DNA of 64,000 bases from a virus, in IMG/VR virus record IMGVR_UViG_3300003690_003063, positions 1 to 64,000 of that record. The stretch is one strand, 5' to 3'. The position numbers were made by a program, and so were the translations under genes. Position 1 is the first letter of the stretch; the number at the start of each line of letters is the position of its first letter. The notes below the pieces were generated by a model that worked only from the letters and a program-made list of their open reading frames with translations, was not told the DNA's origin and searched no databases. Below, one piece after another: positions 1 through 64,000 of this stretch.

Positions 1-663
1 CCGGCGGCGCCTGCCCCCGTTTTCAATCCTATTTCTACCGCTACTAATCCGGGCATGGCGATGAATGTTCAACAAAATATTATTGCGCTAGGAGGAGACT
101 GCGGAATCTACACCAATCCAAATTGGGCCGATATTCTCAAAACTAGATATATTCATGAGACTACAAACCAGATGTTTATCCGCGTGGATGAGGGTGATAA
201 CACAATAACGCTATGTAAGGTGACGGATATTCCACTGAGCAATTATGAAATGGTGGTCGTCTCCGATTATAATAAAGGTTTTCTTTCTAAGGACGATATT
301 TCTTTTATTTGTGAAAATCATGAATGTGTGTTCTTGGACACAAAAAAACAACTAGGAAATTGGTGTGTGGGGGCCAAATATATAAAGATAAATAGCTCCG
401 AGTACGACAAGACAAAACAGACTGTGACGCCCTGCCTTAAGAACAAACTAATTATTACACATGGAAGCAGGGGTTGCGAATTTCAAGATAAGACATTCCC
501 AGTTAAATCTGTAGGGATTAAAGACGTTTCAGGCGCCGGCGACACCTTCCTATCGGGATTGGTTGTTAAATATTTACAAACAAAAGATATTACTAAAGCA
601 ATAATTTTTGCTAATGAATGTGCCACAACGGTAGTCCAGAGAAGGGGCGTCAGTACCGTATGA
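1..663 (+). CDS. PfkB-family sugar kinase, HldE-kinase-like (5' end cut by window)
   Basis: The frame is open from the first base, so the gene starts upstream; the Met codons at 55 and 61 are internal. The first in-window residues read like the N-terminal region of the HldE kinase (an APAPVFNP segment followed by a Gly-Met-Ala-x-Asn-Val stretch and NIIALGGD), where the family has an EAPVPV segment and a GGAANVA substrate loop. The C-terminal part has the PfkB signature DVSGAGDTF with the catalytic Asp codon at 541-543. HldE kinases phosphorylate D-glycero-beta-D-manno-heptose 7-phosphate at C1 on the way to ADP-heptose for lipopolysaccharide. The next gene, overlapping by ATGA, is the matching adenylyltransferase, so the two halves of bifunctional HldE are separate proteins here. 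The substrate loop has Met where Ala is usual, so another sugar substrate is possible. Family call is firm; substrate is inferred. Confidence 0.85.
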   Translation, partial: PAAPAPVFNPISTATNPGMAMNVQQNIIALGGDCGIYTNPNWADILKTRYIHETTNQMFIRVDEGDNTITLCKVTDIPLSNYEMVVVSDYNKGFLSKDDISFICENHECVFLDTKKQLGNWCVGAKYIKINSSEYDKTKQTVTPCLKNKLIITHGSRGCEFQDKTFPVKSVGIKDVSGAGDTFLSGLVVKYLQTKDITKAIIFANECATTVVQRRGVSTV

Positions 664-1058
664 AGAAGATTTTTACAAATGGGTGTTTCGACATACTTCA
701 TCGGGGACATGTTGAGCTGTTGAAACACTGTAAAGGGTTAGGATACGTCATTGTTGGGATGAATAGCGACGAAAGCGTTAAAAGGCTGAAAGGCGCCGAA
801 CGGCCCTTCTTCAATCAAGAGGATAGAAAATTTATGCTTGAATCACTAAAGTTTGTGGATGAAGTGTTCGTATTTGATGAAGATACACCTTATAATTTAA
901 TAAAAACATGTGAACCCGACATCATAGTGAAGGGTGGAGACTATAAGCCAACGGAAGTTGTAGGAAATGATTTGGCTCAGGTCGTCATATTTAATTTTAT
1001 AGGGGACTATTCGACTACCAAAATTATAGAAGGAGATAAAAATGGTATACGTGTTTGA
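660..1058 (+). CDS. HldE-type adenylyltransferase (cytidylyltransferase fold)
   Basis: A 132-residue protein that opens with FTNGCFDILHRGH, the nucleotide-binding HxGH signature of the cytidylyltransferase superfamily, and continues with the GMNSDESVKRLKG and DIIVKGGDY segments typical of the C-terminal domain of HldE (RfaE domain II). In that family it transfers AMP from ATP to heptose 1-phosphate to give ADP-heptose. I chose the ATG at 660, which overlaps the stop of the kinase gene (ATGA), over an in-frame ATG at 618 that lies inside the kinase. Full length for a stand-alone domain. With the kinase before it and the phosphatase after it, the gene forms a sugar-nucleotide cassette. Related glycerol-3-phosphate or FAD-synthetase-type enzymes share the HxGH motif, but the kinase neighbour favours heptose. 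Confidence 0.88.
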   Translation: MKKIFTNGCFDILHRGHVELLKHCKGLGYVIVGMNSDESVKRLKGAERPFFNQEDRKFMLESLKFVDEVFVFDEDTPYNLIKTCEPDIIVKGGDYKPTEVVGNDLAQVVIFNFIGDYSTTKIIEGDKNGIRV

Positions 1059-1362
1059 CATCGACGGCACCATTTGCGAAAACTCAGATAGCGACTATGA
1101 GAATTCTACTCCCATAGAGGAAAGAATAGAGAAAGTTAACGAGCTTTATGCTGACGGCCATACCGTTATTTTTCAAACCGCTCGCGGAATGGGTCGTAGC
1201 GGGAATTCAGTAGCGTATGCTCACAAGGCATTTTATGAATTGACCAAAAACCAATTAAATTCATGGGGCGTTAAATACCATGCTCTTTTTTTGGGGAAAC
1301 CGTCTGGTGATTATTACATTGATGATAAAGGAATTAGAGATGAAGACTTCTTTATCGATTAA
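1042..1362 (+). CDS. Small HAD-superfamily phosphatase
   Basis: A 106-residue capless HAD protein. Motif I is FDIDGTIC at residues 5-12 (nucleophile Asp and acid/base Asp), motif II is the QTARG segment near residue 47 (Thr), and the YYIDDKG segment near the C-terminus supplies the late acidic residues. It starts 17 bases inside the adenylyltransferase gene, after a good ribosome site (AGAAGGAG). In the ADP-heptose pathway a HAD enzyme (GmhB) removes the C7 phosphate between the kinase and adenylyltransferase steps, and gene order would fit that role. It is much shorter than GmhB and lacks the zinc-binding Cys cluster, so it is better described as a capsule-biosynthesis-type HAD phosphatase with an unproven substrate. 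Confidence 0.8.
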   Translation: MVYVFDIDGTICENSDSDYENSTPIEERIEKVNELYADGHTVIFQTARGMGRSGNSVAYAHKAFYELTKNQLNSWGVKYHALFLGKPSGDYYIDDKGIRDEDFFID

Positions 1363-1699
1363 GTTTGTTGCGAAGGGGTGGGGTTTTGAAAAATGGATTG
1401 TAAATTGTGAAGAATACTGCGGAAAGCTGTTATACTTCGTAAAAGGAAAGAGATGTTCATGGCATTATCATGTATTAAAAGATGAGGTGTTTTATGTACA
1501 GTCAGGCAAATTGTTAGTGAAATATTCGGATCGCGATGATCTTAACGCAGCTCAAGAAGTCGTTCTTGAAGCTGGCGATAATTTTCATGTGTATCGTGGA
1601 TTAAGACATCAGATGTTTGCGTTGAAGGATACTGAACTTTTTGAGTTTTCTACGCAACATTTTGAGGAAGATAGTTATAGAATTGTTAAAGGAGATTAA
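1340..1699 (+). CDS. Cupin-fold protein
   Basis: A 119-residue single-domain cupin. The first cupin motif lies around residues 42-54 (His42, His44, Glu49, then Gly56) and the second around 79-90 (AGDNFHV...LRH, His90), giving a plausible 3-His/1-Glu metal site. I chose the ATG at 1340, just inside the end of the phosphatase gene, rather than the in-frame ATG at 1280 that lies deep in it. Small cupins beside sugar-nucleotide genes are often sugar epimerases, isomerases or sugar-binding proteins, so a role in making or modifying a surface or DNA sugar is reasonable. The substrate cannot be read from the sequence. Confidence 0.75.
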   Translation: MKTSLSIKFVAKGWGFEKWIVNCEEYCGKLLYFVKGKRCSWHYHVLKDEVFYVQSGKLLVKYSDRDDLNAAQEVVLEAGDNFHVYRGLRHQMFALKDTELFEFSTQHFEEDSYRIVKGD

Positions 1700-1701
1700 A
1701 A

Positions 1702-1929
1702 ATGAAATTAACTAATCAAGCTGTTGGCGCCGTTATGATGGCGCTGCAAAAATCGTTAATGGAACAAAGCGATATAGTTCCAGTGTTACAAGGGATGGAT
1801 TTTCAGCCTGAAGATTCAAGTCATTCGACTCTTATAGTAACAAACCCACCAGTTGTCCAATTGGATAATTTGGAGGCACCACTACCATTCACTATTGAAG
1901 AGGTAGAAGAATCAGAAGAGGAGGAATAA
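1702..1929 (+). CDS. Small acidic protein of unknown function
   Basis: A 75-residue protein that I do not recognise. The N-terminal third is predicted helical (MKLTNQAVGAVMMALQKSL), the middle has a VTNPPVV segment, and the last 15 residues are almost all Glu. The ribosome site AAAGGAGA sits properly before the ATG, and the spacing to both neighbours is 2-3 bases, so it belongs to the same operon. The acidic tail is common in small phage proteins that bind host or DNA-binding partners, but no function is claimed. Confidence 0.7.
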   Translation: MKLTNQAVGAVMMALQKSLMEQSDIVPVLQGMDFQPEDSSHSTLIVTNPPVVQLDNLEAPLPFTIEEVEESEEEE

Positions 1930-1931
1930 AA

Positions 1932-2105
1932 ATGGTACTAAACAAGAAAAAGTCTAAAGGACCGAGCTTGATCACGCGTTCAGAAGCCGAAGAATTAACA
2001 GAAAATTTACTTCGGAATGCCTTTCGCGAGCAGGCCCGAGATCTAGAAAAGCATCTTCGCGATATACACGAAAGATTGCGATCTTTAGAAACTACGCGCC
2101 GATAA
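1932..2105 (+). CDS. Small basic coiled-coil protein (57 aa)
   Basis: A short reading frame of 57 residues that starts MVLNKKKSKGPSLITRSEAE and ends in RSLETTRR. It has a GAGGAATAAA ribosome site and begins two bases after the preceding stop. The second half (residues 18-53) is charged and predicted helical, with a heptad-like run of Leu and Arg, suggesting a coiled coil. Operon position, start signal and codon use like its neighbours support it being real. Function unknown. Confidence 0.6.
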   Translation: MVLNKKKSKGPSLITRSEAEELTENLLRNAFREQARDLEKHLRDIHERLRSLETTRR

Positions 2106-2120
2106 CGATAAGTATAATAT

Positions 2121-2369
2121 ATGCCGAGGTATTTATATAAATGTAATGAGTGCGATAACGAGGTGACAATTTTTCATCTCGTTAGCGAAAAAGCTGCCGA
2201 ATGTCCAGAATGCGGCTCAGACACTTCATTAGAAAAATTATTGACCTCGTTTACAACTTATACTGAAACTAGAACTAAGAAGAAAGTAGGCGCTATGACA
2301 GAAGAATTTATTGAAACAGCTACGGGAGAATTAAAGCAACAAAAGAAAGACTTAGAGGATAAAAGGTGA
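2121..2369 (+). CDS. FmdB-like zinc-ribbon protein
   Basis: An 82-residue protein with an N-terminal zinc ribbon (Cys8, Cys11, Cys28, Cys31) in the order Pro-Arg-Tyr-x-Tyr-x-Cys-x-x-Cys seen in the FmdB family of putative regulatory proteins. The C-terminal half is charged and probably helical. T4-related marine phages often carry such a protein in the neighbourhood of late genes; its role is not established. It overlaps the next gene by four bases (GGTGATG). Confidence 0.75.
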   Translation: MPRYLYKCNECDNEVTIFHLVSEKAAECPECGSDTSLEKLLTSFTTYTETRTKKKVGAMTEEFIETATGELKQQKKDLEDKR

Positions 2370-2722
2370 TGATATTATATACTATTATATCTATATCGGT
2401 TATTTTAAATCTATTTTTGCTGTGGTATGTGACAAGAGTTTTAAAAAAGTTTCTATTTATATCTGAAAATCTTGCAGATTTATACCTTACCACCAAATCA
2501 TTCCACATATTTGTTAAGAATATGTATAGTATGGAAACCTATCACGGCGAGCCCATGATTCAGGAGTTGGTGGAAAGAATGAAAGAGGTAATCGAGGAAA
2601 TTGAAATCTTTAGAGAAATTTTTGAATATAGCCTGGACGACGAATTAGAGGAAGAATTAAATGCCGCAGATAAAGAGACAGAAACGCAGCCCCAAGAACC
2701 ATTATTTCACACACCTTCATGA
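2366..2722 (+). CDS. Membrane-anchored small protein
   Basis: A 118-residue protein with one N-terminal hydrophobic segment (residues 2-22, ILYTIISISVILNLFLLWYV) and a cytoplasmic, acidic helical remainder rich in Glu. It overlaps the sigma-factor gene by 62 bases in another frame. I do not recognise a family. Its position just before the late sigma factor may only reflect compact packing. Confidence 0.7.
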   Translation: MMILYTIISISVILNLFLLWYVTRVLKKFLFISENLADLYLTTKSFHIFVKNMYSMETYHGEPMIQELVERMKEVIEEIEIFREIFEYSLDDELEEELNAADKETETQPQEPLFHTPS

Positions 2723-3359
2723 AGAAGCCATTGTAAAATATGCTTCTTCCAATGACCTGGAATTAAAAACAAAGCTCTATATTGAATATATACAGCCAGC
2801 GTTTGATCAGATGGTTGATAAAATTATTTATACCTATCGCTTTACTACATTGCCTAACATCGACTATTTGAAGTCAGATTGTAAAGTGTGGTTGACCACA
2901 ATTCTTGATAAGTATGATCCAAACAAAGGATCAAAAGCGTTTTCATATTTTTCAGTTGTTACAAAAAATTGGTTTATCCATAAGGTTAAAAAAACACAAA
3001 AACGGAACCGAACAGAAATTTTTATTGAAGATATGACACACGAGCTTGATGAGAACCTTATCTCTAAAGAGCCTACTTATGAAGAAAAAAGAACTGATAT
3101 GGAATTTTGGGGCTCTTTGAATGGAGAGATAAATACCTGGGATTCTTTTATGTTAAAAGAAAATGAAAAAAAAGTTTTGATGGCGGTTCGTATTCTATTA
3201 GACTCTGCTGATACAATTGAAATTTTTAATAAAAAGGCTATTTACTTATATCTACGAGAGATTACTGGATTAAACACCAAACAGGTTGTAAATAATTTAA
3301 ACAAGTTGAGAAAACGATACAGGATATTTAAAGATAAATGGGAAAGCGGCGAAATCTAA
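2661..3359 (+). CDS. gp55: Late-transcription sigma factor, T4 gp55-type
   Basis: A 232-residue divergent sigma factor. The opening KNHYFTHLHEEAIVKY matches how gp55 proteins begin, which fixes the start at 2661 although this leaves a 62-base overlap with the previous gene. The DPNKGSKAFSYFSVVTKNWFI segment (about residues 91-111) is the characteristic region-2-like core that recognises the late promoter -10 element. In T4, gp55 binds host RNA polymerase, takes the place of sigma70 and directs late transcription together with gp33 and the sliding clamp gp45. The C-terminus here extends beyond the core as a helical region (residues 160-232). Placement directly before a long structural gene block fits a late-gene activator. 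Confidence 0.88.
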   Translation: MPQIKRQKRSPKNHYFTHLHEEAIVKYASSNDLELKTKLYIEYIQPAFDQMVDKIIYTYRFTTLPNIDYLKSDCKVWLTTILDKYDPNKGSKAFSYFSVVTKNWFIHKVKKTQKRNRTEIFIEDMTHELDENLISKEPTYEEKRTDMEFWGSLNGEINTWDSFMLKENEKKVLMAVRILLDSADTIEIFNKKAIYLYLREITGLNTKQVVNNLNKLRKRYRIFKDKWESGEI

Positions 3360-3646
3360 ATTTAGATGATTATATAAACGAAACAACCACAAACATCCGG
3401 GAGGATCGTGCGCTGGCTAAGTCTTTATTAATGGATGCGATGAGTGACATGAAACTATCTGACTCAGCTCGGAAAGAACTCGGGTCTGTTGCGGCTAAAT
3501 ATGTAGAAAACCTCCAACGTTCAAACGAACAAATGGTTAGGATAGCTGCTCTTATTCAAAAGCAAACTTCTTATAATTTTGGTCTTACGCCTGACGATAA
3601 GGAACAGCTATTTGATCTCTTAAATGAGAACGAGGAAAAAGATTAA
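3338..3646 (+). CDS. Small helical protein, possible late co-activator (gp33-like)
   Basis: A 102-residue, all-helical-looking charged protein that overlaps the end of the sigma-factor gene by 22 bases. It has no family I can name with certainty. T4 gp33 is of similar size (about 112 residues) and is the partner of gp55 that bridges polymerase and the clamp. The extreme C-terminus here, EQLFDLLNENEEKD, is a hydrophobic patch in an acidic setting, as in clamp-binding tails of late-transcription factors. Both points are suggestive only. It could equally be a virion or head protein. Confidence 0.55.
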   Translation: MGKRRNLNLDDYINETTTNIREDRALAKSLLMDAMSDMKLSDSARKELGSVAAKYVENLQRSNEQMVRIAALIQKQTSYNFGLTPDDKEQLFDLLNENEEKD

Positions 3647-5038
3647 ATGGCCAATGGAAAAATCTCCGATGAGCTAAGACCCCAGGATATTGACAATGTC
3701 TACGGAGCGATGAATTCGCTCGAGCCGGATTCGGGCCCAATCGCCGATCGTAATGTTACAACTTCTACAGATGCTCTTTTAACGGTCATCTCGGAGATAT
3801 ATACTCCTAATACCTTAAAGAACAAAAATCAATTTAATGGTATTGTATTATACACAAAACCAAGTGCGTTTCCTTTAAGGGAATCTAAAGATGCTTATTG
3901 GGAGGCCCTGGCAGTCCAGGAGGCGGGCTCTTCATACGAATGGACGGGTGGTTCACTTTACTATTATTATTATGTTCTTATTCCAGAACTTGAACCCACC
4001 CCAATCGATTGGGATGACAAAGAGTCTATTCCAAAACGTATAGCAACTTTTGATTTAACGTATATGTCTGTTGAGTTAGTTAACGCCGGCCTTAATAAAA
4101 GGATTACCCCTGGTACCAAAGTGACTGTACAGTTCGGGGATACCTATCATCTAAAGCAGCCGAATATTATTGACATTGGGCCCCTAATCTTTAGTTTTGA
4201 TATAACGGGATTGGTGTCTAAGGAAAACTTTCCATATGGACGCCCGGCCAGCTTATTAGGTGCTGTGGGCAGAGATGGCGATCATGTTAACCCCCGCGGT
4301 AACAGTGGCCAGATGAGTGCCGCAAATGCCCACCTCGCACCAGCGAAACATACTCCTGATGATATAAAAAAATGTTCGGATAGATATGATTCTGATACTT
4401 CTATTGGGGGAAGCGCGCGAGCCAAGAATGATAAGAAAATTCTACTCTTACATCCAGAAGCACAGCCATATTGTAAATGCTTTATAGTTCGTTGTCATGA
4501 TAATAAGATAAAGATTAGTTTAAATTCTACTGGTCGCACCAACGAATGGCAGATGGAACATCGGCGCTGCTGGGTCGAGGGAAAGGCCTGCCAAACAATT
4601 CTGTGTGCTAAGGGCAATGCGGATCCCGGAGTATCGACGAAAAACGTTCAACGAGGGTCAAACGGCATAATTGGCGCGCCTACGGGAGGAAGTTGGCACC
4701 TGGCTGGCTTTGCGTGGGATTTTAATCCCACCATTACAACATCTGATGGCAAAAAAGTGACTTTAAGGAATGCTTCTTCTTCGACCTTATGGGATAACAG
4801 TGGTATAGGCGAGATAGCCAACTCCTTAGGCCTTTGGTGGGGGGGCGGTGGTCCGACAGGTGAGGATATTAATGATCAAATTCATGTCGGTGGCGGCAGT
4901 ATTTTGAAGAGGCTTACCAATAGTGGATTGAACGCAGCATACAAGGTGCTTCATGCTACCCAGAAACAGGGGCGCCATTCTACTAATATAGATATTGAGA
5001 AGTGGAAGCAAGATAACCCCAATAGTGGAACGCCATAA
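3647..5038 (+). CDS. Baseplate-linked structural protein with M15-type peptidase domain
   Basis: A 463-residue protein whose first half (about 1-200) is beta-rich with a KVTVQFGDTYHLKQPNI segment resembling an OB-fold, and whose C-terminal part (about 260-420) looks like an M15/VanY-type zinc peptidase. The metal-site pattern is His351 and Asp358 in SWHLAGFAWDFNP followed by His413 in DQIHVGG, with an LGLWWGG segment between. M15 enzymes cut peptide cross-links of peptidoglycan. In T4 the comparable lytic function sits in the gp5 hub lysozyme. Its place at the head of the tail block suggests a virion-borne enzyme that opens the cell wall during infection. The gene starts one base after the preceding stop. 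The peptidase call rests on motif and spacing only. Confidence 0.65.
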   Translation: MANGKISDELRPQDIDNVYGAMNSLEPDSGPIADRNVTTSTDALLTVISEIYTPNTLKNKNQFNGIVLYTKPSAFPLRESKDAYWEALAVQEAGSSYEWTGGSLYYYYYVLIPELEPTPIDWDDKESIPKRIATFDLTYMSVELVNAGLNKRITPGTKVTVQFGDTYHLKQPNIIDIGPLIFSFDITGLVSKENFPYGRPASLLGAVGRDGDHVNPRGNSGQMSAANAHLAPAKHTPDDIKKCSDRYDSDTSIGGSARAKNDKKILLLHPEAQPYCKCFIVRCHDNKIKISLNSTGRTNEWQMEHRRCWVEGKACQTILCAKGNADPGVSTKNVQRGSNGIIGAPTGGSWHLAGFAWDFNPTITTSDGKKVTLRNASSSTLWDNSGIGEIANSLGLWWGGGGPTGEDINDQIHVGGGSILKRLTNSGLNAAYKVLHATQKQGRHSTNIDIEKWKQDNPNSGTP

Positions 5039-6079
5039 ATGGCACATAAACCGGTCAAAGAAACAACCGCCGTCAATTTTGACAACCTCCCAGCAGTCGC
5101 GCGCCAAGCAATTGATCGCCGGCAGCCGCACGAGGTTGCCGATTATATTGGAATTAACAACAAGAACCGCAAGCATTGGGATACCCCATTTTATAATAAG
5201 GCTGAAGGGGAAAAGGTTGTTAGCAAAGGCAACGCCTATATTGTGTGGGGCCGCGACCGACGAGATTTAACATGTACTGGTTTCGGCGGCGCAGGTTCCT
5301 ATCATTGCGCATCTATTGATCTCGTTGTCGGCCGCGGCGCCAGCGAGGCGGCGAAAGTAGACAACAACGGCGCCCAGATACATGTCGACCCCGACTTTAA
5401 AGTCGATGCGGCAAGAATATACATCAGCCAGAAATCTGATGTTGACGGTTATTTTGGATTAGGGATGACAAGTAGTCCGTGGAGTGGCGAGGACCCACCG
5501 ATGGCCATAGGCGAAGCGCGCCGAACGATGGGGTTTACAACACAGGAGTCGCCGCGCTCAACGATTGCTTTAAAAGCCGATACTTTGCGATTCATATCCC
5601 GAGAAAACATTATGCTGGTTACGCGAACCGACACGCGAAATTCTCAGGGCGGCAAGACAGACAACTCATGGACTGGCAACTTTGGAATTGATCTGGTGGG
5701 CATGAATCAGTTTAATGATCTCCAGCCGATGGTAAGAGGAGATCATTTGGTTCTATGTCTTGCAGATATCGTGGAATCGATTCAGAGCTTACGAACATTA
5801 TTGGATAATTATATTGAGTATAATAATGGCTTTAATAGAAAGGTAATGTTTCATCAACACCCCCCGGCCATTCCTTACAGCACGATTTTCCCCTCCATTC
5901 AGGACACCCTTCCCGAAGGTGTGGACTTCACTATTAATTCTGCTTTAAATGTAGAAGTTCCTTCCCAACTACAACATTCACAAGAATGCGGCAGCATCTC
6001 AAATAAATATCTTAAAAAAGACGGCGGCTCCCGCGACGATAAGAAGTATATTTTAAGCATTTATAACAGGAATAATTAA
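5039..6079 (+). CDS. Beta-rich virion protein, possible baseplate hub or spike part
   Basis: A 346-residue protein directly after the peptidase-domain protein, with no gap. The middle segment ALKADTLRFISRENIMLVTRT (about residues 175-195) resembles the repeated beta strands found in spike or beta-helix proteins of gp5/VgrG type, in which short strands alternate with charged turns. His-rich FHQHPPAIP near residue 276 resembles a metal-binding spike segment, although no apex motif is clear. Tail-region position and composition support a virion role. Function is inferred from context and is not recognised by family. Confidence 0.5.
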   Translation: MAHKPVKETTAVNFDNLPAVARQAIDRRQPHEVADYIGINNKNRKHWDTPFYNKAEGEKVVSKGNAYIVWGRDRRDLTCTGFGGAGSYHCASIDLVVGRGASEAAKVDNNGAQIHVDPDFKVDAARIYISQKSDVDGYFGLGMTSSPWSGEDPPMAIGEARRTMGFTTQESPRSTIALKADTLRFISRENIMLVTRTDTRNSQGGKTDNSWTGNFGIDLVGMNQFNDLQPMVRGDHLVLCLADIVESIQSLRTLLDNYIEYNNGFNRKVMFHQHPPAIPYSTIFPSIQDTLPEGVDFTINSALNVEVPSQLQHSQECGSISNKYLKKDGGSRDDKKYILSIYNRNN

Positions 6080-9000
6080 ATGGGAGATACTCCAACCTCG
6101 ATATCTGCTATAAAAATGAATACGTTTTATAGCAAAAATGGGCCAAAAATTCCCTTTTCTGAGACTTTTAAGGGGGCTGGTTATTCTCAGACCTTCTATT
6201 ATGTAGTTATTAAAATTGATAATACTGCCTCTTGGATGACCTCTGATGTTACTTCGTTGGGGGAGGCGAATCAAAATAGTGCTCTTAAAAGCAAAGCAAT
6301 AGATTATTTTATTGAGCACTATCTTCCAGGATTTTACCCTTTTGTAAAGGGAATTCAAACCACGGCAGAGCAGACAGATTATGGAAGTGCCTATACGACA
6401 CTGCGCTCCGAGATTGAGAGCACATTGTCGGCCTTCAACTTTCGTATACCGCCTGCGCAAAAACCTAAAGTCATTTATTCTACTGAATATCCTTTTGTAG
6501 AAAATGCATCCTCTGCGGGGGTACCTGATGCATCCCAGGGGATAATCCGCTATAATAATTACAGGAATCACGGCTCCGCTGCGACTTATACCAAGATTGA
6601 TCTATCAACGATGCCTCTTAACCAGGGTAGTTTTGAGGGCTTTATGGCAACATTTAGCAATCAATTAAATAACTTCCCAGGCCAGATTAGCTTGGATTTG
6701 AATGCCAATATGCTCAAGACTAGTGTTGAAAAAATATTACAACTTATGATTAAAGAGCTCACAAATATTATGAGTCTTGAGAAGATCTCGGCATATCAGC
6801 ATGGAGATTATTTAGAGATAGGTTTCAGCGAGAGTACTCGTATTACAGTAGTAAATTTTAAAATTAGTGGAACTGATGGAGAACTTACGACCGGATTTAT
6901 CACTAACACCGAATATAATGGATTCTTGAGTGACCCCTTAACACTAATAACTCTTAAAAATTATGAAGATATTTTAGTAGATAGCCAACAAAGTTCGCGC
7001 TTGGGAGAGCAGTCTTCTTTTACGGGTTGGATCGATCGCTTAGGTGGTACCTCGGATGGCTCGGGGACATATACCCCCGACAACGCATTGGGTCCGTGGA
7101 ATAATATTTTTGCCGGCAGAGAGGGAGAAGATCCTATTGATATTAGGGACGTTCAAAGGATTGAAAAGATTTTTTCTACTTTTAAGTCTTCGAAACAACT
7201 TCAAGAAATTGAAAATTATGTTAGTGATCCAAAAGTAAGAAAGCAAGCCCTACAGCAAGAAAAAGCTAAAAGAATTAATGCGGGGATTGCCATGGCAGAT
7301 GTTATCGATAAGGCATTAAAATTTGAGTTTCCATTAGCGGGACTTGGTGATACCAAAGAGGGGCGTATTATCAATCAGATTATAAATCAGTTTGGGATTC
7401 AAGAACTTGCCAAAGAAGCTCTTATCTGCTTGACTCAAGGAGCAGGAGTTTCTTTATCTAGGATAAGTACTGCTGTTAAAAATGAGCTATTGAGTATGAG
7501 CTCCGCGCCTATGTATACGGCGCCCACCAATCCTCCCAATGCTTTAAAGAAGCCCGACCTCGGGGACTTTAAGGCATATTTTTCTATTAGCGGCGACCCA
7601 CCTCTTTGGAGACAAATATTAGATATTATCCTGGGCGCCCTTGCCAACGCAGCATTTTCAATTATTAAAGCCTTGGCTGATATGTTTAAGTATAACTGTG
7701 CTGACCTCTGGGCCGGCGACATTGGTGCGATGGATGCCGGCGAAGAACTGTTGAGCATGATGAACCCGCAGACCGACCGTACGGAGGTACCAGCAATTGA
7801 TGGTGGCATAGATCCCGAGTTTTGGCCTGATCCCTCCACGGATCATATGGAACATATTCAGAATTGCTTTTTTAGATTTGGGTTTTCTGATACGCAAGCG
7901 GGCTTTTTATATTTGAGTGTGGTTTCAACGATATTGTCGCCGACCGAAATCTGTAAATTATTCAATTCTCCGGGAGATGTTGACCAGGAAACTTTTGATA
8001 GAATATTGGAATTTAATGAAAATTATGATGATAGTGCTGTGCGCGACAACATGGCAAATTATAGTGCGATATCCACGTTTTTTTCTTGTGCCTCATCCCA
8101 GGTGGATACAACCACTCTATGTAATACTTATATTAATGACGTCGTTGCACGACTAGAGAAAAGAGACTGTCCTATCTGTTTGGATGAAGGGGCCCTTGCG
8201 CTGGACCCGGCCATCGCTGAATTAGTTAATATTATAGATGGCGGCATCACTATTGAAATACCCCCAATTGATTTTCTTTGTCCAGAAAGCGAGCAGTACT
8301 TAGACAATCCGATAATCAAGAACACAATACCAAACCTTATGTATACTCTTGTTGAGTCAATAGGCCTATACATGGGGTCTTCCATCGAAGGCGCGCGCCA
8401 GGCTATGCTAGAACCGGTGGTAACTACACAAATAAATGCGGCTTTAGCTGGTGCTCTGGCAGCCGCCGGAGTCGTGCAGGAGCCGTCGGAATTTGACCCT
8501 GAGGTTTTGGATGTACTCATGAATATCTTCACGACTATCTCTGATACGCTCAACGCCATGAACGACCCAGCACTTTGTCCCGATCTGGATTTATCAAAGA
8601 TCCCTCAGATCGTTGAGGTTTTAGAGGCCATCACTATGGGGGCCGACTTAGCGGCGGTTATTACCGAAGCATCCGCTGAAGCGGCCGCCGAAATTGCGGA
8701 GAAGCTTGAAGGAGTACAGGCTAACGCCGCCGAAGGCACTAACGTAGCGGCTTCTCCCTATGTAACATATAGATTTAATGAAGGTTATAAAAATCGATTT
8801 AGATATGCTATCGACCCCATGGTTTATACTTATGACGTCGGTACCGGGCGTACTGCGGGCGCCCCGGCCCCCGCCGCTAGCCTCATACCGACGATGAATG
8901 AAATGGATCTTAATGTTATGACGTCGGATTACTCGAGTTGGAACTCGACTGCCTACGGCCAACTACAGTTGAGATTTAATTTCAATCGACGCGGGGAAGT

Positions 9001-11485
9001 AGCAGCTGCCAATCCCACAACCTTTGAAGCAACTTTAACATTTCCCCCATACAGCGGAGCCCCGGGCGCACCTTTTATTTCGCTTGAAATTCTCCCGGGC
9101 ACTGCCGAGTATTACGGATCTCTTGGTCCGACATTGGCAGGCACTTATGATTTAACAAATCGAGATACTGCCACTTATCCTGGGATTCTTGATTGGACTA
9201 CTGCTGTAAGCACCCCGGGCCCGAGCTGGCAAATTTACAATATGAATCCTCTAATAGCTGAATTGGTCGATGAACTTCCTGAAACCGCGCCGAATATCGG
9301 CGGCAACATCGAGAGTGTTATCCCGGCCGTTGGCGCAGTCCCGGGCCCCTTTAGAATGGTGGCCGCCGGGACACTGTATCCATCAGTCTATATGCACGCA
9401 CTTAAAAATATGTATACCTATATGTTGAACAATGGAGCCTTTAGCGAATATAAACTCAGCCGGCTAAACTTCTTTAAGGACAATACCAACTGTAACCCCG
9501 AAAATGTGGGCGATCTTATGGATATTGATGGCATTATAGATCAGATGACACAAGAGTTTGCCATTTCCGCTTGCGAAGATGGCGATAATGTTCAGGTTAA
9601 AGTAAAAAATATGGTGAGATACGGGATTGTAAATCTTTTGATACAAGCACATCTTGTGGAATTCGTCGTAAGTAATATAATAACGTTTTCGGCCTTTAAT
9701 TTAGATGATATATTTGCTCCGAAGTACGGAATTCGTAAGTTTGTAGTCGAGGGGGTAACAAAGGCTGTAAGCGACATCGTTACTACGACTAGTACCACAT
9801 TGGGTCAAACTAGTTTAAATGGGGTAATTCGGGCCTATTTTTCTCGACGCCTTCAGAGACCATCAGTAATCGCTGCTGGTGGAATAATATCTTCCGATAG
9901 CTCAATTGAAATTGATCCTGACGACGATATTCTTTCAATCCCAATGAGCACATTGGTGGCATTTTTGGTAGACGAAAGAATAACTTATGAGTGGTCATCG
10001 GGGGACAGGAATACAATTAAATCAATTAGCAATATTATTGATCCGACTGGCAACCGACCCTCTCTAGATGATATTTTTCTGAGCGAGATCGTTGGGATGT
10101 ATCCTAAATATAAGCGAAGCGACTTTACAGTGACTATTGGCGAGGGCGGCTTTGATATAGCCCAGGTACACACAATACTCGGGAGTGATTTTGAATGGTA
10201 TCCTGGCGACATCCGTAATCCCCTCGATTCCAGTCGACCTATCACCGCCGGCGCCGTGTTTTTTAGTCGGACGGTAACCTATATCGACGATTCCGGGAAC
10301 CAGGTCACCGCATGTGGGCCAGAGGCATTCGATCTTGTCGGCACCGGCCCAGGCTCGGTGTCGATCAGCAGCAATAATATCTGGCTGCCGGCGAAGAATA
10401 ATACGAATTTCCAGAAATCATATGGGCTTTATTATATTCTTCCGAACCTGGGCGTCCTTAATAATTATCCGGACTTTGATTCATCTGATACATCTACATG
10501 GGTTCCTTTGTGGAATTCGGGCCCTGTAGGGGAACTCTATGACCCCGCGGCCGTCACTCAGCAAACTGCTCAACGCCTCCATGCGCTGCAATGGTTCGCC
10601 GGACACAAGATGTCGATCGAGGCTGGGACGTACGGCGTTAATCCTGTGACTATGTCTGAAATTCTTGCCTTCGAACAGGCCAACTTGGCGATAATGAGCG
10701 GCCCGGGCCCCAGCGTGATGTTAAATCAAATTTTAAGCAAAGACGCCCTCTTTATAATAGCCAATCTTCACAGTATGGCTTTGACTCTCGAATATTTTCC
10801 CGATGTGGGCGCAGCCTTTGAAACTACCAAAATCGCAATTTTAAATCTTTTAAATTCAGTTAATCGATCCGAGCAGCAGCCGCAACCTTCTCGGCCCGGG
10901 GTGGTTCAAAGAATTGCTAATGAAACGGCAACCGGTGGGGACAGCAATCTTGATAGTTTAATGAGGGAGATAATGCTTAAAGTATTGAGAGAGACACCGA
11001 TTGCTATCTTAAAGGGTTTGGTAGAGCTTATTGATCCGCATATAGCTATTTCAAAGTTGATCAGAGACATTACAGGAATGGGCTTCTCCGCGGCCGCAGA
11101 TGCTATAGATCAATCGCTTGCTGTCCTCCCAGGCCCCGGAGGCGATGCGTTAAGGGATGCTGACATAAAAGCTAAAGATATTTTGGGTATAGCATTCTGT
11201 GGACTAAACGTAGCAAATCAGGCAATAACGCATGCGGCTACCAATGCCACGGGAACTGCTGAGGACATCGAAGCCGCGGGTCCCCTTTTGGGTCCCAACT
11301 TCAGTATGAAGGGCGTAGATTTTACCGGGAGTGTTGCTGGTCTCTTTATGGCGCCTCCAAGTCCTTTCGGTATTATCTATTTGCTCTTAATGATGCTCTC
11401 AAATCTGGAAATACCAATAGATGACGAAGGCGACGAGCAACCAGAATTGAATGCAGCTGATCAATCCGATCCAAATGTGTGCTAA
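6080..11485 (+). CDS. Giant tail/baseplate-region virion protein (1801 aa)
   Basis: An 1801-residue protein that I do not recognise as a named family. It lies between the hub-like genes and the gp25/gp6 wedge genes and starts one base after the preceding stop. There are amphipathic and hydrophobic stretches (for example residues 510-535 with DIILGALANAAFSIIKAL, and near the C-terminus FGIIYLLLMML), long helical parts and a beta-rich middle (about 920-1100) with a proline- and glycine-rich composition. The C-terminal 20 residues are acidic. It is not a typical tape measure, which would be more uniformly helical, although a role spanning hub and tube cannot be excluded. No signal peptide. A 37-base gap follows, the largest inside the tail block apart from the one before 36638. 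Confidence 0.75.
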   Translation: MGDTPTSISAIKMNTFYSKNGPKIPFSETFKGAGYSQTFYYVVIKIDNTASWMTSDVTSLGEANQNSALKSKAIDYFIEHYLPGFYPFVKGIQTTAEQTDYGSAYTTLRSEIESTLSAFNFRIPPAQKPKVIYSTEYPFVENASSAGVPDASQGIIRYNNYRNHGSAATYTKIDLSTMPLNQGSFEGFMATFSNQLNNFPGQISLDLNANMLKTSVEKILQLMIKELTNIMSLEKISAYQHGDYLEIGFSESTRITVVNFKISGTDGELTTGFITNTEYNGFLSDPLTLITLKNYEDILVDSQQSSRLGEQSSFTGWIDRLGGTSDGSGTYTPDNALGPWNNIFAGREGEDPIDIRDVQRIEKIFSTFKSSKQLQEIENYVSDPKVRKQALQQEKAKRINAGIAMADVIDKALKFEFPLAGLGDTKEGRIINQIINQFGIQELAKEALICLTQGAGVSLSRISTAVKNELLSMSSAPMYTAPTNPPNALKKPDLGDFKAYFSISGDPPLWRQILDIILGALANAAFSIIKALADMFKYNCADLWAGDIGAMDAGEELLSMMNPQTDRTEVPAIDGGIDPEFWPDPSTDHMEHIQNCFFRFGFSDTQAGFLYLSVVSTILSPTEICKLFNSPGDVDQETFDRILEFNENYDDSAVRDNMANYSAISTFFSCASSQVDTTTLCNTYINDVVARLEKRDCPICLDEGALALDPAIAELVNIIDGGITIEIPPIDFLCPESEQYLDNPIIKNTIPNLMYTLVESIGLYMGSSIEGARQAMLEPVVTTQINAALAGALAAAGVVQEPSEFDPEVLDVLMNIFTTISDTLNAMNDPALCPDLDLSKIPQIVEVLEAITMGADLAAVITEASAEAAAEIAEKLEGVQANAAEGTNVAASPYVTYRFNEGYKNRFRYAIDPMVYTYDVGTGRTAGAPAPAASLIPTMNEMDLNVMTSDYSSWNSTAYGQLQLRFNFNRRGEVAAANPTTFEATLTFPPYSGAPGAPFISLEILPGTAEYYGSLGPTLAGTYDLTNRDTATYPGILDWTTAVSTPGPSWQIYNMNPLIAELVDELPETAPNIGGNIESVIPAVGAVPGPFRMVAAGTLYPSVYMHALKNMYTYMLNNGAFSEYKLSRLNFFKDNTNCNPENVGDLMDIDGIIDQMTQEFAISACEDGDNVQVKVKNMVRYGIVNLLIQAHLVEFVVSNIITFSAFNLDDIFAPKYGIRKFVVEGVTKAVSDIVTTTSTTLGQTSLNGVIRAYFSRRLQRPSVIAAGGIISSDSSIEIDPDDDILSIPMSTLVAFLVDERITYEWSSGDRNTIKSISNIIDPTGNRPSLDDIFLSEIVGMYPKYKRSDFTVTIGEGGFDIAQVHTILGSDFEWYPGDIRNPLDSSRPITAGAVFFSRTVTYIDDSGNQVTACGPEAFDLVGTGPGSVSISSNNIWLPAKNNTNFQKSYGLYYILPNLGVLNNYPDFDSSDTSTWVPLWNSGPVGELYDPAAVTQQTAQRLHALQWFAGHKMSIEAGTYGVNPVTMSEILAFEQANLAIMSGPGPSVMLNQILSKDALFIIANLHSMALTLEYFPDVGAAFETTKIAILNLLNSVNRSEQQPQPSRPGVVQRIANETATGGDSNLDSLMREIMLKVLRETPIAILKGLVELIDPHIAISKLIRDITGMGFSAAADAIDQSLAVLPGPGGDALRDADIKAKDILGIAFCGLNVANQAITHAATNATGTAEDIEAAGPLLGPNFSMKGVDFTGSVAGLFMAPPSPFGIIYLLLMMLSNLEIPIDDEGDEQPELNAADQSDPNVC

Positions 11486-11522
11486 AAAGACACGAAGAGA
11501 GTATTTATAGAGAGGGTTTTTC

Positions 11523-11924
11523 ATGTCGTCAGGTTTAGCAGTTAGATTGCCACTTATGGTGGACAGTGTTTTTGGTCCGTATAATCTTATTACGGATTTT
11601 GGGGATTTAGCTTCTCAAAATTTAAAAATGTTAATTTTAACGAATCCGGGCGAACGCATGATGGACACCAGCTTTGGGGTTGGCCTGCGCCGATGGTTAT
11701 TTGAGCAAAATGCTCAGTCTACTTATGCGAGCATTGAAGGGGAGATTATGGCACAAGTTAGACGTTATCTTCCTTATGTTGCTATAGAGCGTGTAGATTT
11801 TATGGCGCCCGAAGGTAACCCCGAGTTATTTCCTAATCAAATCATTGTAAAGATTTACTTTGAAGTTGTTCCACTTAAGTTATCCTCGGTCCTGGAAATA
11901 GATGTTAATACTAGCATCAACTAA
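11523..11924 (+). CDS. gp25: Baseplate wedge protein, T4 gp25-type (GPW/gp25)
   Basis: A 133-residue protein of the gp25 family. The conserved core is NPGERMMDTSFGVGLRRWLFE at about residues 41-61, with Glu44-Arg45 corresponding to the EPR motif that anchors the sheath-initiation fold. gp25 sits in the wedge core and links the baseplate to the contractile sheath, so the virion has a contractile tail. The ATG at 11523 follows an AGAGGG ribosome site in a short intergenic gap, and the gp6-type gene follows after 23 bases, the usual order. Confidence 0.9.
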   Translation: MSSGLAVRLPLMVDSVFGPYNLITDFGDLASQNLKMLILTNPGERMMDTSFGVGLRRWLFEQNAQSTYASIEGEIMAQVRRYLPYVAIERVDFMAPEGNPELFPNQIIVKIYFEVVPLKLSSVLEIDVNTSIN

Positions 11925-11947
11925 TTATATTGGAGTTGGTAATCTAA

Positions 11948-13741
11948 ATGGCAAAGAAACTTACACGAATAGACTATACGAGCCGCGACTTTGACTCAAT
12001 CCGCCGAGACTTAGAAAATTTCGCTAAGAGGTATTACCCCAATACCTATAAAGATTTTAATCAAGCTTCGTTTGGTTCATTAATGCTCGATACGGTAGCA
12101 TACGTGGGCGATATCTTATCTTTTTATTTAGACTACCAAACAAATGAAAGTTTTTTAGATTCAGCCATTGAATATAACAATGTGGCCCGTCTCGCGCGCC
12201 AACTAGGTTATAAATTAAAGACATCCCCCGCATCTTATGGTATCTTAACCTTTTATATAGAAGTCCCGGCGACCCTAAACGGAGTAGGGGTTAATAGCGA
12301 CTTAATTCCAGTTCTTCAGGCCGGTACCACACTTTCATCTACTGGAGGCGGCTTCTATACTTTATTGGATGATATTGACTTTTCAGAGGAGAATAATCAG
12401 GTTGTTGTCGGCTCGGCCGACGGGGCTTCTGGTGTTCCACAAACGTATGTCATTCGAGCAACCGGCCGCGCCGTCTCTGGTCGCGGTGCGGTAGAGAGTA
12501 TTAAAGTGGGAGATTTCCAAAGATTTCTAAAATTTCAACTAGCTGCAGCTAATATTAGCAATGTTATACGAGTTGTAGACACCGAGGGCAATGAATATTT
12601 TGAAGTAGACCATCTTTCACAAAATATAGTTTATAAAGCACTTCGAAATTCGTCAGCTTCCCGCACCACTGTGCCTAATTTATTACGAGCCGTCCCGGTA
12701 CCTCGCCGCTTTGTGGTTGAAACCATAAACGGCCAGACATTTATACAGTTTGGGTATGGGTCGAACGACTCTCAGTTATCTAATCGAGTGGTTGATCCCA
12801 CCGAGTTGGTATTGGATCTTAATGGCCGAACCTATACCACAGATTTAGATTTTGACCCCACTAACCTTATTAGTACCGATAAATTTGGTATCGCCCCATC
12901 GAGCACTACTCTGACTATTGATTATAGATTCAATACTACCGGCGACGTTAATGCTTCGATCAATTCGATTACTACCGTTGTAACTCCACGCTTTAAATTT
13001 CAGTCTCAAGGTTCTATCTCACGAGCAGATAGGTCGAATGTACAATCATCTTTAGAGGTTACAAACGAAGAGCCTTTTGTTGGTAGTATTAGTCTTCCGT
13101 CTTCTGAAGAAATACGGCAAAGAGCATATAGTTACTTCGCAACACAAAACAGAGCCGTAACCGCGCAGGATTATCAGGCCATTATTTATGGCATGCCGGC
13201 AAAATTTGGAATGATCAAGCGGTGTAACATAGCAAAAGATTCAGCAGAGTTCAAAAGAAATATAAATGCCTATATTATATCAGAGACGAATGCGGGGAAG
13301 CTGACGCCAGCCAATACCACTCTCAAAAACAATCTTAAAAATTGGCTGCTTCAATACAAAATGATTAATGATACAATTGATATCATAGACGCAACCATCG
13401 TTAATTTTGGTGTAGAATATGAAATTTTGATTGATATGTCCGCCAATAAGTACACCGTTATTAACCTTTGTAATAGTGCCCTTGTTTCACTATATTCTCA
13501 AAAAATGGAAGTAGCAGGAGCAATTTATATTACGGATGTCTATAGAGCCCTCCAAAAAGTCGACGGCGTCCTCGATGTAACGTCCGTCGAGATCATCTTG
13601 AAAAACGGAGGCATATACTCAGAATCTAGCTATGATATGGAACTCGCCCTATCTGCTGACGGTCGAAGAATTTTAGGAGAAAAGAATGTAATTTTTGAAC
13701 TTAAGTATGCCAATATTGATATTAAGGGAAGCGTTAGATAA
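11948..13741 (+). CDS. gp6: Baseplate wedge protein, T4 gp6-type (baseplate J-like)
   Basis: A 597-residue protein with the N-terminal signature of gp6/baseplate-J proteins: TRIDYTSRDFDSIRRDL, followed by the ASFGSLMLDTVAYVGDILSFYLDYQTNESFLD segment in which the wedge dimerisation helices lie, and the ARQLGYK motif. gp6 forms the inner ring of the baseplate that holds the wedges. The C-terminal part (about 380-560) carries the AQDYQAIIYGMP segment typical of the family. The stop overlaps the next ATG by one base. Length is close to that of T4 gp6 (660). Confidence 0.9.
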   Translation: MAKKLTRIDYTSRDFDSIRRDLENFAKRYYPNTYKDFNQASFGSLMLDTVAYVGDILSFYLDYQTNESFLDSAIEYNNVARLARQLGYKLKTSPASYGILTFYIEVPATLNGVGVNSDLIPVLQAGTTLSSTGGGFYTLLDDIDFSEENNQVVVGSADGASGVPQTYVIRATGRAVSGRGAVESIKVGDFQRFLKFQLAAANISNVIRVVDTEGNEYFEVDHLSQNIVYKALRNSSASRTTVPNLLRAVPVPRRFVVETINGQTFIQFGYGSNDSQLSNRVVDPTELVLDLNGRTYTTDLDFDPTNLISTDKFGIAPSSTTLTIDYRFNTTGDVNASINSITTVVTPRFKFQSQGSISRADRSNVQSSLEVTNEEPFVGSISLPSSEEIRQRAYSYFATQNRAVTAQDYQAIIYGMPAKFGMIKRCNIAKDSAEFKRNINAYIISETNAGKLTPANTTLKNNLKNWLLQYKMINDTIDIIDATIVNFGVEYEILIDMSANKYTVINLCNSALVSLYSQKMEVAGAIYITDVYRALQKVDGVLDVTSVEIILKNGGIYSESSYDMELALSADGRRILGEKNVIFELKYANIDIKGSVR

Positions 13742-15324
13742 TGGCGATTAAAAGATATACGGCTAGTGCGGATACCACCATCACAAATGCTTATGAGGCC
13801 AACCTGTCGACGCGGGGAACCGGCTCAAACATGGGATATGCTGACTCCCTAGAAGTATTCTCTATTTATGGTCAATTATCTGGATCTTCCGGAAGTGTAT
13901 ATCCGGGACAGTCTCAAGAACTTTCTCGTACTTTAATTAAGTTTCCCACAACAACAATTGCTGCAGACCGCACCGCCGGCACTATTCCTGCCAGTGGAAG
14001 CGTCAACTTCTATCTTAAGATGTTTAACGCGGAAACGCCCTTCACGCTACCCCAAGATTTTACTCTGGATATAATCCCAATCTCAAGCTCATGGGCCGAG
14101 GGAGTTGGGCTTGATATGGATAGCTATCAAGATCCGGGCGCCGCCAACTGGCTTTCGTCGAGCACAACAACGGCATGGACCAATATCGGAGGAGACTACA
14201 GGAGTGGATCAGATTTTGCTGGGTATACAAAAACTTTTGCATTAGGGTATGAAGATATAGAAACGGACGTTACACACCTGGTGGAGCGGTGGATGCAAAC
14301 TTCCGGCACCGCCCTTCATTTTGATAATTACGGGGTGGGAATAAAGCTTGACCCTACTCAGGAAGCTTATTATTCAAGCTCGGACGGTTTAAATACGGCC
14401 TACGGAAATGCGTTGGACAACCTCAATGGGTCGACCGACTCTTATTATACAAAGAAGTTTTTTGCGCGTTCGACGGAGTTTTTCTTTAAGCGCCCCGTTA
14501 TTGAGGCGCGCTGGGATAACCGTGTCAAAGATAATCGGGAAAACTTTTATTATTCGAGCTCCTTTGCACCCCTTATAGATAATCTTAATACCCTCTATAT
14601 GTATAACTATGTTCGTGGTCAGTTAACCAATCTTCCAGGAGTAGGAACAGGCTTACTAAATATTTCTTTTTATTCTAGTTCTGCTGGAATTGCCACCGCG
14701 TCGGCTTTATTATTAGCCGCAGGCGGTAATGTTGCCAGCGCGCTTGATACGAATGCTACGGGCGGTTGGGCGAGCACTGGAATTTACTCTTGTTCGGTTT
14801 CCATGACTGCCGCTACTACACGCCTACTGGCCGTCAACGATGTTTGGCACACTGCTAGCGAACCAGCAGGAACTCCAGCTATTCAATTTTATACCGGGTC
14901 TATCTATCCTGAATTGATGCCCACCTATGCGGCTGCTCCTACCTTTAATAGAGTTACAAGCTGTAAAAATCTTAAAAAATCATATTCTCAATCAGATAAA
15001 GCAAGGTTTAGATTTTTTGTGAGAAATAGAAATTGGAACCCCACCATTTACACGAAGGCGATTCAAAATAACCCTACTGATATAATCGTGAGCGCCTCTT
15101 ACTCTGTTGTCCGCGTAACGGACAACTACAGTGCCATCGGGTATGGGACCGGATCGGATTATAGTACTTATTTGTCATATGACAACGATGGTAATTATTT
15201 TGATCTAGATATGTCCCTCTTGGAACGTGGCTATATGTATGAGATTAAGCTATCTTATTATAATAATAGTATAGGCGCTTGGCAAGAGCAACCACAAACG
15301 TTTAAATTTAGAGTTGACGAATAA
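13741..15324 (+). CDS. Virion protein with DNRLRE-like beta domain
   Basis: A 527-residue beta-rich protein. The first about 200 residues follow the pattern of DNRLRE/CBM96-type domains: ADTTITNAYEANLSTRG, then SRTLIKFP, VNFYLKMFNAET, SSSWAEGVGLD and the ETDVTHLVERWM segment before a Phe-Gly stretch. In other proteins this domain is a surface or sugar-binding module. The C-terminal part is Tyr- and Ser-rich, like the other structural proteins here. Lying between gp6 and the giant protein, it is probably an outer baseplate or fibre-attachment component. Domain resemblance is by eye. Confidence 0.65.
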   Translation: MAIKRYTASADTTITNAYEANLSTRGTGSNMGYADSLEVFSIYGQLSGSSGSVYPGQSQELSRTLIKFPTTTIAADRTAGTIPASGSVNFYLKMFNAETPFTLPQDFTLDIIPISSSWAEGVGLDMDSYQDPGAANWLSSSTTTAWTNIGGDYRSGSDFAGYTKTFALGYEDIETDVTHLVERWMQTSGTALHFDNYGVGIKLDPTQEAYYSSSDGLNTAYGNALDNLNGSTDSYYTKKFFARSTEFFFKRPVIEARWDNRVKDNRENFYYSSSFAPLIDNLNTLYMYNYVRGQLTNLPGVGTGLLNISFYSSSAGIATASALLLAAGGNVASALDTNATGGWASTGIYSCSVSMTAATTRLLAVNDVWHTASEPAGTPAIQFYTGSIYPELMPTYAAAPTFNRVTSCKNLKKSYSQSDKARFRFFVRNRNWNPTIYTKAIQNNPTDIIVSASYSVVRVTDNYSAIGYGTGSDYSTYLSYDNDGNYFDLDMSLLERGYMYEIKLSYYNNSIGAWQEQPQTFKFRVDE

Positions 15325-15331
15325 TTAGTAC

Positions 15332-18300
15332 ATGAGCTTTAGAAGTCTATTTGATAAAGCAGTTACTGTTAAATCGCTAGCTAACAAGTCTGCTGAAGAA
15401 ATCGGTGCGCAAATAGAATCGGTAGGATACCATACCGAGGATATTTTGCATGAAGAGCGGTTTATTCCGCAGGTTGATTTTAGCAAGCCCGAAACTTTTG
15501 CTCGCTTTGGATCCGCTGAAGAATATTATGGCGAGTCAATTGATCGAATTATTGGGGATTATCCTTATGATGGGTCCCTACGTGAGCGTCTAAAGTGGGA
15601 AAATGAGTCCACCTATATTGATCTTCATATTTTAGACAATCTTTATCCTCGTACTACGGGCTGGATTACCATGTCAGCAGGAGGATACGGACCCCTGGAA
15701 GGTAGTATTACGGCTGACGGCTATGGAATGCCGACAAATGTAGAATATATCTATTTAGAGGGAGGTCCTCACCCAAGCCCTCATGGTACGAGCCCGTATA
15801 ATATTAATTTTACGGGATCAAATTATTTAGAGGCCACTAAAAATCGCCAATCCAACCTCAAGTTTGACTTAGCCAATAGCGGATCTACTGTAGAATTTTG
15901 GCTCAAGAAAGAAGAATTCCATCTAGATTCAACGAAGAAAGAAGTAATTTTCGATCTATGGAATCACGAAGACACCTCTTCGGCTGACTATGGTCGATTT
16001 CGTCTTGAGCTAAGCGGCGGCGGAGTCGTCCCCGCCGGCTCAAATCCAGTTTTACTTACGGTGATGTCGGGTACATTGGGCTTTGAGTCTACCTCAATTG
16101 CTCCTTCAACATTCGTAGCCTCCGATATCGTAGGCGGTTCCTGGAATCATTATGCAGTTTCTGTAAAAAATACAACGGGCGGTAAATCAGTACACTTTGA
16201 TCTTGGCAGCACTGATGCCATTAATATTGGCGAGGCTGATCTGTGGCAAGGACTTATTGGGGGCGCCGGCGACGCGGCCCTCCCGTGGACGTTATCTGCT
16301 TGGGTCTGGCTAGACTCGATACCCACCAGTGGCGAGCGCGAGATTATTAATTTCTCTAATTCCGATATCTCGCTGGTTTTGGATCCGGCCGGCACTGACA
16401 ATTTTGAGTTAGACATCGCCGGCGCCACGCGGGGCATAACCCGCAGCGGCACGATCTACGCACAGCGATGGTATCATCTTGTGGGAACCTTCGCGGGGGG
16501 GAATGACGGTGCCTTAACTTTCTACGTTAATGGCGAAGATGACAACAACGCCCACGCCACGGTGGATAATCCTACCGGCATCGCCGGCAGCGATTGTTAT
16601 ATCGGAAATCGTAACAGCCTCGCCGGCGCATTCCCGGGTTATATTGATGAGGTGGCAATATGGAACAAGGCCCTAAGTCTAGCTGAAGTTGAGGAAGTAT
16701 TTAATCACGGGGTGCCTCCAAATCTTTTAGGATTCGATAGTGCAGAAAATCTTATCGCTTGGTATCCTCTGGGTGATAATTCCACTGTAAAGCTTGATGG
16801 GACAAACGTACGTTCTGTTGACAATCAAGTTAGTGATATAGTAGGTGGCTACCATGGCTTCGGCGCCGGCGGCACTCTGTCGGGCTCGCAAGTGGTTGAT
16901 TACTCCCCTCTTAACAACTCGGTTACAACCAAATTTTATGTTAACGGAGAGCTTAAAAATGTAAAACAAATTAGTACGTGCCCGCCAGGATCGGCCCGGG
17001 CAGTAGATGTCCTAACGGGCTCCCTTGCGCAGATTGATAGTCCAATTGTAGCAAGAATTGGAAGCTTGATATGTTCACCAGCAGGATCCTCGGCCCTCAC
17101 TGGATCTGGCAAGCTGATGGCGGGCCTAGATGAATTTAGGTACTGGAAGGCATATCGAAGTTCAAAAGATATTGGTCGCTTCTGGTTCACGCAGGTTGGT
17201 GGCGGCACCAATAATGATCCGGAGCCTTTTATTGATACTCAAGAAAAGGTGAATACCAATCTAGGTGTTTATTACAAATTCAACGAGGGCATCACGGGCT
17301 ACGCTTCCATCGACAGCACTATTTTAGATTATTCTGGGCGTGTTACCAATGGGCTATGGGCCGGGTTTACATCTTCAGCCTCCCCTCGAAATACCGGATC
17401 CGCAATTGTTTCCTCTAGTGCGGCTATCAAGGAGTTTGAAGACCCGATCATTTATGCCTTACATCCCGAGGTCGTGACTCTTAAAACTAATTTACAAGAG
17501 TCTGGCTCCGCTTATGATATAAACAATAATTCAGCAATCTATAATTCTATCCCAGCTTGGATTACGGAAGAGGACGAAGAGGGCCAGAAACAATTAAGAT
17601 ATCTTACGCAAATAATGGGAAGTTATTTTGATACCCTACATCTTCAGATGGACACTCTCAATCAGTTTAGAGATATTTCATATGTAAGTGGATCAGAAAA
17701 GCCGCTGCCGTTCTCAGCAAAAATGTTGAACTCTAATGGATTTGTGTCTCCTGAAATCTTTTTGGATGCCGATATCTTAGAAGTTTTAGATGATCGAAGC
17801 GAAGACCGAATATACGCAAAAAGTTTGAATGATATCAAGAACTTAATCTATAAAAATATTTACAATAATCTTATTTATATATATAAATCTAAGGGGACTG
17901 AAAAGAGTTTTAGGAACCTTATTCGCTGTTTTGGTATCGATGACGAATTAATAAAATTAAATCTTTATGCTAGCAACACTACCTACGAATACCGCGAGAA
18001 TCGCCGGAATGTTGTTGTCGCTGATAAAATAATTAACTTTAATACAACGGGTAATACGGCCGCCGTTATTTATAGCTCAAATACGGCCTCGGCTGTGGAT
18101 CCTACTGCTTCGCCGCCTTCTTATACGATTTCTGATACTGCGGCGTTTATTACTTCTAGCGCACTCTTGACAGGAGGATATGCCACCACTCTTGAAACTG
18201 ATGTGTTTTTCCCCCTGAAGAAAGAGCAATCAGATAACACATATCATGGCACCAACCGGTTGAGCGCATCATTGTTTGGGCTCCATAGAGTTAAGCCGCG

Positions 18301-21300
18301 CCCTCACGATCCTGCATGGGACCTTACTACGGACGCCGGCACCGCCGACAATTGTAATTTCCAGGTTTATGCTGTTCGAGATGAAGTGGACTCTGCGAAT
18401 GCCTATTTTATTCTGACCGGGTCAGCCGCAACAGTCATTCCTACTCTTACCTCGTCTCTTTACGAAGACCTATATGAAAATAATTCTTGGAACTTGTCGG
18501 TTGCTATCAAGCCTGAATATTATCCTTTAACACCATACATCTCGGCGTCTAATGATGATCAAGACCCGGCCCCCACTCCGGGGACCCCCGGGACGCGTAC
18601 TGGTAGTTTGAATGACCAAAACTACATCGTTGTATTTAGGGGCATCCAGGCCGACTCGGGCGAAATTTTAAATTCCTTTACAGTTACAGGAACAATTAGC
18701 GCCCCCCACCCCTCTTTTGTTACCAGTAGCAGACGCGTATTTGTGGGGGCCCACAGAACCAACTTTACTGGGACCCTTTTATATTCCACTGATGTTGGAA
18801 TAAATAGTTGTAGGTATTGGTTAAATTATTTAGACGACCAGGCTCTGAGAGCACATGCATATGATACTGAGAATCATGGACCTCTTTATCCTCATAGATA
18901 CGCCTTCCCTTTCAACCCGGCTCCTTCGTTTTTCTCGGCATCATATGGAGAAATCTTAAATATTGACACCTTGATGTTTAATTGGGAGTTTAGTCAAAAT
19001 ACGGGGTCTGATGCTTACGGTGAGTTCCCAGTAACTGACGAGTCGTCAGGCTCATCCCTCTTGGCAGCTGCCCCTGGTACTCCGGGCGGAGATGATACTG
19101 TGTTGCCTCTTTCCGGAACCGAGACGGCCCGATTCGGAGATTTAGGGAAGCTTTTAAATAAGCAATATAGTGCTTATGGCTACGGCTTCTCTGAGTCATC
19201 GTTAACACCAGTCAAAAAAGAACATATTGTTTCTTCAAAGATAAATCCTTTGGAGGTAGTGAGCTCCGTCGACCAAGTTAAGGTTTTGACTATCCAGGAA
19301 CAGCAAGAGTTTGCTATTGACTCACGTCCAGTTAACTACTTCTTTTCTTTCGAAAAGAGTATGTATCGAACTATCTCCGAGGAAATGGTTAATTATTTCG
19401 GCTCTTTAAGAGATTTTAATAATATTATAGGCGCCGCTGTTAATAGATATCGACCAAACTATAAGATTATGGGGAAGCTTCGCAATAGATTCTTCGAAAA
19501 AGTAGCAAATGATGAAATAGATTTTGATAAATTCTATGAGTATTATAAGTGGTTTGATTCTTCGCTTTCCTTTATGTTGGGACAATTAGTACCTATTTCA
19601 GCAGATTTTGCCGAGAACGTTCGAACGATGATTGAAAGTCACGCATTAGAACGCAATAAACACAAGACCCCTTTTCCTTTCTTAGATCAAGAAAAAACCG
19701 TCTTCGAAGCGCCCGCAATAAGTTTAGTGGATTACCAGGGCGCCGTTTCGTCCCCGGACGATGACCCTCAGGGAACCGCTTTTTGGCCCTCGTCAGCCCC
19801 GTCGCGTCGACAATTGGGGCTCTCCACTCGCGCGCTGACTAAGGTGTGGAAGGATACCAGTGCTCCAATCGGCGCCGCAAGCGCAGGGGGGAGTGCGGTC
19901 GTAGCACAAGAAGCGAGGTATCTTTGGTGGAAAAATAGGGTTGAAAGAGACGATTCGCCTTTATCGGCACCGTTTGGTTCCGAGTTCAACGTTCAGCGCG
20001 CCGCCCTCTTTGCTGTTATGACACAAAGTGTTGATTTAGATCAGAGAAGGGTTTATAAGTTTTCTGTTGAGGGCAATCGAGCTTTTGGCGGAGTAGGCCT
20101 CCCGGCAGGCAAAAAAGTTAACTTTGTTTTCGCGGCAACACATCCGTGGGGGCCGTCAAATCCTAATGATTCGGATGCGTTAAAAAATGTGATGTTGGCC
20201 AACCGTGATGATCTAGAACAACTGCTCAATACTACTGATAGGTTTTACGGCCCCAACTTTAAACAACGTCTAGGCCTTTCCTTCAATGCCAGCGTAAATG
20301 ATGATAACCAAGCAGACCGCCTTAGGACCACTGGGGTTAATATAGCTCCTTTTAGTGTATATTCTTCATCTGTATCGACTGGTTATGTGTCAGAAATAGC
20401 CTCAGACTTTACGGGGGGCATAGACTTTACTAACCTTCATCATGACTTGGTTTTTAATGCCGATATTCCTCTTCAGTCCCCATTCACTGAGAAATTTGTG
20501 GGGGGACGAGAGTATCGACATGTGGATATAAGCGATGCTACTGATACAATAAAGACACGTCCCGAAGGCTTCCGAATTCAATTTGAGGACGTTAAGGCTC
20601 CCCCTGGCTCGACGATTAGTAATGCGGTAGCGATCATCCCTCCCAATTCTAGAGGACTAGCCACAGACGGAGAAATACCTACTGGGAATAAGTTTAGAGA
20701 CGAAACAGCGAAGCGCCCGGTTAATATTAAAAATATTTTAATGACGACTGCTTCTGTTGGAACTCGTCTTTCTGGTGCTCTTTCTCATGCGAAAATTGGA
20801 AACTATCAACGCAGCTACCAGGTTGTTCAAAGTAATGGTCGTACCACGAACGATCCGTTTTTTCAAGATCAGTCTTTTGATTTTGCTCAATATCCCGAGA
20901 CTTTGGCAACTCGCGGCCGTTTTGCGCTAGCGCCGCAAGCCGGAAAATCCCTTCATTTTGACGGCGACACCGATTATGTTCGCTCTGTGTTGCCGTTAGC
21001 ATCCTGGGAATCGGCTATTGGTGGCGCCGGCTCCGATGCAAAAGCTGTCAGCTTTTCAATGTGGTTGAACGCTGATACACTTCCGTCCGGACATTGGATC
21101 TTCAAGGTGGGGGGAGCCACCTCAACTTATAGTATGCAAGTTAACTCTGACGAACTTAAATTTATAGTTGGCAGTAGTGGTACTGACCCATATGTGTTTT
21201 CTTCGACAATTTCAACTGGATCTTGGACTCACGTGGTCGCAACTCTTGCTGCTGGGACCGGTAACAAGCCCAATATGTATATTAATGGAACACTTGATAA

Positions 21301-24300
21301 TGACTCTGTGGGTAGTGCAACTAGCAACAATATAGCGATCGGTGGCCCCTTTACGATTGGATACACAGCGGAGACCTTTGACGGATATATTTGTGATTTC
21401 GCGGTATGGGACAAAGAGCTTTCGGCAGCAGAAGCGTTAACAGTTTATAACGGCGGCAGCCGAGCTAATTTACGGCACCTGACTATGGATAATCGCGATG
21501 GCGACCTGGCCGCCGCGCCCACTGTTAATCTCCTGGCGTGGTGGCCGCTGGGTGATGATCCTCGAGACTCTTCGGATGGTGGTATTTTCTATGATCAAAT
21601 GGGGTTCACCAACGTCGCCGCCAATAACTTCACTGACGACGCGACGTCCGGAATCTCCGTCAAATCCCCCGGTTATGGGGGCTACGGGGGCGTTTCAAAT
21701 GTCGCAAATATGAGAGGTAATTTAGACTATAAACTTCCTAGTAGAACCGGAGCGAATTCTAATAGTAATATTTTTGTTAACAGGTTTGGATCCCCCGGGG
21801 GCTATGAAGTAAGCTCGCGGGGCTATATGGGCCCCGCCCATGAAGAACTTTCTGTTTATAACGCGTTACCGTATCGCAATCAGCATGTGATAAGTTACGG
21901 CCTGTCGGGCTCAGCCTCGGCGGATTCTACAGTTGCTTCAACGATTGTTGTCTTAGATCAAATTGGTAAGAATCGAGGCCTTAATCAAAGAGCCACATTA
22001 CACTGCGGCCAATATGGTTCTGATGCCGCCTATGGTTTAATAACCGCTAAAAGCACGCGCGTTGACCTGGGTAAGGGCTATGTGGCAACACCATCTTGGC
22101 ACAAAACCAATCGAAATCGAAAGAGAAGGATGGAACTTATTTCTGGTTCAATAGCGGGAGGGCCCGCCATAACTCAATTAGCCCTCTGTACTACTGGATC
22201 CGTCTATGACAATTTATGGGTACAGCACCCTATTCCAAGGTCTATGCGTCAATATTCATGGATAACTGCATCGGTTACAGGGAGTGAACTACTGGGTTTG
22301 TGTAAGCCGGAGTGTATGAGCACCTCGTCGATCCCCCTCATGATCACGGCCTCGGGTATTACGGGGTCCGACGGCGATGCGAGTGAGCCCAGCTCCCAGG
22401 TATTCTCGCTAGATTTTGTTGGCTTGCGATCTTATGTTATTGATCCAGTGAGCGCGTCGTCACATACCTTGGGATATCCCTTAGCGAGCTCTATTGTTTC
22501 TTATCAGAACCATAATTTGCAGACTGAGTGGACCACTATTACGGTTCCTACTTTTAATTTCCTAATGTTAAACAGAAACGGACCATATCAATATGCGATG
22601 TGGCAGCAGACTCGTTTTAATAATCATCCGGTAGTTCGGAAGCTCCGCCATGAAAATAAGATTGGGGTGACGCTTGGGCCCAAACCACAATTATTATCAA
22701 ATCGTTTTAGTGCGGGGTATACCGTTCGTCCAACAAGACCTAATAGTTTTGTAGACTATGTGGAACAGCCGATTAGTAGTCGATATCTGCCTTCTTTGGT
22801 AGTGGCAGAGGCCGCAGCCGGTGACGAATCCTTTGATAGCGATGGAAATTATAAGGCAACATATGGAAATTATTTCCAAATGTTCTCGCACGAAGGCCTG
22901 AATAATCATCTTAATTTGTCTGTAACACAAAAGTATCTCTACGATAATCCTTTTGTATCATTATTAGAATATTTCTTAAACAATAAAGCCAATTTAATGG
23001 TAGACTATTCAGAGCGCATATACCCAGCAGAAGAAGTTGCTTATAGAAATATTGTAAGAAATCGAACAAATTTCACTATCACTGGATCGTGGGATCCCAA
23101 GAGAAGTGTTGCTGCTCGTGCTAATTCTCAAGGTCATTCTATCACCAATCAGGCTGCCTGGTTCATGAAAGAGTCCACGACCTTTGCTACGGCGCAGCCG
23201 ACACTGCTCGCCAGGACTGACGGAACTGGGGAGGGACAAAGCCTACAATCACGCTATGGTATTTCCGGAGCGTTTGATATCACAGCTAGCGCAGTTTATT
23301 CTTTAAGGGTGCCTCTTGGATGGGAATCCTCTCCCGGGAACAACAAGCTTGTATACGGAGGGGTGGCCGCGTGGCAAGCGGGCCCCCAAGCAGGGAAGGA
23401 TCCATATGTAGAATATGACTATTGGGTCCATCAATTGAGACTTAAAGCAAAAGATTATTCTATTGTCCCTGAGTTTAGAATTAGCGAACATATCGAAGAG
23501 ATCATAAATGCGGGAGGCGATCCTCTCATTGATAGCTGGCGGCTAGACTTAACCGGCGCAGCATACCCAGACACAGATAGTCCTCAGTTTTGGGAGACCT
23601 ATACAAATGGTGAATTTATGAAGCTTTTTGGTGTCGTTGATGATATGTTATTCGAAACGGGATTTGCCGCCCAGCAACTATCAAGAAACAAACTATCTCT
23701 CCAATGCCATGCGGCCATTAAGTTTCTTCCATATCCAGGTTTTTATCCTCTTCAACGAATGCGCGACCTGGCGACTAGATTTTCTCAGTCTTATGGAGAC
23801 TATGTTTACGTAACTGCTAGCGCTGACTATAGGACATCGCCGATATCATCGGCCTATCGCGCGATTGAAGAACCACTTTTTGCTCCGGGCATTTGGTTTA
23901 ACACCTATAAATCGGGTCTTGCAGTCGGCAGCTATATCATGGGAATTTCGGGTGGTTACGATGCAATAACGGACGCCGAGGAAAACTGGGCCCGCCTTAA
24001 GGATATTGCGGTTTCTAACTCGGTCGACTCAGCCGATAGTCAGTTCCCTGAAGGAGTAATTAATTTTGGAAGCGGGAGCTTGCTGTCTTGTTCTATAACC
24101 GCTTCGGATACCGCTTATTTCCCAGTAAGGATACCGTTCGAAGCAGTCTATAAACCACAGTTTTTAAGTAGCAAAGCGATTAGTGGCTCTTTTATTTATG
24201 ATAACGGCGTGGGTTCGGCCAGTCTTTCCGGAAACTCGGGCGGCACCCATCTTATAAATAGGGTTTCTTGGGATGGCCAAGGTGACCCGCTTTATAGAAT

Positions 24301-26074
24301 GATGGCAGACAACACTTTAAGTTCAATTTATGAGATGTTTATACAAGACCCAGTCAGTTTCGTGTCCAAAGAACAAGATCAATTTACTGGGATACCAGCT
24401 AAAGAGGGAGAGAAGTTTGCTATGACATTTCATGTTAACCGAACGCTAGGTAGAGATGGCAAAGCAGATAGAAATAAATTTGAAATGTACAGCAGAAATA
24501 GTGCCTTTGGTCCCCCTGTGGTTTTGGATGCCGGCGCCGAGACGGCCGCCGGCGGCCCGGGGGATGGCAACATTGAGTTTACTGCTTCGTGTTCACCCAG
24601 TACCCCTTGCTATATAAATGGCACTAGTTCTGTTACAATCGTTGCCACCGCTTCTTTTGGCGGCTTCCCTTCTTTGGCAGATCTTTTATCTTCCGTAGAA
24701 TATATATATGATACACAGCTAGAGTCAGATAGTTACCACAAAAAAGCGATGGGGTATTGGTTTGCTCAAAAAGTGTCAGAAAGTTTTAATCTATCTGAAG
24801 TTATGGGACAAGACGATTCGTCCCGATGGCTAATTCAAAGTAAATTTGAAACTCCTATGTTCAATTTCTCCAACGTCTCGGCCGATGCTCCTGTAGCGGC
24901 CGATGTCTCTCTGCGCCCTGGGGCTATTAACACCGTAACGACGAAAGGAATTGGGCATCAACTCGGCACGATTTTGGCAAAAGACGAAGGGGTAGAATGT
25001 TTTATAACAACGCCAACTTTTGTGAACTCTCCCACTTATGGTCGTATAACCAATCCGAAGTCCTTATCCAAACTCGTGGGCTTTCAGGAGGGTGTTAAAA
25101 AGAAGCTTGGCGTTCTAAAAAATGAGTTCCGGCTAGAAGAGGCCGTGGTCGTTGTGCCATATATACAACGTAAGCGGAGGCGTGAATTCCTCAAGTTCCC
25201 ACGGGCCCGGGCCAAACTAACAAGTTATCAAAACTTGCTATTGGCTATGAAAAAATATATTTTCCCTCCCAAATTTGATTTTACTAGATTTAGAGAGGTA
25301 AAGCCAGTTTTAATGTATGTATTTGAATACGGAATGGACTTAAATCAGGACGATCTTTCCGCTATCTGGCAGAATTTGCCTCCCGGCCAACGAAATATAA
25401 ATTGTCATCTTTGTGGATGTACTGATACCAAATTTGAATTGAAAGAAATAGAGATCGAAGAACGAGAGTTGGTAAATAAAATATTAGCTAAGGATGAAGA
25501 CTTGTATTGGATGGTTTTTAAGGTTAAGAAAAGGGCGGCTCGCAATTTTGAAAAGACTAGGAGATCTTTTATATCTTCCGAAACCCAGGATATTCCAGCA
25601 GCTGTTGGAGAATATTCATATAATTGGCCTTATGATAATTTCTCGTTGGTAGAATTGGTGAAAATAGAGGAGAGTGTACGATGGATATCGGAGGAGATCT
25701 GCCCAGAATGTGAAGAAGATCCATGCGAAGATCCGGAAGATGATGCTCCCACTCCGTCGCCCGCACCTCCCGTTAATCCTACGGCTGACGCGCCCGTTCC
25801 GACTGCGCCGAAGGGATTGGGAACGAGAGTCCTTAAAAGAAAAGGTAGGACATCTGCTGAGCCTCGAGGAGGCGCCGACTTCCAAGAAACGATCGTTCTT
25901 AGACAAGGTGATCTGGACGTCGACACCCAGTTCACTACGACTACGGACGGCAGAATAGAGGCGTCCTATGACCCGCGCGGCACTCCCACCGAGATTGTTG
26001 ATCCTGATGCGGTCTTCGCCGGCTCAGGTGGAAGATCTGGCGCCATTAAGATAAAAACTGAGGATGAGAGATAA
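15332..26074 (+). CDS. Giant virion protein with inserted LamG domains (3580 aa)
   Basis: One uninterrupted 10.7-kb reading frame, among the longest single proteins expected in a phage of this type. The N-terminal 150 residues are charged; a LamG/concanavalin-like domain follows (about 155-285 and 525-610), interrupted by a second LamG domain (285-526), and a third LamG lies at about 1870-2082. A conserved-looking helical block (about 1350-1460) is rich in Phe, Tyr and Arg. Near the C-terminus are a Cys cluster (CHLCGC, about residue 3361) and a Pro-rich linker (about 3472-3500). LamG domains bind sugars or proteins, so the protein probably helps form the host-facing baseplate periphery or fibres. 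No frameshift or stop was seen. The structural role is inferred from context. Confidence 0.8.
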   Translation: MSFRSLFDKAVTVKSLANKSAEEIGAQIESVGYHTEDILHEERFIPQVDFSKPETFARFGSAEEYYGESIDRIIGDYPYDGSLRERLKWENESTYIDLHILDNLYPRTTGWITMSAGGYGPLEGSITADGYGMPTNVEYIYLEGGPHPSPHGTSPYNINFTGSNYLEATKNRQSNLKFDLANSGSTVEFWLKKEEFHLDSTKKEVIFDLWNHEDTSSADYGRFRLELSGGGVVPAGSNPVLLTVMSGTLGFESTSIAPSTFVASDIVGGSWNHYAVSVKNTTGGKSVHFDLGSTDAINIGEADLWQGLIGGAGDAALPWTLSAWVWLDSIPTSGEREIINFSNSDISLVLDPAGTDNFELDIAGATRGITRSGTIYAQRWYHLVGTFAGGNDGALTFYVNGEDDNNAHATVDNPTGIAGSDCYIGNRNSLAGAFPGYIDEVAIWNKALSLAEVEEVFNHGVPPNLLGFDSAENLIAWYPLGDNSTVKLDGTNVRSVDNQVSDIVGGYHGFGAGGTLSGSQVVDYSPLNNSVTTKFYVNGELKNVKQISTCPPGSARAVDVLTGSLAQIDSPIVARIGSLICSPAGSSALTGSGKLMAGLDEFRYWKAYRSSKDIGRFWFTQVGGGTNNDPEPFIDTQEKVNTNLGVYYKFNEGITGYASIDSTILDYSGRVTNGLWAGFTSSASPRNTGSAIVSSSAAIKEFEDPIIYALHPEVVTLKTNLQESGSAYDINNNSAIYNSIPAWITEEDEEGQKQLRYLTQIMGSYFDTLHLQMDTLNQFRDISYVSGSEKPLPFSAKMLNSNGFVSPEIFLDADILEVLDDRSEDRIYAKSLNDIKNLIYKNIYNNLIYIYKSKGTEKSFRNLIRCFGIDDELIKLNLYASNTTYEYRENRRNVVVADKIINFNTTGNTAAVIYSSNTASAVDPTASPPSYTISDTAAFITSSALLTGGYATTLETDVFFPLKKEQSDNTYHGTNRLSASLFGLHRVKPRPHDPAWDLTTDAGTADNCNFQVYAVRDEVDSANAYFILTGSAATVIPTLTSSLYEDLYENNSWNLSVAIKPEYYPLTPYISASNDDQDPAPTPGTPGTRTGSLNDQNYIVVFRGIQADSGEILNSFTVTGTISAPHPSFVTSSRRVFVGAHRTNFTGTLLYSTDVGINSCRYWLNYLDDQALRAHAYDTENHGPLYPHRYAFPFNPAPSFFSASYGEILNIDTLMFNWEFSQNTGSDAYGEFPVTDESSGSSLLAAAPGTPGGDDTVLPLSGTETARFGDLGKLLNKQYSAYGYGFSESSLTPVKKEHIVSSKINPLEVVSSVDQVKVLTIQEQQEFAIDSRPVNYFFSFEKSMYRTISEEMVNYFGSLRDFNNIIGAAVNRYRPNYKIMGKLRNRFFEKVANDEIDFDKFYEYYKWFDSSLSFMLGQLVPISADFAENVRTMIESHALERNKHKTPFPFLDQEKTVFEAPAISLVDYQGAVSSPDDDPQGTAFWPSSAPSRRQLGLSTRALTKVWKDTSAPIGAASAGGSAVVAQEARYLWWKNRVERDDSPLSAPFGSEFNVQRAALFAVMTQSVDLDQRRVYKFSVEGNRAFGGVGLPAGKKVNFVFAATHPWGPSNPNDSDALKNVMLANRDDLEQLLNTTDRFYGPNFKQRLGLSFNASVNDDNQADRLRTTGVNIAPFSVYSSSVSTGYVSEIASDFTGGIDFTNLHHDLVFNADIPLQSPFTEKFVGGREYRHVDISDATDTIKTRPEGFRIQFEDVKAPPGSTISNAVAIIPPNSRGLATDGEIPTGNKFRDETAKRPVNIKNILMTTASVGTRLSGALSHAKIGNYQRSYQVVQSNGRTTNDPFFQDQSFDFAQYPETLATRGRFALAPQAGKSLHFDGDTDYVRSVLPLASWESAIGGAGSDAKAVSFSMWLNADTLPSGHWIFKVGGATSTYSMQVNSDELKFIVGSSGTDPYVFSSTISTGSWTHVVATLAAGTGNKPNMYINGTLDNDSVGSATSNNIAIGGPFTIGYTAETFDGYICDFAVWDKELSAAEALTVYNGGSRANLRHLTMDNRDGDLAAAPTVNLLAWWPLGDDPRDSSDGGIFYDQMGFTNVAANNFTDDATSGISVKSPGYGGYGGVSNVANMRGNLDYKLPSRTGANSNSNIFVNRFGSPGGYEVSSRGYMGPAHEELSVYNALPYRNQHVISYGLSGSASADSTVASTIVVLDQIGKNRGLNQRATLHCGQYGSDAAYGLITAKSTRVDLGKGYVATPSWHKTNRNRKRRMELISGSIAGGPAITQLALCTTGSVYDNLWVQHPIPRSMRQYSWITASVTGSELLGLCKPECMSTSSIPLMITASGITGSDGDASEPSSQVFSLDFVGLRSYVIDPVSASSHTLGYPLASSIVSYQNHNLQTEWTTITVPTFNFLMLNRNGPYQYAMWQQTRFNNHPVVRKLRHENKIGVTLGPKPQLLSNRFSAGYTVRPTRPNSFVDYVEQPISSRYLPSLVVAEAAAGDESFDSDGNYKATYGNYFQMFSHEGLNNHLNLSVTQKYLYDNPFVSLLEYFLNNKANLMVDYSERIYPAEEVAYRNIVRNRTNFTITGSWDPKRSVAARANSQGHSITNQAAWFMKESTTFATAQPTLLARTDGTGEGQSLQSRYGISGAFDITASAVYSLRVPLGWESSPGNNKLVYGGVAAWQAGPQAGKDPYVEYDYWVHQLRLKAKDYSIVPEFRISEHIEEIINAGGDPLIDSWRLDLTGAAYPDTDSPQFWETYTNGEFMKLFGVVDDMLFETGFAAQQLSRNKLSLQCHAAIKFLPYPGFYPLQRMRDLATRFSQSYGDYVYVTASADYRTSPISSAYRAIEEPLFAPGIWFNTYKSGLAVGSYIMGISGGYDAITDAEENWARLKDIAVSNSVDSADSQFPEGVINFGSGSLLSCSITASDTAYFPVRIPFEAVYKPQFLSSKAISGSFIYDNGVGSASLSGNSGGTHLINRVSWDGQGDPLYRMMADNTLSSIYEMFIQDPVSFVSKEQDQFTGIPAKEGEKFAMTFHVNRTLGRDGKADRNKFEMYSRNSAFGPPVVLDAGAETAAGGPGDGNIEFTASCSPSTPCYINGTSSVTIVATASFGGFPSLADLLSSVEYIYDTQLESDSYHKKAMGYWFAQKVSESFNLSEVMGQDDSSRWLIQSKFETPMFNFSNVSADAPVAADVSLRPGAINTVTTKGIGHQLGTILAKDEGVECFITTPTFVNSPTYGRITNPKSLSKLVGFQEGVKKKLGVLKNEFRLEEAVVVVPYIQRKRRREFLKFPRARAKLTSYQNLLLAMKKYIFPPKFDFTRFREVKPVLMYVFEYGMDLNQDDLSAIWQNLPPGQRNINCHLCGCTDTKFELKEIEIEERELVNKILAKDEDLYWMVFKVKKRAARNFEKTRRSFISSETQDIPAAVGEYSYNWPYDNFSLVELVKIEESVRWISEEICPECEEDPCEDPEDDAPTPSPAPPVNPTADAPVPTAPKGLGTRVLKRKGRTSAEPRGGADFQETIVLRQGDLDVDTQFTTTTDGRIEASYDPRGTPTEIVDPDAVFAGSGGRSGAIKIKTEDER
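16184..16910 (+). other. LamG domain nested inside another LamG domain
   Basis: Within the 3580-residue protein (about residues 285-526). The host domain runs up to GSWNHYAVSVKNTTGGK and resumes with TTKFYVNGELKNVKQIS, the two neighbouring strands of a LamG core. Between them sits a complete second LamG reading GKSVHFD, TLSAWVWLD, RWYHLVGTF, ALTFYVNGE, GYIDEVAIWNKAL and LIAWYPLGD in order. The insert is richer in GC, with many GGC/GCC codons, than the sequence on either side. Boundaries are approximate. Confidence 0.65.
20939..21690 (+). other. Second inserted LamG domain of the giant protein
   Basis: Residues about 1870-2110 of the 3580-residue protein. The order of elements is the same as in the first insert: GKSLHFDGD, SFSMWLNAD, GSWTHVVATL, PNMYINGTL, GYICDFAVWDKELS and LLAWWPLGDD. 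Both inserts also share a WESAIGGAG/WQGLIGGAG segment. The flanks (ATRGRFALAP before, NLDYKLPSRTGANSN after) look like one continuous parent domain, but that is inference. Confidence 0.6.
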
Positions 26075-26081
26075 TTAGAGT

Positions 26082-27122
26082 ATGGACTTTTTCAACAAAA
26101 AAGAAGAAGTATTAGATCTTCAGTTAACTGAATATGGAAGATATTTGTTGTCGCAGGGACTCTGGCATCCCCACTACTATGCTTTTTTTGATGATGATGT
26201 TTTGTATGATTCACAGGCCGGCTCAGCCGGTTCGGGATCTGCTGAAGTCCAAAATAATGCCGAAAGGCGCATACAGTTTGATACTCCCTCCCTTAAGGTG
26301 CAACCATATACGATAGGTGCGCAGGCCCGGGTAGATAGGTGGAATAATCAAGTGTCGAACCTCGCCCTCCCCACAGCTGATAATTCTGTTGCATATGTAG
26401 ATGCGTTTAATCTGACTCAGCCATTTGAGGGGGCGACGTATTTGTTGGCCTCGCGACCTCTGGGCACCAGCAACCTTAAAAAAACATATGCCCCCGCTTG
26501 GAATATGGGGATAGTAACCCCTCAGAGTTCTTCAAAGCAGACAGCATTCATTGGCATGAATTTAACCGCAAGCAATGTTTCTCTTACCAGTAGTCATTTT
26601 GGCGTAATTGTACAAGATATACCGCAAGTTGATATTACTATTAATTATAATACATTTTTTGCCATTACTTCTACGACTGGTGAGCTTCCGACTCCTAGAT
26701 ATGTTCCTTTAACGGCAGAGTTTAACGGCGCCGGGGTGCGCCTTTTTGTCGAAGACGACTATTTGGTGGTGGATTTGTTAGAAGAAAACACAGATTATTT
26801 GAAAGAAAACTTTGATATAGAAGTTTTTAGAGTTGAGGGGTTGCCATCAACTACGCCGAGCGATGGTAATGTGTTAGAACAACTTTTGTTTATGGATGAA
26901 GAATTTTATTATGTTCCGCAAGCAGATATAGATGTCGGGTATTATTTAAATGTGTTGGTTGATAATGAACTACCCCCCCAAATTGCTGATAATTTGGGGA
27001 TTACTCAAAAGACCGTAAGAGGCACCACTGCAAGGCTGGCGTTAAGCAGAGATCTTTATGGCGGCGCCGGCGACGGCGGTGCTGCTGGCGGCGGCACAGA
27101 CCCTGCGGAAGGATGTGAATAA
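26082..27122 (+). CDS. Virion structural protein with shared N-terminal module
   Basis: A 346-residue protein. Its opening (EEVLDLQLTEYGRYLLSQG ... YYAFFDDDVLYD) aligns by eye with the start of the protein at 36638 (DIILDAVLTNKGRKAIAKG ... KYFALGDDEIDYG), pointing to a common N-terminal assembly module of about 45 residues. The rest is beta-rich and acidic, and the C-terminal 20 residues are a Gly/Ala-rich tail. The stop overlaps the next start by one base. A tail or baseplate component by context; the exact role is unknown. Confidence 0.7.
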   Translation: MDFFNKKEEVLDLQLTEYGRYLLSQGLWHPHYYAFFDDDVLYDSQAGSAGSGSAEVQNNAERRIQFDTPSLKVQPYTIGAQARVDRWNNQVSNLALPTADNSVAYVDAFNLTQPFEGATYLLASRPLGTSNLKKTYAPAWNMGIVTPQSSSKQTAFIGMNLTASNVSLTSSHFGVIVQDIPQVDITINYNTFFAITSTTGELPTPRYVPLTAEFNGAGVRLFVEDDYLVVDLLEENTDYLKENFDIEVFRVEGLPSTTPSDGNVLEQLLFMDEEFYYVPQADIDVGYYLNVLVDNELPPQIADNLGITQKTVRGTTARLALSRDLYGGAGDGGAAGGGTDPAEGCE

Positions 27123-30100
27123 TGGCCCATTGGCACGTCGCTCAAGGATTCTCATCAAGAGGTGTACCAACCCCTCTAGTAAAAGAGGTTGTCATTCATC
27201 CAACATTACAAAAAGATAGTGGTTCTAAATACTGTCTTTTAACAGGGTATATCCAGGTCCCCATATTGGGGCCGGCCCCGCTATCGAGGCGAGATGAAAG
27301 TCTTGAACAAAAGCCCTTAAGTTTGTGGGTAAAAGCAGTTTCGTCTAAAAGTATCATTAATTCTTTTAGGGGTAGCCGAGGTAAACAATTCTTAAATACT
27401 TCTATAGCTAACGCACACCACAAGTTCATAATGTCACAACAGATTATCCCCGTTAATACATATCGCATTAATAAAAACAATTATTTATCTTATAATCCAT
27501 CTACCAAGAAACATCTCTATTTTGAAGACATTAAATTTGAAGTACGTGTTAGATGTCCGAACGGACAGCTTTCTAAATTAAAGCATCTTTCATTAGTGTG
27601 TGTGGTATTTTCTAATTTTGGATCTCTTCACAATGCTACTCCAACACATCTTCATAAGTTGAAAGATAACCCTCTGGGCCGCCTAGACTCTGGCGCGCCT
27701 ATGATTGTGAATATTATAAATAATAGAAGGGTGCCCCTACGTTCTAGTTATTATGTATTGAGAGAAACTCTTGAGGGGTGGGGGGAGAAAGGCGATATCT
27801 GGCCCGGCGCCGTCCACAAACATCAGGGATGGTATATGGCCGGTTCAAGTCATTCCAATACTAAACATCCTAGATTAAGAAAGATAACGACCGCCAATTA
27901 CAAAGTGAAAGACTTAAGATTTTTAGATCCACAATTTAGTGGACAGATGAATGGTTTTTCTGTCAGCCAACGAAGTTCACCAGCGCGCGCCATCGGGCCT
28001 ACAAGTCTTGGCGCCGAAGAAAAGGTCGCCGCCTATGGCATAGAAAAATATTTTTCTTCTCCTCATTATTCTAGACAATCCGACGGATCCGCACTAGCTT
28101 TTTTGAATTTTGATTTTATGTCTTATATCAAAGATCACCTTGAGTTTAAATGGATCATTAAATCCGAAGATTCTATTACTTCTTGTGGCGAAATTTTAGA
28201 TCTCCGAGTCCATCGCTACCGGGTGACCAATACGGATTTGTCTAGTCCGCTAACCCCGGGCCACGCCACCACACCGCCGCCCCCCTGTTCTGAGAGACTC
28301 CTTCTTCCAATAGAGACAATAAGCTATGTGCCCACTACTAATCCTGGTACTGTTGGAATATTAATCGAGGACTCGAAGATGTCCGCTGAACCAGAAGGCT
28401 TATATGGATATCGGATAGAAATAGATGTAATTGATAATTCGAGGAAGGCTATTCAACATTTGGCCGATAAGGTAGCAAAAGAATTTCGAAAATTCGAAAA
28501 CTTTCTAACTGTTGTAAATGAAAGATCCACGAAGGGCAGCTGGGGAAACAACTCTTATGTTAAAAAACACGCTCAGAGTCTTGAAGACAATTCAAATTAT
28601 AAACAGTTGGTAAATTTGGTCATTGCTTCTTTAAGATTTTTATTTTTTAGGGGGAGCCCCGTCATTTTGAAAAATAATCTTTTGTCTATGGCTTCTCCAT
28701 ATTCTGCTACTTTGGACTCCATGTATATGTTTCGAGATTTGATAGCAAATTATTTGTATTCATTGAAGAGGCTCGTTGAAGAGCCCATCGAGTTAAATTC
28801 CGAGAGACCGTTCAATAATGATTCTAAAATTTTTAGCAAGGAGATTACCAAAACGAATACAATTGTGTTTGAAATTGGCGAAGCATATCAAAATTTTTCT
28901 CAAGAGGGAAGACGCGTGGGATTTGACTATTTTGGGTCAACGTGGTCACTTGAAGACACCAAAGATGTATTACCGCTCCAACTGACGGCCCCTCTCCCGG
29001 GCGCGCCGCTGTTGATAGTAAGTTTTGATGCCTTTGTAGATCGCATAGTCACAGAAAGTAAAAAATATGTTGATTTTCAGAGAAATGACCTGGCGCTCAA
29101 TAAATATGGTTTTCTTTCACCATTGGTAGTGAGAACCCCTTATAAAAGCTTGGTTACACAAAAAAATATGTCACTAGATTCATCTTTAGACATATTATAT
29201 GCCAAGAGAAATGCTGTATCTTCTATAGAGGACTATCCCGGAACCCCTCAGAACCGTCCGACTACCAACTATTACAAGAGAGGATTATTAGGATTAGAAG
29301 GTGTGACGTACAAACCTAAGAAAATATCTTTAAGAGAGCTTGTTAAAACCACTCCAAATAAAACCTTAAATTATATAGATAGTGTGTCATACTTTTCGAG
29401 TGGAAGCGTATTTGTGAATATGGACGAGATTTCCGCGGTGGAGGCTTCTATTAGCGGCTCCAAAACTACTCAATTTGCCATGGCGACCGCGGCCCGGCAA
29501 TCCGGCCTACAGTTGAAAAAAAGAGTGGTTAGCTATCTTCTTCAAGAACTAGCACAGGATTATATAGAAAATATAGAACTGAAGAACAGTAACCTAATCA
29601 AAGGCTCGTTTGCTTATAACCAAATGGTAACCAATCCTAAGAGTGTTGAGAATCTTAATATTTTTGAAAAGAGTATAAACTGGAATTCTTTGGTAGAAGT
29701 TCAGTACTTCGTGGGTTCTCCGAGCCCAAACTCTAAAACGCCAGAATGGCAAACCTTAACACAATCTCAGTTCAAACGCATGCGCGCCCGTGGCGGCTCC
29801 GTTTTGTGTCGATTAAAAAGGCTTCCAAGTATTTTTAATGTTAAAAATTCCTTTGATCTTCCTATATATAACCACCTATTTATTCTTGGGCCCTCGATTC
29901 CTATTGAAGCTCCTTTGTGGATGGTGCCTTCATCTCGTACGGCGGAACCGCGGTATATTACAACTTTTGCACAAACCATACACCAAGTGAGATCTTTAAA
30001 TCAAAAGAGTGCTCAAAGTATTGGCACGCCTGTTTATAGTGAATATTTGATGTCGAGGGAGTCTGTTTTAAATCACAAAGAGGGGTCAACAATTCCACAC

Positions 30101-30403
30101 GCGCCCGGGAAAAAAGTTTTAATTCAAAAAAGCGCCCCAGTACTGCGCGGGCCCGGGATGCGTAGGATCAGACACCCTACCCGCCCAACTAGGACTCCCC
30201 GCAGCAGCGAATTTGCCGGCGCCGCTTTTCCTGCCATCGAGAGGCCTAGCGACTTTGCTGCCGTCGCTTTCCCGATCGCTGAAAGGTCCGACGACTTTGC
30301 TGGCGTCGCTTTCCCGATCGCCGAAAGGTCCGGCGACTTTGCCGGTGTTGCTTTCCCAGCCACCGAGACGCCTGGCGACGGTAGCGGGGGAGGAAGTTAC
30401 TGA
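27122..30403 (+). CDS. Large virion protein with C-terminal 14-residue repeats (1093 aa)
   Basis: A 1093-residue protein with mixed alpha/beta character and no family I can name. Residues about 440-560 and 780-830 are predicted helical; much of the rest is beta-rich. The last 60 residues are four tandem 14-residue repeats of the form S-D-F-A-G-V-A-F-P-I-A-E-R-S followed by a Gly/Ser-rich end, resembling a flexible, hydrophobic-patched linker or docking tail. The stop and the ATG of the next gene overlap (TGATG). Part of the tail-periphery block by context. Confidence 0.7.
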   Translation: MAHWHVAQGFSSRGVPTPLVKEVVIHPTLQKDSGSKYCLLTGYIQVPILGPAPLSRRDESLEQKPLSLWVKAVSSKSIINSFRGSRGKQFLNTSIANAHHKFIMSQQIIPVNTYRINKNNYLSYNPSTKKHLYFEDIKFEVRVRCPNGQLSKLKHLSLVCVVFSNFGSLHNATPTHLHKLKDNPLGRLDSGAPMIVNIINNRRVPLRSSYYVLRETLEGWGEKGDIWPGAVHKHQGWYMAGSSHSNTKHPRLRKITTANYKVKDLRFLDPQFSGQMNGFSVSQRSSPARAIGPTSLGAEEKVAAYGIEKYFSSPHYSRQSDGSALAFLNFDFMSYIKDHLEFKWIIKSEDSITSCGEILDLRVHRYRVTNTDLSSPLTPGHATTPPPPCSERLLLPIETISYVPTTNPGTVGILIEDSKMSAEPEGLYGYRIEIDVIDNSRKAIQHLADKVAKEFRKFENFLTVVNERSTKGSWGNNSYVKKHAQSLEDNSNYKQLVNLVIASLRFLFFRGSPVILKNNLLSMASPYSATLDSMYMFRDLIANYLYSLKRLVEEPIELNSERPFNNDSKIFSKEITKTNTIVFEIGEAYQNFSQEGRRVGFDYFGSTWSLEDTKDVLPLQLTAPLPGAPLLIVSFDAFVDRIVTESKKYVDFQRNDLALNKYGFLSPLVVRTPYKSLVTQKNMSLDSSLDILYAKRNAVSSIEDYPGTPQNRPTTNYYKRGLLGLEGVTYKPKKISLRELVKTTPNKTLNYIDSVSYFSSGSVFVNMDEISAVEASISGSKTTQFAMATAARQSGLQLKKRVVSYLLQELAQDYIENIELKNSNLIKGSFAYNQMVTNPKSVENLNIFEKSINWNSLVEVQYFVGSPSPNSKTPEWQTLTQSQFKRMRARGGSVLCRLKRLPSIFNVKNSFDLPIYNHLFILGPSIPIEAPLWMVPSSRTAEPRYITTFAQTIHQVRSLNQKSAQSIGTPVYSEYLMSRESVLNHKEGSTIPHAPGKKVLIQKSAPVLRGPGMRRIRHPTRPTRTPRSSEFAGAAFPAIERPSDFAAVAFPIAERSDDFAGVAFPIAERSGDFAGVAFPATETPGDGSGGGSY
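30206..30373 (+). repeat. Four tandem 42-bp coding repeats
   Basis: Four copies of a 42-bp unit at the 3' end of the preceding 1093-residue protein's gene, each coding 14 residues (consensus SDFAGVAFPIAERS). Copies two and three are the most alike; copies one and four differ at the last residues. The unit keeps frame, so copy number could change without breaking the protein. Confidence 0.85.
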
Positions 30404-33400
30404 TGGTCGGCCCCTCCTCTTTTCCAGACCAGAATATTTTTTGTATAAATTCACATATACTAGGAGAACCATTCAACCACGATGGAGTTTTGGTGCCGGG
30501 TGTGACATTCAACTCGCTTGGTACGATGGTCCACCCTAGGGTCGACAGTACGACGCACCCTCTTATTCGAGATTGGTACAATGTGCCGACAGGGGTTGAT
30601 AAAACAGCGATACTTTGTGGGATTGATCCTTACCGTCGGTCGATGTCTCTTAATTGGGGCTATCTTTATGATAGAGCTACTGGCAATCGATGGCTATCTT
30701 GCGGCTATGCCAACATGCTGGCCCAACAGGCAGCAGGCCATACTCTAACTCCTTTTATGTATACGGGAGGAGATGGTACTTCTGATAGTCTTGGTTCTTT
30801 GGGACCCGGGTCGGCCAATGCCCCCGAGCCTTTGGGCGGCATCGTCGTCTCCGGCCACTTAAAACTTCAAGTTGCCTCTTCCCCCGGGATTGTCGGAGAT
30901 AATGATGGGTGGAACTCTGCCATGACTGCCGGCGCTCTTGCCGGTAGTATATCTAATGAATATATTGATTTCTTAGATCAAGAAGGAGACGGCACTTACC
31001 TAGAAGGGGATCCTTACCTACAACGATATCTGGAGGGAGGAGTCGCGACTCTTTCCAGTCTCGGCCTGCCCGGCGTGATAGCTAAGCTTGCTACGACGGA
31101 GCCTAGCTCACAACGTCTTATAGACGCCTCAATGCAAGGAAGTTATGATGGTATCTTCGACACCGAGATCCAAGGCCCGAATCCGTCATTCACCGGCGGC
31201 CTGGAAAACAGGCGCCATCTTTTTGATCACACACATCAATTTAAATTAGGAGGCTATTACGATGAGGCCACATCTCCGCCCACCTTCGTCCCCCGGATTA
31301 CAGTTGAATCAGCCTATTATAACTATGTTCAGTCGGTTCCTTCCTATGAAGATGTCATTGCGCCGGATCATATTCTAGAGTGCTTTCTGCCAAATTATTA
31401 TATGGTCCAGACAGCTTTTCAGCACCAGGTTGAATCCCCCTCCACCTTCACCACCGGTGACCCACTCGACATCGGTTATGGCCCTCAGGCTATTCCGTGG
31501 ATGGAGCAGACCACGGCCGCCGATGCCAGCCTCGCCGGGAGCGATATGCTACAGCTATTTTTTGAGCAAGCGCACTCAATGCCCCCCGGTGTTACCCCGG
31601 GCGCTGACGGTCAGTATAATACTTCAGATGATGGTTTCGCGCCCGGGCTTACAGCACAGTCATATTGGGATCTTTGGGCAACTGCTGTAGGCGGAACAGT
31701 CCCGGGAGGATCCCCTATCTCCCAGACGCGCCTTGATACTTACGAGGCGAACTATAAAAATATTGTTATTCCTCACGGATCATTACAGTGGATTAATGAC
31801 CGCAACGGTGATCAAGCTTATACTACTGTAGGAGGCGTCCCTACTGGCGAGCCAGCGATTGAGACGTATCCTTGGGTTAATCGAATCACCATTAACACTG
31901 CCGATAATATCCTCGGCCCCGGCCTCGGCCCCGATGTCGGCCCCACCGACTTTTTTTGGCAACTTTTAAACAATACTTCTCAAGTGCCGGCAACGATGGC
32001 CGGCACCATGAGCCGCGGCCAGGCCGCGACGTGGGTAAGAATGCTCCAGCTTATGATAGCAAATTCTTTTAATCCTAACCTTCCGGCGCCGCTTCCTTGG
32101 ACCGGGAACAGTGCTGACTACCTGCGGAACACACTCCATGGCAATCAAGAGTTTTATGGGGACACCGGCGCGCCAGTAGGCAATTACTACACAGGTGGTC
32201 ACCGTTCGCATCTACATGTGGATCTGAACAATACCGGGCCGGCAACGTTAGTCAATCATACAGATGCTGCCCCTTGGCACGTTGTGGGAGGACAGAAAGG
32301 CCAGAATCTTAAGATATGTGCGGACTTCTTCTACCTATCCTGTTATATGAACTCGTCCACGGGGGCGCCCAACGATCTTAGTTTTGCTATGGAGCAGGTG
32401 GCCGGCGCAGAGAACTATTCTTCGGTGTATGCTAACGGTGATAACCACCAGTCCACGACTTCGGACGAAGTAAACTTTAGTGTGTTACGGCCGATGGGAC
32501 CGGGCAACTACAATTCCGCGGCCTCGTTGGCAGCCCTTGGTCTCGAGCACCAGGATCCCGGTTCCAACTGGGATGGGTGGAATTCTCCTCTTCTCCGCCT
32601 CATAGAGGATTATACTTTGGGCATCACGGACATGTTTAAGGGGCAGCTCGCAGCATCTTCTCCTTTAATGTATGTTATAGAAAAAAGGAGACTTCACGAG
32701 ATAAGCCCGGGCGTATACGAAACCTATGTTGATCCCGCGACCCGAGAGCCTGTACAACGGATTTTTATAACGAGGAATTTTGATGATTCGATCTCTGAGG
32801 ATATTGTATATTATGATACTCAAATCAAATACAGCCAGCCATATCAATATGATGTATATTTAATAAATATAGTTTTCGGCAGCAAGTACACATATACAGG
32901 TGTTTCTGTAACTGCTCCCAGTTATGACACCGCGGTGACGACGGTGACGACTCCGGACGTATACGGTTACGCCCCTTCGGCTTATGGAAGAGGCTTGGCA
33001 AATGCCTTGGGATTTTATCGAGAAGAGGAACGCTACGAACAGCACGGTCAGCCCGGAGACTTCCTCGGCGACTATTTTGACAACGGAACAGACACCCACG
33101 CGATCAGCCCCAATCCTAATCCTTATGCGGGTCGGGTGGAAGCTCAATACAATTTTATGAAACTCGGCGACCCGCAAGATCTTGGGACGATCGGCGACCA
33201 CCCGGACACTTCCAACCCGGCGGTTTATTATGAGGATTTTGCGGCCGCGGGCCAGCCGCTACTACAGTTTCATGAAACTGATATTGGAGAAGACGGAGGT
33301 TTTGACGGATCCAATATTGGCGCCAATCCATCGTTCGGTGGAATTCCTTTCATCGAGCAGCTGTCGTGGCAATACTCAAACCCCGGCCTCCTCGAAGCGA

Positions 33401-34893
33401 TGATAGATACTCCGCTCACCGACGCGTATAAAAAATATGGGCAGTCCGGATTTTATGTTTTTGAGCCCCCCTGGATGGCACCGGGGCAACCGGGGGGTTC
33501 CGTTGGCGCAGAGAACACAACCCTACAGTCCACAGTGAGCTCGTTTGAGTGGGTAAACAAGTTTAGTGAGTGGGCCATCAACACCAAAACCCCGGCCGCC
33601 GTTGTCGATGATCCCTTCGGCCTGCCAGGGAACGGGGAGTGGGATACCCCAGTAGGAGGCCTCTATCAGGAAAACGATGCTATGCGCATATTACGCGAGC
33701 TGACGGTGAGAATAGCGAACGACGGCATGGGATTCGACTCGAACTACTCGCAAGGTGTGGTACCATATAGTGTATACATTCCTAACGTGCCGGCCATCGG
33801 GCAGTTCGAAATCCCCAGAGAAGAGCCTGAAAACTGCTTCGTCGCAGGCACCAAAGTGGCGGCTATGGTGGATGGTCATCTTTGTGGTGTCAATATTGAA
33901 GATATCCGTGTGGGAGATTTAGTAATGTCTTATAATCTCCTTACCAACACCACAGAATTTAAGCCCGTTATTGATATGACGTCTCCAATCCATAGCGATA
34001 TAGTTGAATTTGAATTTTCTAATGGTACTACAACACAACACACCTATGATCATCCTTATTATGTTGATAAGAAAGATTGGGCGTCTTATACGCCACAAGA
34101 AACAATGGACAGATATGACCATCCGGATTTAAGGGATGTGACACAAATTGAAGTGGGAGACCAATGTAAACTTACTACCGGAGAATTAGTAACACTGACA
34201 AATATTATAGAAGTGTTTAATGGCCCCATTCAAACATACAATATTATGGTTAAGGATAATAATAATTATTTTGCTGATGAGATTTTAGTTCATAATAAAA
34301 CTACTGCCGGCCGGCCAGGCGGCCCGGAAGGGGATCCCTCTTGCTTCATGGCTGGAACGAAGATTCTTTTGCCTGCCGGTCTCTCCAAAAATATAGAAGA
34401 TATGAGAATTGGAGATTATGTGATGTCTTATAATTTGATGACCAAGGAACCTGAGCCGCAACAGGTACTCAATGTTATGTCGCCCATGCATGATGATATA
34501 GTTGAATTTAGATTTGCTAACGGGACAACAACTCAACATACTTATGATCATCCATATTATGTTGTAGATAAGGGGTGGGCATCATATAATCCCGCGGCTA
34601 CTATAAGAAGGTACAAAACTCCAGATTTAGTTAATACTTCTTTAATAGAACCCGGAGACAGGTGCCTGCATTCTGCGGGCGAAGCTGTTGTTTTGACCGA
34701 CATTACAGAAGTATTAACAGAGGCCGTACAAACATACAATATTATAGTTGAACAAAACCATAACTATTTTGCAGATGACTTTTTAGTTCACAATAAGATC
34801 GCCGGCGGCGACGACGGGCCCGACGAAGAGGACGACGACGACACCGGCGGCGGGGGCGGTGGCGGCGCTAGCGACGTGTTCCTCGAGGATTAA
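30403..34893 (+). CDS. Large virion protein ending in two tandem Hint domains (1496 aa)
   Basis: A 1496-residue protein. Residues 1-1140 are a beta-rich, Gly/Pro/Asp-rich virion-type body without a recognised family. Residues 1145-1298 and 1314-1464 are two homologous Hint (Hedgehog/intein) domains, each starting CF(V/M)AGTK and ending NYFAD..LVHNK. The remaining 32 residues are an acidic and poly-Gly tail. Hint domains break the peptide bond before their first Cys or after their terminal Asn, so the protein is likely to self-process, releasing or linking its C-terminus. The Hint parts use AT-richer codons than the body and the linker, suggesting separate origins. The +1 residue is Lys rather than Cys/Ser/Thr, so ordinary protein splicing is not expected. 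Confidence 0.8.
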   Translation: MVGPSSFPDQNIFCINSHILGEPFNHDGVLVPGVTFNSLGTMVHPRVDSTTHPLIRDWYNVPTGVDKTAILCGIDPYRRSMSLNWGYLYDRATGNRWLSCGYANMLAQQAAGHTLTPFMYTGGDGTSDSLGSLGPGSANAPEPLGGIVVSGHLKLQVASSPGIVGDNDGWNSAMTAGALAGSISNEYIDFLDQEGDGTYLEGDPYLQRYLEGGVATLSSLGLPGVIAKLATTEPSSQRLIDASMQGSYDGIFDTEIQGPNPSFTGGLENRRHLFDHTHQFKLGGYYDEATSPPTFVPRITVESAYYNYVQSVPSYEDVIAPDHILECFLPNYYMVQTAFQHQVESPSTFTTGDPLDIGYGPQAIPWMEQTTAADASLAGSDMLQLFFEQAHSMPPGVTPGADGQYNTSDDGFAPGLTAQSYWDLWATAVGGTVPGGSPISQTRLDTYEANYKNIVIPHGSLQWINDRNGDQAYTTVGGVPTGEPAIETYPWVNRITINTADNILGPGLGPDVGPTDFFWQLLNNTSQVPATMAGTMSRGQAATWVRMLQLMIANSFNPNLPAPLPWTGNSADYLRNTLHGNQEFYGDTGAPVGNYYTGGHRSHLHVDLNNTGPATLVNHTDAAPWHVVGGQKGQNLKICADFFYLSCYMNSSTGAPNDLSFAMEQVAGAENYSSVYANGDNHQSTTSDEVNFSVLRPMGPGNYNSAASLAALGLEHQDPGSNWDGWNSPLLRLIEDYTLGITDMFKGQLAASSPLMYVIEKRRLHEISPGVYETYVDPATREPVQRIFITRNFDDSISEDIVYYDTQIKYSQPYQYDVYLINIVFGSKYTYTGVSVTAPSYDTAVTTVTTPDVYGYAPSAYGRGLANALGFYREEERYEQHGQPGDFLGDYFDNGTDTHAISPNPNPYAGRVEAQYNFMKLGDPQDLGTIGDHPDTSNPAVYYEDFAAAGQPLLQFHETDIGEDGGFDGSNIGANPSFGGIPFIEQLSWQYSNPGLLEAMIDTPLTDAYKKYGQSGFYVFEPPWMAPGQPGGSVGAENTTLQSTVSSFEWVNKFSEWAINTKTPAAVVDDPFGLPGNGEWDTPVGGLYQENDAMRILRELTVRIANDGMGFDSNYSQGVVPYSVYIPNVPAIGQFEIPREEPENCFVAGTKVAAMVDGHLCGVNIEDIRVGDLVMSYNLLTNTTEFKPVIDMTSPIHSDIVEFEFSNGTTTQHTYDHPYYVDKKDWASYTPQETMDRYDHPDLRDVTQIEVGDQCKLTTGELVTLTNIIEVFNGPIQTYNIMVKDNNNYFADEILVHNKTTAGRPGGPEGDPSCFMAGTKILLPAGLSKNIEDMRIGDYVMSYNLMTKEPEPQQVLNVMSPMHDDIVEFRFANGTTTQHTYDHPYYVVDKGWASYNPAATIRRYKTPDLVNTSLIEPGDRCLHSAGEAVVLTDITEVLTEAVQTYNIIVEQNHNYFADDFLVHNKIAGGDDGPDEEDDDDTGGGGGGGASDVFLED
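33835..34296 (+). other. Hint domain 1 (intein-like, autoprocessing)
   Basis: Residues 1145-1298 of the 1496-residue virion protein. N-terminal block: Cys1145 in CFVAGTKV followed by NIEDIRVGDLVMSYN. Block with the catalytic His: TTQHTYDHPYYV. C-terminal block: NNNYFADEILVHN with penultimate His1297 and terminal Asn1298, followed by Lys. All core motifs of the family are present except a nucleophile after Asn. Confidence 0.85.
34342..34794 (+). other. Hint domain 2 (duplicate of domain 1)
   Basis: Residues 1314-1464. Cys1314 in CFMAGTKI, then NIEDMRIGDYVMSYN, TTQHTYDHPYYV and HNYFADDFLVHN with His1463-Asn1464, again followed by Lys. It is clearly a copy of the first domain; the two are separated by a 15-residue Gly/Pro/Thr linker of much higher GC content. 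Confidence 0.85.
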
Positions 34894-34898
34894 AGAAT

Positions 34899-36599
34899 AT
34901 GGTATCTTCCACAAACTGGTACATGGACATAGAAGTCTACCTGAAGAATAGTGGTCCGGACGAGGGCGGTCAAGGAGACACCTTGGAACTCCTGGACACA
35001 TTTGAATATGGCCCTTATGTCTGGGCCCACGGCGCCGTCATTACTTTAGAAGACTTTATAACGACCATTAATGATGCCAATGTGACCAGGGCAGACGCCG
35101 AGGGCATACCAATTTTTTATATCTGGGCGACTCCCTTTTTAACATCCCGCTCGCCTTCGAGCTCTGGTGCCGGGTACGTTCGCCCACGCGGGCCTAATCT
35201 AAGTAGGGCCTGGGGCGGCCTCCCGACTCTGCAGAGAAAATTGAGCTCGCCCGGGCAGCCCTACATGGCGGCCGAAGGCCACGCCGCAATGCCGCAGGAT
35301 ATGGACATCACCGCCGGCGCCAATGGCATGTACAATGGCCAACTGGTTATTCGTTACGATATATCTATGGTCGACTCCGTGTTTTGGAACGGCATCTGGA
35401 CGTCCGTCGATTATGTAGGCCCTGACGGCGCGGTGAATCCGTTCAGCGACGGCTATAGTTATTATGGATTTAAAATTATTTGGCGCACAGGAAACGAGAC
35501 ACTTGTGAGCCCAAGTACGTCAGTCACGACAACGACATACTCTCCTGCTGGTACGTACGCTGACGTGAACTACACGAAAATCCCCAATCCTTTGGCGATA
35601 AAGGCTCCATACCAGGGTTTTGATGCGTGGATGCTGGGTCCAGATAGCGACAACGACGGCATCCCCGACATCGACATCAAGGTCAACGGCGTAATTATCA
35701 CTTCTGTACATGATGATTCTCCATTGCCTCCAAACTCGGCTATAGTTCCCTATATGGGGATTAGTAATAAACTATTAATTATGTTAAATTCGAACACGGG
35801 AGAGTACGAGGCGCGCCCAGTTCCTATATTGGAAGAAGACTGGGGGAAAATTCAGGGTATTTACGGTGGCGGCAGTCCCCCACGAAACTATACCATTGAT
35901 GAAATAAAAGCACTTCTTGCGGATCCCGAGGCTGATCCAACTGATTATGCTGTAGAATACAAGAAAGACGATCCCACCACTAAATTTGAAATTTTCCGGA
36001 TGACAGAAAAACCAACCTCCTACCTAGATTTTGATACAGGAACAAACCCACACGCTACAATCGAAGAACAGCCATCCTTTGGCAAGCGCTCCGATGGAGC
36101 TTCTCTTCTAGACGATATACAACCAAATAAAAAATATTATTACTGTTTTAGGTCTATAGACGTACATCACAACATTTCTAATCCAAGTCACGTTTTCGAA
36201 GTAGAGATGGTAGACAATGACGGTCAAGTTTATATTATCTTGAATACGATTGATTTTGACCCAGGACCAAAGCGCGTTTCTATAAAGTCTGGTCGTCGGT
36301 TTATATATATTGAACCATCGCTGCAAAATCTTACGTTTGCTGACACCGACCTTCTCGAAGACCCCATTGTCCCGGGGGTAGCACTTAGTTCGATTGTCCC
36401 AACTGAGGTACCTTCCGATGATCTTTTGGGCGCCCTGCTGCCTGCCGAGGAAGCCGCCATACTTGCTGCTGGTGGCACATTGCCCCAACGAGTATGGAAC
36501 GACACATATAAAATACGCATCACTAGCAAGAAAACAAGCAGAAAAATTGATTTAAACTTAATATTCAAGAACAAGGGGGTAAAAAATCCCTCGGGTTAA
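34899..36599 (+). CDS. Virion structural protein, beta-rich (566 aa)
   Basis: A 566-residue protein in the tail block, six bases after the Hint-domain protein. Mostly beta-strand pattern; the segment from about 350 to 440 (TKFEIFRMTEKPTSYLDF ... KKYYYCFRSIDVHHNISNPSHVFEVEMV) resembles a fibronectin-III-like fold with the Tyr and Ser of strands C to G. The C-terminal 25 residues are basic and end in a KNKGVKNPSG tail. A host-surface-binding or connector role is reasonable, but no family was recognised. Confidence 0.65.
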   Translation: MVSSTNWYMDIEVYLKNSGPDEGGQGDTLELLDTFEYGPYVWAHGAVITLEDFITTINDANVTRADAEGIPIFYIWATPFLTSRSPSSSGAGYVRPRGPNLSRAWGGLPTLQRKLSSPGQPYMAAEGHAAMPQDMDITAGANGMYNGQLVIRYDISMVDSVFWNGIWTSVDYVGPDGAVNPFSDGYSYYGFKIIWRTGNETLVSPSTSVTTTTYSPAGTYADVNYTKIPNPLAIKAPYQGFDAWMLGPDSDNDGIPDIDIKVNGVIITSVHDDSPLPPNSAIVPYMGISNKLLIMLNSNTGEYEARPVPILEEDWGKIQGIYGGGSPPRNYTIDEIKALLADPEADPTDYAVEYKKDDPTTKFEIFRMTEKPTSYLDFDTGTNPHATIEEQPSFGKRSDGASLLDDIQPNKKYYYCFRSIDVHHNISNPSHVFEVEMVDNDGQVYIILNTIDFDPGPKRVSIKSGRRFIYIEPSLQNLTFADTDLLEDPIVPGVALSSIVPTEVPSDDLLGALLPAEEAAILAAGGTLPQRVWNDTYKIRITSKKTSRKIDLNLIFKNKGVKNPSG

Positions 36600-36637
36600 T
36601 AACTATTTATTTACTATTTATATAGAGAGGGACAGTT

Positions 36638-37573
36638 ATGGGATTTCTAGATAATGCCGGCGACATCATTTTGGACGCCGTTTTAACCAACAAGGGCCGC
36701 AAGGCCATCGCCAAAGGAGACGGCAGTTTTAATGTTAAATATTTTGCTTTAGGAGATGATGAGATAGACTATGGTCTATACAACAAGAACCATCCAAGTG
36801 GAAGTTCTTTTTATGATTTAGATATTCTTCAAACTCCTGTATTAGAAGCTTTTACAAACCCGGACGCCTCACTAAAATCACGCCTCGTATCCATGGACGA
36901 TAATCATCGGCTATACTGGCCTGAAATAATTCTTCGTGCTGACGCCGGGAATACATCGCCCTATTCTACTGGCGCCTTTGTGGTGGCCGCTGATCAAAGC
37001 ACGTGGGAAGCTCTTACTTCAACGGATGGCATCATGCCGGGCTACAAGCCAGTTAAGTCTTTAAATCATATTAGACTTGAACAAGGTCTGAATACCGTCG
37101 CTGTACCAAAAGATAGCACCCTAGACCTAGAATTGGTGGAAACGCAGTGGAGAGTTCAAATGGACAGGAGGCTAATTCAGATTGCTCCTAATCCATCAAT
37201 GACGACCACTACGAGCACTGCGGGCACAACAGTTTCTTTCCCGAACGCAAAGCCGTCTTTTGTAAGCCAAAACAACATTGCTACGTATTTTTTCACCCTT
37301 GGCGGGACTCGCGGTGGCTCCAGTGGATATATTACAAATTGTGCCGAAGACTCAGGGTTAGCAGGCCCCGGGGGCACCAAACTTCAATTTCGGCTCGGGT
37401 CTACTCTCGAAACTCAAACAAGCACTTATCTGTTTGATACTCTGGGTCGAACCGTAGCCTCGTGGGGGTCAGGTATTACAACTGCTCAGACGATTAATAC
37501 CGTGATTACCATTGAGGGATTAACCACCCGAGCGCGCATCGATGTTGATGTTACACTATTGAAAAAAGTATAG
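36638..37573 (+). CDS. Virion structural protein with shared N-terminal module
   Basis: A 311-residue protein that starts with the module DIILDAVLTNKGRKAIAKG followed by KYFALGDDEIDYG, like the protein at 26082. The remainder is beta-rich with Thr-rich stretches (residues 190-205, MTTTTSTAGTTVSFP). The start at 36638 follows an AGAGAGGG ribosome site in a 38-base gap. Its product probably attaches to the same type of partner as the 26082 protein. Tail or fibre component by context. Confidence 0.7.
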   Translation: MGFLDNAGDIILDAVLTNKGRKAIAKGDGSFNVKYFALGDDEIDYGLYNKNHPSGSSFYDLDILQTPVLEAFTNPDASLKSRLVSMDDNHRLYWPEIILRADAGNTSPYSTGAFVVAADQSTWEALTSTDGIMPGYKPVKSLNHIRLEQGLNTVAVPKDSTLDLELVETQWRVQMDRRLIQIAPNPSMTTTTSTAGTTVSFPNAKPSFVSQNNIATYFFTLGGTRGGSSGYITNCAEDSGLAGPGGTKLQFRLGSTLETQTSTYLFDTLGRTVASWGSGITTAQTINTVITIEGLTTRARIDVDVTLLKKV

Positions 37574-37583
37574 GATATAAGAT

Positions 37584-38783
37584 ATGGCCACAACACAAAA
37601 ATTATTTGTCCCTGGTAAAGATCAGGTTAGCACTAGAACCCTTTTACATGAAGCCGTGCCGCTTACGGGACAGCTTGCTTCCGGAACGTATGGAGGCGAT
37701 GTGACCTCACTCGGAGCGGAACCGAATGTCAAAAATTTCCCTCATGGCATGTTTCAATCTATTTATGATTATCCCTATTTAAGTTCCTCAGCAAATCATA
37801 TTTTTGATTTAACTTGTGGGTATTCAAGCAATTCTGTATTATCAGGAACTTCCGATGTGGTTCAACAGGAAAAGAAAATTAATATCTATAATCAGATGGC
37901 TCAAATTTTAGTTGGGTTTAATGAGTCTGGTTCTGTAAAAGAGTTTGATGAGGATGGGGACACTACAGAGGGCACTAAGATTCGCGAGGCCTTTTTCCTT
38001 AATTTTACTCGTCTTCTTGCGAAAGATGAAATTAAAAAAGGTAGCTTTACTTTAGAACTAGCTACAAGTGGTTCCCCCGCCGGCGCTACGAATCAGCAAA
38101 AAGGCGCCATCTTCAAGCAGACTATAAAGATTGTAGATTATAGTGGGTCCGACGGATACAAAATTAATTCTCCGGCAGGCGAGTATGGTATTTTATATGC
38201 TACGGGTTCTAACGGAGCCGGCGGCACCGGTGCTTCGGGAGATGTTTTTGTAATTGATCCGGGTTTGGTAGATGATAACGGCTATGTTAAGGCTGGTTTA
38301 CTTTATTATCAAGCCGGAATTGCTATAATCACGGCCTCGGTATTTAGCACCCTTCTTGGGCCCGCCTTCGTTGCTTATAACGGCGCCGCGCCCTCTGGCA
38401 GCTATGCTACCACTAGTGTTTCGAGTTCATTGGGAGTTGGTTCTATGACTGGTTCTCTTACTGGAAGTTCTATTTCTGGTAATGTTGATTTATTTAGACG
38501 CCGAATTGAAAATATTTCTTTCAATAACACAACTGAATTGAACTCTACGGTTTATTTCTGTCGCGCAAACCATAATGAGTTTAACTATTCTTCAAACCAA
38601 ACATATGTTAGCGCTAGTCAGTTTGTTGTAAAAACTAATTTTAATGATAGTCCGGTTTCTTATGTGACGACAGTTGGGCTTTATTCTGCTGAAAATGATT
38701 TAATGGCAGTAGCAAAACTATCCGAACCCCTGAAGAAGGATCCCTCCACTGAATTTACTTTAAGGGTGAGACTAGATTACTAA
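37584..38783 (+). CDS. Virion structural protein, paralogue of the next gene product
   Basis: A 399-residue protein. Several segments correspond to the 503-residue neighbour: KKGSFTLEL against KRGTVNLEF, GLLYYQAGIAIITAS against GIVLYEDGIILLTSS, and a near-C-terminal SYVTTVGLYSAENDLMAVAK against TYISKVAIYDEHRNLIGIAK, followed by a shared P(L/I)KK element and a closing RVRLDY/KLKLDI. This is the sort of duplicated tail or fibre protein pair seen in marine T4-related phages. Function beyond structure unknown. Confidence 0.7.
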   Translation: MATTQKLFVPGKDQVSTRTLLHEAVPLTGQLASGTYGGDVTSLGAEPNVKNFPHGMFQSIYDYPYLSSSANHIFDLTCGYSSNSVLSGTSDVVQQEKKINIYNQMAQILVGFNESGSVKEFDEDGDTTEGTKIREAFFLNFTRLLAKDEIKKGSFTLELATSGSPAGATNQQKGAIFKQTIKIVDYSGSDGYKINSPAGEYGILYATGSNGAGGTGASGDVFVIDPGLVDDNGYVKAGLLYYQAGIAIITASVFSTLLGPAFVAYNGAAPSGSYATTSVSSSLGVGSMTGSLTGSSISGNVDLFRRRIENISFNNTTELNSTVYFCRANHNEFNYSSNQTYVSASQFVVKTNFNDSPVSYVTTVGLYSAENDLMAVAKLSEPLKKDPSTEFTLRVRLDY

Positions 38784-38789
38784 GATGGT

Positions 38790-40301
38790 ATGGCGTATTC
38801 TTTCTACAAATTCACTAGAAACGATCTATTCGTTAACACATTAGAACTATACCCAGACGTTAAATATTTTATTTACAGCGGTTCGGCCTTCTATAACGAC
38901 CGGCCGCATATGTCTGGTGCTTTTACTAGTTCTGTTAATTTATGCTCGGCGAGCAACATAAGCCTGTTTGAACTGAATGTAGATCGTCGTACCGATCTCG
39001 CCACCATCGAGGATCGTACCATTGGACCTAAATGGGATATCCCCGGCATCGACGTTCCCGACGGCGTCTCTGATACTGGATTAATCTATCCTTTTCTTTA
39101 CAAAGACGGCACCCGGATGAATTTTAGAGTTAATACAGCAGAATCTTTTGCTTCAGCTCCTGCAGGCCAGGTAATAACAGGCGCCGCTTATCCTTACACA
39201 GCATCGATAACGAAGGAATTTTATGGCCCATGGACAGGCGCACCTAGGGACCTCACCGAAAACGCGGCCGGAAATCCTATAGGCACTATGGGTAGTTTGA
39301 CCTTTTTAGACATTTGCCAGACCCCGCGGTTTACTGAGTCCTATAGGCCTCCCGGTGGGGGCCTCGTGGTGAATGGAACTGTTTCGCATCTGCGATCCCT
39401 TAAAAATGTCATTAATCGATATAAAACATTTTCTCCTCATTTTGAGTATAGGTCAACATCTGGTAGCTATTTACAGAATATTCATGATCGTAATTTTGAT
39501 TCTGCTAGCGTAGGCCTCATTAGCATTCCAAGCATTTTTTATGGTTCTTCGATAAAACGCGGGACTGTTAATCTAGAATTTTATTTTACCGGTACTTTAG
39601 TAGGCCAAGCTCAAGACATAAATAGAAACGGCGAGTTAATAGAAGTATATAGTGGCTATCGCCACCCAGATGTTGAAAATTTGTCAGGCTCCGTTGTCGG
39701 GATCGTATTGTATGAGGACGGTATCATTTTGTTAACCAGTTCTGCTGCGCTGAGTCCTTCTGTGGATAATTATACTGGAAGTGTTTATCCCTCCCCACAC
39801 CCTAACGCCGGCGATCCTTCAAAAGATAACCCGCGGTGGACATATTTTGCACAGTCTCTTTCGGCGGCCGCAGATCCTGCGGGCGACCCCGACTACCCGC
39901 GCGTTAATGGTTTTATTGCTGCCCCAAGTTCCTCGTTTATAATGGAATTTAGTGGCACGACGAAAACACAGGTATTTACAATGTTTGCGACTGCTCCGGT
40001 GGGAGAGTTGAATCATTCTAATAATCCTTCATATATCAAGAATTCTTGGTATCAAAGCAGCTACACCGCCAGTATTTCTACCGGATCAAAAGGGTATATT
40101 GAAAGTGACATGAAACCAATTAAAAACGTCGTAAGTTCGGCATATGCTGATCCAACGGGCTCGTTTGAGAAGACAACTTATATTTCAAAGGTTGCTATTT
40201 ATGATGAACATAGAAATTTAATTGGCATAGCAAAGACGGCGACACCGATTAAAAAGACAGTTCAAAGGTCCTTCACCTTCAAGCTTAAATTAGATATATA
40301 A
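38790..40301 (+). CDS. Virion structural protein, paralogue of the preceding one
   Basis: A 503-residue protein whose C-terminal two thirds align by eye with the preceding protein at the segments listed there. It has an extra insertion around residues 95-180 with a hydrophobic beta pattern. The start at 38790 lies six bases after the previous stop. It closes the long structural block; the next gene codes a nuclease. Structural by context. Confidence 0.7.
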   Translation: MAYSFYKFTRNDLFVNTLELYPDVKYFIYSGSAFYNDRPHMSGAFTSSVNLCSASNISLFELNVDRRTDLATIEDRTIGPKWDIPGIDVPDGVSDTGLIYPFLYKDGTRMNFRVNTAESFASAPAGQVITGAAYPYTASITKEFYGPWTGAPRDLTENAAGNPIGTMGSLTFLDICQTPRFTESYRPPGGGLVVNGTVSHLRSLKNVINRYKTFSPHFEYRSTSGSYLQNIHDRNFDSASVGLISIPSIFYGSSIKRGTVNLEFYFTGTLVGQAQDINRNGELIEVYSGYRHPDVENLSGSVVGIVLYEDGIILLTSSAALSPSVDNYTGSVYPSPHPNAGDPSKDNPRWTYFAQSLSAAADPAGDPDYPRVNGFIAAPSSSFIMEFSGTTKTQVFTMFATAPVGELNHSNNPSYIKNSWYQSSYTASISTGSKGYIESDMKPIKNVVSSAYADPTGSFEKTTYISKVAIYDEHRNLIGIAKTATPIKKTVQRSFTFKLKLDI

Positions 40302-40331
40302 AATATAACTATAAAATGTTATTATAGCCAT

Positions 40332-40865
40332 ATGATTTTGGGACTGGACATATCCACGAGTATTACCGGCTATACAGTATTAGACCATGAAGGCAATATT
40401 CTTGCGTGCGATCATATCGATTTACGCAAAGAGAAGAACTTCTTTAAGAAAGTACGAATTATAAGTTCACGCCTAGAATCGGTGAACGACAGATATGAGA
40501 TAGAACGGGTATACATCGAGCAGTCGCTCCAGTCCTTTCGCTCGGGCTTCTCATCAGCCCAAACCCTTTCTCTACTTTCAAAAATTAATGGCATTGTTTC
40601 TTGGATATGCTATAATATGTTTGGGGATGATCCCAATTATTTGGCCGCCACATCTGCGCGTAAAGCTTGCGGTATCAAGGTTCCTAGGGGCCAAAAAGCA
40701 AAGGCTGTTTCTTTACAGTTTGTTGTTGACAATGTGCCCGGCTTCGAGGTACAATATACGAAACATGGCAATCCAAGACCCGGCTACGACGATCGATCGG
40801 ATAGTTATATTATCGCGAAGGCGGCGTGGCTGAATGAAAGACAAAAAGCTCAAAATACTGATTAA
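40332..40865 (+). CDS. RuvC-like Holliday-junction nuclease
   Basis: A 177-residue RNase-H-fold protein of the RuvC type. Candidate catalytic acids are Asp6 in GLDIS, Glu63 in VYIEQS, and Asp154 and Asp157 in GYDDRSDSYIIAKA, the usual order and spacing of the family. T4 itself uses endonuclease VII (gp49) for junction resolution, whereas many marine relatives use a RuvC-like enzyme. It would resolve branched replication intermediates before packaging. The gene overlaps the primase by 32 bases. Confidence 0.88.
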   Translation: MILGLDISTSITGYTVLDHEGNILACDHIDLRKEKNFFKKVRIISSRLESVNDRYEIERVYIEQSLQSFRSGFSSAQTLSLLSKINGIVSWICYNMFGDDPNYLAATSARKACGIKVPRGQKAKAVSLQFVVDNVPGFEVQYTKHGNPRPGYDDRSDSYIIAKAAWLNERQKAQNTD

Positions 40866-41769
40866 TGTATTGGGGTCCTATTACCGGACCAACAACGAGT
40901 TTCTTTTCAAGTGCCCTTACTGCGACCACCACAAGCGCAAGTTCTCCGTAAATCTCGATAAAGGCTACTATAAGTGTTGGGTTTGTGATACTCGCGGCAA
41001 AAACCTTTATCGTGTCGTACGTCGCTTCGGAACAAATTACGATAAATCTCAGTGGCGCGAGTTTACATCCGAGGTTGAATACAATAAACTCGAAGATTGG
41101 TTTGTCGAGAAAACAGAAGAAAAACAAATACTTGAGATGCCCAAAGGGTTTGTATCTTTGGCGAATAAGGACGTACCACCTACTGGCTTTGCTGCGAGAA
41201 ATTATTTACGAAAAAGAAACATCGGCAAACAGGATATTATTTGGTGGAAGATGGGCTACTGCAGCGTCGGAGAATATGAAGGTAGAATCATTATTCCATC
41301 GTTTGATGATGAAGGGGATCTAAATTATTTCATCTCGCGGTCCTATGATAAGGCGTTTTATCCAAAGTATAAAAACCCTCCAGCGAGCAAGAATATTATA
41401 TTTAACGATTTATTTGTTGATTGGACTTCGGATATAGTTCTTGTTGAGGGCGCTTTTGATGCGATTGTTGCTGGCCGCAATGCGGTTCCTATCCTCGGCT
41501 CCACTCTGAATCAGAACTCGATTCTACTTCGTAAGATTGTAAAAGAAGACGCCGGCGTTTATGTTGCGTTGGATCCCGACGCGAAGAAAAAAGAACTTGA
41601 GATAATCAAGACTTTGTTGGATTTTGATATTGAGGTGTGGAAGGTTGATATCGATGATAACGAAGATGTTGGGTCGATGGAAAAGAAACAATTCCAGAAA
41701 TGCCTTGAAAATGCTACCCTTATCACTTCAGACAACTATTTATTGTTGACGCTTGCGATGTCTGTGTAG
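40834..41769 (+). CDS. gp61: DNA primase, DnaG/gp61-type
   Basis: A 311-residue primase. The N-terminal zinc ribbon has Cys27 and Cys30 (CPYC) and Cys48 and Cys51 (CWVC), with His33 between. The TOPRIM core has Glu204 in LVEGAFDAI and Asp246-x-Asp248 in ALDPDAK. In T4, gp61 makes RNA primers together with helicase gp41, which is not in this window. Start at 40834 lies inside the nuclease gene, as compact phage operons often have. Confidence 0.88.
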   Translation: MKDKKLKILINVLGSYYRTNNEFLFKCPYCDHHKRKFSVNLDKGYYKCWVCDTRGKNLYRVVRRFGTNYDKSQWREFTSEVEYNKLEDWFVEKTEEKQILEMPKGFVSLANKDVPPTGFAARNYLRKRNIGKQDIIWWKMGYCSVGEYEGRIIIPSFDDEGDLNYFISRSYDKAFYPKYKNPPASKNIIFNDLFVDWTSDIVLVEGAFDAIVAGRNAVPILGSTLNQNSILLRKIVKEDAGVYVALDPDAKKKELEIIKTLLDFDIEVWKVDIDDNEDVGSMEKKQFQKCLENATLITSDNYLLLTLAMSV

Positions 41770-41777
41770 GAGACACT

Positions 41778-42122
41778 ATGAAACTAATAATGGAAAACTG
41801 GAAAAAGTTTGTGAATGAGGTTGACCCAATGCCCCGCGATGTGGGTTTGGGCCAAGGTCCTACGGGATTAACAGGACTTGGCTTAAGTCGGGTCGATCGT
41901 GAGCGCCTCGCTGCTGGTGGCGCCGGGGTGGCAGAGCTTGACCCCCACGCCGAACCTAAAACTTGGAATATTGAGAATGGCGTTTTAGCTGCATTGGATG
42001 AAGAAGGCCAGCTTTGGTTTAAGCGCCCCCACGGCCCTGGTGACTTGGACGCGCCTTTAGCTGAGCTTGAAGCAATGGGCTATGAGCAGTCTGCTGATTT
42101 GCCTGTTCCGTCCTGGACATAA
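41778..42122 (+). CDS. Small protein with T4-like capsid-targeting N-terminus
   Basis: A 114-residue protein of unknown function. It begins MKLIMENWKKFVNE, which resembles the T4 internal-protein targeting peptide MKTYQEFIAE in having Met-Lys, a hydrophobic/aromatic helix and a final Glu. The body is Gly/Leu-rich, then acidic with a Trp-Phe-x-Arg-Pro segment. The ribosome site TAGGAGAC is good. The stop overlaps the next start. The targeting role is a hypothesis explained under the findings. Confidence 0.65.
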   Translation: MKLIMENWKKFVNEVDPMPRDVGLGQGPTGLTGLGLSRVDRERLAAGGAGVAELDPHAEPKTWNIENGVLAALDEEGQLWFKRPHGPGDLDAPLAELEAMGYEQSADLPVPSWT

Positions 42123-42412
42123 TGATAAAAATCACCAGACAAAGGCTTAAAGAAATTATCAAGGAAGAGCTCCTTGGCGAACTTGAGGTTGGCTCTTTTG
42201 ATCGAGCCAAAGAGAAGATATTTAGTCTCGTCGATCGGCTTAGACACGAAGAGAGACAGGGGCGCCCAGTGATGGTCAGTTCCAAGGCCGGCGAAGATAT
42301 TAATATTCTGGAAGAACTTAGCGCCGCCCTTCAGTGGCTAAATGAACACCAACAAGAGATGAAGGATCAAGCAGCGGACACCCCCGCTTCGCGAGGATGG
42401 GGAGCCACCTAG
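42122..42412 (+). CDS. Small tagged protein, KITRQRLKEIIKEE family
   Basis: A 96-residue protein with the N-terminal tag MIKITRQRLKEIIKEELLGE, also seen in neighbouring genes. After the tag comes a charged, predicted helical body (residues 25-80, EKIFSLVDRLRHEERQ ... LEELSAALQWLNEHQQEM) and a Gly/Ala-rich end. Starts on the last base of the previous gene's stop codon (TAATG). No enzyme motif. Candidate packaged internal protein. Confidence 0.65.
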   Translation: MIKITRQRLKEIIKEELLGELEVGSFDRAKEKIFSLVDRLRHEERQGRPVMVSSKAGEDINILEELSAALQWLNEHQQEMKDQAADTPASRGWGAT

Positions 42413-42435
42413 CCTGCGTTCAGAGGATAATAAAT

Positions 42436-43062
42436 ATGAAAATCACCAGACAAAGACTTAAAAAGATCATTAGAGAAGAGCTGTCTCGCATGAACGAGGG
42501 CGGACTTGCGGGCCACCAGACTGAGCCGCGCCACGAAGGGAACACTCCAGAGGAGCGCCTTCTTAACAAACTTCTAATTCGATCGAAGATCGAGAAAGCT
42601 GGCGGAGACCCCCAGCGCGCCGCTGAAATGTTTGGCTTAGGCGAGGATGAAGAGGTTATTGCTTATCTCGCCAATCTGATGGGCAACCCAATGCTCGATA
42701 ATCCCAATATGGAAGAAGCCATCCAATCCGGTGGCAAACCATCGAAGCCGGAAGTGGAGCACTCCGAGGTTAGTTATAACCCCACGAAGGAGACACGAAA
42801 AACATTTCACAAAAAGGCGCGCCGCACTGCCAAGCAGGATATTAAAAAGGGCGAGATAGACGAATATAATCTTGGCTTCCGCGAGGATGATGATCTCTCC
42901 AAAACCGGTAAGGAAAAACTCGGTGCGGCCGATCCCGCCGAGGAAGAGCCCCTGCGCTTAAGCCGCCCCGAACACGATCCCCTGGATCGGTCTCCGGCTG
43001 GCATCCGCGCAAGACGACGATTACAGGGGAAAGGGATAAAGAATTATCCCTTAGACAAATGA
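42436..43062 (+). CDS. Tagged charged protein (208 aa)
   Basis: A 208-residue protein. I chose the ATG at 42436, which follows an AGAGGATAA site and begins the tag MKITRQRLKKIIREELSRM, over the in-frame ATG at 42397 inside the upstream gene. The body is very hydrophilic, Lys/Arg- and Glu-rich, with no hydrophobic core motif after residue 100, which suggests an extended or DNA-associated protein. The stop codon overlaps the next start (ATGA). Confidence 0.65.
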   Translation: MKITRQRLKKIIREELSRMNEGGLAGHQTEPRHEGNTPEERLLNKLLIRSKIEKAGGDPQRAAEMFGLGEDEEVIAYLANLMGNPMLDNPNMEEAIQSGGKPSKPEVEHSEVSYNPTKETRKTFHKKARRTAKQDIKKGEIDEYNLGFREDDDLSKTGKEKLGAADPAEEEPLRLSRPEHDPLDRSPAGIRARRRLQGKGIKNYPLDK

Positions 43063-43301
43063 AACTAACCAAACAAAGACTAAGAGAGATTATTAGAGAG
43101 GAATTAAATAGACTCACTCAAGAAGACATCGGCGATTATTATAGAAGTAAAAAAAAGGACCGCGATGATGCGTCCAAAAAGCTAAGAGATGCAGAAGAAG
43201 AGTTAAAGGCTGAGTCCGACCCCGCCAAAAAGGTTAAACTCAGGAAGAAAGTTAAAGACCTAAAAGATGAATATGACGCGGCCGCCGATACCGGGGATTA
43301 A
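43059..43301 (+). CDS. Small tagged coiled-coil protein
   Basis: An 80-residue protein: tag MKLTKQRLREIIREELNRL, then a highly charged heptad-rich helix (residues 25-74, KDRDDASKKLRDAEEELKAE ...) ending in Asp/Ala-rich residues. Overlaps the preceding stop by ATGA. The first 12 codons are identical to those of the next gene except one synonymous base. Function unknown. Confidence 0.65.
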   Translation: MKLTKQRLREIIREELNRLTQEDIGDYYRSKKKDRDDASKKLRDAEEELKAESDPAKKVKLRKKVKDLKDEYDAAADTGD

Positions 43302-43305
43302 TAAC

Positions 43306-43524
43306 ATGAAACTCACCAAACAAAGACTAAGAGAGATTATTCTAGAAGAGATTGGCGGTTATTCTCGTGAAGAGGTAAATAAGATTATTAATGCGCCTCA
43401 AAGTCGCTCTGGAGAACCGAATCTAAGAGAGCCTTGGGAAGGTATTGAAGAAAATGCAGCGCGCTTGGATATTCTATCGAATCAAATTGGCGCGCTGGCA
43501 CAAGCTCTTGGTGTAGAACTATAA
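43306..43524 (+). CDS. Small tagged protein (72 aa)
   Basis: A 72-residue protein beginning with the tag MKLTKQRLREIILEEIGGY. I chose the ATG at 43306, which lies after the previous stop, instead of an in-frame ATG at 43267. The body contains an acidic Trp-Glu-Gly-Ile-Glu-Glu segment and a helical C-terminus LSNQIGALAQALGVEL. It is the last of five successive tagged genes before a new transcription unit. Function unknown. Confidence 0.6.
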   Translation: MKLTKQRLREIILEEIGGYSREEVNKIINAPQSRSGEPNLREPWEGIEENAARLDILSNQIGALAQALGVEL

Positions 43525-43532
43525 AATAATAC

Positions 43533-43560
43533 TTGACACGCTCTATCAGTAGTGTATACT
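43533..43560 (+). promoter_or_regulatory. Sigma70-type promoter for the Mre11-Rad50-like gene
   Basis: TTGACA at 43533-43538 and TATACT at 43555-43560 with a 16-base spacer: a perfect -35 and a five-of-six -10. The predicted start near 43567 leaves a leader containing the ribosome site GGGGAG (43581-43586) before the TTG start codon at 43593. It is the only clear host-type promoter I see in the window and would allow early expression of this gene. Confidence 0.8.
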
Positions 43561-43570
43561 GTGGATAGAG
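43541..43570 (+). promoter_or_regulatory. Inverted repeat over the -10 element, candidate operator
   Basis: CTCTATC at 43541-43547 and its exact complement GATAGAG at 43564-43570 flank an inner CAGTA/TACTG pair (43547-43551 and 43557-43561). The whole palindrome is centred on the promoter's -10 box, so a bound repressor would block polymerase. Confidence 0.5.
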
Positions 43571-43592
43571 TTTTAGTTTAGGGGAGAACTGT

Positions 43593-46500
43593 TTGTACAA
43601 GATAGCACATATAGCGGACACGCACATAAAGAATTTAAAGTTTCATTACGAGTATAAGATCGTATTCGATCAATTATATGAAATATTACGAAAAGAAAAC
43701 GTAGACTACATCGTACACTGCGGCGATATTGCCCACACCAAGACCCAGATTTCACCAGAGTTCGTTGAGCTTTGCTCCGACTTCTTCTTAAATCTAGCTA
43801 AAATCGCGCCCACATACATCATCTTGGGCAACCACGACGGCAACTTAAAGAATAGCACGCGCCAGGACGCCCTACTTAAAAACTCCGGAGAAGTCCTTGT
43901 TGGGGCTGATATCGCCTTTAATGTCCTATCGGTTTTTGATGAGGATAACTGGGCCGCGCCGAGTAATGAAGAGAACATTAACATCGCACTTTATCATGGC
44001 TCTGTATCTGGAGTGAAGACTGACACGGGCTGGGTGATGACTCATGGAGATCATGACGTGGGTATTTTCGCGGGCCACGATTATGCCATGCTTGGCGATA
44101 TTCATAAGACTAATCAGATTCTGGATACCGAGGGTCGCGTGCGGTATGCGGGATCTACTGTTCAACAGAACCATGGGGAGACCAATGACAAAGGCTTTTT
44201 GATTTGGGAGATCGAGGACAAGGACACCTTTACGGTTAATCATCACGTTCTTCTCAACCCTAAGCCGTTTAAGACTATTGAACTCACACCAAAGGGGCGC
44301 ATGCCAAAGGGTACCAAAATCCCAGCTGGAGCGCGCCTTAGGCTGGTGAGTAATAACAATTTGCCTCTTGACGTGATGCGTAAGGCTGTTGAAGTTGCCA
44401 AGCACCGGTTCAACCCGGAAAGCATTACTTTTTTGAATCGTGCAGCGGGGGAAAGAGGAACAGTCGAGATCGGCGCAGGCTTTAAAGTAGAGAACCTGCG
44501 AGACAAGGGAGTTCAGGAAAACCTTATTCGTGAATACCTCACGGATTATGAGCCGAGTGAGGAAATACTTGAGAGGGTGTTTGAACTGAACCGAAAATAT
44601 AACTCACAGATTGAAGAAACGGAAGAGGTCGCTCGGAATGTAAATTGGAATCTTAACAGGTTTGAGTGGGATAACTTGTTTAATTATGGAGAAGGCAATA
44701 GCGTTGACTTCGCAAATCTTAATGGGATTGTAGGAATTTTTGGCAAGAATTATTCCGGAAAGTCTAGTATTATTGATGGCTTACTATACACGATCTTTAA
44801 TACAACCTCTAAGAATGAGCGCAAGAACTACAACATTATCAACCAGAACAGGAAAGACTGCCGCGGCCTCGTTGAGCTACAAGTTGGTGAGAAAATCTAT
44901 ACCATTGAGAGAACGTCTGAAAAGTATGTAAAGAAGCTTAAGGGCGAAGTCACCAATGAAGCACGTACCAATCTAGACTTTAGCGGCCTAGATCCTGTAG
45001 CGGGAGAAAAAACGAGTCTTAACGGCACGACTCGCAACGAGACCGACGCTCATATTCGTAAGCGATTTGGAACAGTAGAAGACTTCTTACTGACGTCTAT
45101 GTCTAGCCAGCTCGACAATTTGTCGTTTATTAAGGAAGGTTCTACGCGACGGAAGGAAATTCTAGCTAAGTTCCTGGATTTAGACATCTTTGAGAAAAAA
45201 TTTAAATTGTCTCATGAGGATTCTGCTGACCTTAAAGCGGTCATCCGGCGCATGGGAGACATTGATTATAATAATGATATAGTGATAGCAGAGGTTCAGC
45301 GGGATGAAGCTCAGAAAGTTTTGGATGAAGAGGCTCTCGTTGCCGAGGAGCTGAGAAAAGATCTCAGCGCCGACAAGTCTATATATATGTCCTTAACAGA
45401 GCAGATAGACTCAATTCCGGCTGAGCGTTTGGATATTAAAAATCTATTGGAATCACGCTCTACTCTTAAAAAGAAGATAGAAGAGACGAATATCAACATT
45501 GTGGAACTTAAGGACGAAAATATAGACTATGACAAACATCTTAAAGAATACGATGATTTTTTAACAACTATAGATATTGAAGATCTCCTCGAAAAAAAGA
45601 AAGATTATGACAACTTCAAACAAAAATATGACGACATTGTGAACCGGGCGCGCCTGATGGACAACGAATACAAAGTTATGGACAAGAAAGTACAATTACT
45701 TGACGAGGTACCATGTGGCAACCAATACCCGATGTGCCAGTTTATCCGGGATGCGCACTTGGCATCTGTAGAGTTGCCGTCGCTAGAAGTGGACATTATA
45801 GATAAGATTGAAGAAGCTACGAAGTACAAGTCTAAAGTTGTATCAGTCAATTCAGCAGAAATGATTGAGGTAATCGATAGATATAATAATATTATTATAA
45901 AAAAGAACAACATCGAGATTGAAAAGCGTGACAATAAGGTCTCGATTGAAAAATTATATGCGAAGATAAAAATTCTCAGAGCCGATCTTACAGAAACGGA
46001 TGAAAAGATTGTCCTCTACGAAGATAAAAAAGAATTAATTAAAAACATCGAAAAACTGGTAGATTCCCGTAATGGAGTCCAAGAGCAGATACAACAGACA
46101 AAAGAAGCAATTCAGACATACGAGGAACTTATCAATCAGCATCATCGTACTATTGGCTCATTGGAGCAGAAGGTAGAATCATTCAAAGAAAAGAAGAGTG
46201 ACCTTACCAATATTCGGGAAGAGTATGCGGCTTATGATTTATTTATGCACTGTATGCATTCGAATGGGATTGCTTATGATATTATTAAAAAACGGCTGCC
46301 AGTAATTAATGCTGAAGTTTCCAAGGTTCTTTCTAATATTGTGGATTTTGAGGTGTTCTTTCAAGAAGACGGGCGCAAGTTGGATATTCTCCTAAAGCAC
46401 CCGAAACATGACCCACGTCCAATTGAAATGGGGTCCGGCGCTGAGAAGACAGTCGCCGCAATGGCTATCCGTCTGGCTTTATTATCTGTATCGTCCCTTC

Positions 46501-46703
46501 CTAAAGGGAATGTTTTTATTTTGGATGAGCCGGGTACGGCCCTCGATGCCGAAAATATGGAGGGGTTCACTCGAATCCTTCAGTTGATTAAAATGTATTT
46601 TAAAATAGTTATCCTTATTTCTCACTTAGATTCACTAAAAGACATTGTTGATGTGGAAATTACCATTGATAAGAATGGCGGCTATGCGCGAGTAAATCAA
46701 TAG
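43593..46703 (+). CDS. Fused Mre11-Rad50-like (gp47-gp46 / SbcD-SbcC) nuclease-ATPase
   Basis: A 1036-residue protein that joins both halves of the recombination nuclease in one chain. Residues 1 to about 330 are a calcineurin-type phosphoesterase: Asp9-x-His11, Asp45 in HCGDIAH, Asn80-His81 in LGNHDG, and HGSVSG/GDIHKTN near 135 and 168. From about 370 an SMC-type ATPase follows: Walker A G384-KNYSGKS, long coiled coil (about 540-900) with a zinc-hook-like Cys708...Cys715 at its centre, signature GSGAEKTVA near 947 and Walker B ILDEPGTALD (Asp978, Glu979). In T4, gp47 and gp46 are separate proteins that resect DNA ends for recombination-dependent replication. Start is TTG after GGGGAG. The downstream gap has no terminator. 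Confidence 0.9.
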   Translation: MYKIAHIADTHIKNLKFHYEYKIVFDQLYEILRKENVDYIVHCGDIAHTKTQISPEFVELCSDFFLNLAKIAPTYIILGNHDGNLKNSTRQDALLKNSGEVLVGADIAFNVLSVFDEDNWAAPSNEENINIALYHGSVSGVKTDTGWVMTHGDHDVGIFAGHDYAMLGDIHKTNQILDTEGRVRYAGSTVQQNHGETNDKGFLIWEIEDKDTFTVNHHVLLNPKPFKTIELTPKGRMPKGTKIPAGARLRLVSNNNLPLDVMRKAVEVAKHRFNPESITFLNRAAGERGTVEIGAGFKVENLRDKGVQENLIREYLTDYEPSEEILERVFELNRKYNSQIEETEEVARNVNWNLNRFEWDNLFNYGEGNSVDFANLNGIVGIFGKNYSGKSSIIDGLLYTIFNTTSKNERKNYNIINQNRKDCRGLVELQVGEKIYTIERTSEKYVKKLKGEVTNEARTNLDFSGLDPVAGEKTSLNGTTRNETDAHIRKRFGTVEDFLLTSMSSQLDNLSFIKEGSTRRKEILAKFLDLDIFEKKFKLSHEDSADLKAVIRRMGDIDYNNDIVIAEVQRDEAQKVLDEEALVAEELRKDLSADKSIYMSLTEQIDSIPAERLDIKNLLESRSTLKKKIEETNINIVELKDENIDYDKHLKEYDDFLTTIDIEDLLEKKKDYDNFKQKYDDIVNRARLMDNEYKVMDKKVQLLDEVPCGNQYPMCQFIRDAHLASVELPSLEVDIIDKIEEATKYKSKVVSVNSAEMIEVIDRYNNIIIKKNNIEIEKRDNKVSIEKLYAKIKILRADLTETDEKIVLYEDKKELIKNIEKLVDSRNGVQEQIQQTKEAIQTYEELINQHHRTIGSLEQKVESFKEKKSDLTNIREEYAAYDLFMHCMHSNGIAYDIIKKRLPVINAEVSKVLSNIVDFEVFFQEDGRKLDILLKHPKHDPRPIEMGSGAEKTVAAMAIRLALLSVSSLPKGNVFILDEPGTALDAENMEGFTRILQLIKMYFKIVILISHLDSLKDIVDVEITIDKNGGYARVNQ

Positions 46704-46761
46704 TTTGAGTTGTTAGGTCATACTTTTATTTTCTTTCTAATTAGAATAGAAGGAGATTAAA

Positions 46762-46950
46762 ATGATGAAACACATCTTAGACAAGGGGTTAAATAAGCTC
46801 GTATCTCGTAAGTTGTTGGCGTGGACTACCGCAACTGGGTTGTTGCTATTTGCAGATTTAACATCTAGCGATTGGGTAATTATCACTTGTGTTTATATTG
46901 GTGGCCAGACGGTAATTGATGCTGTGGCGCGTTTGAAGGGATATAAATAA
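46762..46950 (+). CDS. Small two-span membrane protein, holin-like
   Basis: A 62-residue protein with two hydrophobic segments (residues about 19-34 LLAWTTATGLLLFADL and 38-54 WVIITCVYIGGQTVIDA) and basic ends, the layout of small phage holins. The ribosome site AAGGAGA is seven bases before the first ATG; a second ATG follows immediately. Next to two other membrane proteins it may form a lysis cassette. No endolysin gene is adjacent, so this is suggestive. Confidence 0.6.
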   Translation: MMKHILDKGLNKLVSRKLLAWTTATGLLLFADLTSSDWVIITCVYIGGQTVIDAVARLKGYK

Positions 46951-47369
46951 TGAAGCTTTTAAAGTTAAAATTAGTTGCTAAAAAAGTTTGGCTTTGGGCC
47001 AAAAAGTTTTGGTGGGCTATCGTTATAGCTCTCGGTTTTATAATCGCAATTTTGGTTTGGGTGTTAACTCGTAATGGAGCCTTCGCCGCGACCTTGATGG
47101 ATCTTTTGGAATCGAAGAGAGAGGCTCATGTGAAAGAGATGGAAACGCTGACGCGCATTCACGACACTGAAGTATCCGCGAAAAATACTCGCCTAGAAGT
47201 ACACCTCAAGAAAAGAGCTGAACTAGAAGAAGAGTTTAAGAAGAGAGGCGAATCTATGGACAAAGAAAAGGAAGCAGAGCTTAAAAGACTTGTAGATGAG
47301 AGTTATAATGATCCTGAGAAGTTGGCTGAAGAATTAGCTAAAGTATTTGGAATGAAAGAAAATGGTTAA
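46950..47369 (+). CDS. Membrane-anchored coiled-coil protein, possible spanin-type
   Basis: A 139-residue protein with a basic N-terminus, one transmembrane segment (about residues 22-42, WWAIVIALGFIIAILVWVL) and a long charged helix (55-115) rich in Lys and Glu. This architecture is like an inner-membrane spanin (Rz) subunit, which acts with a periplasmic partner in the last step of lysis. Start overlaps the preceding stop by one base. No sequence-level proof of the family. Confidence 0.55.
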   Translation: MKLLKLKLVAKKVWLWAKKFWWAIVIALGFIIAILVWVLTRNGAFAATLMDLLESKREAHVKEMETLTRIHDTEVSAKNTRLEVHLKKRAELEEEFKKRGESMDKEKEAELKRLVDESYNDPEKLAEELAKVFGMKENG

Positions 47370-47844
47370 AAAAATATTATCTCTTTATTTAATTGGTTAT
47401 TTGCTGGCCCCCTCGGTTGCAATTGCGACGGAGCCCGAAGAAGAATCAGCAACAGACGAAACGTACCAAATAGTTTCCTTAAAGGAGGGAGAGACCGCTC
47501 CTTTCGCGGGGGTATTATTGTCTTTAGACGTGGCCGCCAAAATTATAACAGAGAAAAAATTCGAAGATGCGTCATGTGATCTTCGTATTGGGTATGAGTT
47601 AAATCTGCAGGAAGAGCGCTTTCGATTACAACTAGATTTCAAAGATATTGAAATTCACTCTTGGAAAGATAAGTACGAGTCTATGATGATTCTTAAAGTA
47701 GCGGAAAATGATCGACTTGAAAAACTAATATTCAAACAGAATCCTAACAAGGAACCTTGGATGGTTGCACTGGGATTTGGAATTGCCACTCTGACATCTC
47801 TGGGAATATTTGCTATTTCGACGGAGATCGTAGAGGGTGGCTAG
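47362..47844 (+). CDS. Exported membrane protein of the lysis-type cluster
   Basis: A 160-residue protein with an N-terminal signal-like segment (about 3-22, KKILSLYLIGYLLAPSVAIA), an acidic stretch, an EGETAPFAGVLLSLDVAAKII segment and a C-terminal hydrophobic span (about 133-155). The APF-x-G-V-L-L segment followed by an amphipathic helix occurs in small membrane-linked proteins of tailed phages. Overlaps both neighbours slightly. It could be an outer part of the lysis system or a virion/membrane factor. Confidence 0.5.
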   Translation: MVKKILSLYLIGYLLAPSVAIATEPEEESATDETYQIVSLKEGETAPFAGVLLSLDVAAKIITEKKFEDASCDLRIGYELNLQEERFRLQLDFKDIEIHSWKDKYESMMILKVAENDRLEKLIFKQNPNKEPWMVALGFGIATLTSLGIFAISTEIVEGG

Positions 47845-48493
47845 AAGATTAATACCCGAGGCGACAAGTCGATCTAGGCTCTTAGAATTTATAAAAAAGC
47901 ATCGAGCGAAGGCTGGCATTACAGAAGCTGCCGGTTCGAATACCCAAATTCAATTTAATGACGCCGGCGTCTTCGGCGCGGATGCAGATTTAGTATGGGA
48001 TACAACAGATGGCGATGGATTGGGAATTGGATTACAACACTATGGGAATAAGTTCCCACAAGTTCATTTAGATGTTAACTATGGTTATCTAGATGACCTA
48101 GATAACGATACAGGGGGAGGCGAGAGTGTCGCATTCGGCACGGGCACGACTACTGCTGGAAAGCTTTATTACTTAAAGAATGACGGGGTATGGACAGAAG
48201 CCCGGGCAAACGCGGTTGCCACCGGAGCCAAAGAGCTATTGGGTATAGCATTAGGCACCGACCCGGCCACTAACGGAATGTTACTGCGAGGGTTTTTTCA
48301 AATGACTAGTTATCTACAGGGAACCTGGGATGAAGGCATTCCCGTCTATGTCAGCGATACACATGCTGGCCAAGGAGATATAGATATTCCAGCAAGTTCC
48401 GGTGATTTTGTAAGGGTTATTGGATATTGTGGCGCGGGTACGACTGATCTGATCTATTTTAATCCCAGTAGCACCTACATTGAACTTTCATAA
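47837..48493 (+). CDS. Fibre- or decoration-like virion protein
   Basis: A 218-residue protein that starts with GTG at 47837, inside the previous gene, with a TAGAGGG-like ribosome site. The segment NTQIQFNDAGVFGADADLVWD (about residues 36-56) is the opening motif of many phage tail-fibre and receptor-binding proteins, and the C-terminal part (about 138-215, MLLRGFFQM ... GIPVYVSDTHAGQGDI ... FVRVIGYC) resembles head-fibre or decoration domains. A basic N-terminal helix of about 30 residues precedes these. Function inferred as host or surface binding. Confidence 0.6.
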   Translation: MARRLIPEATSRSRLLEFIKKHRAKAGITEAAGSNTQIQFNDAGVFGADADLVWDTTDGDGLGIGLQHYGNKFPQVHLDVNYGYLDDLDNDTGGGESVAFGTGTTTAGKLYYLKNDGVWTEARANAVATGAKELLGIALGTDPATNGMLLRGFFQMTSYLQGTWDEGIPVYVSDTHAGQGDIDIPASSGDFVRVIGYCGAGTTDLIYFNPSSTYIELS

Positions 48494-49407
48494 TGTCTGA
48501 AGTTAGTAAAGTCAGTGCTGTAGCGATAGCCGACATAGAAGCTATTAATGGTGTTGACGCAGATGACATAGAGTCTCTTGATGGCGTAGATTTTGTGACG
48601 GGGTTTAGTAATACGTATTCTCTTCGACAGATGGTCACGGCCGGGACGGGCTCTATGCAAGTAGCAAATCCTAATAGCTATCATTTTGAAAGTGGGGGCA
48701 CCGATCAAGCATTTAGTATTAGTGCGTGGGTTCATGGGAAAGTAGACCCTCCCAGTAAATTTAGAATTGCGAGCAAGGGAACTGTTGCGGTCGGCGCGAC
48801 TGCAACTAATCGGGAATGGGTTTTAACCACTGGTTCCCCTCCTTGGTATGCTCCCAGCGACCCACCTCCTATTCAATTTACTATTTACGGAAATACAGAT
48901 GCATCCGTTTATATTCAACGATTTGGAGGCGAGATGACTATTAGCGGAAGCTGGAATCATATCGTGGCCACTTATGATGGTAACGGCTCTTCGGGAGCAA
49001 GCGGAAGTTTGGAGATATATCTTAATGGAGTCCGTTTCCCCGGCACAAACCCATCTGATGTCGGTTCATACTCATCCCTTGCAGACAGTGGGCTGCCGGT
49101 TATAATAGGAGCAATTGCCGGCAACTCTGACAGGTTTCAGGGGTATATAGATGAGGTAAGTATTTGGAACAAAGAACTGTCCTCTGGTGATATCACACAT
49201 ATTTATAATTCCGGAACGCCAACTGATATATCAGCTTCTGGCAGTTTATTATCTTGGTGGCGAATGGGCGACAATGATGGGGGCTCCGGGACTACGGTTA
49301 CGGATGTACAGGGTGCTGGAAATGGTTCCTTGGATAACGCGAACGGCCCCGCAGGAGCAGGAAAGTTTAGCGCTAGCGATGGAATTTCATCGGACTCGGT
49401 ACCATAA
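48493..49407 (+). CDS. Stand-alone LamG-domain virion protein
   Basis: A 304-residue protein; residues about 50-275 form a LamG/concanavalin-like domain with the elements SISAWVHG, GSWNHIVATYDG, LEIYLNGVRFPG, GYIDEVSIWNKELS and LLSWWRMGDN. The same elements occur in the two LamG domains inserted in the 3580-residue protein. Probably a surface-exposed binding protein on head or fibre. It shares single-base stop/start overlaps with both neighbours. Confidence 0.75.
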   Translation: MSEVSKVSAVAIADIEAINGVDADDIESLDGVDFVTGFSNTYSLRQMVTAGTGSMQVANPNSYHFESGGTDQAFSISAWVHGKVDPPSKFRIASKGTVAVGATATNREWVLTTGSPPWYAPSDPPPIQFTIYGNTDASVYIQRFGGEMTISGSWNHIVATYDGNGSSGASGSLEIYLNGVRFPGTNPSDVGSYSSLADSGLPVIIGAIAGNSDRFQGYIDEVSIWNKELSSGDITHIYNSGTPTDISASGSLLSWWRMGDNDGGSGTTVTDVQGAGNGSLDNANGPAGAGKFSASDGISSDSVP

Positions 49408-49799
49408 TGTCTGATGATAAACAACAGTATATCGCAAAATTAGAAAAAGCCATCTCACAAAAGTATGGCGAAGAAACTATTAATAATCCTCGCCGGTTTT
49501 GGGATGCGGAAAAAGAACAAGAGTACATAACTCAATCTCAAGCGCAACAAATAAAGTTTGGGAAACTGGCTGAATCTCAAGACAAAGTAGAACAAGATGG
49601 ATTTTTAATAAATAAAAAACTACTTACTAGAGACCACAATAGGACTTGTCCTGTGTGTGAAAAATATTCTTTTCATCCTCGTGATGATTTATATATGAAT
49701 AAGTTTCAAGCGTGCTTTAACTGTTTCGTATGTTACGTGGAAGGAAGAGAAGAGAGATGGGCAACTGGTTGGAGACCACAAAATGAAAATAGCACATAA
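49407..49799 (+). CDS. Zinc-ribbon protein
   Basis: A 130-residue protein: helical charged N-terminal half, then Cys81-x-x-Cys84 (CPVC) and Cys103-x-x-Cys106-x-x-Cys109 in CFNCFVCYVEGREERW, a zinc ribbon with Trp-Arg-rich end. Located just before the terminase block. DNA-binding or packaging-related function is possible but unproven. It overlaps the next gene by 17 bases. Confidence 0.7.
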   Translation: MSDDKQQYIAKLEKAISQKYGEETINNPRRFWDAEKEQEYITQSQAQQIKFGKLAESQDKVEQDGFLINKKLLTRDHNRTCPVCEKYSFHPRDDLYMNKFQACFNCFVCYVEGREERWATGWRPQNENST

Positions 49800-50061
49800 A
49801 AAACTTCGTCGGATTATTCGAGAGGAAACTGAAGCATTTCAATATGAAAAGATGCTTAGGGAGCAGGATCCCGACTTATTATTAGAGAATCCAATTGCAG
49901 CAGTTGTCTTACAACTGTTGAAAAATCCCCAAGTTGTGGAAATGTTAACGCAGCTTTTGCTTCCCAAGCTTATGGGAGGGCTGACTGGCGGTGGTGCCTC
50001 TGCGGGCACAACCGGTACCGGCGGCGCCATCGGCGCCACCGGCGGTCTGAAAGAGGAATAA
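49783..50061 (+). CDS. Small tagged hydrophobic protein
   Basis: A 92-residue protein opening with MKIAHKKLRRIIREETEAF, the same style of tag as the genes at 42122-43524. The body has two hydrophobic stretches (residues about 35-62, NPIAAVVLQLLKNPQVVEML) and ends in a Gly/Ala/Thr-rich tail (about 66-90) that could be a flexible or membrane-active region. No family known. Candidate internal, packaged protein. Confidence 0.65.
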   Translation: MKIAHKKLRRIIREETEAFQYEKMLREQDPDLLLENPIAAVVLQLLKNPQVVEMLTQLLLPKLMGGLTGGGASAGTTGTGGAIGATGGLKEE

Positions 50062-50064
50062 AGA

Positions 50065-50613
50065 ATGGCAACAGTATACGAAATCATCCAAGGAATTAAC
50101 CAAGCAGCCTCGAATGCCTATGATGGAGCTCACGAGGAGGGGCTGCAAGCTGATGGTAAGGCGAGAAAGGCGGGCCTTTCGCGTGAAGACGGTCACTATA
50201 TTAATGATAGTCGTGTAATGGACGGCTTTAAAGTTTCTTTTCATGGCCCCCTCTTGCGCGTTAACTATCAGGCTGAGGTAAGACTTAAAGATGTGAAAGA
50301 AACTGGTTTCGAAAATGACATCATCTCTCATCTTAAAGATATCATAAAATTTTTAAAGAAAGAATATAAAGACATTACTGGGAATACCCTTACACTTACG
50401 AAAGAAGGAGACCACAAGATCCTCGTTCAAAGAATTTCTAATTATCGCACTGACTGTCAAGCTCATTGTGATTATCGGATTGGCGGCCTCAAAGACGCAA
50501 TTGAAGTGAACGAGGGATCTGACGAAGATCGTCTCGATGACGCGATTAAAAAGTGGCTGGCCATGGGCCCTAAAAATAAGCGTCCCAAGAACGATACCCG
50601 TAAAGGTAAATAA
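50065..50613 (+). CDS. Conserved-looking protein before terminase, function unknown
   Basis: A 182-residue protein starting with MATVYEIIQGINQAASNAYDG. Its middle (about 52-115) is a beta-alpha fold pattern (DGFKVSFHGPLLRVNYQAEVRLKDV ... LKKEYKDITGNTLTLTKEG), and the end is acidic then basic. I do not recognise the family. Position between a zinc ribbon and the large terminase suggests a head or packaging role; a divergent small terminase cannot be excluded, but no coiled-coil or winged-helix signature is evident. Confidence 0.6.
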   Translation: MATVYEIIQGINQAASNAYDGAHEEGLQADGKARKAGLSREDGHYINDSRVMDGFKVSFHGPLLRVNYQAEVRLKDVKETGFENDIISHLKDIIKFLKKEYKDITGNTLTLTKEGDHKILVQRISNYRTDCQAHCDYRIGGLKDAIEVNEGSDEDRLDDAIKKWLAMGPKNKRPKNDTRKGK

Positions 50614-50621
50614 CACATGTT

Positions 50622-52199
50622 ATGGGGAACGCCCTTACTAAACAAGAGATTTTAAAAGAGATCGTCAAAGCGGGCAAAGATCCGATCTATTTTACGACGA
50701 ATTATTGTCGTATCTCCCATCCGCAAAAAGGCCTTATACCATTTAAGGCATATCATTATCAACAAGATCTGCTCAAAGATTTTAATGATTACCGATTCAA
50801 TATAATTCTGAAGGCGCGCCAACTCGGTATTTCAACAATCACGGCAGCCTATGTTGCGTGGCTTATGCTGTTCCACCGCGATAAAAATATTCTTGTAGTG
50901 GCAACGAAGCTTCAGACCGCAACTAATCTCGTTAGAAAAGTTAAAGCAATTATTAAGCACCTACCTCCGTGGATGCGTATAGCAGAGATTATAGTTGATA
51001 ATAGAACTTCCTTTGAATTAAACAATGGGTCACAGATTAAAGGATCTTCTACTGCGGGTGACGCAGGCCGCTCTGAGGCCCTTTCATTGTTAGTCGTTGA
51101 TGAGGCTGCCCATGTTGAAAAACTTTCTGATTTATGGACGGCACTTTATCCTACACTTTCCACTGGTGGTCGATGCATCGCGCTTTCAACGCCTAATGGT
51201 GTCGGCAACTGGTTTCATCAACATTGTGTTGAGGCCGAAAACGGAACCAACGATTTTCATATGACGACACTTTTGTGGGACCAACACCCTGATCGAGATA
51301 AGAAATGGTTTGATAAAGAAACCAAAAATATGTCAAAGCGCCAAATAGCGCAGGAGCTAGAGTGCAATTTCAACGTATCCGGGGAGACAGTTATACACCC
51401 AGACGATATTCAGTGGTATCTGGAGAGAACGATCGCTCCAGAGTATCGGACAGGGTTTGATAGAAACTATTGGATTTGGAAGCAACACGAGGCCGGCAAA
51501 CCCTATCTTATAGTTGCTGACGTTGCCCGCGGCGATGGAAAAGATAATAGTGCTTTCCACATCTTGGAGTTAGCCACAATGGAAGTGGTGGCTGAATATG
51601 TGGGTAAACCCACCCCAGACGATTTCGCTGATATTTTATATAATGTGGCAAAAGAGTACGGTGATCCCATGTTGGTGATAGAAAACAACAACATAGGCTA
51701 TGCAGTACTTAAAAAACTATCAGATAAAGGGTATCCTAACTTATATCACTCAACAAAAGGAGATCATAGCTATGTAGATCCTGTGTCGGCGCAATGGCAA
51801 TCGAATGTTATTCCAGGGTTTACTACTTCTTCTAAAACGCGGCCTCTTATCGTGGCGAAGATGGAAGAGTTTATGAGAAACAAACTAATTAAGATTAACT
51901 CGAATAGGTTACTTTCTGAAATGAAAACGTTTATTTGGCACCACGGTCGACCACAGGCTATGAGAAGCTATAATGATGATTTGGTTATGTCGTTTGCTAT
52001 TGGATGTTGGGTAAGAGATACGGTGATTGTTGAGAGCCAGAAAAATATGGAATATAATAAGCAATTTTTATCCTCCATTTCAACCACCAAGACAGCTATC
52101 TCGACTACTATCCCGGGAATGCGCGATCATAGAACATCAACCGATATCAAACAAGCATCTGAGTTTGTGGAACAGTATATGGCGCTAATAAAAGGTTAA
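50622..52199 (+). CDS. gp17: Terminase large subunit, T4 gp17-type
   Basis: A 525-residue packaging motor. The ATPase part has the P-loop KARQLGIST (residues 64-72, gp17-type variant of Walker A) and Walker B LLVVDEAAH (Asp160, Glu161). The nuclease part has Asp300 in VADVARGDGKDNS, Glu354 in VIENNNIGYA and Asp452-Asp453 in YNDDLVMSFAIG, the RNase-H-fold acids that cut concatemeric DNA. It pumps DNA into the prohead through the portal coded next. Four bases separate the two genes. Confidence 0.93.
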   Translation: MGNALTKQEILKEIVKAGKDPIYFTTNYCRISHPQKGLIPFKAYHYQQDLLKDFNDYRFNIILKARQLGISTITAAYVAWLMLFHRDKNILVVATKLQTATNLVRKVKAIIKHLPPWMRIAEIIVDNRTSFELNNGSQIKGSSTAGDAGRSEALSLLVVDEAAHVEKLSDLWTALYPTLSTGGRCIALSTPNGVGNWFHQHCVEAENGTNDFHMTTLLWDQHPDRDKKWFDKETKNMSKRQIAQELECNFNVSGETVIHPDDIQWYLERTIAPEYRTGFDRNYWIWKQHEAGKPYLIVADVARGDGKDNSAFHILELATMEVVAEYVGKPTPDDFADILYNVAKEYGDPMLVIENNNIGYAVLKKLSDKGYPNLYHSTKGDHSYVDPVSAQWQSNVIPGFTTSSKTRPLIVAKMEEFMRNKLIKINSNRLLSEMKTFIWHHGRPQAMRSYNDDLVMSFAIGCWVRDTVIVESQKNMEYNKQFLSSISTTKTAISTTIPGMRDHRTSTDIKQASEFVEQYMALIKG

Positions 52200-52202
52200 A
52201 TT

Positions 52203-54176
52203 ATGGCAAAAAGAGAAAACAACCCTAGAAACCCAGCGGCTCCTCTGTTTAAGAGGCTTACTAGGCTTTTATCAGGGCCTATTGTAAATTACCGCGCACA
52301 GATCGCGCGTCAGGAACGCCGCGGCGACCTGGATAAATATAGATATCGTTTCCGTTCGATGAGCGGCCAAGAATTTAAGAGGTCCGACAATAACTTTTCT
52401 CAAAACTATAACTTGTTTACATCTGCGGCATTCCGTAATCAAAATCGGTCGGAGCGCTATATTGATTTTGAACAAATGGAATACATGCCCGAGATTGCAT
52501 CGGCTATGGATATCTATGCTGACGAGATGACTACGTCCAACGAGTATAATCAGTTATTAAATGTTGCCTGTATGAATCTGGAAATTAAAACTATCTTAGA
52601 GTCTCTTTTTTATGATGCCCTGAACATTGAATTTAACGCCTTTGGGTGGGCGCGCTCAATGTGTAAGTATGGCGATTTTTTTATGTATTTAGATATAGAT
52701 GAAAAGCTCGGGGTTACAAACGTAATTGGAATGCCGAATAATGAGGTCGAGCGTCTTGAGGGGCAAGACCCTACCAATCCGAACTATGTCCAGTATCAGT
52801 GGAATGGCGCCGGCATAACGTTCGAGAACTGGCAAGTTGCACATTTTCGTATTTTAGGTAACGATAGACATGCTCCGTATGGCACTTCTGTTTTGGATCC
52901 TGCTCGACGTATTTGGCGTCAGCTTACATTATTAGAAGACGCTATGATTGCCTATCGTGTTGTCCGCGCCCCCGAGCGCCGCGTGTTTAAAATTGATGTG
53001 GGGAATATCCCCCCCCAAGATATCCCGCAGTACATGGAAAAGGTTAAAACCGAGATGAAACGAAATTCATTGATAGATGCCAATACGGGCCGCGTTGATT
53101 TACGTTATAACCCCCTATCGCTAGAAGAGGATTATTTTATTCCTATGCGGGGTGGAGTGGGGTCTGATATTATTTCGCTCCCGGGCGCTAAATCTCTCGA
53201 TGATATCGACGATGTGAAGTATTTAAGAGATAAGATGTTTTCAGCTCTTAAAATTCCTCAATCTTATCTTACAAACTTGGAAGGGGCTGACGAAGATAAG
53301 ACTACGTTAGCACAGAAGGACATCCGGTTTTCTAGAACTATCCAGCGACTTCAACGTTCTTTGGTTTCAGAGCTTGAAAAAATATCTATAGTTCATCTTT
53401 ACACTCTTGGTTTCCGCGGCGACGACTTAATTAGTTTTGATTTGACCCTGAATAATCCCTCCCGACTTGCTGAGCTCCAGCAATTAGAATATCTGCGTAC
53501 TAAATTTGATGTGGCCAATGCGGTACCAGAAGGAACCTTCAGCAAACGCTGGGTGGGCCACAACATTCTGGGACTCTCTGACGAAGAGGTGCTACGAAAT
53601 CAGCGGGAATCCTTCTACGATCGTAAATATTCGCAGGCATTAGAGGCCGTGGTGGACGAGGGCGCCGAAGAGGCCGCCATGGGCGGCGAAGAAGGCCTTG
53701 GCGATCTCGGCGGAGACCTCGGTGGCGATCTCGGCGGAGACCTCGGCGGCGATCTCGGCGGAGAAGCTGCCCCCGCCGGTGAAGAATCTCCTCTATTAAC
53801 GGCTCCCGGTCGCGTCGAAGATATAAGAGAAGAGGATGGAGATGTCCGAAATTATGAAAAAAGTTCATATGAAACTGTACGACGCCGCGGCGGCGACCAG
53901 AGACGCAAAGGCCGCTCGGGCCCCACAAGCAGACACATTAAAAATACTGCATTGCCGGAGGCCCCTAGTCTTGGCACTCGCCGTTCCCGGCTCCCAGGCG
54001 TCGTTAAAACTTCTGATTTAGGATTGGGCACAATAGATTTTAAATCAATGGTGGGCTTGGAAGAACAAAAGGCATCTATTTATAATAGTGAAACGAGACT
54101 TCTAGAGAATACTACACGGGTTCGGAGGCTTGTGGAACAGCTAGAAAAAAAAGAGGCGGAAAAGGATGAAACATAA
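52203..54176 (+). CDS. gp20: Portal protein, T4 gp20-type
   Basis: A 657-residue portal. The region from about 85 to 440 has the family pattern (YIDFEQMEYMPEIASAMDIYADE, FRILGNDRHAPYGTSVLDPARRIWRQL and the YRVVRAPERRVFKIDVGN segment). The wing and clip part continues to about 470. From 500 to 521 a low-complexity run of GDLG repeats follows, then a charged, probably disordered tail to the end. The portal is the DNA entry and exit ring of the head. Overlaps the next gene by 11 bases. Confidence 0.9.
   Translation: MAKRENNPRNPAAPLFKRLTRLLSGPIVNYRAQIARQERRGDLDKYRYRFRSMSGQEFKRSDNNFSQNYNLFTSAAFRNQNRSERYIDFEQMEYMPEIASAMDIYADEMTTSNEYNQLLNVACMNLEIKTILESLFYDALNIEFNAFGWARSMCKYGDFFMYLDIDEKLGVTNVIGMPNNEVERLEGQDPTNPNYVQYQWNGAGITFENWQVAHFRILGNDRHAPYGTSVLDPARRIWRQLTLLEDAMIAYRVVRAPERRVFKIDVGNIPPQDIPQYMEKVKTEMKRNSLIDANTGRVDLRYNPLSLEEDYFIPMRGGVGSDIISLPGAKSLDDIDDVKYLRDKMFSALKIPQSYLTNLEGADEDKTTLAQKDIRFSRTIQRLQRSLVSELEKISIVHLYTLGFRGDDLISFDLTLNNPSRLAELQQLEYLRTKFDVANAVPEGTFSKRWVGHNILGLSDEEVLRNQRESFYDRKYSQALEAVVDEGAEEAAMGGEEGLGDLGGDLGGDLGGDLGGDLGGEAAPAGEESPLLTAPGRVEDIREEDGDVRNYEKSSYETVRRRGGDQRRKGRSGPTSRHIKNTALPEAPSLGTRRSRLPGVVKTSDLGLGTIDFKSMVGLEEQKASIYNSETRLLENTTRVRRLVEQLEKKEAEKDET
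53700..53762 (+). repeat. GDLG repeat tract in portal C-terminal region
   Basis: About two and a half copies of a 24-bp unit, each coding two GDLG tetrapeptides, at residues 500-520 of the portal. GC-rich and in frame. The repeats keep a regular Asp-Leu-Gly-Gly period. Confidence 0.85.
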
Positions 54177-54972
54177 TAAGAAGCGGAACACAGCATTTAT
54201 TTATGAAACTTTGGCCAAAGAACTTACGAAGAATATCGTAGATAAAGACGACGGAAGAAAAAATAAAGTTGTTAGAATTCTTAAAGAGTTTTTTGTTCAG
54301 GGAACGATTCTCGCACGAGAGCTTGAACTTTATCAGATTCTTCTTCAAACACAAAATGTTCAAAAAGAGATAGCCGAACGTCTTTTAGGCGAAACTAAAA
54401 AAGCTCGCGTCATCTTAGATCAAAATAAAATTTTTGATGCCCAGTCGCGACTCATAGCCGCCGTTAATAAGGGAATTGGACAACAAGTATGGGCCAACTT
54501 CGTTCCCAATTTTAAGTCTTTGGCCTCAGTTAGTGCTATTTTTAATATTAAGACCGCCGTTAAACAGAGAGTTTTATTTGAACAATCAATCATCGATAAA
54601 ATGAGCGCTAAGAAATCATCTCAATTCCCCGATAATCTGAGATCAATTGACAATTTAGTCTATGGATCATTTATTAAGAAATTTAATAACAAGTATGGAG
54701 ATCTTATTCAGGAGCAAAAAGATTTATTAAATCATTATATTATTAGTTTTGCTGATGATGGTTTTGAGTTGCGACTATATCTTAATGAGGAGATCGGCAG
54801 ACTTAAGACGTTGCTCTCTGAATTGGGCGCCGATACGCAAGCGTCCCTTATTGTTGAAAAAACACAGGCTGTACAGGGCTACCTTGAAAATATTCGCAAA
54901 CGGGAGTTTGCTGAAGCCGATATTGACAAAATTTTAAAGACACAACAATTAGTTCGGGAGCTCCAAGAATAA
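54166..54972 (+). CDS. Head-region helical protein (gp67/gp68 position)
   Basis: A 268-residue, almost entirely helical protein with a basic start (KHNKKRNTAFIYETLAKEL). In T4 the genes after portal (67 and 68) code core/scaffold proteins that are also protease substrates; this gene holds that position but I cannot show sequence homology. It overlaps the portal gene by 11 bases and the next gene by one. Likely prohead core component or head completion factor. Confidence 0.6.
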   Translation: MKHNKKRNTAFIYETLAKELTKNIVDKDDGRKNKVVRILKEFFVQGTILARELELYQILLQTQNVQKEIAERLLGETKKARVILDQNKIFDAQSRLIAAVNKGIGQQVWANFVPNFKSLASVSAIFNIKTAVKQRVLFEQSIIDKMSAKKSSQFPDNLRSIDNLVYGSFIKKFNNKYGDLIQEQKDLLNHYIISFADDGFELRLYLNEEIGRLKTLLSELGADTQASLIVEKTQAVQGYLENIRKREFAEADIDKILKTQQLVRELQE

Positions 54973-55478
54973 TGATTAAGATTAAGATTGGAGGCCCGCA
55001 GGCTACTGTCGAACTCAATGCTCGAAAAGCATTAGATGGTTCTCTCCTTATCATGGATCATCAAAAGATTGACATTGCGGTGGTGCCAGATAAACTTAAA
55101 GTCGTGACATTTCCAAAAACGACATCCACCGAGGACGTCTACGATTATCAAAATAGATTGTTAGAATTGTTAGCAGATAAAGGCATCATCGACCGCAGCA
55201 GTATTCAGGGGGGGAATGTCTTTCGTTCTCTAGAGGGGACAGTACATGAGAGCGAACAAATTAACCCCCTACAGGCTGCGGTATATATAATAGCTGAGTT
55301 CATCAACAGCGAGGCAGAGCATGAACAAGTCGCCGATAGATATGAGAAAGAGCTTGAAGATATGTATACCCACCCAGACGATAGAGATTCCACTGAATAT
55401 GGTGAAGTTCCCCAATATGCCGAAAAGGGTTCCATGCGTCCTGGCTACTACTATTATCCATTAAGAAATCGATATTAA
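54972..55478 (+). CDS. Small head-region protein, unknown function
   Basis: A 168-residue protein: beta-rich first third (MIKIKIGGPQATVELNARKA ... KLKVVTFPKT), then a helical acidic part (about 70-140) and a Tyr-rich end. No family recognised. It sits in the block between portal and prohead protease and may be a core or neck component. Stop at 55478 is followed after one base by a GTG start. Confidence 0.6.
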   Translation: MIKIKIGGPQATVELNARKALDGSLLIMDHQKIDIAVVPDKLKVVTFPKTTSTEDVYDYQNRLLELLADKGIIDRSSIQGGNVFRSLEGTVHESEQINPLQAAVYIIAEFINSEAEHEQVADRYEKELEDMYTHPDDRDSTEYGEVPQYAEKGSMRPGYYYYPLRNRY

Positions 55479-55479
55479 A

Positions 55480-55797
55480 GTGGAGCTGTTACATTTTGTG
55501 CTTGCCGCGTACGGCATGACTTTTATCATTATTCACGGACATATCTTTAATAAGATACGTCCCGCTTGTCAAGCATGGGGAGGTTTTGGAAGATTATTTC
55601 ATTGTCATCTGTGTATGGGATTTTGGGTTGGCGTCTTTCTTTGGGGCGTAAGTCCTTACACAGAACTATTTAATTTTGACTATACGTTCGTAAATGCTTT
55701 CATTTGCGGCTGTATTAGCGCTGGTACCTCATACTTCTTAAGTATGTTGGTAGAGGATTACGGGATCAGAGTGATCTATAAAGGAGGTGAATCATGA
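55480..55797 (+). CDS. Membrane protein, DUF1360-like
   Basis: A 105-residue membrane protein with hydrophobic segments at about 4-20, 43-60 and 68-90 and a central motif FHCHLCMGFWVG (Cys42, Cys45, Gly-Phe-Trp), as in small DUF1360-type membrane proteins of bacteria and phages, which have a Cys-x-x-Cys-x-Gly-Phe-Trp core. Start is GTG at 55480; no ATG lies nearby. Role unknown. It ends in a strong ribosome site for the next short frame. Confidence 0.65.
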   Translation: MELLHFVLAAYGMTFIIIHGHIFNKIRPACQAWGGFGRLFHCHLCMGFWVGVFLWGVSPYTELFNFDYTFVNAFICGCISAGTSYFLSMLVEDYGIRVIYKGGES

Positions 55798-55850
55798 AAA
55801 AGTGGATGATCCAGCCGGTTCGTCGATGCTGCTCTGGTAGCATACTTTAG
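55794..55850 (+). CDS. Possible 18-residue peptide
   Basis: A tiny frame coding MKKWMIQPVRRCCSGSIL. It overlaps the preceding stop (ATGA) and has an almost perfect ribosome site, AAAGGAGGTG at 55780-55789, the best in this region. After its stop a 5-bp stem (GTGGG/CCCAC, 55851-55870) and an AT-rich leader precede the next gene. It may be a real small membrane-linked or regulatory peptide, or a remnant of a longer gene. Confidence 0.3.
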   Translation: MKKWMIQPVRRCCSGSIL

Positions 55851-55892
55851 GTGGGACCGTAAAGACCCACGTTAAATAAATAGGAATTAATT

Positions 55893-56375
55893 ATGGCACG
55901 TAGAAAAAATGTAAAGAGAATAGACCCAAGATACTTCTTGCACGAGACAGTGAATCGTAATGACGATGGCTCAGCTATTGAAGAAGAACAAGCCATATTT
56001 GCCCCCAACCATTATTGCGTTCATCACGGCGGCGTCCAGCATGAAGGCCAGATTAAGATGGCTGAAGCTATCAATCATAATTTTAACAGGAAGCTTAATA
56101 GAGTTACTCATTACGATATGAGACTTCAAGACGGTACTATTTTAGAAGGCATTGCGGCCGAAGATATTCAAGTTGTTCGTGCTTCTTTAGCTGAGGAACA
56201 CAGCCACGAAGAGGGTTGCCCCTCCGAAGAAGGAGGTGCCACCGACATTAGCCAGTTAACCCCCGAAGAAGCGTTTGATGCGGGCATGGCCGCGGCCAGA
56301 GATGCCATTGACCAAGCCATGGGCGCACCTGATGGGCCGCCTCCTGAAGGGGCTGAGGATAATTATGGCCCGTAG
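55893..56375 (+). CDS. Tagged protein A (N-terminal MARRKNVK tag)
   Basis: A 160-residue protein. The first 22 residues, starting MARRKNVKRIDPRYFLHE, are identical to those of the next gene, whereas the bodies are unrelated. The body has His/Cys-rich NHYCVHHGGVQHEG (about residues 38-51), a NHNFNRKLNRVTHYDMRLQDG segment and a very acidic His/Glu/Cys-rich second half (about 104-160). The Leu16-His-Glu18 of the tag matches the prohead-protease cleavage pattern. Likely an internal head protein. Confidence 0.7.
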   Translation: MARRKNVKRIDPRYFLHETVNRNDDGSAIEEEQAIFAPNHYCVHHGGVQHEGQIKMAEAINHNFNRKLNRVTHYDMRLQDGTILEGIAAEDIQVVRASLAEEHSHEEGCPSEEGGATDISQLTPEEAFDAGMAAARDAIDQAMGAPDGPPPEGAEDNYGP

Positions 56376-56886
56376 AAAAAATGTAAAAAGAATAGATCCA
56401 AGGTACTTCTTGCACGAGACAGTGAATCGTGGTGAGGAGCTTGATGAAGGCGCCCTTAACGTGGTGTTGGATATAGCCGGTCTTATCCCCGGTGTCGGGG
56501 AATATGCTGACGTTGCCAATGCTGCTCTATATGCGAAGGATGGCAAGTGGCTGTTCGCTGCCCTCTCCTTGATCTCGGTGATTCCGGTTCTGGGCGATGC
56601 CGTAGGCAAAGGCGGCAAGATAAGCATGTGGGTTGCTAAGAATTTCCCAAAGGGTGCCAAAGCGATCGCCAAGCATGGGCCAGAAGTTCTCAAGGTAATA
56701 GAATTACTTCAGAAGCATGCGTCCACTGTGGCTAATTTGTTTGATGCAGTAGCCCAGGACGAACGCGTGAAGGGCTTTTTGGGCGGCGATGAGGGGGTAG
56801 CGGAAATGCAACGAGCCCTAGATGAATTTGCCGCCGGCGGTGCTAGTGAGTGGCCCCCCACCGCGGCCCAAGCAGCAGAGGAATAA
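56365..56886 (+). CDS. Tagged protein B with hydrophobic Gly-rich domain
   Basis: A 173-residue protein. I chose the ATG at 56365 because it starts the same 22-residue tag as protein A; an in-frame ATG at 56275 would read through the preceding gene. After the tag (ending at about 22) comes a hydrophobic helical hairpin, residues 28-85: LNVVLDIAGLIPGVGEYADVANAALY followed by LFAALSLISVIPVLGDAVGKGGK, of the kind found in pre-toxin and other membrane-inserting modules. The rest is helical with a Glu-rich end. It is encoded immediately before the prohead protease. Possible ejected membrane-active protein. Confidence 0.7.
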   Translation: MARRKNVKRIDPRYFLHETVNRGEELDEGALNVVLDIAGLIPGVGEYADVANAALYAKDGKWLFAALSLISVIPVLGDAVGKGGKISMWVAKNFPKGAKAIAKHGPEVLKVIELLQKHASTVANLFDAVAQDERVKGFLGGDEGVAEMQRALDEFAAGGASEWPPTAAQAAEE

Positions 56887-56891
56887 GAACA

Positions 56892-57491
56892 ATGCCACAG
56901 CTTCTCCGAGAATTTTATGAACTATGCGAAGGTGGCGTCTGTCAGGATCTTTTGACTGAAGCCGAAAAGACTTTTGTGCGCAATGGTGGCATGATATTAA
57001 GCGGGAAGCTTCAAGAAGCAGAAGTACAGAATGGTAATGGTCGCGTGTATCCGATGTCGATTTTAGAAAGAGAAGTACAACGTTATGCAAAACTCGTGGA
57101 GGATCACCGTGCCCTTGGGGAGCTCGACCATCCCGAGTCTTCGATTGTTAATTTAGCCAACGTTTCTCATATGATTACCGAAGTATGGATGGATGGTCCG
57201 TCGGTGATGGGTAAATGTAAAGTTCTCGACACACCTTCGGGACAAATTCTGCGCGCCTTGGTAGAATCGGGGGTTAAGATTGGGATTTCATCACGTGGTC
57301 TTGGATCTGTCATCGAGCAAAAGGGCAAAACAATAGTGGAAGACGACTTCCAGTTAATTAGTTTTGATATTGTGTCAGAACCATCTACTCCAGACGCCTT
57401 TATGACACTGTCAGAAAGCAAATTCATGAATGAACAGGTACAAAAAAATAACAAGATTATTAATTTGGCCAACAGTATTTTAGGAAATTAA
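56892..57491 (+). CDS. gp21: Prohead core protease, T4 gp21-type
   Basis: A 199-residue serine protease of the gp21 type. Catalytic candidates are His80 in GELDHPES and Ser133 or Ser134 in KIGISSRG, with the conserved spacing of T4 gp21 (His85, Ser140). It matures the prohead by cutting scaffold and capsid proteins at Ile/Leu-x-Glu sites. I chose the ATG at 56892, five bases after the preceding stop; an upstream in-frame ATG at 56850 lies within that gene. A possible self-cleavage site, LLTE, occurs at residues 20-23. The protease lies between the tagged genes and the tagged scaffold-position gene. Confidence 0.9.
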   Translation: MPQLLREFYELCEGGVCQDLLTEAEKTFVRNGGMILSGKLQEAEVQNGNGRVYPMSILEREVQRYAKLVEDHRALGELDHPESSIVNLANVSHMITEVWMDGPSVMGKCKVLDTPSGQILRALVESGVKIGISSRGLGSVIEQKGKTIVEDDFQLISFDIVSEPSTPDAFMTLSESKFMNEQVQKNNKIINLANSILGN

Positions 57492-57495
57492 AAGT

Positions 57496-59580
57496 GTGCA
57501 AATATCTAAGCACGAGTTACACTCTATTATAAAAGAGGAACTTTCCGAGCATTTTAAGTTAACGGATCCATATCATACCCATTGGGGTGGGGGCGAAGAA
57601 GAGGAAGAGGAACCAGAAACTACCCTTGATGCTCCCGAAGGCCTCCCCGGCCCGCGCAAGAGTCGAGCTTCTCGAGGCGATCAAGATTATCCGGCGTCTG
57701 AAATGGCGACCATTACGGCGACTCTTTTTGAGGTAGCAGATGAGCTTGGAGTGCCTACGACGCCAGATGAACGTGAGGCCATTGTTGCTGAACTAGAAGA
57801 ACTCCTGCGGGGTCAAGGATACGAACTGCATGAACAAAACCTAATTTTATCAGAACCATTGTTTCTAGAAATTGATGAGTCGTCCCCCCGCCTTTTTAGG
57901 CTTTTAGATGATATTGAGAATGAAGATCCCGCCGCTCTTGATAGAATCATAGATGCTTTTGCCCGCGGCGGCATTGATATAGGGACAGGAACTCCCCCCG
58001 GCACTGATGATTTGGGCCGCGGCGATATTGTTCTTGTTCCGGAACCCGAGGAAGGTGAGCGTCACCCCGCGCCCATTTTACCAGGACGGTATGAGGTACG
58101 ACATTTAGGACGCCGAAGGGGCGTTCCCTCTGCCTTTTTGGGCGCCATTGACGAGGACAACGAGATCGATCATGATCGTCATGATTTATATGTTCCCCTT
58201 AGAGACATCATACCATATGGTGCCGTATATGCCTACTCGCCTTATGATTCCAAGGACCTCGATCGAGACTTGGATGATCCTGATTTAACGGATACAGAGA
58301 TCGATGTGCCCCCCGTCGAGGCGCCCGAGGAGGAAGAGTTGTGGGATCCTGATGACCCTACGATTGCTGGAGGTGTTCACGATGATGATGTATTGGTGCC
58401 CCCGGACGAGGAAGAAGAGCCCGAGGAGGAGGAAGCCCCCCTTAAGGTAGGAGATGTCGTACGTGTTAAAGAAAACGATCGCGATATAAAGCCCGGGGAC
58501 TATGAGGTAGCAGAGGTACGAGATTACACGACGGGCGCTTCCGTCGTGGTACTTGCCGCGGTAGCAGGCAAAGGCGGCGAGGACCGACACCAGGAATATC
58601 TTGAAACTATTCTTGATAATCCTGATGTTTTCAAAATAAACCCCTTTTTTCCTAAAATTCAAAATCCGTGGAGGTTTAAGTGGTTTTGGGAAGAAGACGA
58701 AGTCGACGACGATTCCACGGACGCTTTAAAGAAAGCGGCCAAAGGGATTAGAGATTTATTGCCTATCTCTCCTGGGAAGATGACCATTGGCGTACTCGGC
58801 ACCCTTGGCGGTATTGCGGGCATTGTCGGACTTGTGAAATATATATCCGAAGATGAAGAGGCCGTTTCTGAGCCCGCAGCCGCAGCAAAAGGCGAACAGA
58901 TAGAAGATTTAGGCAAAAAGGAGCCTAAAAGTTGGGACTTTCTTTTAAGTTCGTTAAAATTTATTCTATCTCTGGCGCTCGACGAAGGACAGATGGATGC
59001 CATCAATAAGGTTGAAATCCTCCTTAAAGCGATCACGGGCGCAGTCTCTGTTCAAGACCTTGACGCCGAAGCCTTGGGCGGCTTATTAGATGATGTCCCG
59101 GGGATAGAGTTTCTTGATAAACTACCGGGAGGCAGAGAAAAGCTAATTGAAATACTAATTGAGCAATGGCAAGAAATGCCGCTTGAAAAGAAGGTCAATC
59201 TTATACTTGCTCTAATCCCACAAGAAGACCTCAACCAGCTGGACGCCACGTTAAGTGCCGCACCACATCTCTCAGAGATGCCAGGAATGGATTGGCCTTT
59301 AGTAGGACCCGAAATCCAGGAGCTGATTAAAGAAAAAGCAGGCCTTGATGTGGGGGAAGATCCTCATATGGTGACTCTCTTATTAGCAGCCGGTCAGGCG
59401 TTTGGTCTCGCAGATGAAGAACATACGACGGATGCTATGGATGTTACACAGCATTTTTATGATTCTCTTGAAAAGGCAAAGAGTGCCGGTAAGTTAGAAC
59501 GTGGGATGATGATCATGGATGCTCTCTTTGAGCATCAGCAACAAATGAATAGAATGAAAGTATTAGCAGGCATAAAATGA
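57496..59580 (+). CDS. Tagged acidic protein at scaffold (gp22) position
   Basis: A 694-residue, very acidic protein starting with GTG. The first residues MQISKHELHSIIKEEL form the same type of tag as the short genes near 42-43 kb and include the Ile-Lys-Glu site. Then follow a Glu/Asp-rich segment, a KVGDVVRVKEN beta part (about 316-325, preceded by LGRGDIVLVPEPEEG near 170), a hydrophobic span at about 429-450 (MTIGVLGTLGGIAGIVGLVKYI) and a helical C-terminal region of Leu-rich repeats ending MNRMKVLAGIK. In T4 the gene after gp21 is the scaffold gp22. This one is larger and has a membrane-like span, so it may be scaffold, internal cargo or both. Confidence 0.6.
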   Translation: MQISKHELHSIIKEELSEHFKLTDPYHTHWGGGEEEEEEPETTLDAPEGLPGPRKSRASRGDQDYPASEMATITATLFEVADELGVPTTPDEREAIVAELEELLRGQGYELHEQNLILSEPLFLEIDESSPRLFRLLDDIENEDPAALDRIIDAFARGGIDIGTGTPPGTDDLGRGDIVLVPEPEEGERHPAPILPGRYEVRHLGRRRGVPSAFLGAIDEDNEIDHDRHDLYVPLRDIIPYGAVYAYSPYDSKDLDRDLDDPDLTDTEIDVPPVEAPEEEELWDPDDPTIAGGVHDDDVLVPPDEEEEPEEEEAPLKVGDVVRVKENDRDIKPGDYEVAEVRDYTTGASVVVLAAVAGKGGEDRHQEYLETILDNPDVFKINPFFPKIQNPWRFKWFWEEDEVDDDSTDALKKAAKGIRDLLPISPGKMTIGVLGTLGGIAGIVGLVKYISEDEEAVSEPAAAAKGEQIEDLGKKEPKSWDFLLSSLKFILSLALDEGQMDAINKVEILLKAITGAVSVQDLDAEALGGLLDDVPGIEFLDKLPGGREKLIEILIEQWQEMPLEKKVNLILALIPQEDLNQLDATLSAAPHLSEMPGMDWPLVGPEIQELIKEKAGLDVGEDPHMVTLLLAAGQAFGLADEEHTTDAMDVTQHFYDSLEKAKSAGKLERGMMIMDALFEHQQQMNRMKVLAGIK

Positions 59581-60023
59581 AAAAGTCAGAATTGAAAAAG
59601 ATTCTTAAACCTCTCATAACTGAATGTATAAAAGAATCGCTCCTTGAGGACGGCCTTATTGTGGGCATCGTAAGCGAGGTTGTAAAAAGTATGGGAGTCT
59701 CCGCACCAGTTACTAAAAGAGTACCGCCTCAAGCAGACCCCCTAAAAGAACGAATGAAGCGAAATGCCTTTAGTAAAGAACAGACAGTGAAACTCCGAGA
59801 GCATAAAAAGAAATTAATGACAGCTATCGGAGGGGGTGCTTATAACGGAGTGGATCTGTTTGAAGGGACAACCCCAGCCCAGGCCCAGAAGTCTGGCACC
59901 CATCAGGCAACCCCCCTATCAGGACAAGAGTCGACAGATGCTGGTGTTGATATTAGTAATTTATTTGGTGCGGTAGGCCCCGCGTGGGGCGCTCATATGA
60001 ATGATGTTAGAGAAGGAAAGTAG
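59577..60023 (+). CDS. Small head-region protein with tag-like N-terminus
   Basis: A 148-residue protein that overlaps the preceding stop by ATGA. It begins MKKSELKKILKPLITECIKE, a Lys- and Leu-rich helix with Ile-Thr-Glu and Ile-Lys-Glu sites. Next come a charged helical part (about 60-85) and a C-terminal segment NGVDLFEGTTPAQ ... DAGVDISNLFGAVGPAWGAHM, which I believe is a conserved feature of head proteins in T4-related marine phages. Function unknown; a prohead core or minor capsid protein fits the location. Confidence 0.6.
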   Translation: MKKSELKKILKPLITECIKESLLEDGLIVGIVSEVVKSMGVSAPVTKRVPPQADPLKERMKRNAFSKEQTVKLREHKKKLMTAIGGGAYNGVDLFEGTTPAQAQKSGTHQATPLSGQESTDAGVDISNLFGAVGPAWGAHMNDVREGK

Positions 60024-60030
60024 GTATATT

Positions 60031-60252
60031 GTGGCACTAAATGTGAAAGTTGAATTGAGAAGAGGCGAATCCTCCGAGAGACTGATACGTAGGTTTATTA
60101 AGAAGTGTAAAAAAGAAAAAATCATAGAAAAATACAGGGAGCGTACAGGCTATTATGTTAAGCCTTCGGTAAGAAGGAAATTAAAACGCCAGAAAGCAGC
60201 GCGCGCCAGGAAGCAGAACACAGTAAAAATTAACAAGAAATTGTTTAGATGA
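60031..60252 (+). CDS. rpsU: Ribosomal protein bS21
   Basis: A 73-residue, strongly basic protein of the bS21 family: NVKVELRRGESSERLIRRFIKKC, then EKYRERTGYYVKPSVRRKLKRQKAARARK, matching the family's VKV..gE..e.ALRRFKR.ce..., the Tyr-x-Lys-Pro-x-x-x-R/K-K/R turn and Lys/Arg tail. I chose the GTG at 60031, since GAAGGAAAG (60011-60019) lies at proper distance and the preceding gene ends at 60023; an in-frame ATG at 60001 is inside it. bS21 binds the small subunit near the anti-Shine-Dalgarno and affects start selection. Phage copies can replace the host protein on ribosomes. It sits among late head genes. Confidence 0.85.
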   Translation: MALNVKVELRRGESSERLIRRFIKKCKKEKIIEKYRERTGYYVKPSVRRKLKRQKAARARKQNTVKINKKLFR

Positions 60253-60369
60253 AAATCCCCTGGTTGCGTGCTATTTAGTACGATATTCTTTATCTAGTAC
60301 TGGGGTGTTTACAAATGAGCCAACAATTAGGTTATATCTACACTAGTTTAATTAGGAGAGATTCCTAAA
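60253..60369 (+). other. Intergenic gap before neck/fibre genes
   Basis: 117 bases without a gene. It holds a weak inverted repeat (AGTAC/GTACT) near 60278-60300 and an AGGAGA ribosome site immediately before the next ATG. No clear promoter consensus or terminator was found. Confidence 0.5.
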
Positions 60370-61527
60370 ATGGCTGATCCCACAAATAAATGGTCACAAC
60401 CGGCCGCCCCTCCGGCTCCAATGTTTTTTGGAGCCAAGGAGCGCGAACTTGTAAAGCAAGTTAATGATGAATTGGCTGAACGCGTTATAGGGCAGGCGAT
60501 CGCCTACTATCCTATAAGCGTTGAGGAATCAAATTTTAATGATATTTACGGTGAAGCGCTGGAAAAGGTGTCCCTACCGCCGATCCGTGTATATGCCTAT
60601 GTGGTGGTCGAAAACGAGCAAGCTAATGAAAAATATGGCTACGATTACACTACTAAATTAACTGTTAATTTTCATCGCAAGCGATTAACGGGAGATCAAG
60701 ATCTATTTGTTCGAGTTGGAGATTTTGTACAATATGGCGATTTCTTTTATGAGATAGTTCGTACCTATAATGATACACGTTACTATTTCGGCCAGGTAGA
60801 ACATAAATTTCAAATTAGCGCCGAGTGCGTCCGCGCGCGAGAGGGCGTTTTTCGCGTGGAACCATCTCTTACGCGTCCCGTTCCCACGTCTGCGTCAGCT
60901 ACTCAATCTACGACCCCCGCACCCCGTGCCGCCCCTTATCCGCCCCTCCAGGCTTCATATGTTACTATCCTGGCCGACACAAAATTGCCAAACGAGCGCG
61001 TTCTGACGGCGGGTCTCGGTATTTCTATTACTGATGGAGGCCCAAATGGGTCTGTTACTGTTGCTACTAGTGTCACATCTTCAACTAGTGATATTAACTA
61101 TCCTATTGTATTCACCGAAGGTTTTCAAACCGATGGGACACTAGGATTAGGCGGGAACACAGCGCTAGTTTATAATCCAAATGATGCGATATTGTCCAGT
61201 TCTGCCGGCGCGCAATTTGTGGGGGCCACTATTCTTGGAAACACCTTAAGTGTTAGTGGTAACGTGAGTATTGGTACCTCAGCGCCTACGGCCCCGTTGA
61301 CTGTTCAGGGCAACGTTGATATTACGGGAAGTATTTTACCCGGCGCGGACGATACATATGATCTTGGGGCGGCCGCTTACCGGTGGGACAATCTTTATGT
61401 AACTGACTTACATTTGGCAAATGAGCGCGGAGATTGGACCATGATTGAGGAACATAATTATTTAACTATCAGGAACAATAAGAGCGGAAAGCGGTTTAAG
61501 CTCCTGATGGAGGAAATTGAAGACTAA
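60370..61527 (+). CDS. Neck-like protein fused to a fibre domain
   Basis: A 385-residue protein in two parts. Residues 1 to about 165 (FFGAKERELVKQVNDELAERVIG ... NFHRKRLTGDQDLFVRVGDFVQYGDFFYEIV ... KFQISAECVRAREGVFRVE) read as a head-completion/neck type protein of T4-related phages. A Pro/Thr-rich linker (about 168-195) leads to a fibre-type domain with NINYPIVFTEGFQ and, at the end, TYDLGAAAYRWDNLYVTDLHLANERGDW, a widespread phage fibre motif. In T4, neck proteins gp13/gp14 are separate from the whisker fibritin; here the neck protein carries its own fibre. Family of the first part is my recollection; the fusion is directly visible. Confidence 0.65.
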   Translation: MADPTNKWSQPAAPPAPMFFGAKERELVKQVNDELAERVIGQAIAYYPISVEESNFNDIYGEALEKVSLPPIRVYAYVVVENEQANEKYGYDYTTKLTVNFHRKRLTGDQDLFVRVGDFVQYGDFFYEIVRTYNDTRYYFGQVEHKFQISAECVRAREGVFRVEPSLTRPVPTSASATQSTTPAPRAAPYPPLQASYVTILADTKLPNERVLTAGLGISITDGGPNGSVTVATSVTSSTSDINYPIVFTEGFQTDGTLGLGGNTALVYNPNDAILSSSAGAQFVGATILGNTLSVSGNVSIGTSAPTAPLTVQGNVDITGSILPGADDTYDLGAAAYRWDNLYVTDLHLANERGDWTMIEEHNYLTIRNNKSGKRFKLLMEEIED

Positions 61528-62813
61528 TGCCTATTATTATTAGTGGTTCTGATGGTCTCACAATTATTAGTGGCTCCAATATTGTAGTAAGTGGTTCCGG
61601 TGGCGTAACAACTCTTAGTGGCTCGGGGGTGATCACCAGTGGTTCAGGCGGTACCATACTAACTGTAACTGGTTCGAATCTTGATCCGACTTCGGGTAGT
61701 GTCGGTATTAATACTAGTGCATCGGTCACAACAACGTTGGATATAATCACGCCGCACACGGGGGGAATTAGAATACTCACGGGGAGTTCCGCTGGTGTGG
61801 CAGGCATGGGCCTTATCATTGGCGCCGCCGCGGCAAGGGCCGTTGACCCGGGCTATCATGGAATAAAGACAACTGCTCATGGCGCAAATGATTTTATGCT
61901 CCTCTCGAACGGTTCTGATACGCTTCTTTCCGCCAAAGATGCCAGCTCGGTCTACATCGTTGGAGGCGGCTACAATACCAACAACATGATCACGGTGTAT
62001 GATCCTGATGTTACGTCGCGGATAGATTTCACCCTAGCGGCGGGCACCGGTACGGCGGCGTTTAACGGCCATGTCAGCGGAAATGCGACGCTTCAAGCAG
62101 TGGGTGCCACCACACTTGGAAGCACCCTGGCAGTTTCCGGCTCTACAACATTAGCTGGAGCGCTTTCCTCCTCGGCCGCCGCTGTCTTCGTTCAGTCAAT
62201 ATCCTCTTCAGGTGATTTGGCCGTAACGGGTAATGTGCATGGAACCATATTCTATGGGTCCGCCGCGGGCCTAACGGGCATCAGCTCTGATGCGGTCGAT
62301 GTTACAAGTTCTACGGCCAATATTAATTATCCTATCGTTTTCACAGAAGGGTTTCAAGCTGATGGCACTTTGGGGTTAGGCGGCAACAGTAGTTTAACGT
62401 ACAATCCTTCAGCTCCCACTCCTATGCTTTCTAGTTCTGTGGGACTCCAGTTTGTGGGCGCCGCTATCCTGGGAAACACTCTAAAAGTTTCTGGAAGCAC
62501 GACTTTTGCGGCCGGTATTACCCATAACAGAACCGCCATTACAGCAACGACCTATACGATTCTTGTAACAGACTATTATATAGGAGTGGATACTAGTTCT
62601 AACGCTGTCACTTTAACATTGCCAGTCGCTGCCACAGCCGGCGATGGTAAAACCTATATTATTAAAGATGAAGGTGCAAATGCAAGTTCTAACAATATAA
62701 CAGTTCAGGGGGATGGTTCAGAAACAATCGATGGGGACGCTTCACAGGTAATGACCTCCCCTTACGGATCTATCGGGGTCTATAGTGATGGCTCGAATTG
62801 GTTTGTATATTAG
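61527..62813 (+). CDS. Fibre protein, Ser/Gly/Thr-rich
   Basis: A 428-residue fibre-type protein. It begins with short Gly-Ser repeats of the form I-I-S-G-S-D-G / I-V-V-S-G-S-G-G (residues 1-45), then a beta-rich shaft. Residues about 269-335 repeat a module also found in the preceding protein (NINYPIVFTEGFQ, DGTLGLGGN, FVGAAILGNTLKVSG). The C-terminal domain (about 355-428) starts TATTYTILVTDYYIGVDTS and ends GSNWFVY, a fold used for receptor binding in phage fibres. Start overlaps the previous stop by one base. Confidence 0.75.
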   Translation: MPIIISGSDGLTIISGSNIVVSGSGGVTTLSGSGVITSGSGGTILTVTGSNLDPTSGSVGINTSASVTTTLDIITPHTGGIRILTGSSAGVAGMGLIIGAAAARAVDPGYHGIKTTAHGANDFMLLSNGSDTLLSAKDASSVYIVGGGYNTNNMITVYDPDVTSRIDFTLAAGTGTAAFNGHVSGNATLQAVGATTLGSTLAVSGSTTLAGALSSSAAAVFVQSISSSGDLAVTGNVHGTIFYGSAAGLTGISSDAVDVTSSTANINYPIVFTEGFQADGTLGLGGNSSLTYNPSAPTPMLSSSVGLQFVGAAILGNTLKVSGSTTFAAGITHNRTAITATTYTILVTDYYIGVDTSSNAVTLTLPVAATAGDGKTYIIKDEGANASSNNITVQGDGSETIDGDASQVMTSPYGSIGVYSDGSNWFVY

Positions 62814-62972
62814 TTAAATTAAATACGTCTTTTTTTACTTATACGTCCTATATGTAATAGAGACGGAAGTGGGTATTAATATATATTTTGCTCCTTCAGA
62901 TTGTGTATAATCATTTAATTTGTGTTTATTGAGTTTTTCACCCGTTTTGCCATAATATAGGAGGATTTTAAA
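62814..62972 (+). other. Intergenic region before the last fibre gene
   Basis: 159 bases, AT-rich. It contains a run of seven T after ACGTC (about 62826-62837), which could end transcription but has no good stem, a TATAAT box at 62906-62911 without a clear -35, and TAGGAGG (62958-62964) as ribosome site for the following ATG. A new transcription unit may start here. Confidence 0.4.
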
Positions 62973-64000
62973 ATGGCATATAATATTTTTTCGGGATTGG
63001 TCCAGGTCAGTGGAGCGGTGTCGTCTTCAGCGGGAGACACAGCATGGGTCTTGGCTTCATCCCTCAGTTCATCCGGTGATCTTGCGATCAGCGGTGCATT
63101 TCACGGTGATGGGCAGTATCTGGCTAACATCGCATCTATAGGTTCTACGAGTGATACTCAGGTTCTGTTTAACAGTAGTGATTCCGTTGCCGGCAGCGCC
63201 AATTTCATTTTCACCGATACGATGGTCAAACTCAATACCGGAGTTGGTCTAAATGTAGGCGGGAAGACCTGGCTCACCGGTGCTTTGGACGTTGATGGTG
63301 CAACTACCCTCAATGGTGCTGTAACTCTTGGTGACGCTCAGACTGATATTACAACGGTGACCGGTCGACTGACGGCATCCGCTGGTCTTGAGATTGGTTC
63401 AGGCGGCACTCTGGAATTTGCCGGGAGTGCGGTCATTGATGCAACCAACGGATCTTCTCAAGGCAATTATGTGTCCATGAAGGATGACTTGGCCGCGGCC
63501 TGGGGTTTTTACGAAAGTAGCAATTCTTACCTCGAATTTGTGACCACCGACGACAAGGAGAAGATTTCTGCTCAGAAACGCCTCGAAGTAACTGGAGCTT
63601 TCAATGTTTCTGGGATTGTCACTTTAGATGCTGCTGTAACTCTTGGTAATGGCACCGGCGACGATATTACCATTACTGGTCGTATTGCGGCCGATGTTGA
63701 TCCAAAGACAACCAACACTTATGACCTTGGAGCGTCCGGATTGGTGTATAAAGACATCTGGGTTACCGCAGTCAGTGCAAGTTCACTGAATGCAACAGGG
63801 CCTCTTGACGTTGATGGTGATACTACCCTCAATGGTGATGTAACTCTTGGTGACGCTTCTGGCGACGATGTTAAGGTTTCGGGACACTTGGAAATAAATG
63901 CGGGTCAGTCGTGGACTGTTAGCTCGTCTGGACCGGACTATACCTTAACTGAGGCTATGTGTGTCCTGCTAGATGTGTCTAGTAGTAACTCTACCATTAC
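62973..64000 (+). CDS. Fibre protein, 3' end cut by window
   Basis: An open frame from ATG 62973 to the window end (342 complete codons, no stop), preceded by AGGAGG. The protein starts MAYNIFSGLVQVSGAVSSS and is made of short beta motifs: DTQVLFNSSDSVAGSANFIF, two copies of a DVDGxTTLNGxVTLGDA unit (63289-63339 and 63808-63858, nearly identical in DNA), and NTYDLGASGLVYKDIWVT. These are shared with the other fibre proteins here and with tail fibres in general. Probably a long tail or whisker-like fibre whose host-binding tip lies beyond the window. Confidence 0.75.
   Translation, partial: MAYNIFSGLVQVSGAVSSSAGDTAWVLASSLSSSGDLAISGAFHGDGQYLANIASIGSTSDTQVLFNSSDSVAGSANFIFTDTMVKLNTGVGLNVGGKTWLTGALDVDGATTLNGAVTLGDAQTDITTVTGRLTASAGLEIGSGGTLEFAGSAVIDATNGSSQGNYVSMKDDLAAAWGFYESSNSYLEFVTTDDKEKISAQKRLEVTGAFNVSGIVTLDAAVTLGNGTGDDITITGRIAADVDPKTTNTYDLGASGLVYKDIWVTAVSASSLNATGPLDVDGDTTLNGDVTLGDASGDDVKVSGHLEINAGQSWTVSSSGPDYTLTEAMCVLLDVSSSNSTI

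Follow-up and report, generated by a model that had tools for sequence, protein, structure and literature searches.

Tandem C-terminal Hint domains followed by lysine on a predicted phage tail-region protein: candidates for BIL-type self-processing

BIL domains are already known. In Tetrahymena thermophila, the BILs of BUBL proteins are fused to ubiquitin-like domains, which they are proposed to ligate to amines. Type-A BILs end in His-Asn without a nucleophile at the following (+1) position, and they mostly cleave, ligation through the freed amine being possible (PMC4031507).

The DNA analysed here (the window) covers 64 kb out of the 112 kb of an IMG/VR record, and contains a 1496-aa open reading frame (30403..34893, + strand) in which a large body is followed by two complete C-terminal Hint domains, D1 and D2. 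The reading frame is supported by ORF calling and by a syntenic homologue in a second phage (L003), and its start overlaps the stop of the upstream gene (ATGA). D1 and D2 have several of the features by which A-type BILs are recognised: a predicted Hint fold, Cys1, a block-B Thr and His, and a terminal His-Asn without Cys, Ser or Thr at +1. The +1 residues, read directly from the sequence, are Lys1299 and Lys1465, as a preliminary description of this DNA had stated, and not the Cys, Ser or Thr that defines class 1 inteins.

Two Hint domains and their genomic context

The body (aa 1-1144; 30403..33834, +) has no family match in Pfam, PHROGs or NCBIfam, and a tblastn search with aa 1-1136 against 50,697 phage records gave no match. 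D1 (33835..34296, +) runs from Cys1145 (33835-33837) to Asn1298, with block B, Thr1214-Tyr-Asp-His1217, aligned at 34042..34053, His1297-Asn1298 at 34291-34296, and Asn1298 and Lys1299 together at 34294..34299. It is separated by a 15-residue Gly/Pro-rich linker (KTTAGRPGGPEGDPS; 34297..34341, +) from D2 (34342..34794, +), which runs from Cys1314 (34342-34344) to Asn1464, with block B, Thr1380-Tyr-Asp-His1383, aligned at 34540..34551, His1463-Asn1464 at 34789-34794, and Asn1464 and Lys1465 at 34792..34797. An acidic, Gly-rich tail of 32 residues (KIAGGDDGPDEEDDDDTGGGGGGGASDVFLED; 34795..34890, +) completes the protein; neither a toxin domain nor a Hedgehog (Hog) sterol-recognition region was found after D2, where this short tail alone remains. 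The two domains are 57% identical, both contain TTQHTYDHPYYV, and both keep Cys1, the block-B Thr and His and the C-terminal His-Asn. The block-F His position is occupied by Asn in D1 (NNNYFA) and by His in D2, a substitution that may slow Asn cyclisation in D1. The Hints are AT-richer than their surroundings, as first described, with a GC content of 0.366 (D1) and 0.386 (D2) versus 0.513 for the body, 0.689 for the linker and 0.729 for the tail; 465-nt pieces of the body span 0.441-0.553, above both domains.

PT-HINT (PF07591) matches D1 and D2 over its cut-off, and a purpose-built Hint profile, which contained D1 and D2 themselves, matches them at 6e-58 and 2e-55 with no other match in the 112-kb record. 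Given these matches and the 57% mutual identity, the Hint assignment is not due to chance. The AlphaFold2 model of D2, made with 65 relatives, has a mean pLDDT of 93.8 and a pTM of 0.89, and its top Foldseek match is BUBL BIL2 (TM 0.81/0.89); the tandem model is at pLDDT 86.4 and pTM 0.64, with low confidence in the linker and tail. A profile search against solved structures gave BUBL BIL2 at 1e-29 and CthBIL4 at 7e-25, and by both methods BUBL BIL2 ranks above CthBIL4, followed by inteins and Hedgehog. Residues, Pfam, model and structure search therefore agree with the two full, back-to-back Hints proposed in the preliminary description, and the fold on which that proposal depended is the one predicted.

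The record encodes terminase and portal proteins, baseplate wedge proteins and a weak tail-sheath match, and thus probably belongs to a phage of the contractile-tail kind. Two baseplate wedge genes lie upstream (11523..13741, +; PHROGs 261/43 and 219/10646), and four downstream genes (34899..40301, +) are conserved in order with L003 at 39-53% identity. From these baseplate genes and the synteny with L003, the 1496-aa protein is a putative virion component. Adjoining the baseplate genes is a 3580-aa ORF (15332-26074) in which two stretches match the concanavalin-like Laminin_G_3 (5e-44); it probably encodes a giant fibre or adhesin. A single ORF at 43593-46703 has matches to SbcD-like as well as SbcC-like nuclease subunits and looks like an in-frame SbcD-SbcC fusion.

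L003 carries the only homologue of the whole protein that was found, and no Hint-free version was seen among the matches. This homologue likewise ends acidic and in LED, and has one Hint, at the place of D1; D2 is absent. When the window is compared with L003, identity is 67% for the Hint, 27.5% for the body of the same protein and 24-53% for detectable neighbours. D1 and D2 sit at the end of a fast-evolving protein, and the Hints behave as a conserved module within a fast-changing, compositionally different one. In a phylogenetic tree D1 groups with the lone Hint of L003 (100/96) and D2 branches as sister to this pair (99/59); the three are joined by a Hint that another phage (L004) carries on a different protein (99/93). 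This branching indicates that D2 stems from an old duplication or was acquired separately, and is not a recent copy.

Recurrence of C-terminal Hints

Open scans with a degenerate DNA pattern of blocks F and G, leaving +1 free, were run on IMG/VR and on one genome per GTDB species; both are samples, and the counts cover the matches listed. A further IMG/VR scan with Lys fixed at +1 served to gather examples. Such degenerate patterns were far more productive than scans with a single protein or a narrow alignment, which in IMG/VR gave two relatives only; the narrow alignment gave no relatives in the genome scan. Matches in Vibrio phages were rejected as relatives in kind, being helicase inteins.

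At least 28 distinct environmental-phage ORFs contain three or four Hint matches, which in most cases adjoin directly. C-terminal Hints are no rarity among these phages, and many phage proteins carry arrays of two to four, so the tandem pair is not the exception it was first taken for. Phage proteins on which Lys+1 Hints occur include a tail fibre that also has an S74 chaperone (L108), a tail protein weakly matching hub attachment (L121) and a protein of tail-tip type (L030), and the Lys+1 class is spread over phages, bacteria and archaea. Hints on phage proteins are already present in databases as annotation. A search of the open literature, with the original BIL papers outside it, yielded no account of virion proteins with Hint arrays or Lys+1 Hints. 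Tandem C-terminal Hint arrays on phage tail-region proteins and the rule of Lys at +1 are thus apparently new, and an earlier notice of the Lys preference is possible.

Several further observations concern the hosts of these domains. A phage protein type of ~600-925 aa with 1-4 abutting C-terminal Hints is present in L012, L031, L035, L039, L052, L081, L093, L107, L115, L117, L131 and their kin. It has no family match for its N-terminal LLEINTDT or EMNT-like motif, which we take to recall ATP-grasp ligases, and the end members of its arrays lack complementary catalytic residues. In cyanobacteria, Hints of ~160 aa ending in VHNK (L140, L143, L145, L162, L167, L198, L211 and L244) keep to the Lys+1 rule, and are followed by a Gly-rich stretch and an apparent membrane segment where the contig allows. 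In Ruminococcus phage NatCom_3870 (L008), three genes of one cluster each have a CthBIL-like Hint (CFVAGT/CFIAGT..LVLTA), each preceding a different C-terminal part, which resembles a polymorphic cassette carried on a phage.

One explanation for such arrangements is that the Hints are inactive and retained as stable beta domains for adhesion, spacing or capping, with the +1 Lys forming part of the fold. Abutting arrays with degenerate end members would suit it; in one type of phage array Cys1 is missing from the first Hint and His-Asn from the last, which indicates that Hints can persist without full activity. So would Hints that are embedded, like other accessory domains, in Gly-rich stretches of tail-region proteins (L033 and L121). 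However, the near-invariance of Cys1, the block-B Thr and His, and His-Asn in intact members is hard to explain without catalysis, and we regard an inactive module as improbable. Among 149 distinct Lys/Arg+1 domains from the matches listed, compared by profile alignment, Cys1 is present in 134 of the 136 domains aligned, the other two having Ser; block B has its Thr in 132 of 142 and its His in 140 of 142. The search pattern included neither Cys1 nor the block-B His; it partly fixed His-Asn, which was left out as evidence.

The +1 residue and self-processing

The +1 residue is bimodal in viruses and genomes alike, being either Cys/Ser (true inteins) or Lys. Among the open-scan matches listed, viruses had 83 Cys, 22 Lys, 13 Ser, 3 Arg and one each of Val, Leu and Phe, and genomes had 42 Cys, 34 Lys, 26 Ser and 12 others. 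Once near-duplicates were removed, Lys made up 13 of the 18 residues other than Cys, Ser or Thr in IMG/VR and 28 of the 38 in GTDB genomes (matches listed); no comparable excess of Lys occurs at positions +2 to +7 of these matches. Lys outnumbers Arg by 40 to 3 among the matches listed, against an expectation of 68.5% Lys from the composition of these ORFs (p 1e-4). A profile search of Myxococcota and Acidobacteriota, the phyla of two GC-rich matches, gave 16 Lys (three already in the earlier set) and no Arg at +1, all Lys cases lying at GC 0.55-0.74, in addition to toxin-type Hints with varied +1 residues and inteins with Ser or Cys. The profile was built from Lys/Arg+1 domains and may slightly favour them, but as +1 is one column of 157, this bias cannot explain the 16:0 ratio. 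Positive charge alone is disfavoured as the reason for Lys by both ratios.

Lys sits exactly where the nucleophile would be, and its preference over Arg, even in GC-rich bacteria, points to amine chemistry. This raises the possibility of isopeptide splicing, in which the side-chain amine of Lys+1 attacks the Cys1 thioester and Asn cyclisation removes the Hint, so that the upstream chain becomes isopeptide-linked to Lys. Consistent with this, Lys is retained even as the very last residue, and among the matches listed block-F position 4 is Asn, Ser or Ile in the Lys class, with Asp in only 2 of 148, versus Asp in 108 of 183 domains of the Cys/Ser/Thr class. However, Asn is also found there in 59 of these 183 domains, some members carry Arg (mostly at one internal array position in one phage family), and Lys could serve other ends, such as contacting the Glu of the IED motif, which is class-specific (93% vs 22%). 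We also know of no precedent for a Lys+1 nucleophile in cis. It is possible, though unlikely, that Lys+1 Hints are a natural class of self-acting isopeptide ligases in which the +1 Lys side chain captures the thioester at Cys1. If so, phage tail proteins would mature with side-chain-linked joints or with covalent links to neighbours, and the same would extend to various bacterial and archaeal proteins.

The distance to the protein end also separates the two classes. Tails of ≤5 aa follow 4 of 15 viral and 8 of 25 genomic Lys/Arg-class domains among the open-scan matches listed, versus 1 of 59 and 0 of 53 in the Cys/Ser/Thr class. With the Lys-selected scan included, such tails are found in 43 of 127 viral Lys/Arg-class ORFs versus 1 of 83 of the Cys/Ser/Thr class (matches listed), and in 24 of those 43 the +1 residue is the exact end of the protein. 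Canonical inteins, or intein remnants that are being lost, would share the fold, Cys1 and His-Asn with D1 and D2, and TIGR01443 (intein C-terminal region) matches the 1496-aa protein twice. They are nevertheless very improbable here, given Lys at +1, no endonuclease domain, the C-terminal location that these tail lengths reflect, and the wide spread and conservation of the Lys class.

As no Cys, Ser or Thr occupies +1 and Lys stands in place of the C-extein nucleophile, cleavage or amine ligation is favoured over canonical splicing, in agreement with the preliminary description. On balance we lean towards D1 and D2 being A-type BIL-like Hints of a Lys+1 subclass, which would form a self-processing C-terminus that acts by cleavage or amine ligation. 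BIL-type processing is favoured by the presence of the catalytic residues in both domains, their conservation across the class, the BILs being nearest in structure, and the much closer similarity of the Hint than of the body to L003.

The action of the Hints, the order of steps and the fate of the products can be proposed as follows. In each Hint, Cys1 would most likely form a thioester with the preceding chain, assisted by the block-B Thr and His, and cyclisation of the terminal Asn would cut the Hint free behind. The thioester would end in cleavage, or in ligation to an amine, which may be the freed alpha-amine, a Lys side chain or the amine of a neighbour. The large body would thereby be freed of the Hints and possibly rejoined to the Gly-rich linker and acidic tail. 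In many relatives ligation to the alpha-amine would have no partner to join, because the lysine is the last residue, and tail release, suggested in the preliminary description along with crosslinking in the virion, is not the general purpose, because relatives end exactly in VHNK. The A-type BIL scheme does not explain why Lys is retained even where it ends the protein; either Lys+1 stabilises the active site, or the nucleophile is its own side chain and an isopeptide results. If active, the Hints would add to phage tail maturation a self-processing step for which the open literature searched gave no description, and would be a new source of small domains for cleavage or ligation.

Comparison with known systems

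The AXH domain of ataxin-1/HBP1 (PF08517) shows significant sequence similarity to the N-terminal two thirds of the Hints, with the class-specific GWSS..PE.T and VGD.C motifs in common; Pfam AXH matches the 1496-aa protein at 2e-21, over its cut-off, and L039 at 7e-38. However, in the alignment AXH has Tyr at the positions of both Cys1 and the block-B His, and the match ends before the C-terminal blocks. This suggests shared ancestry with the Hint and not AXH function, and the AXH domain of ataxin-1/HBP1 resembles a Lys+1-class Hint that is truncated and catalytically dead. The open literature searched gave no paper that connects AXH to inteins. For the first 112 aa of a Hint in L052 (2000-2335, +), the best PDB match is ataxin-1 (6e-8, above BIL), with GWSS..PE.T and L.VGD.C shared.

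Class 1 inteins of phage helicases, RNRs and terminases resemble D1 and D2 in fold and at both termini, but have Cys, Ser or Thr at +1, commonly have Asp in block F, and lie within conserved proteins. Pretoxin Hints (PF07591) are alike in that this Pfam family matches D1 and D2 over its cut-off, whereas the toxin-type domains among the matches read HTYFVG..VHN with varied +1 residues, and no toxin domain follows D2. BUBL BIL2 of Tetrahymena thermophila (PDB 6y75, 6tmm) is the nearest solved structure by profile and by fold, but its ubiquitin-like cargo is absent from the 1496-aa phage protein. The A-type BILs, represented by CthBIL4 (PDB 2lwy), share with D1 and D2 the fold, Cys1, block B, His-Asn, the lack of Cys, Ser or Thr at +1 and the variable host proteins; D1 and D2 differ from them in their tandem arrangement, in their location on a phage tail-region protein, and in the near-obligatory Lys at +1 of their subclass.
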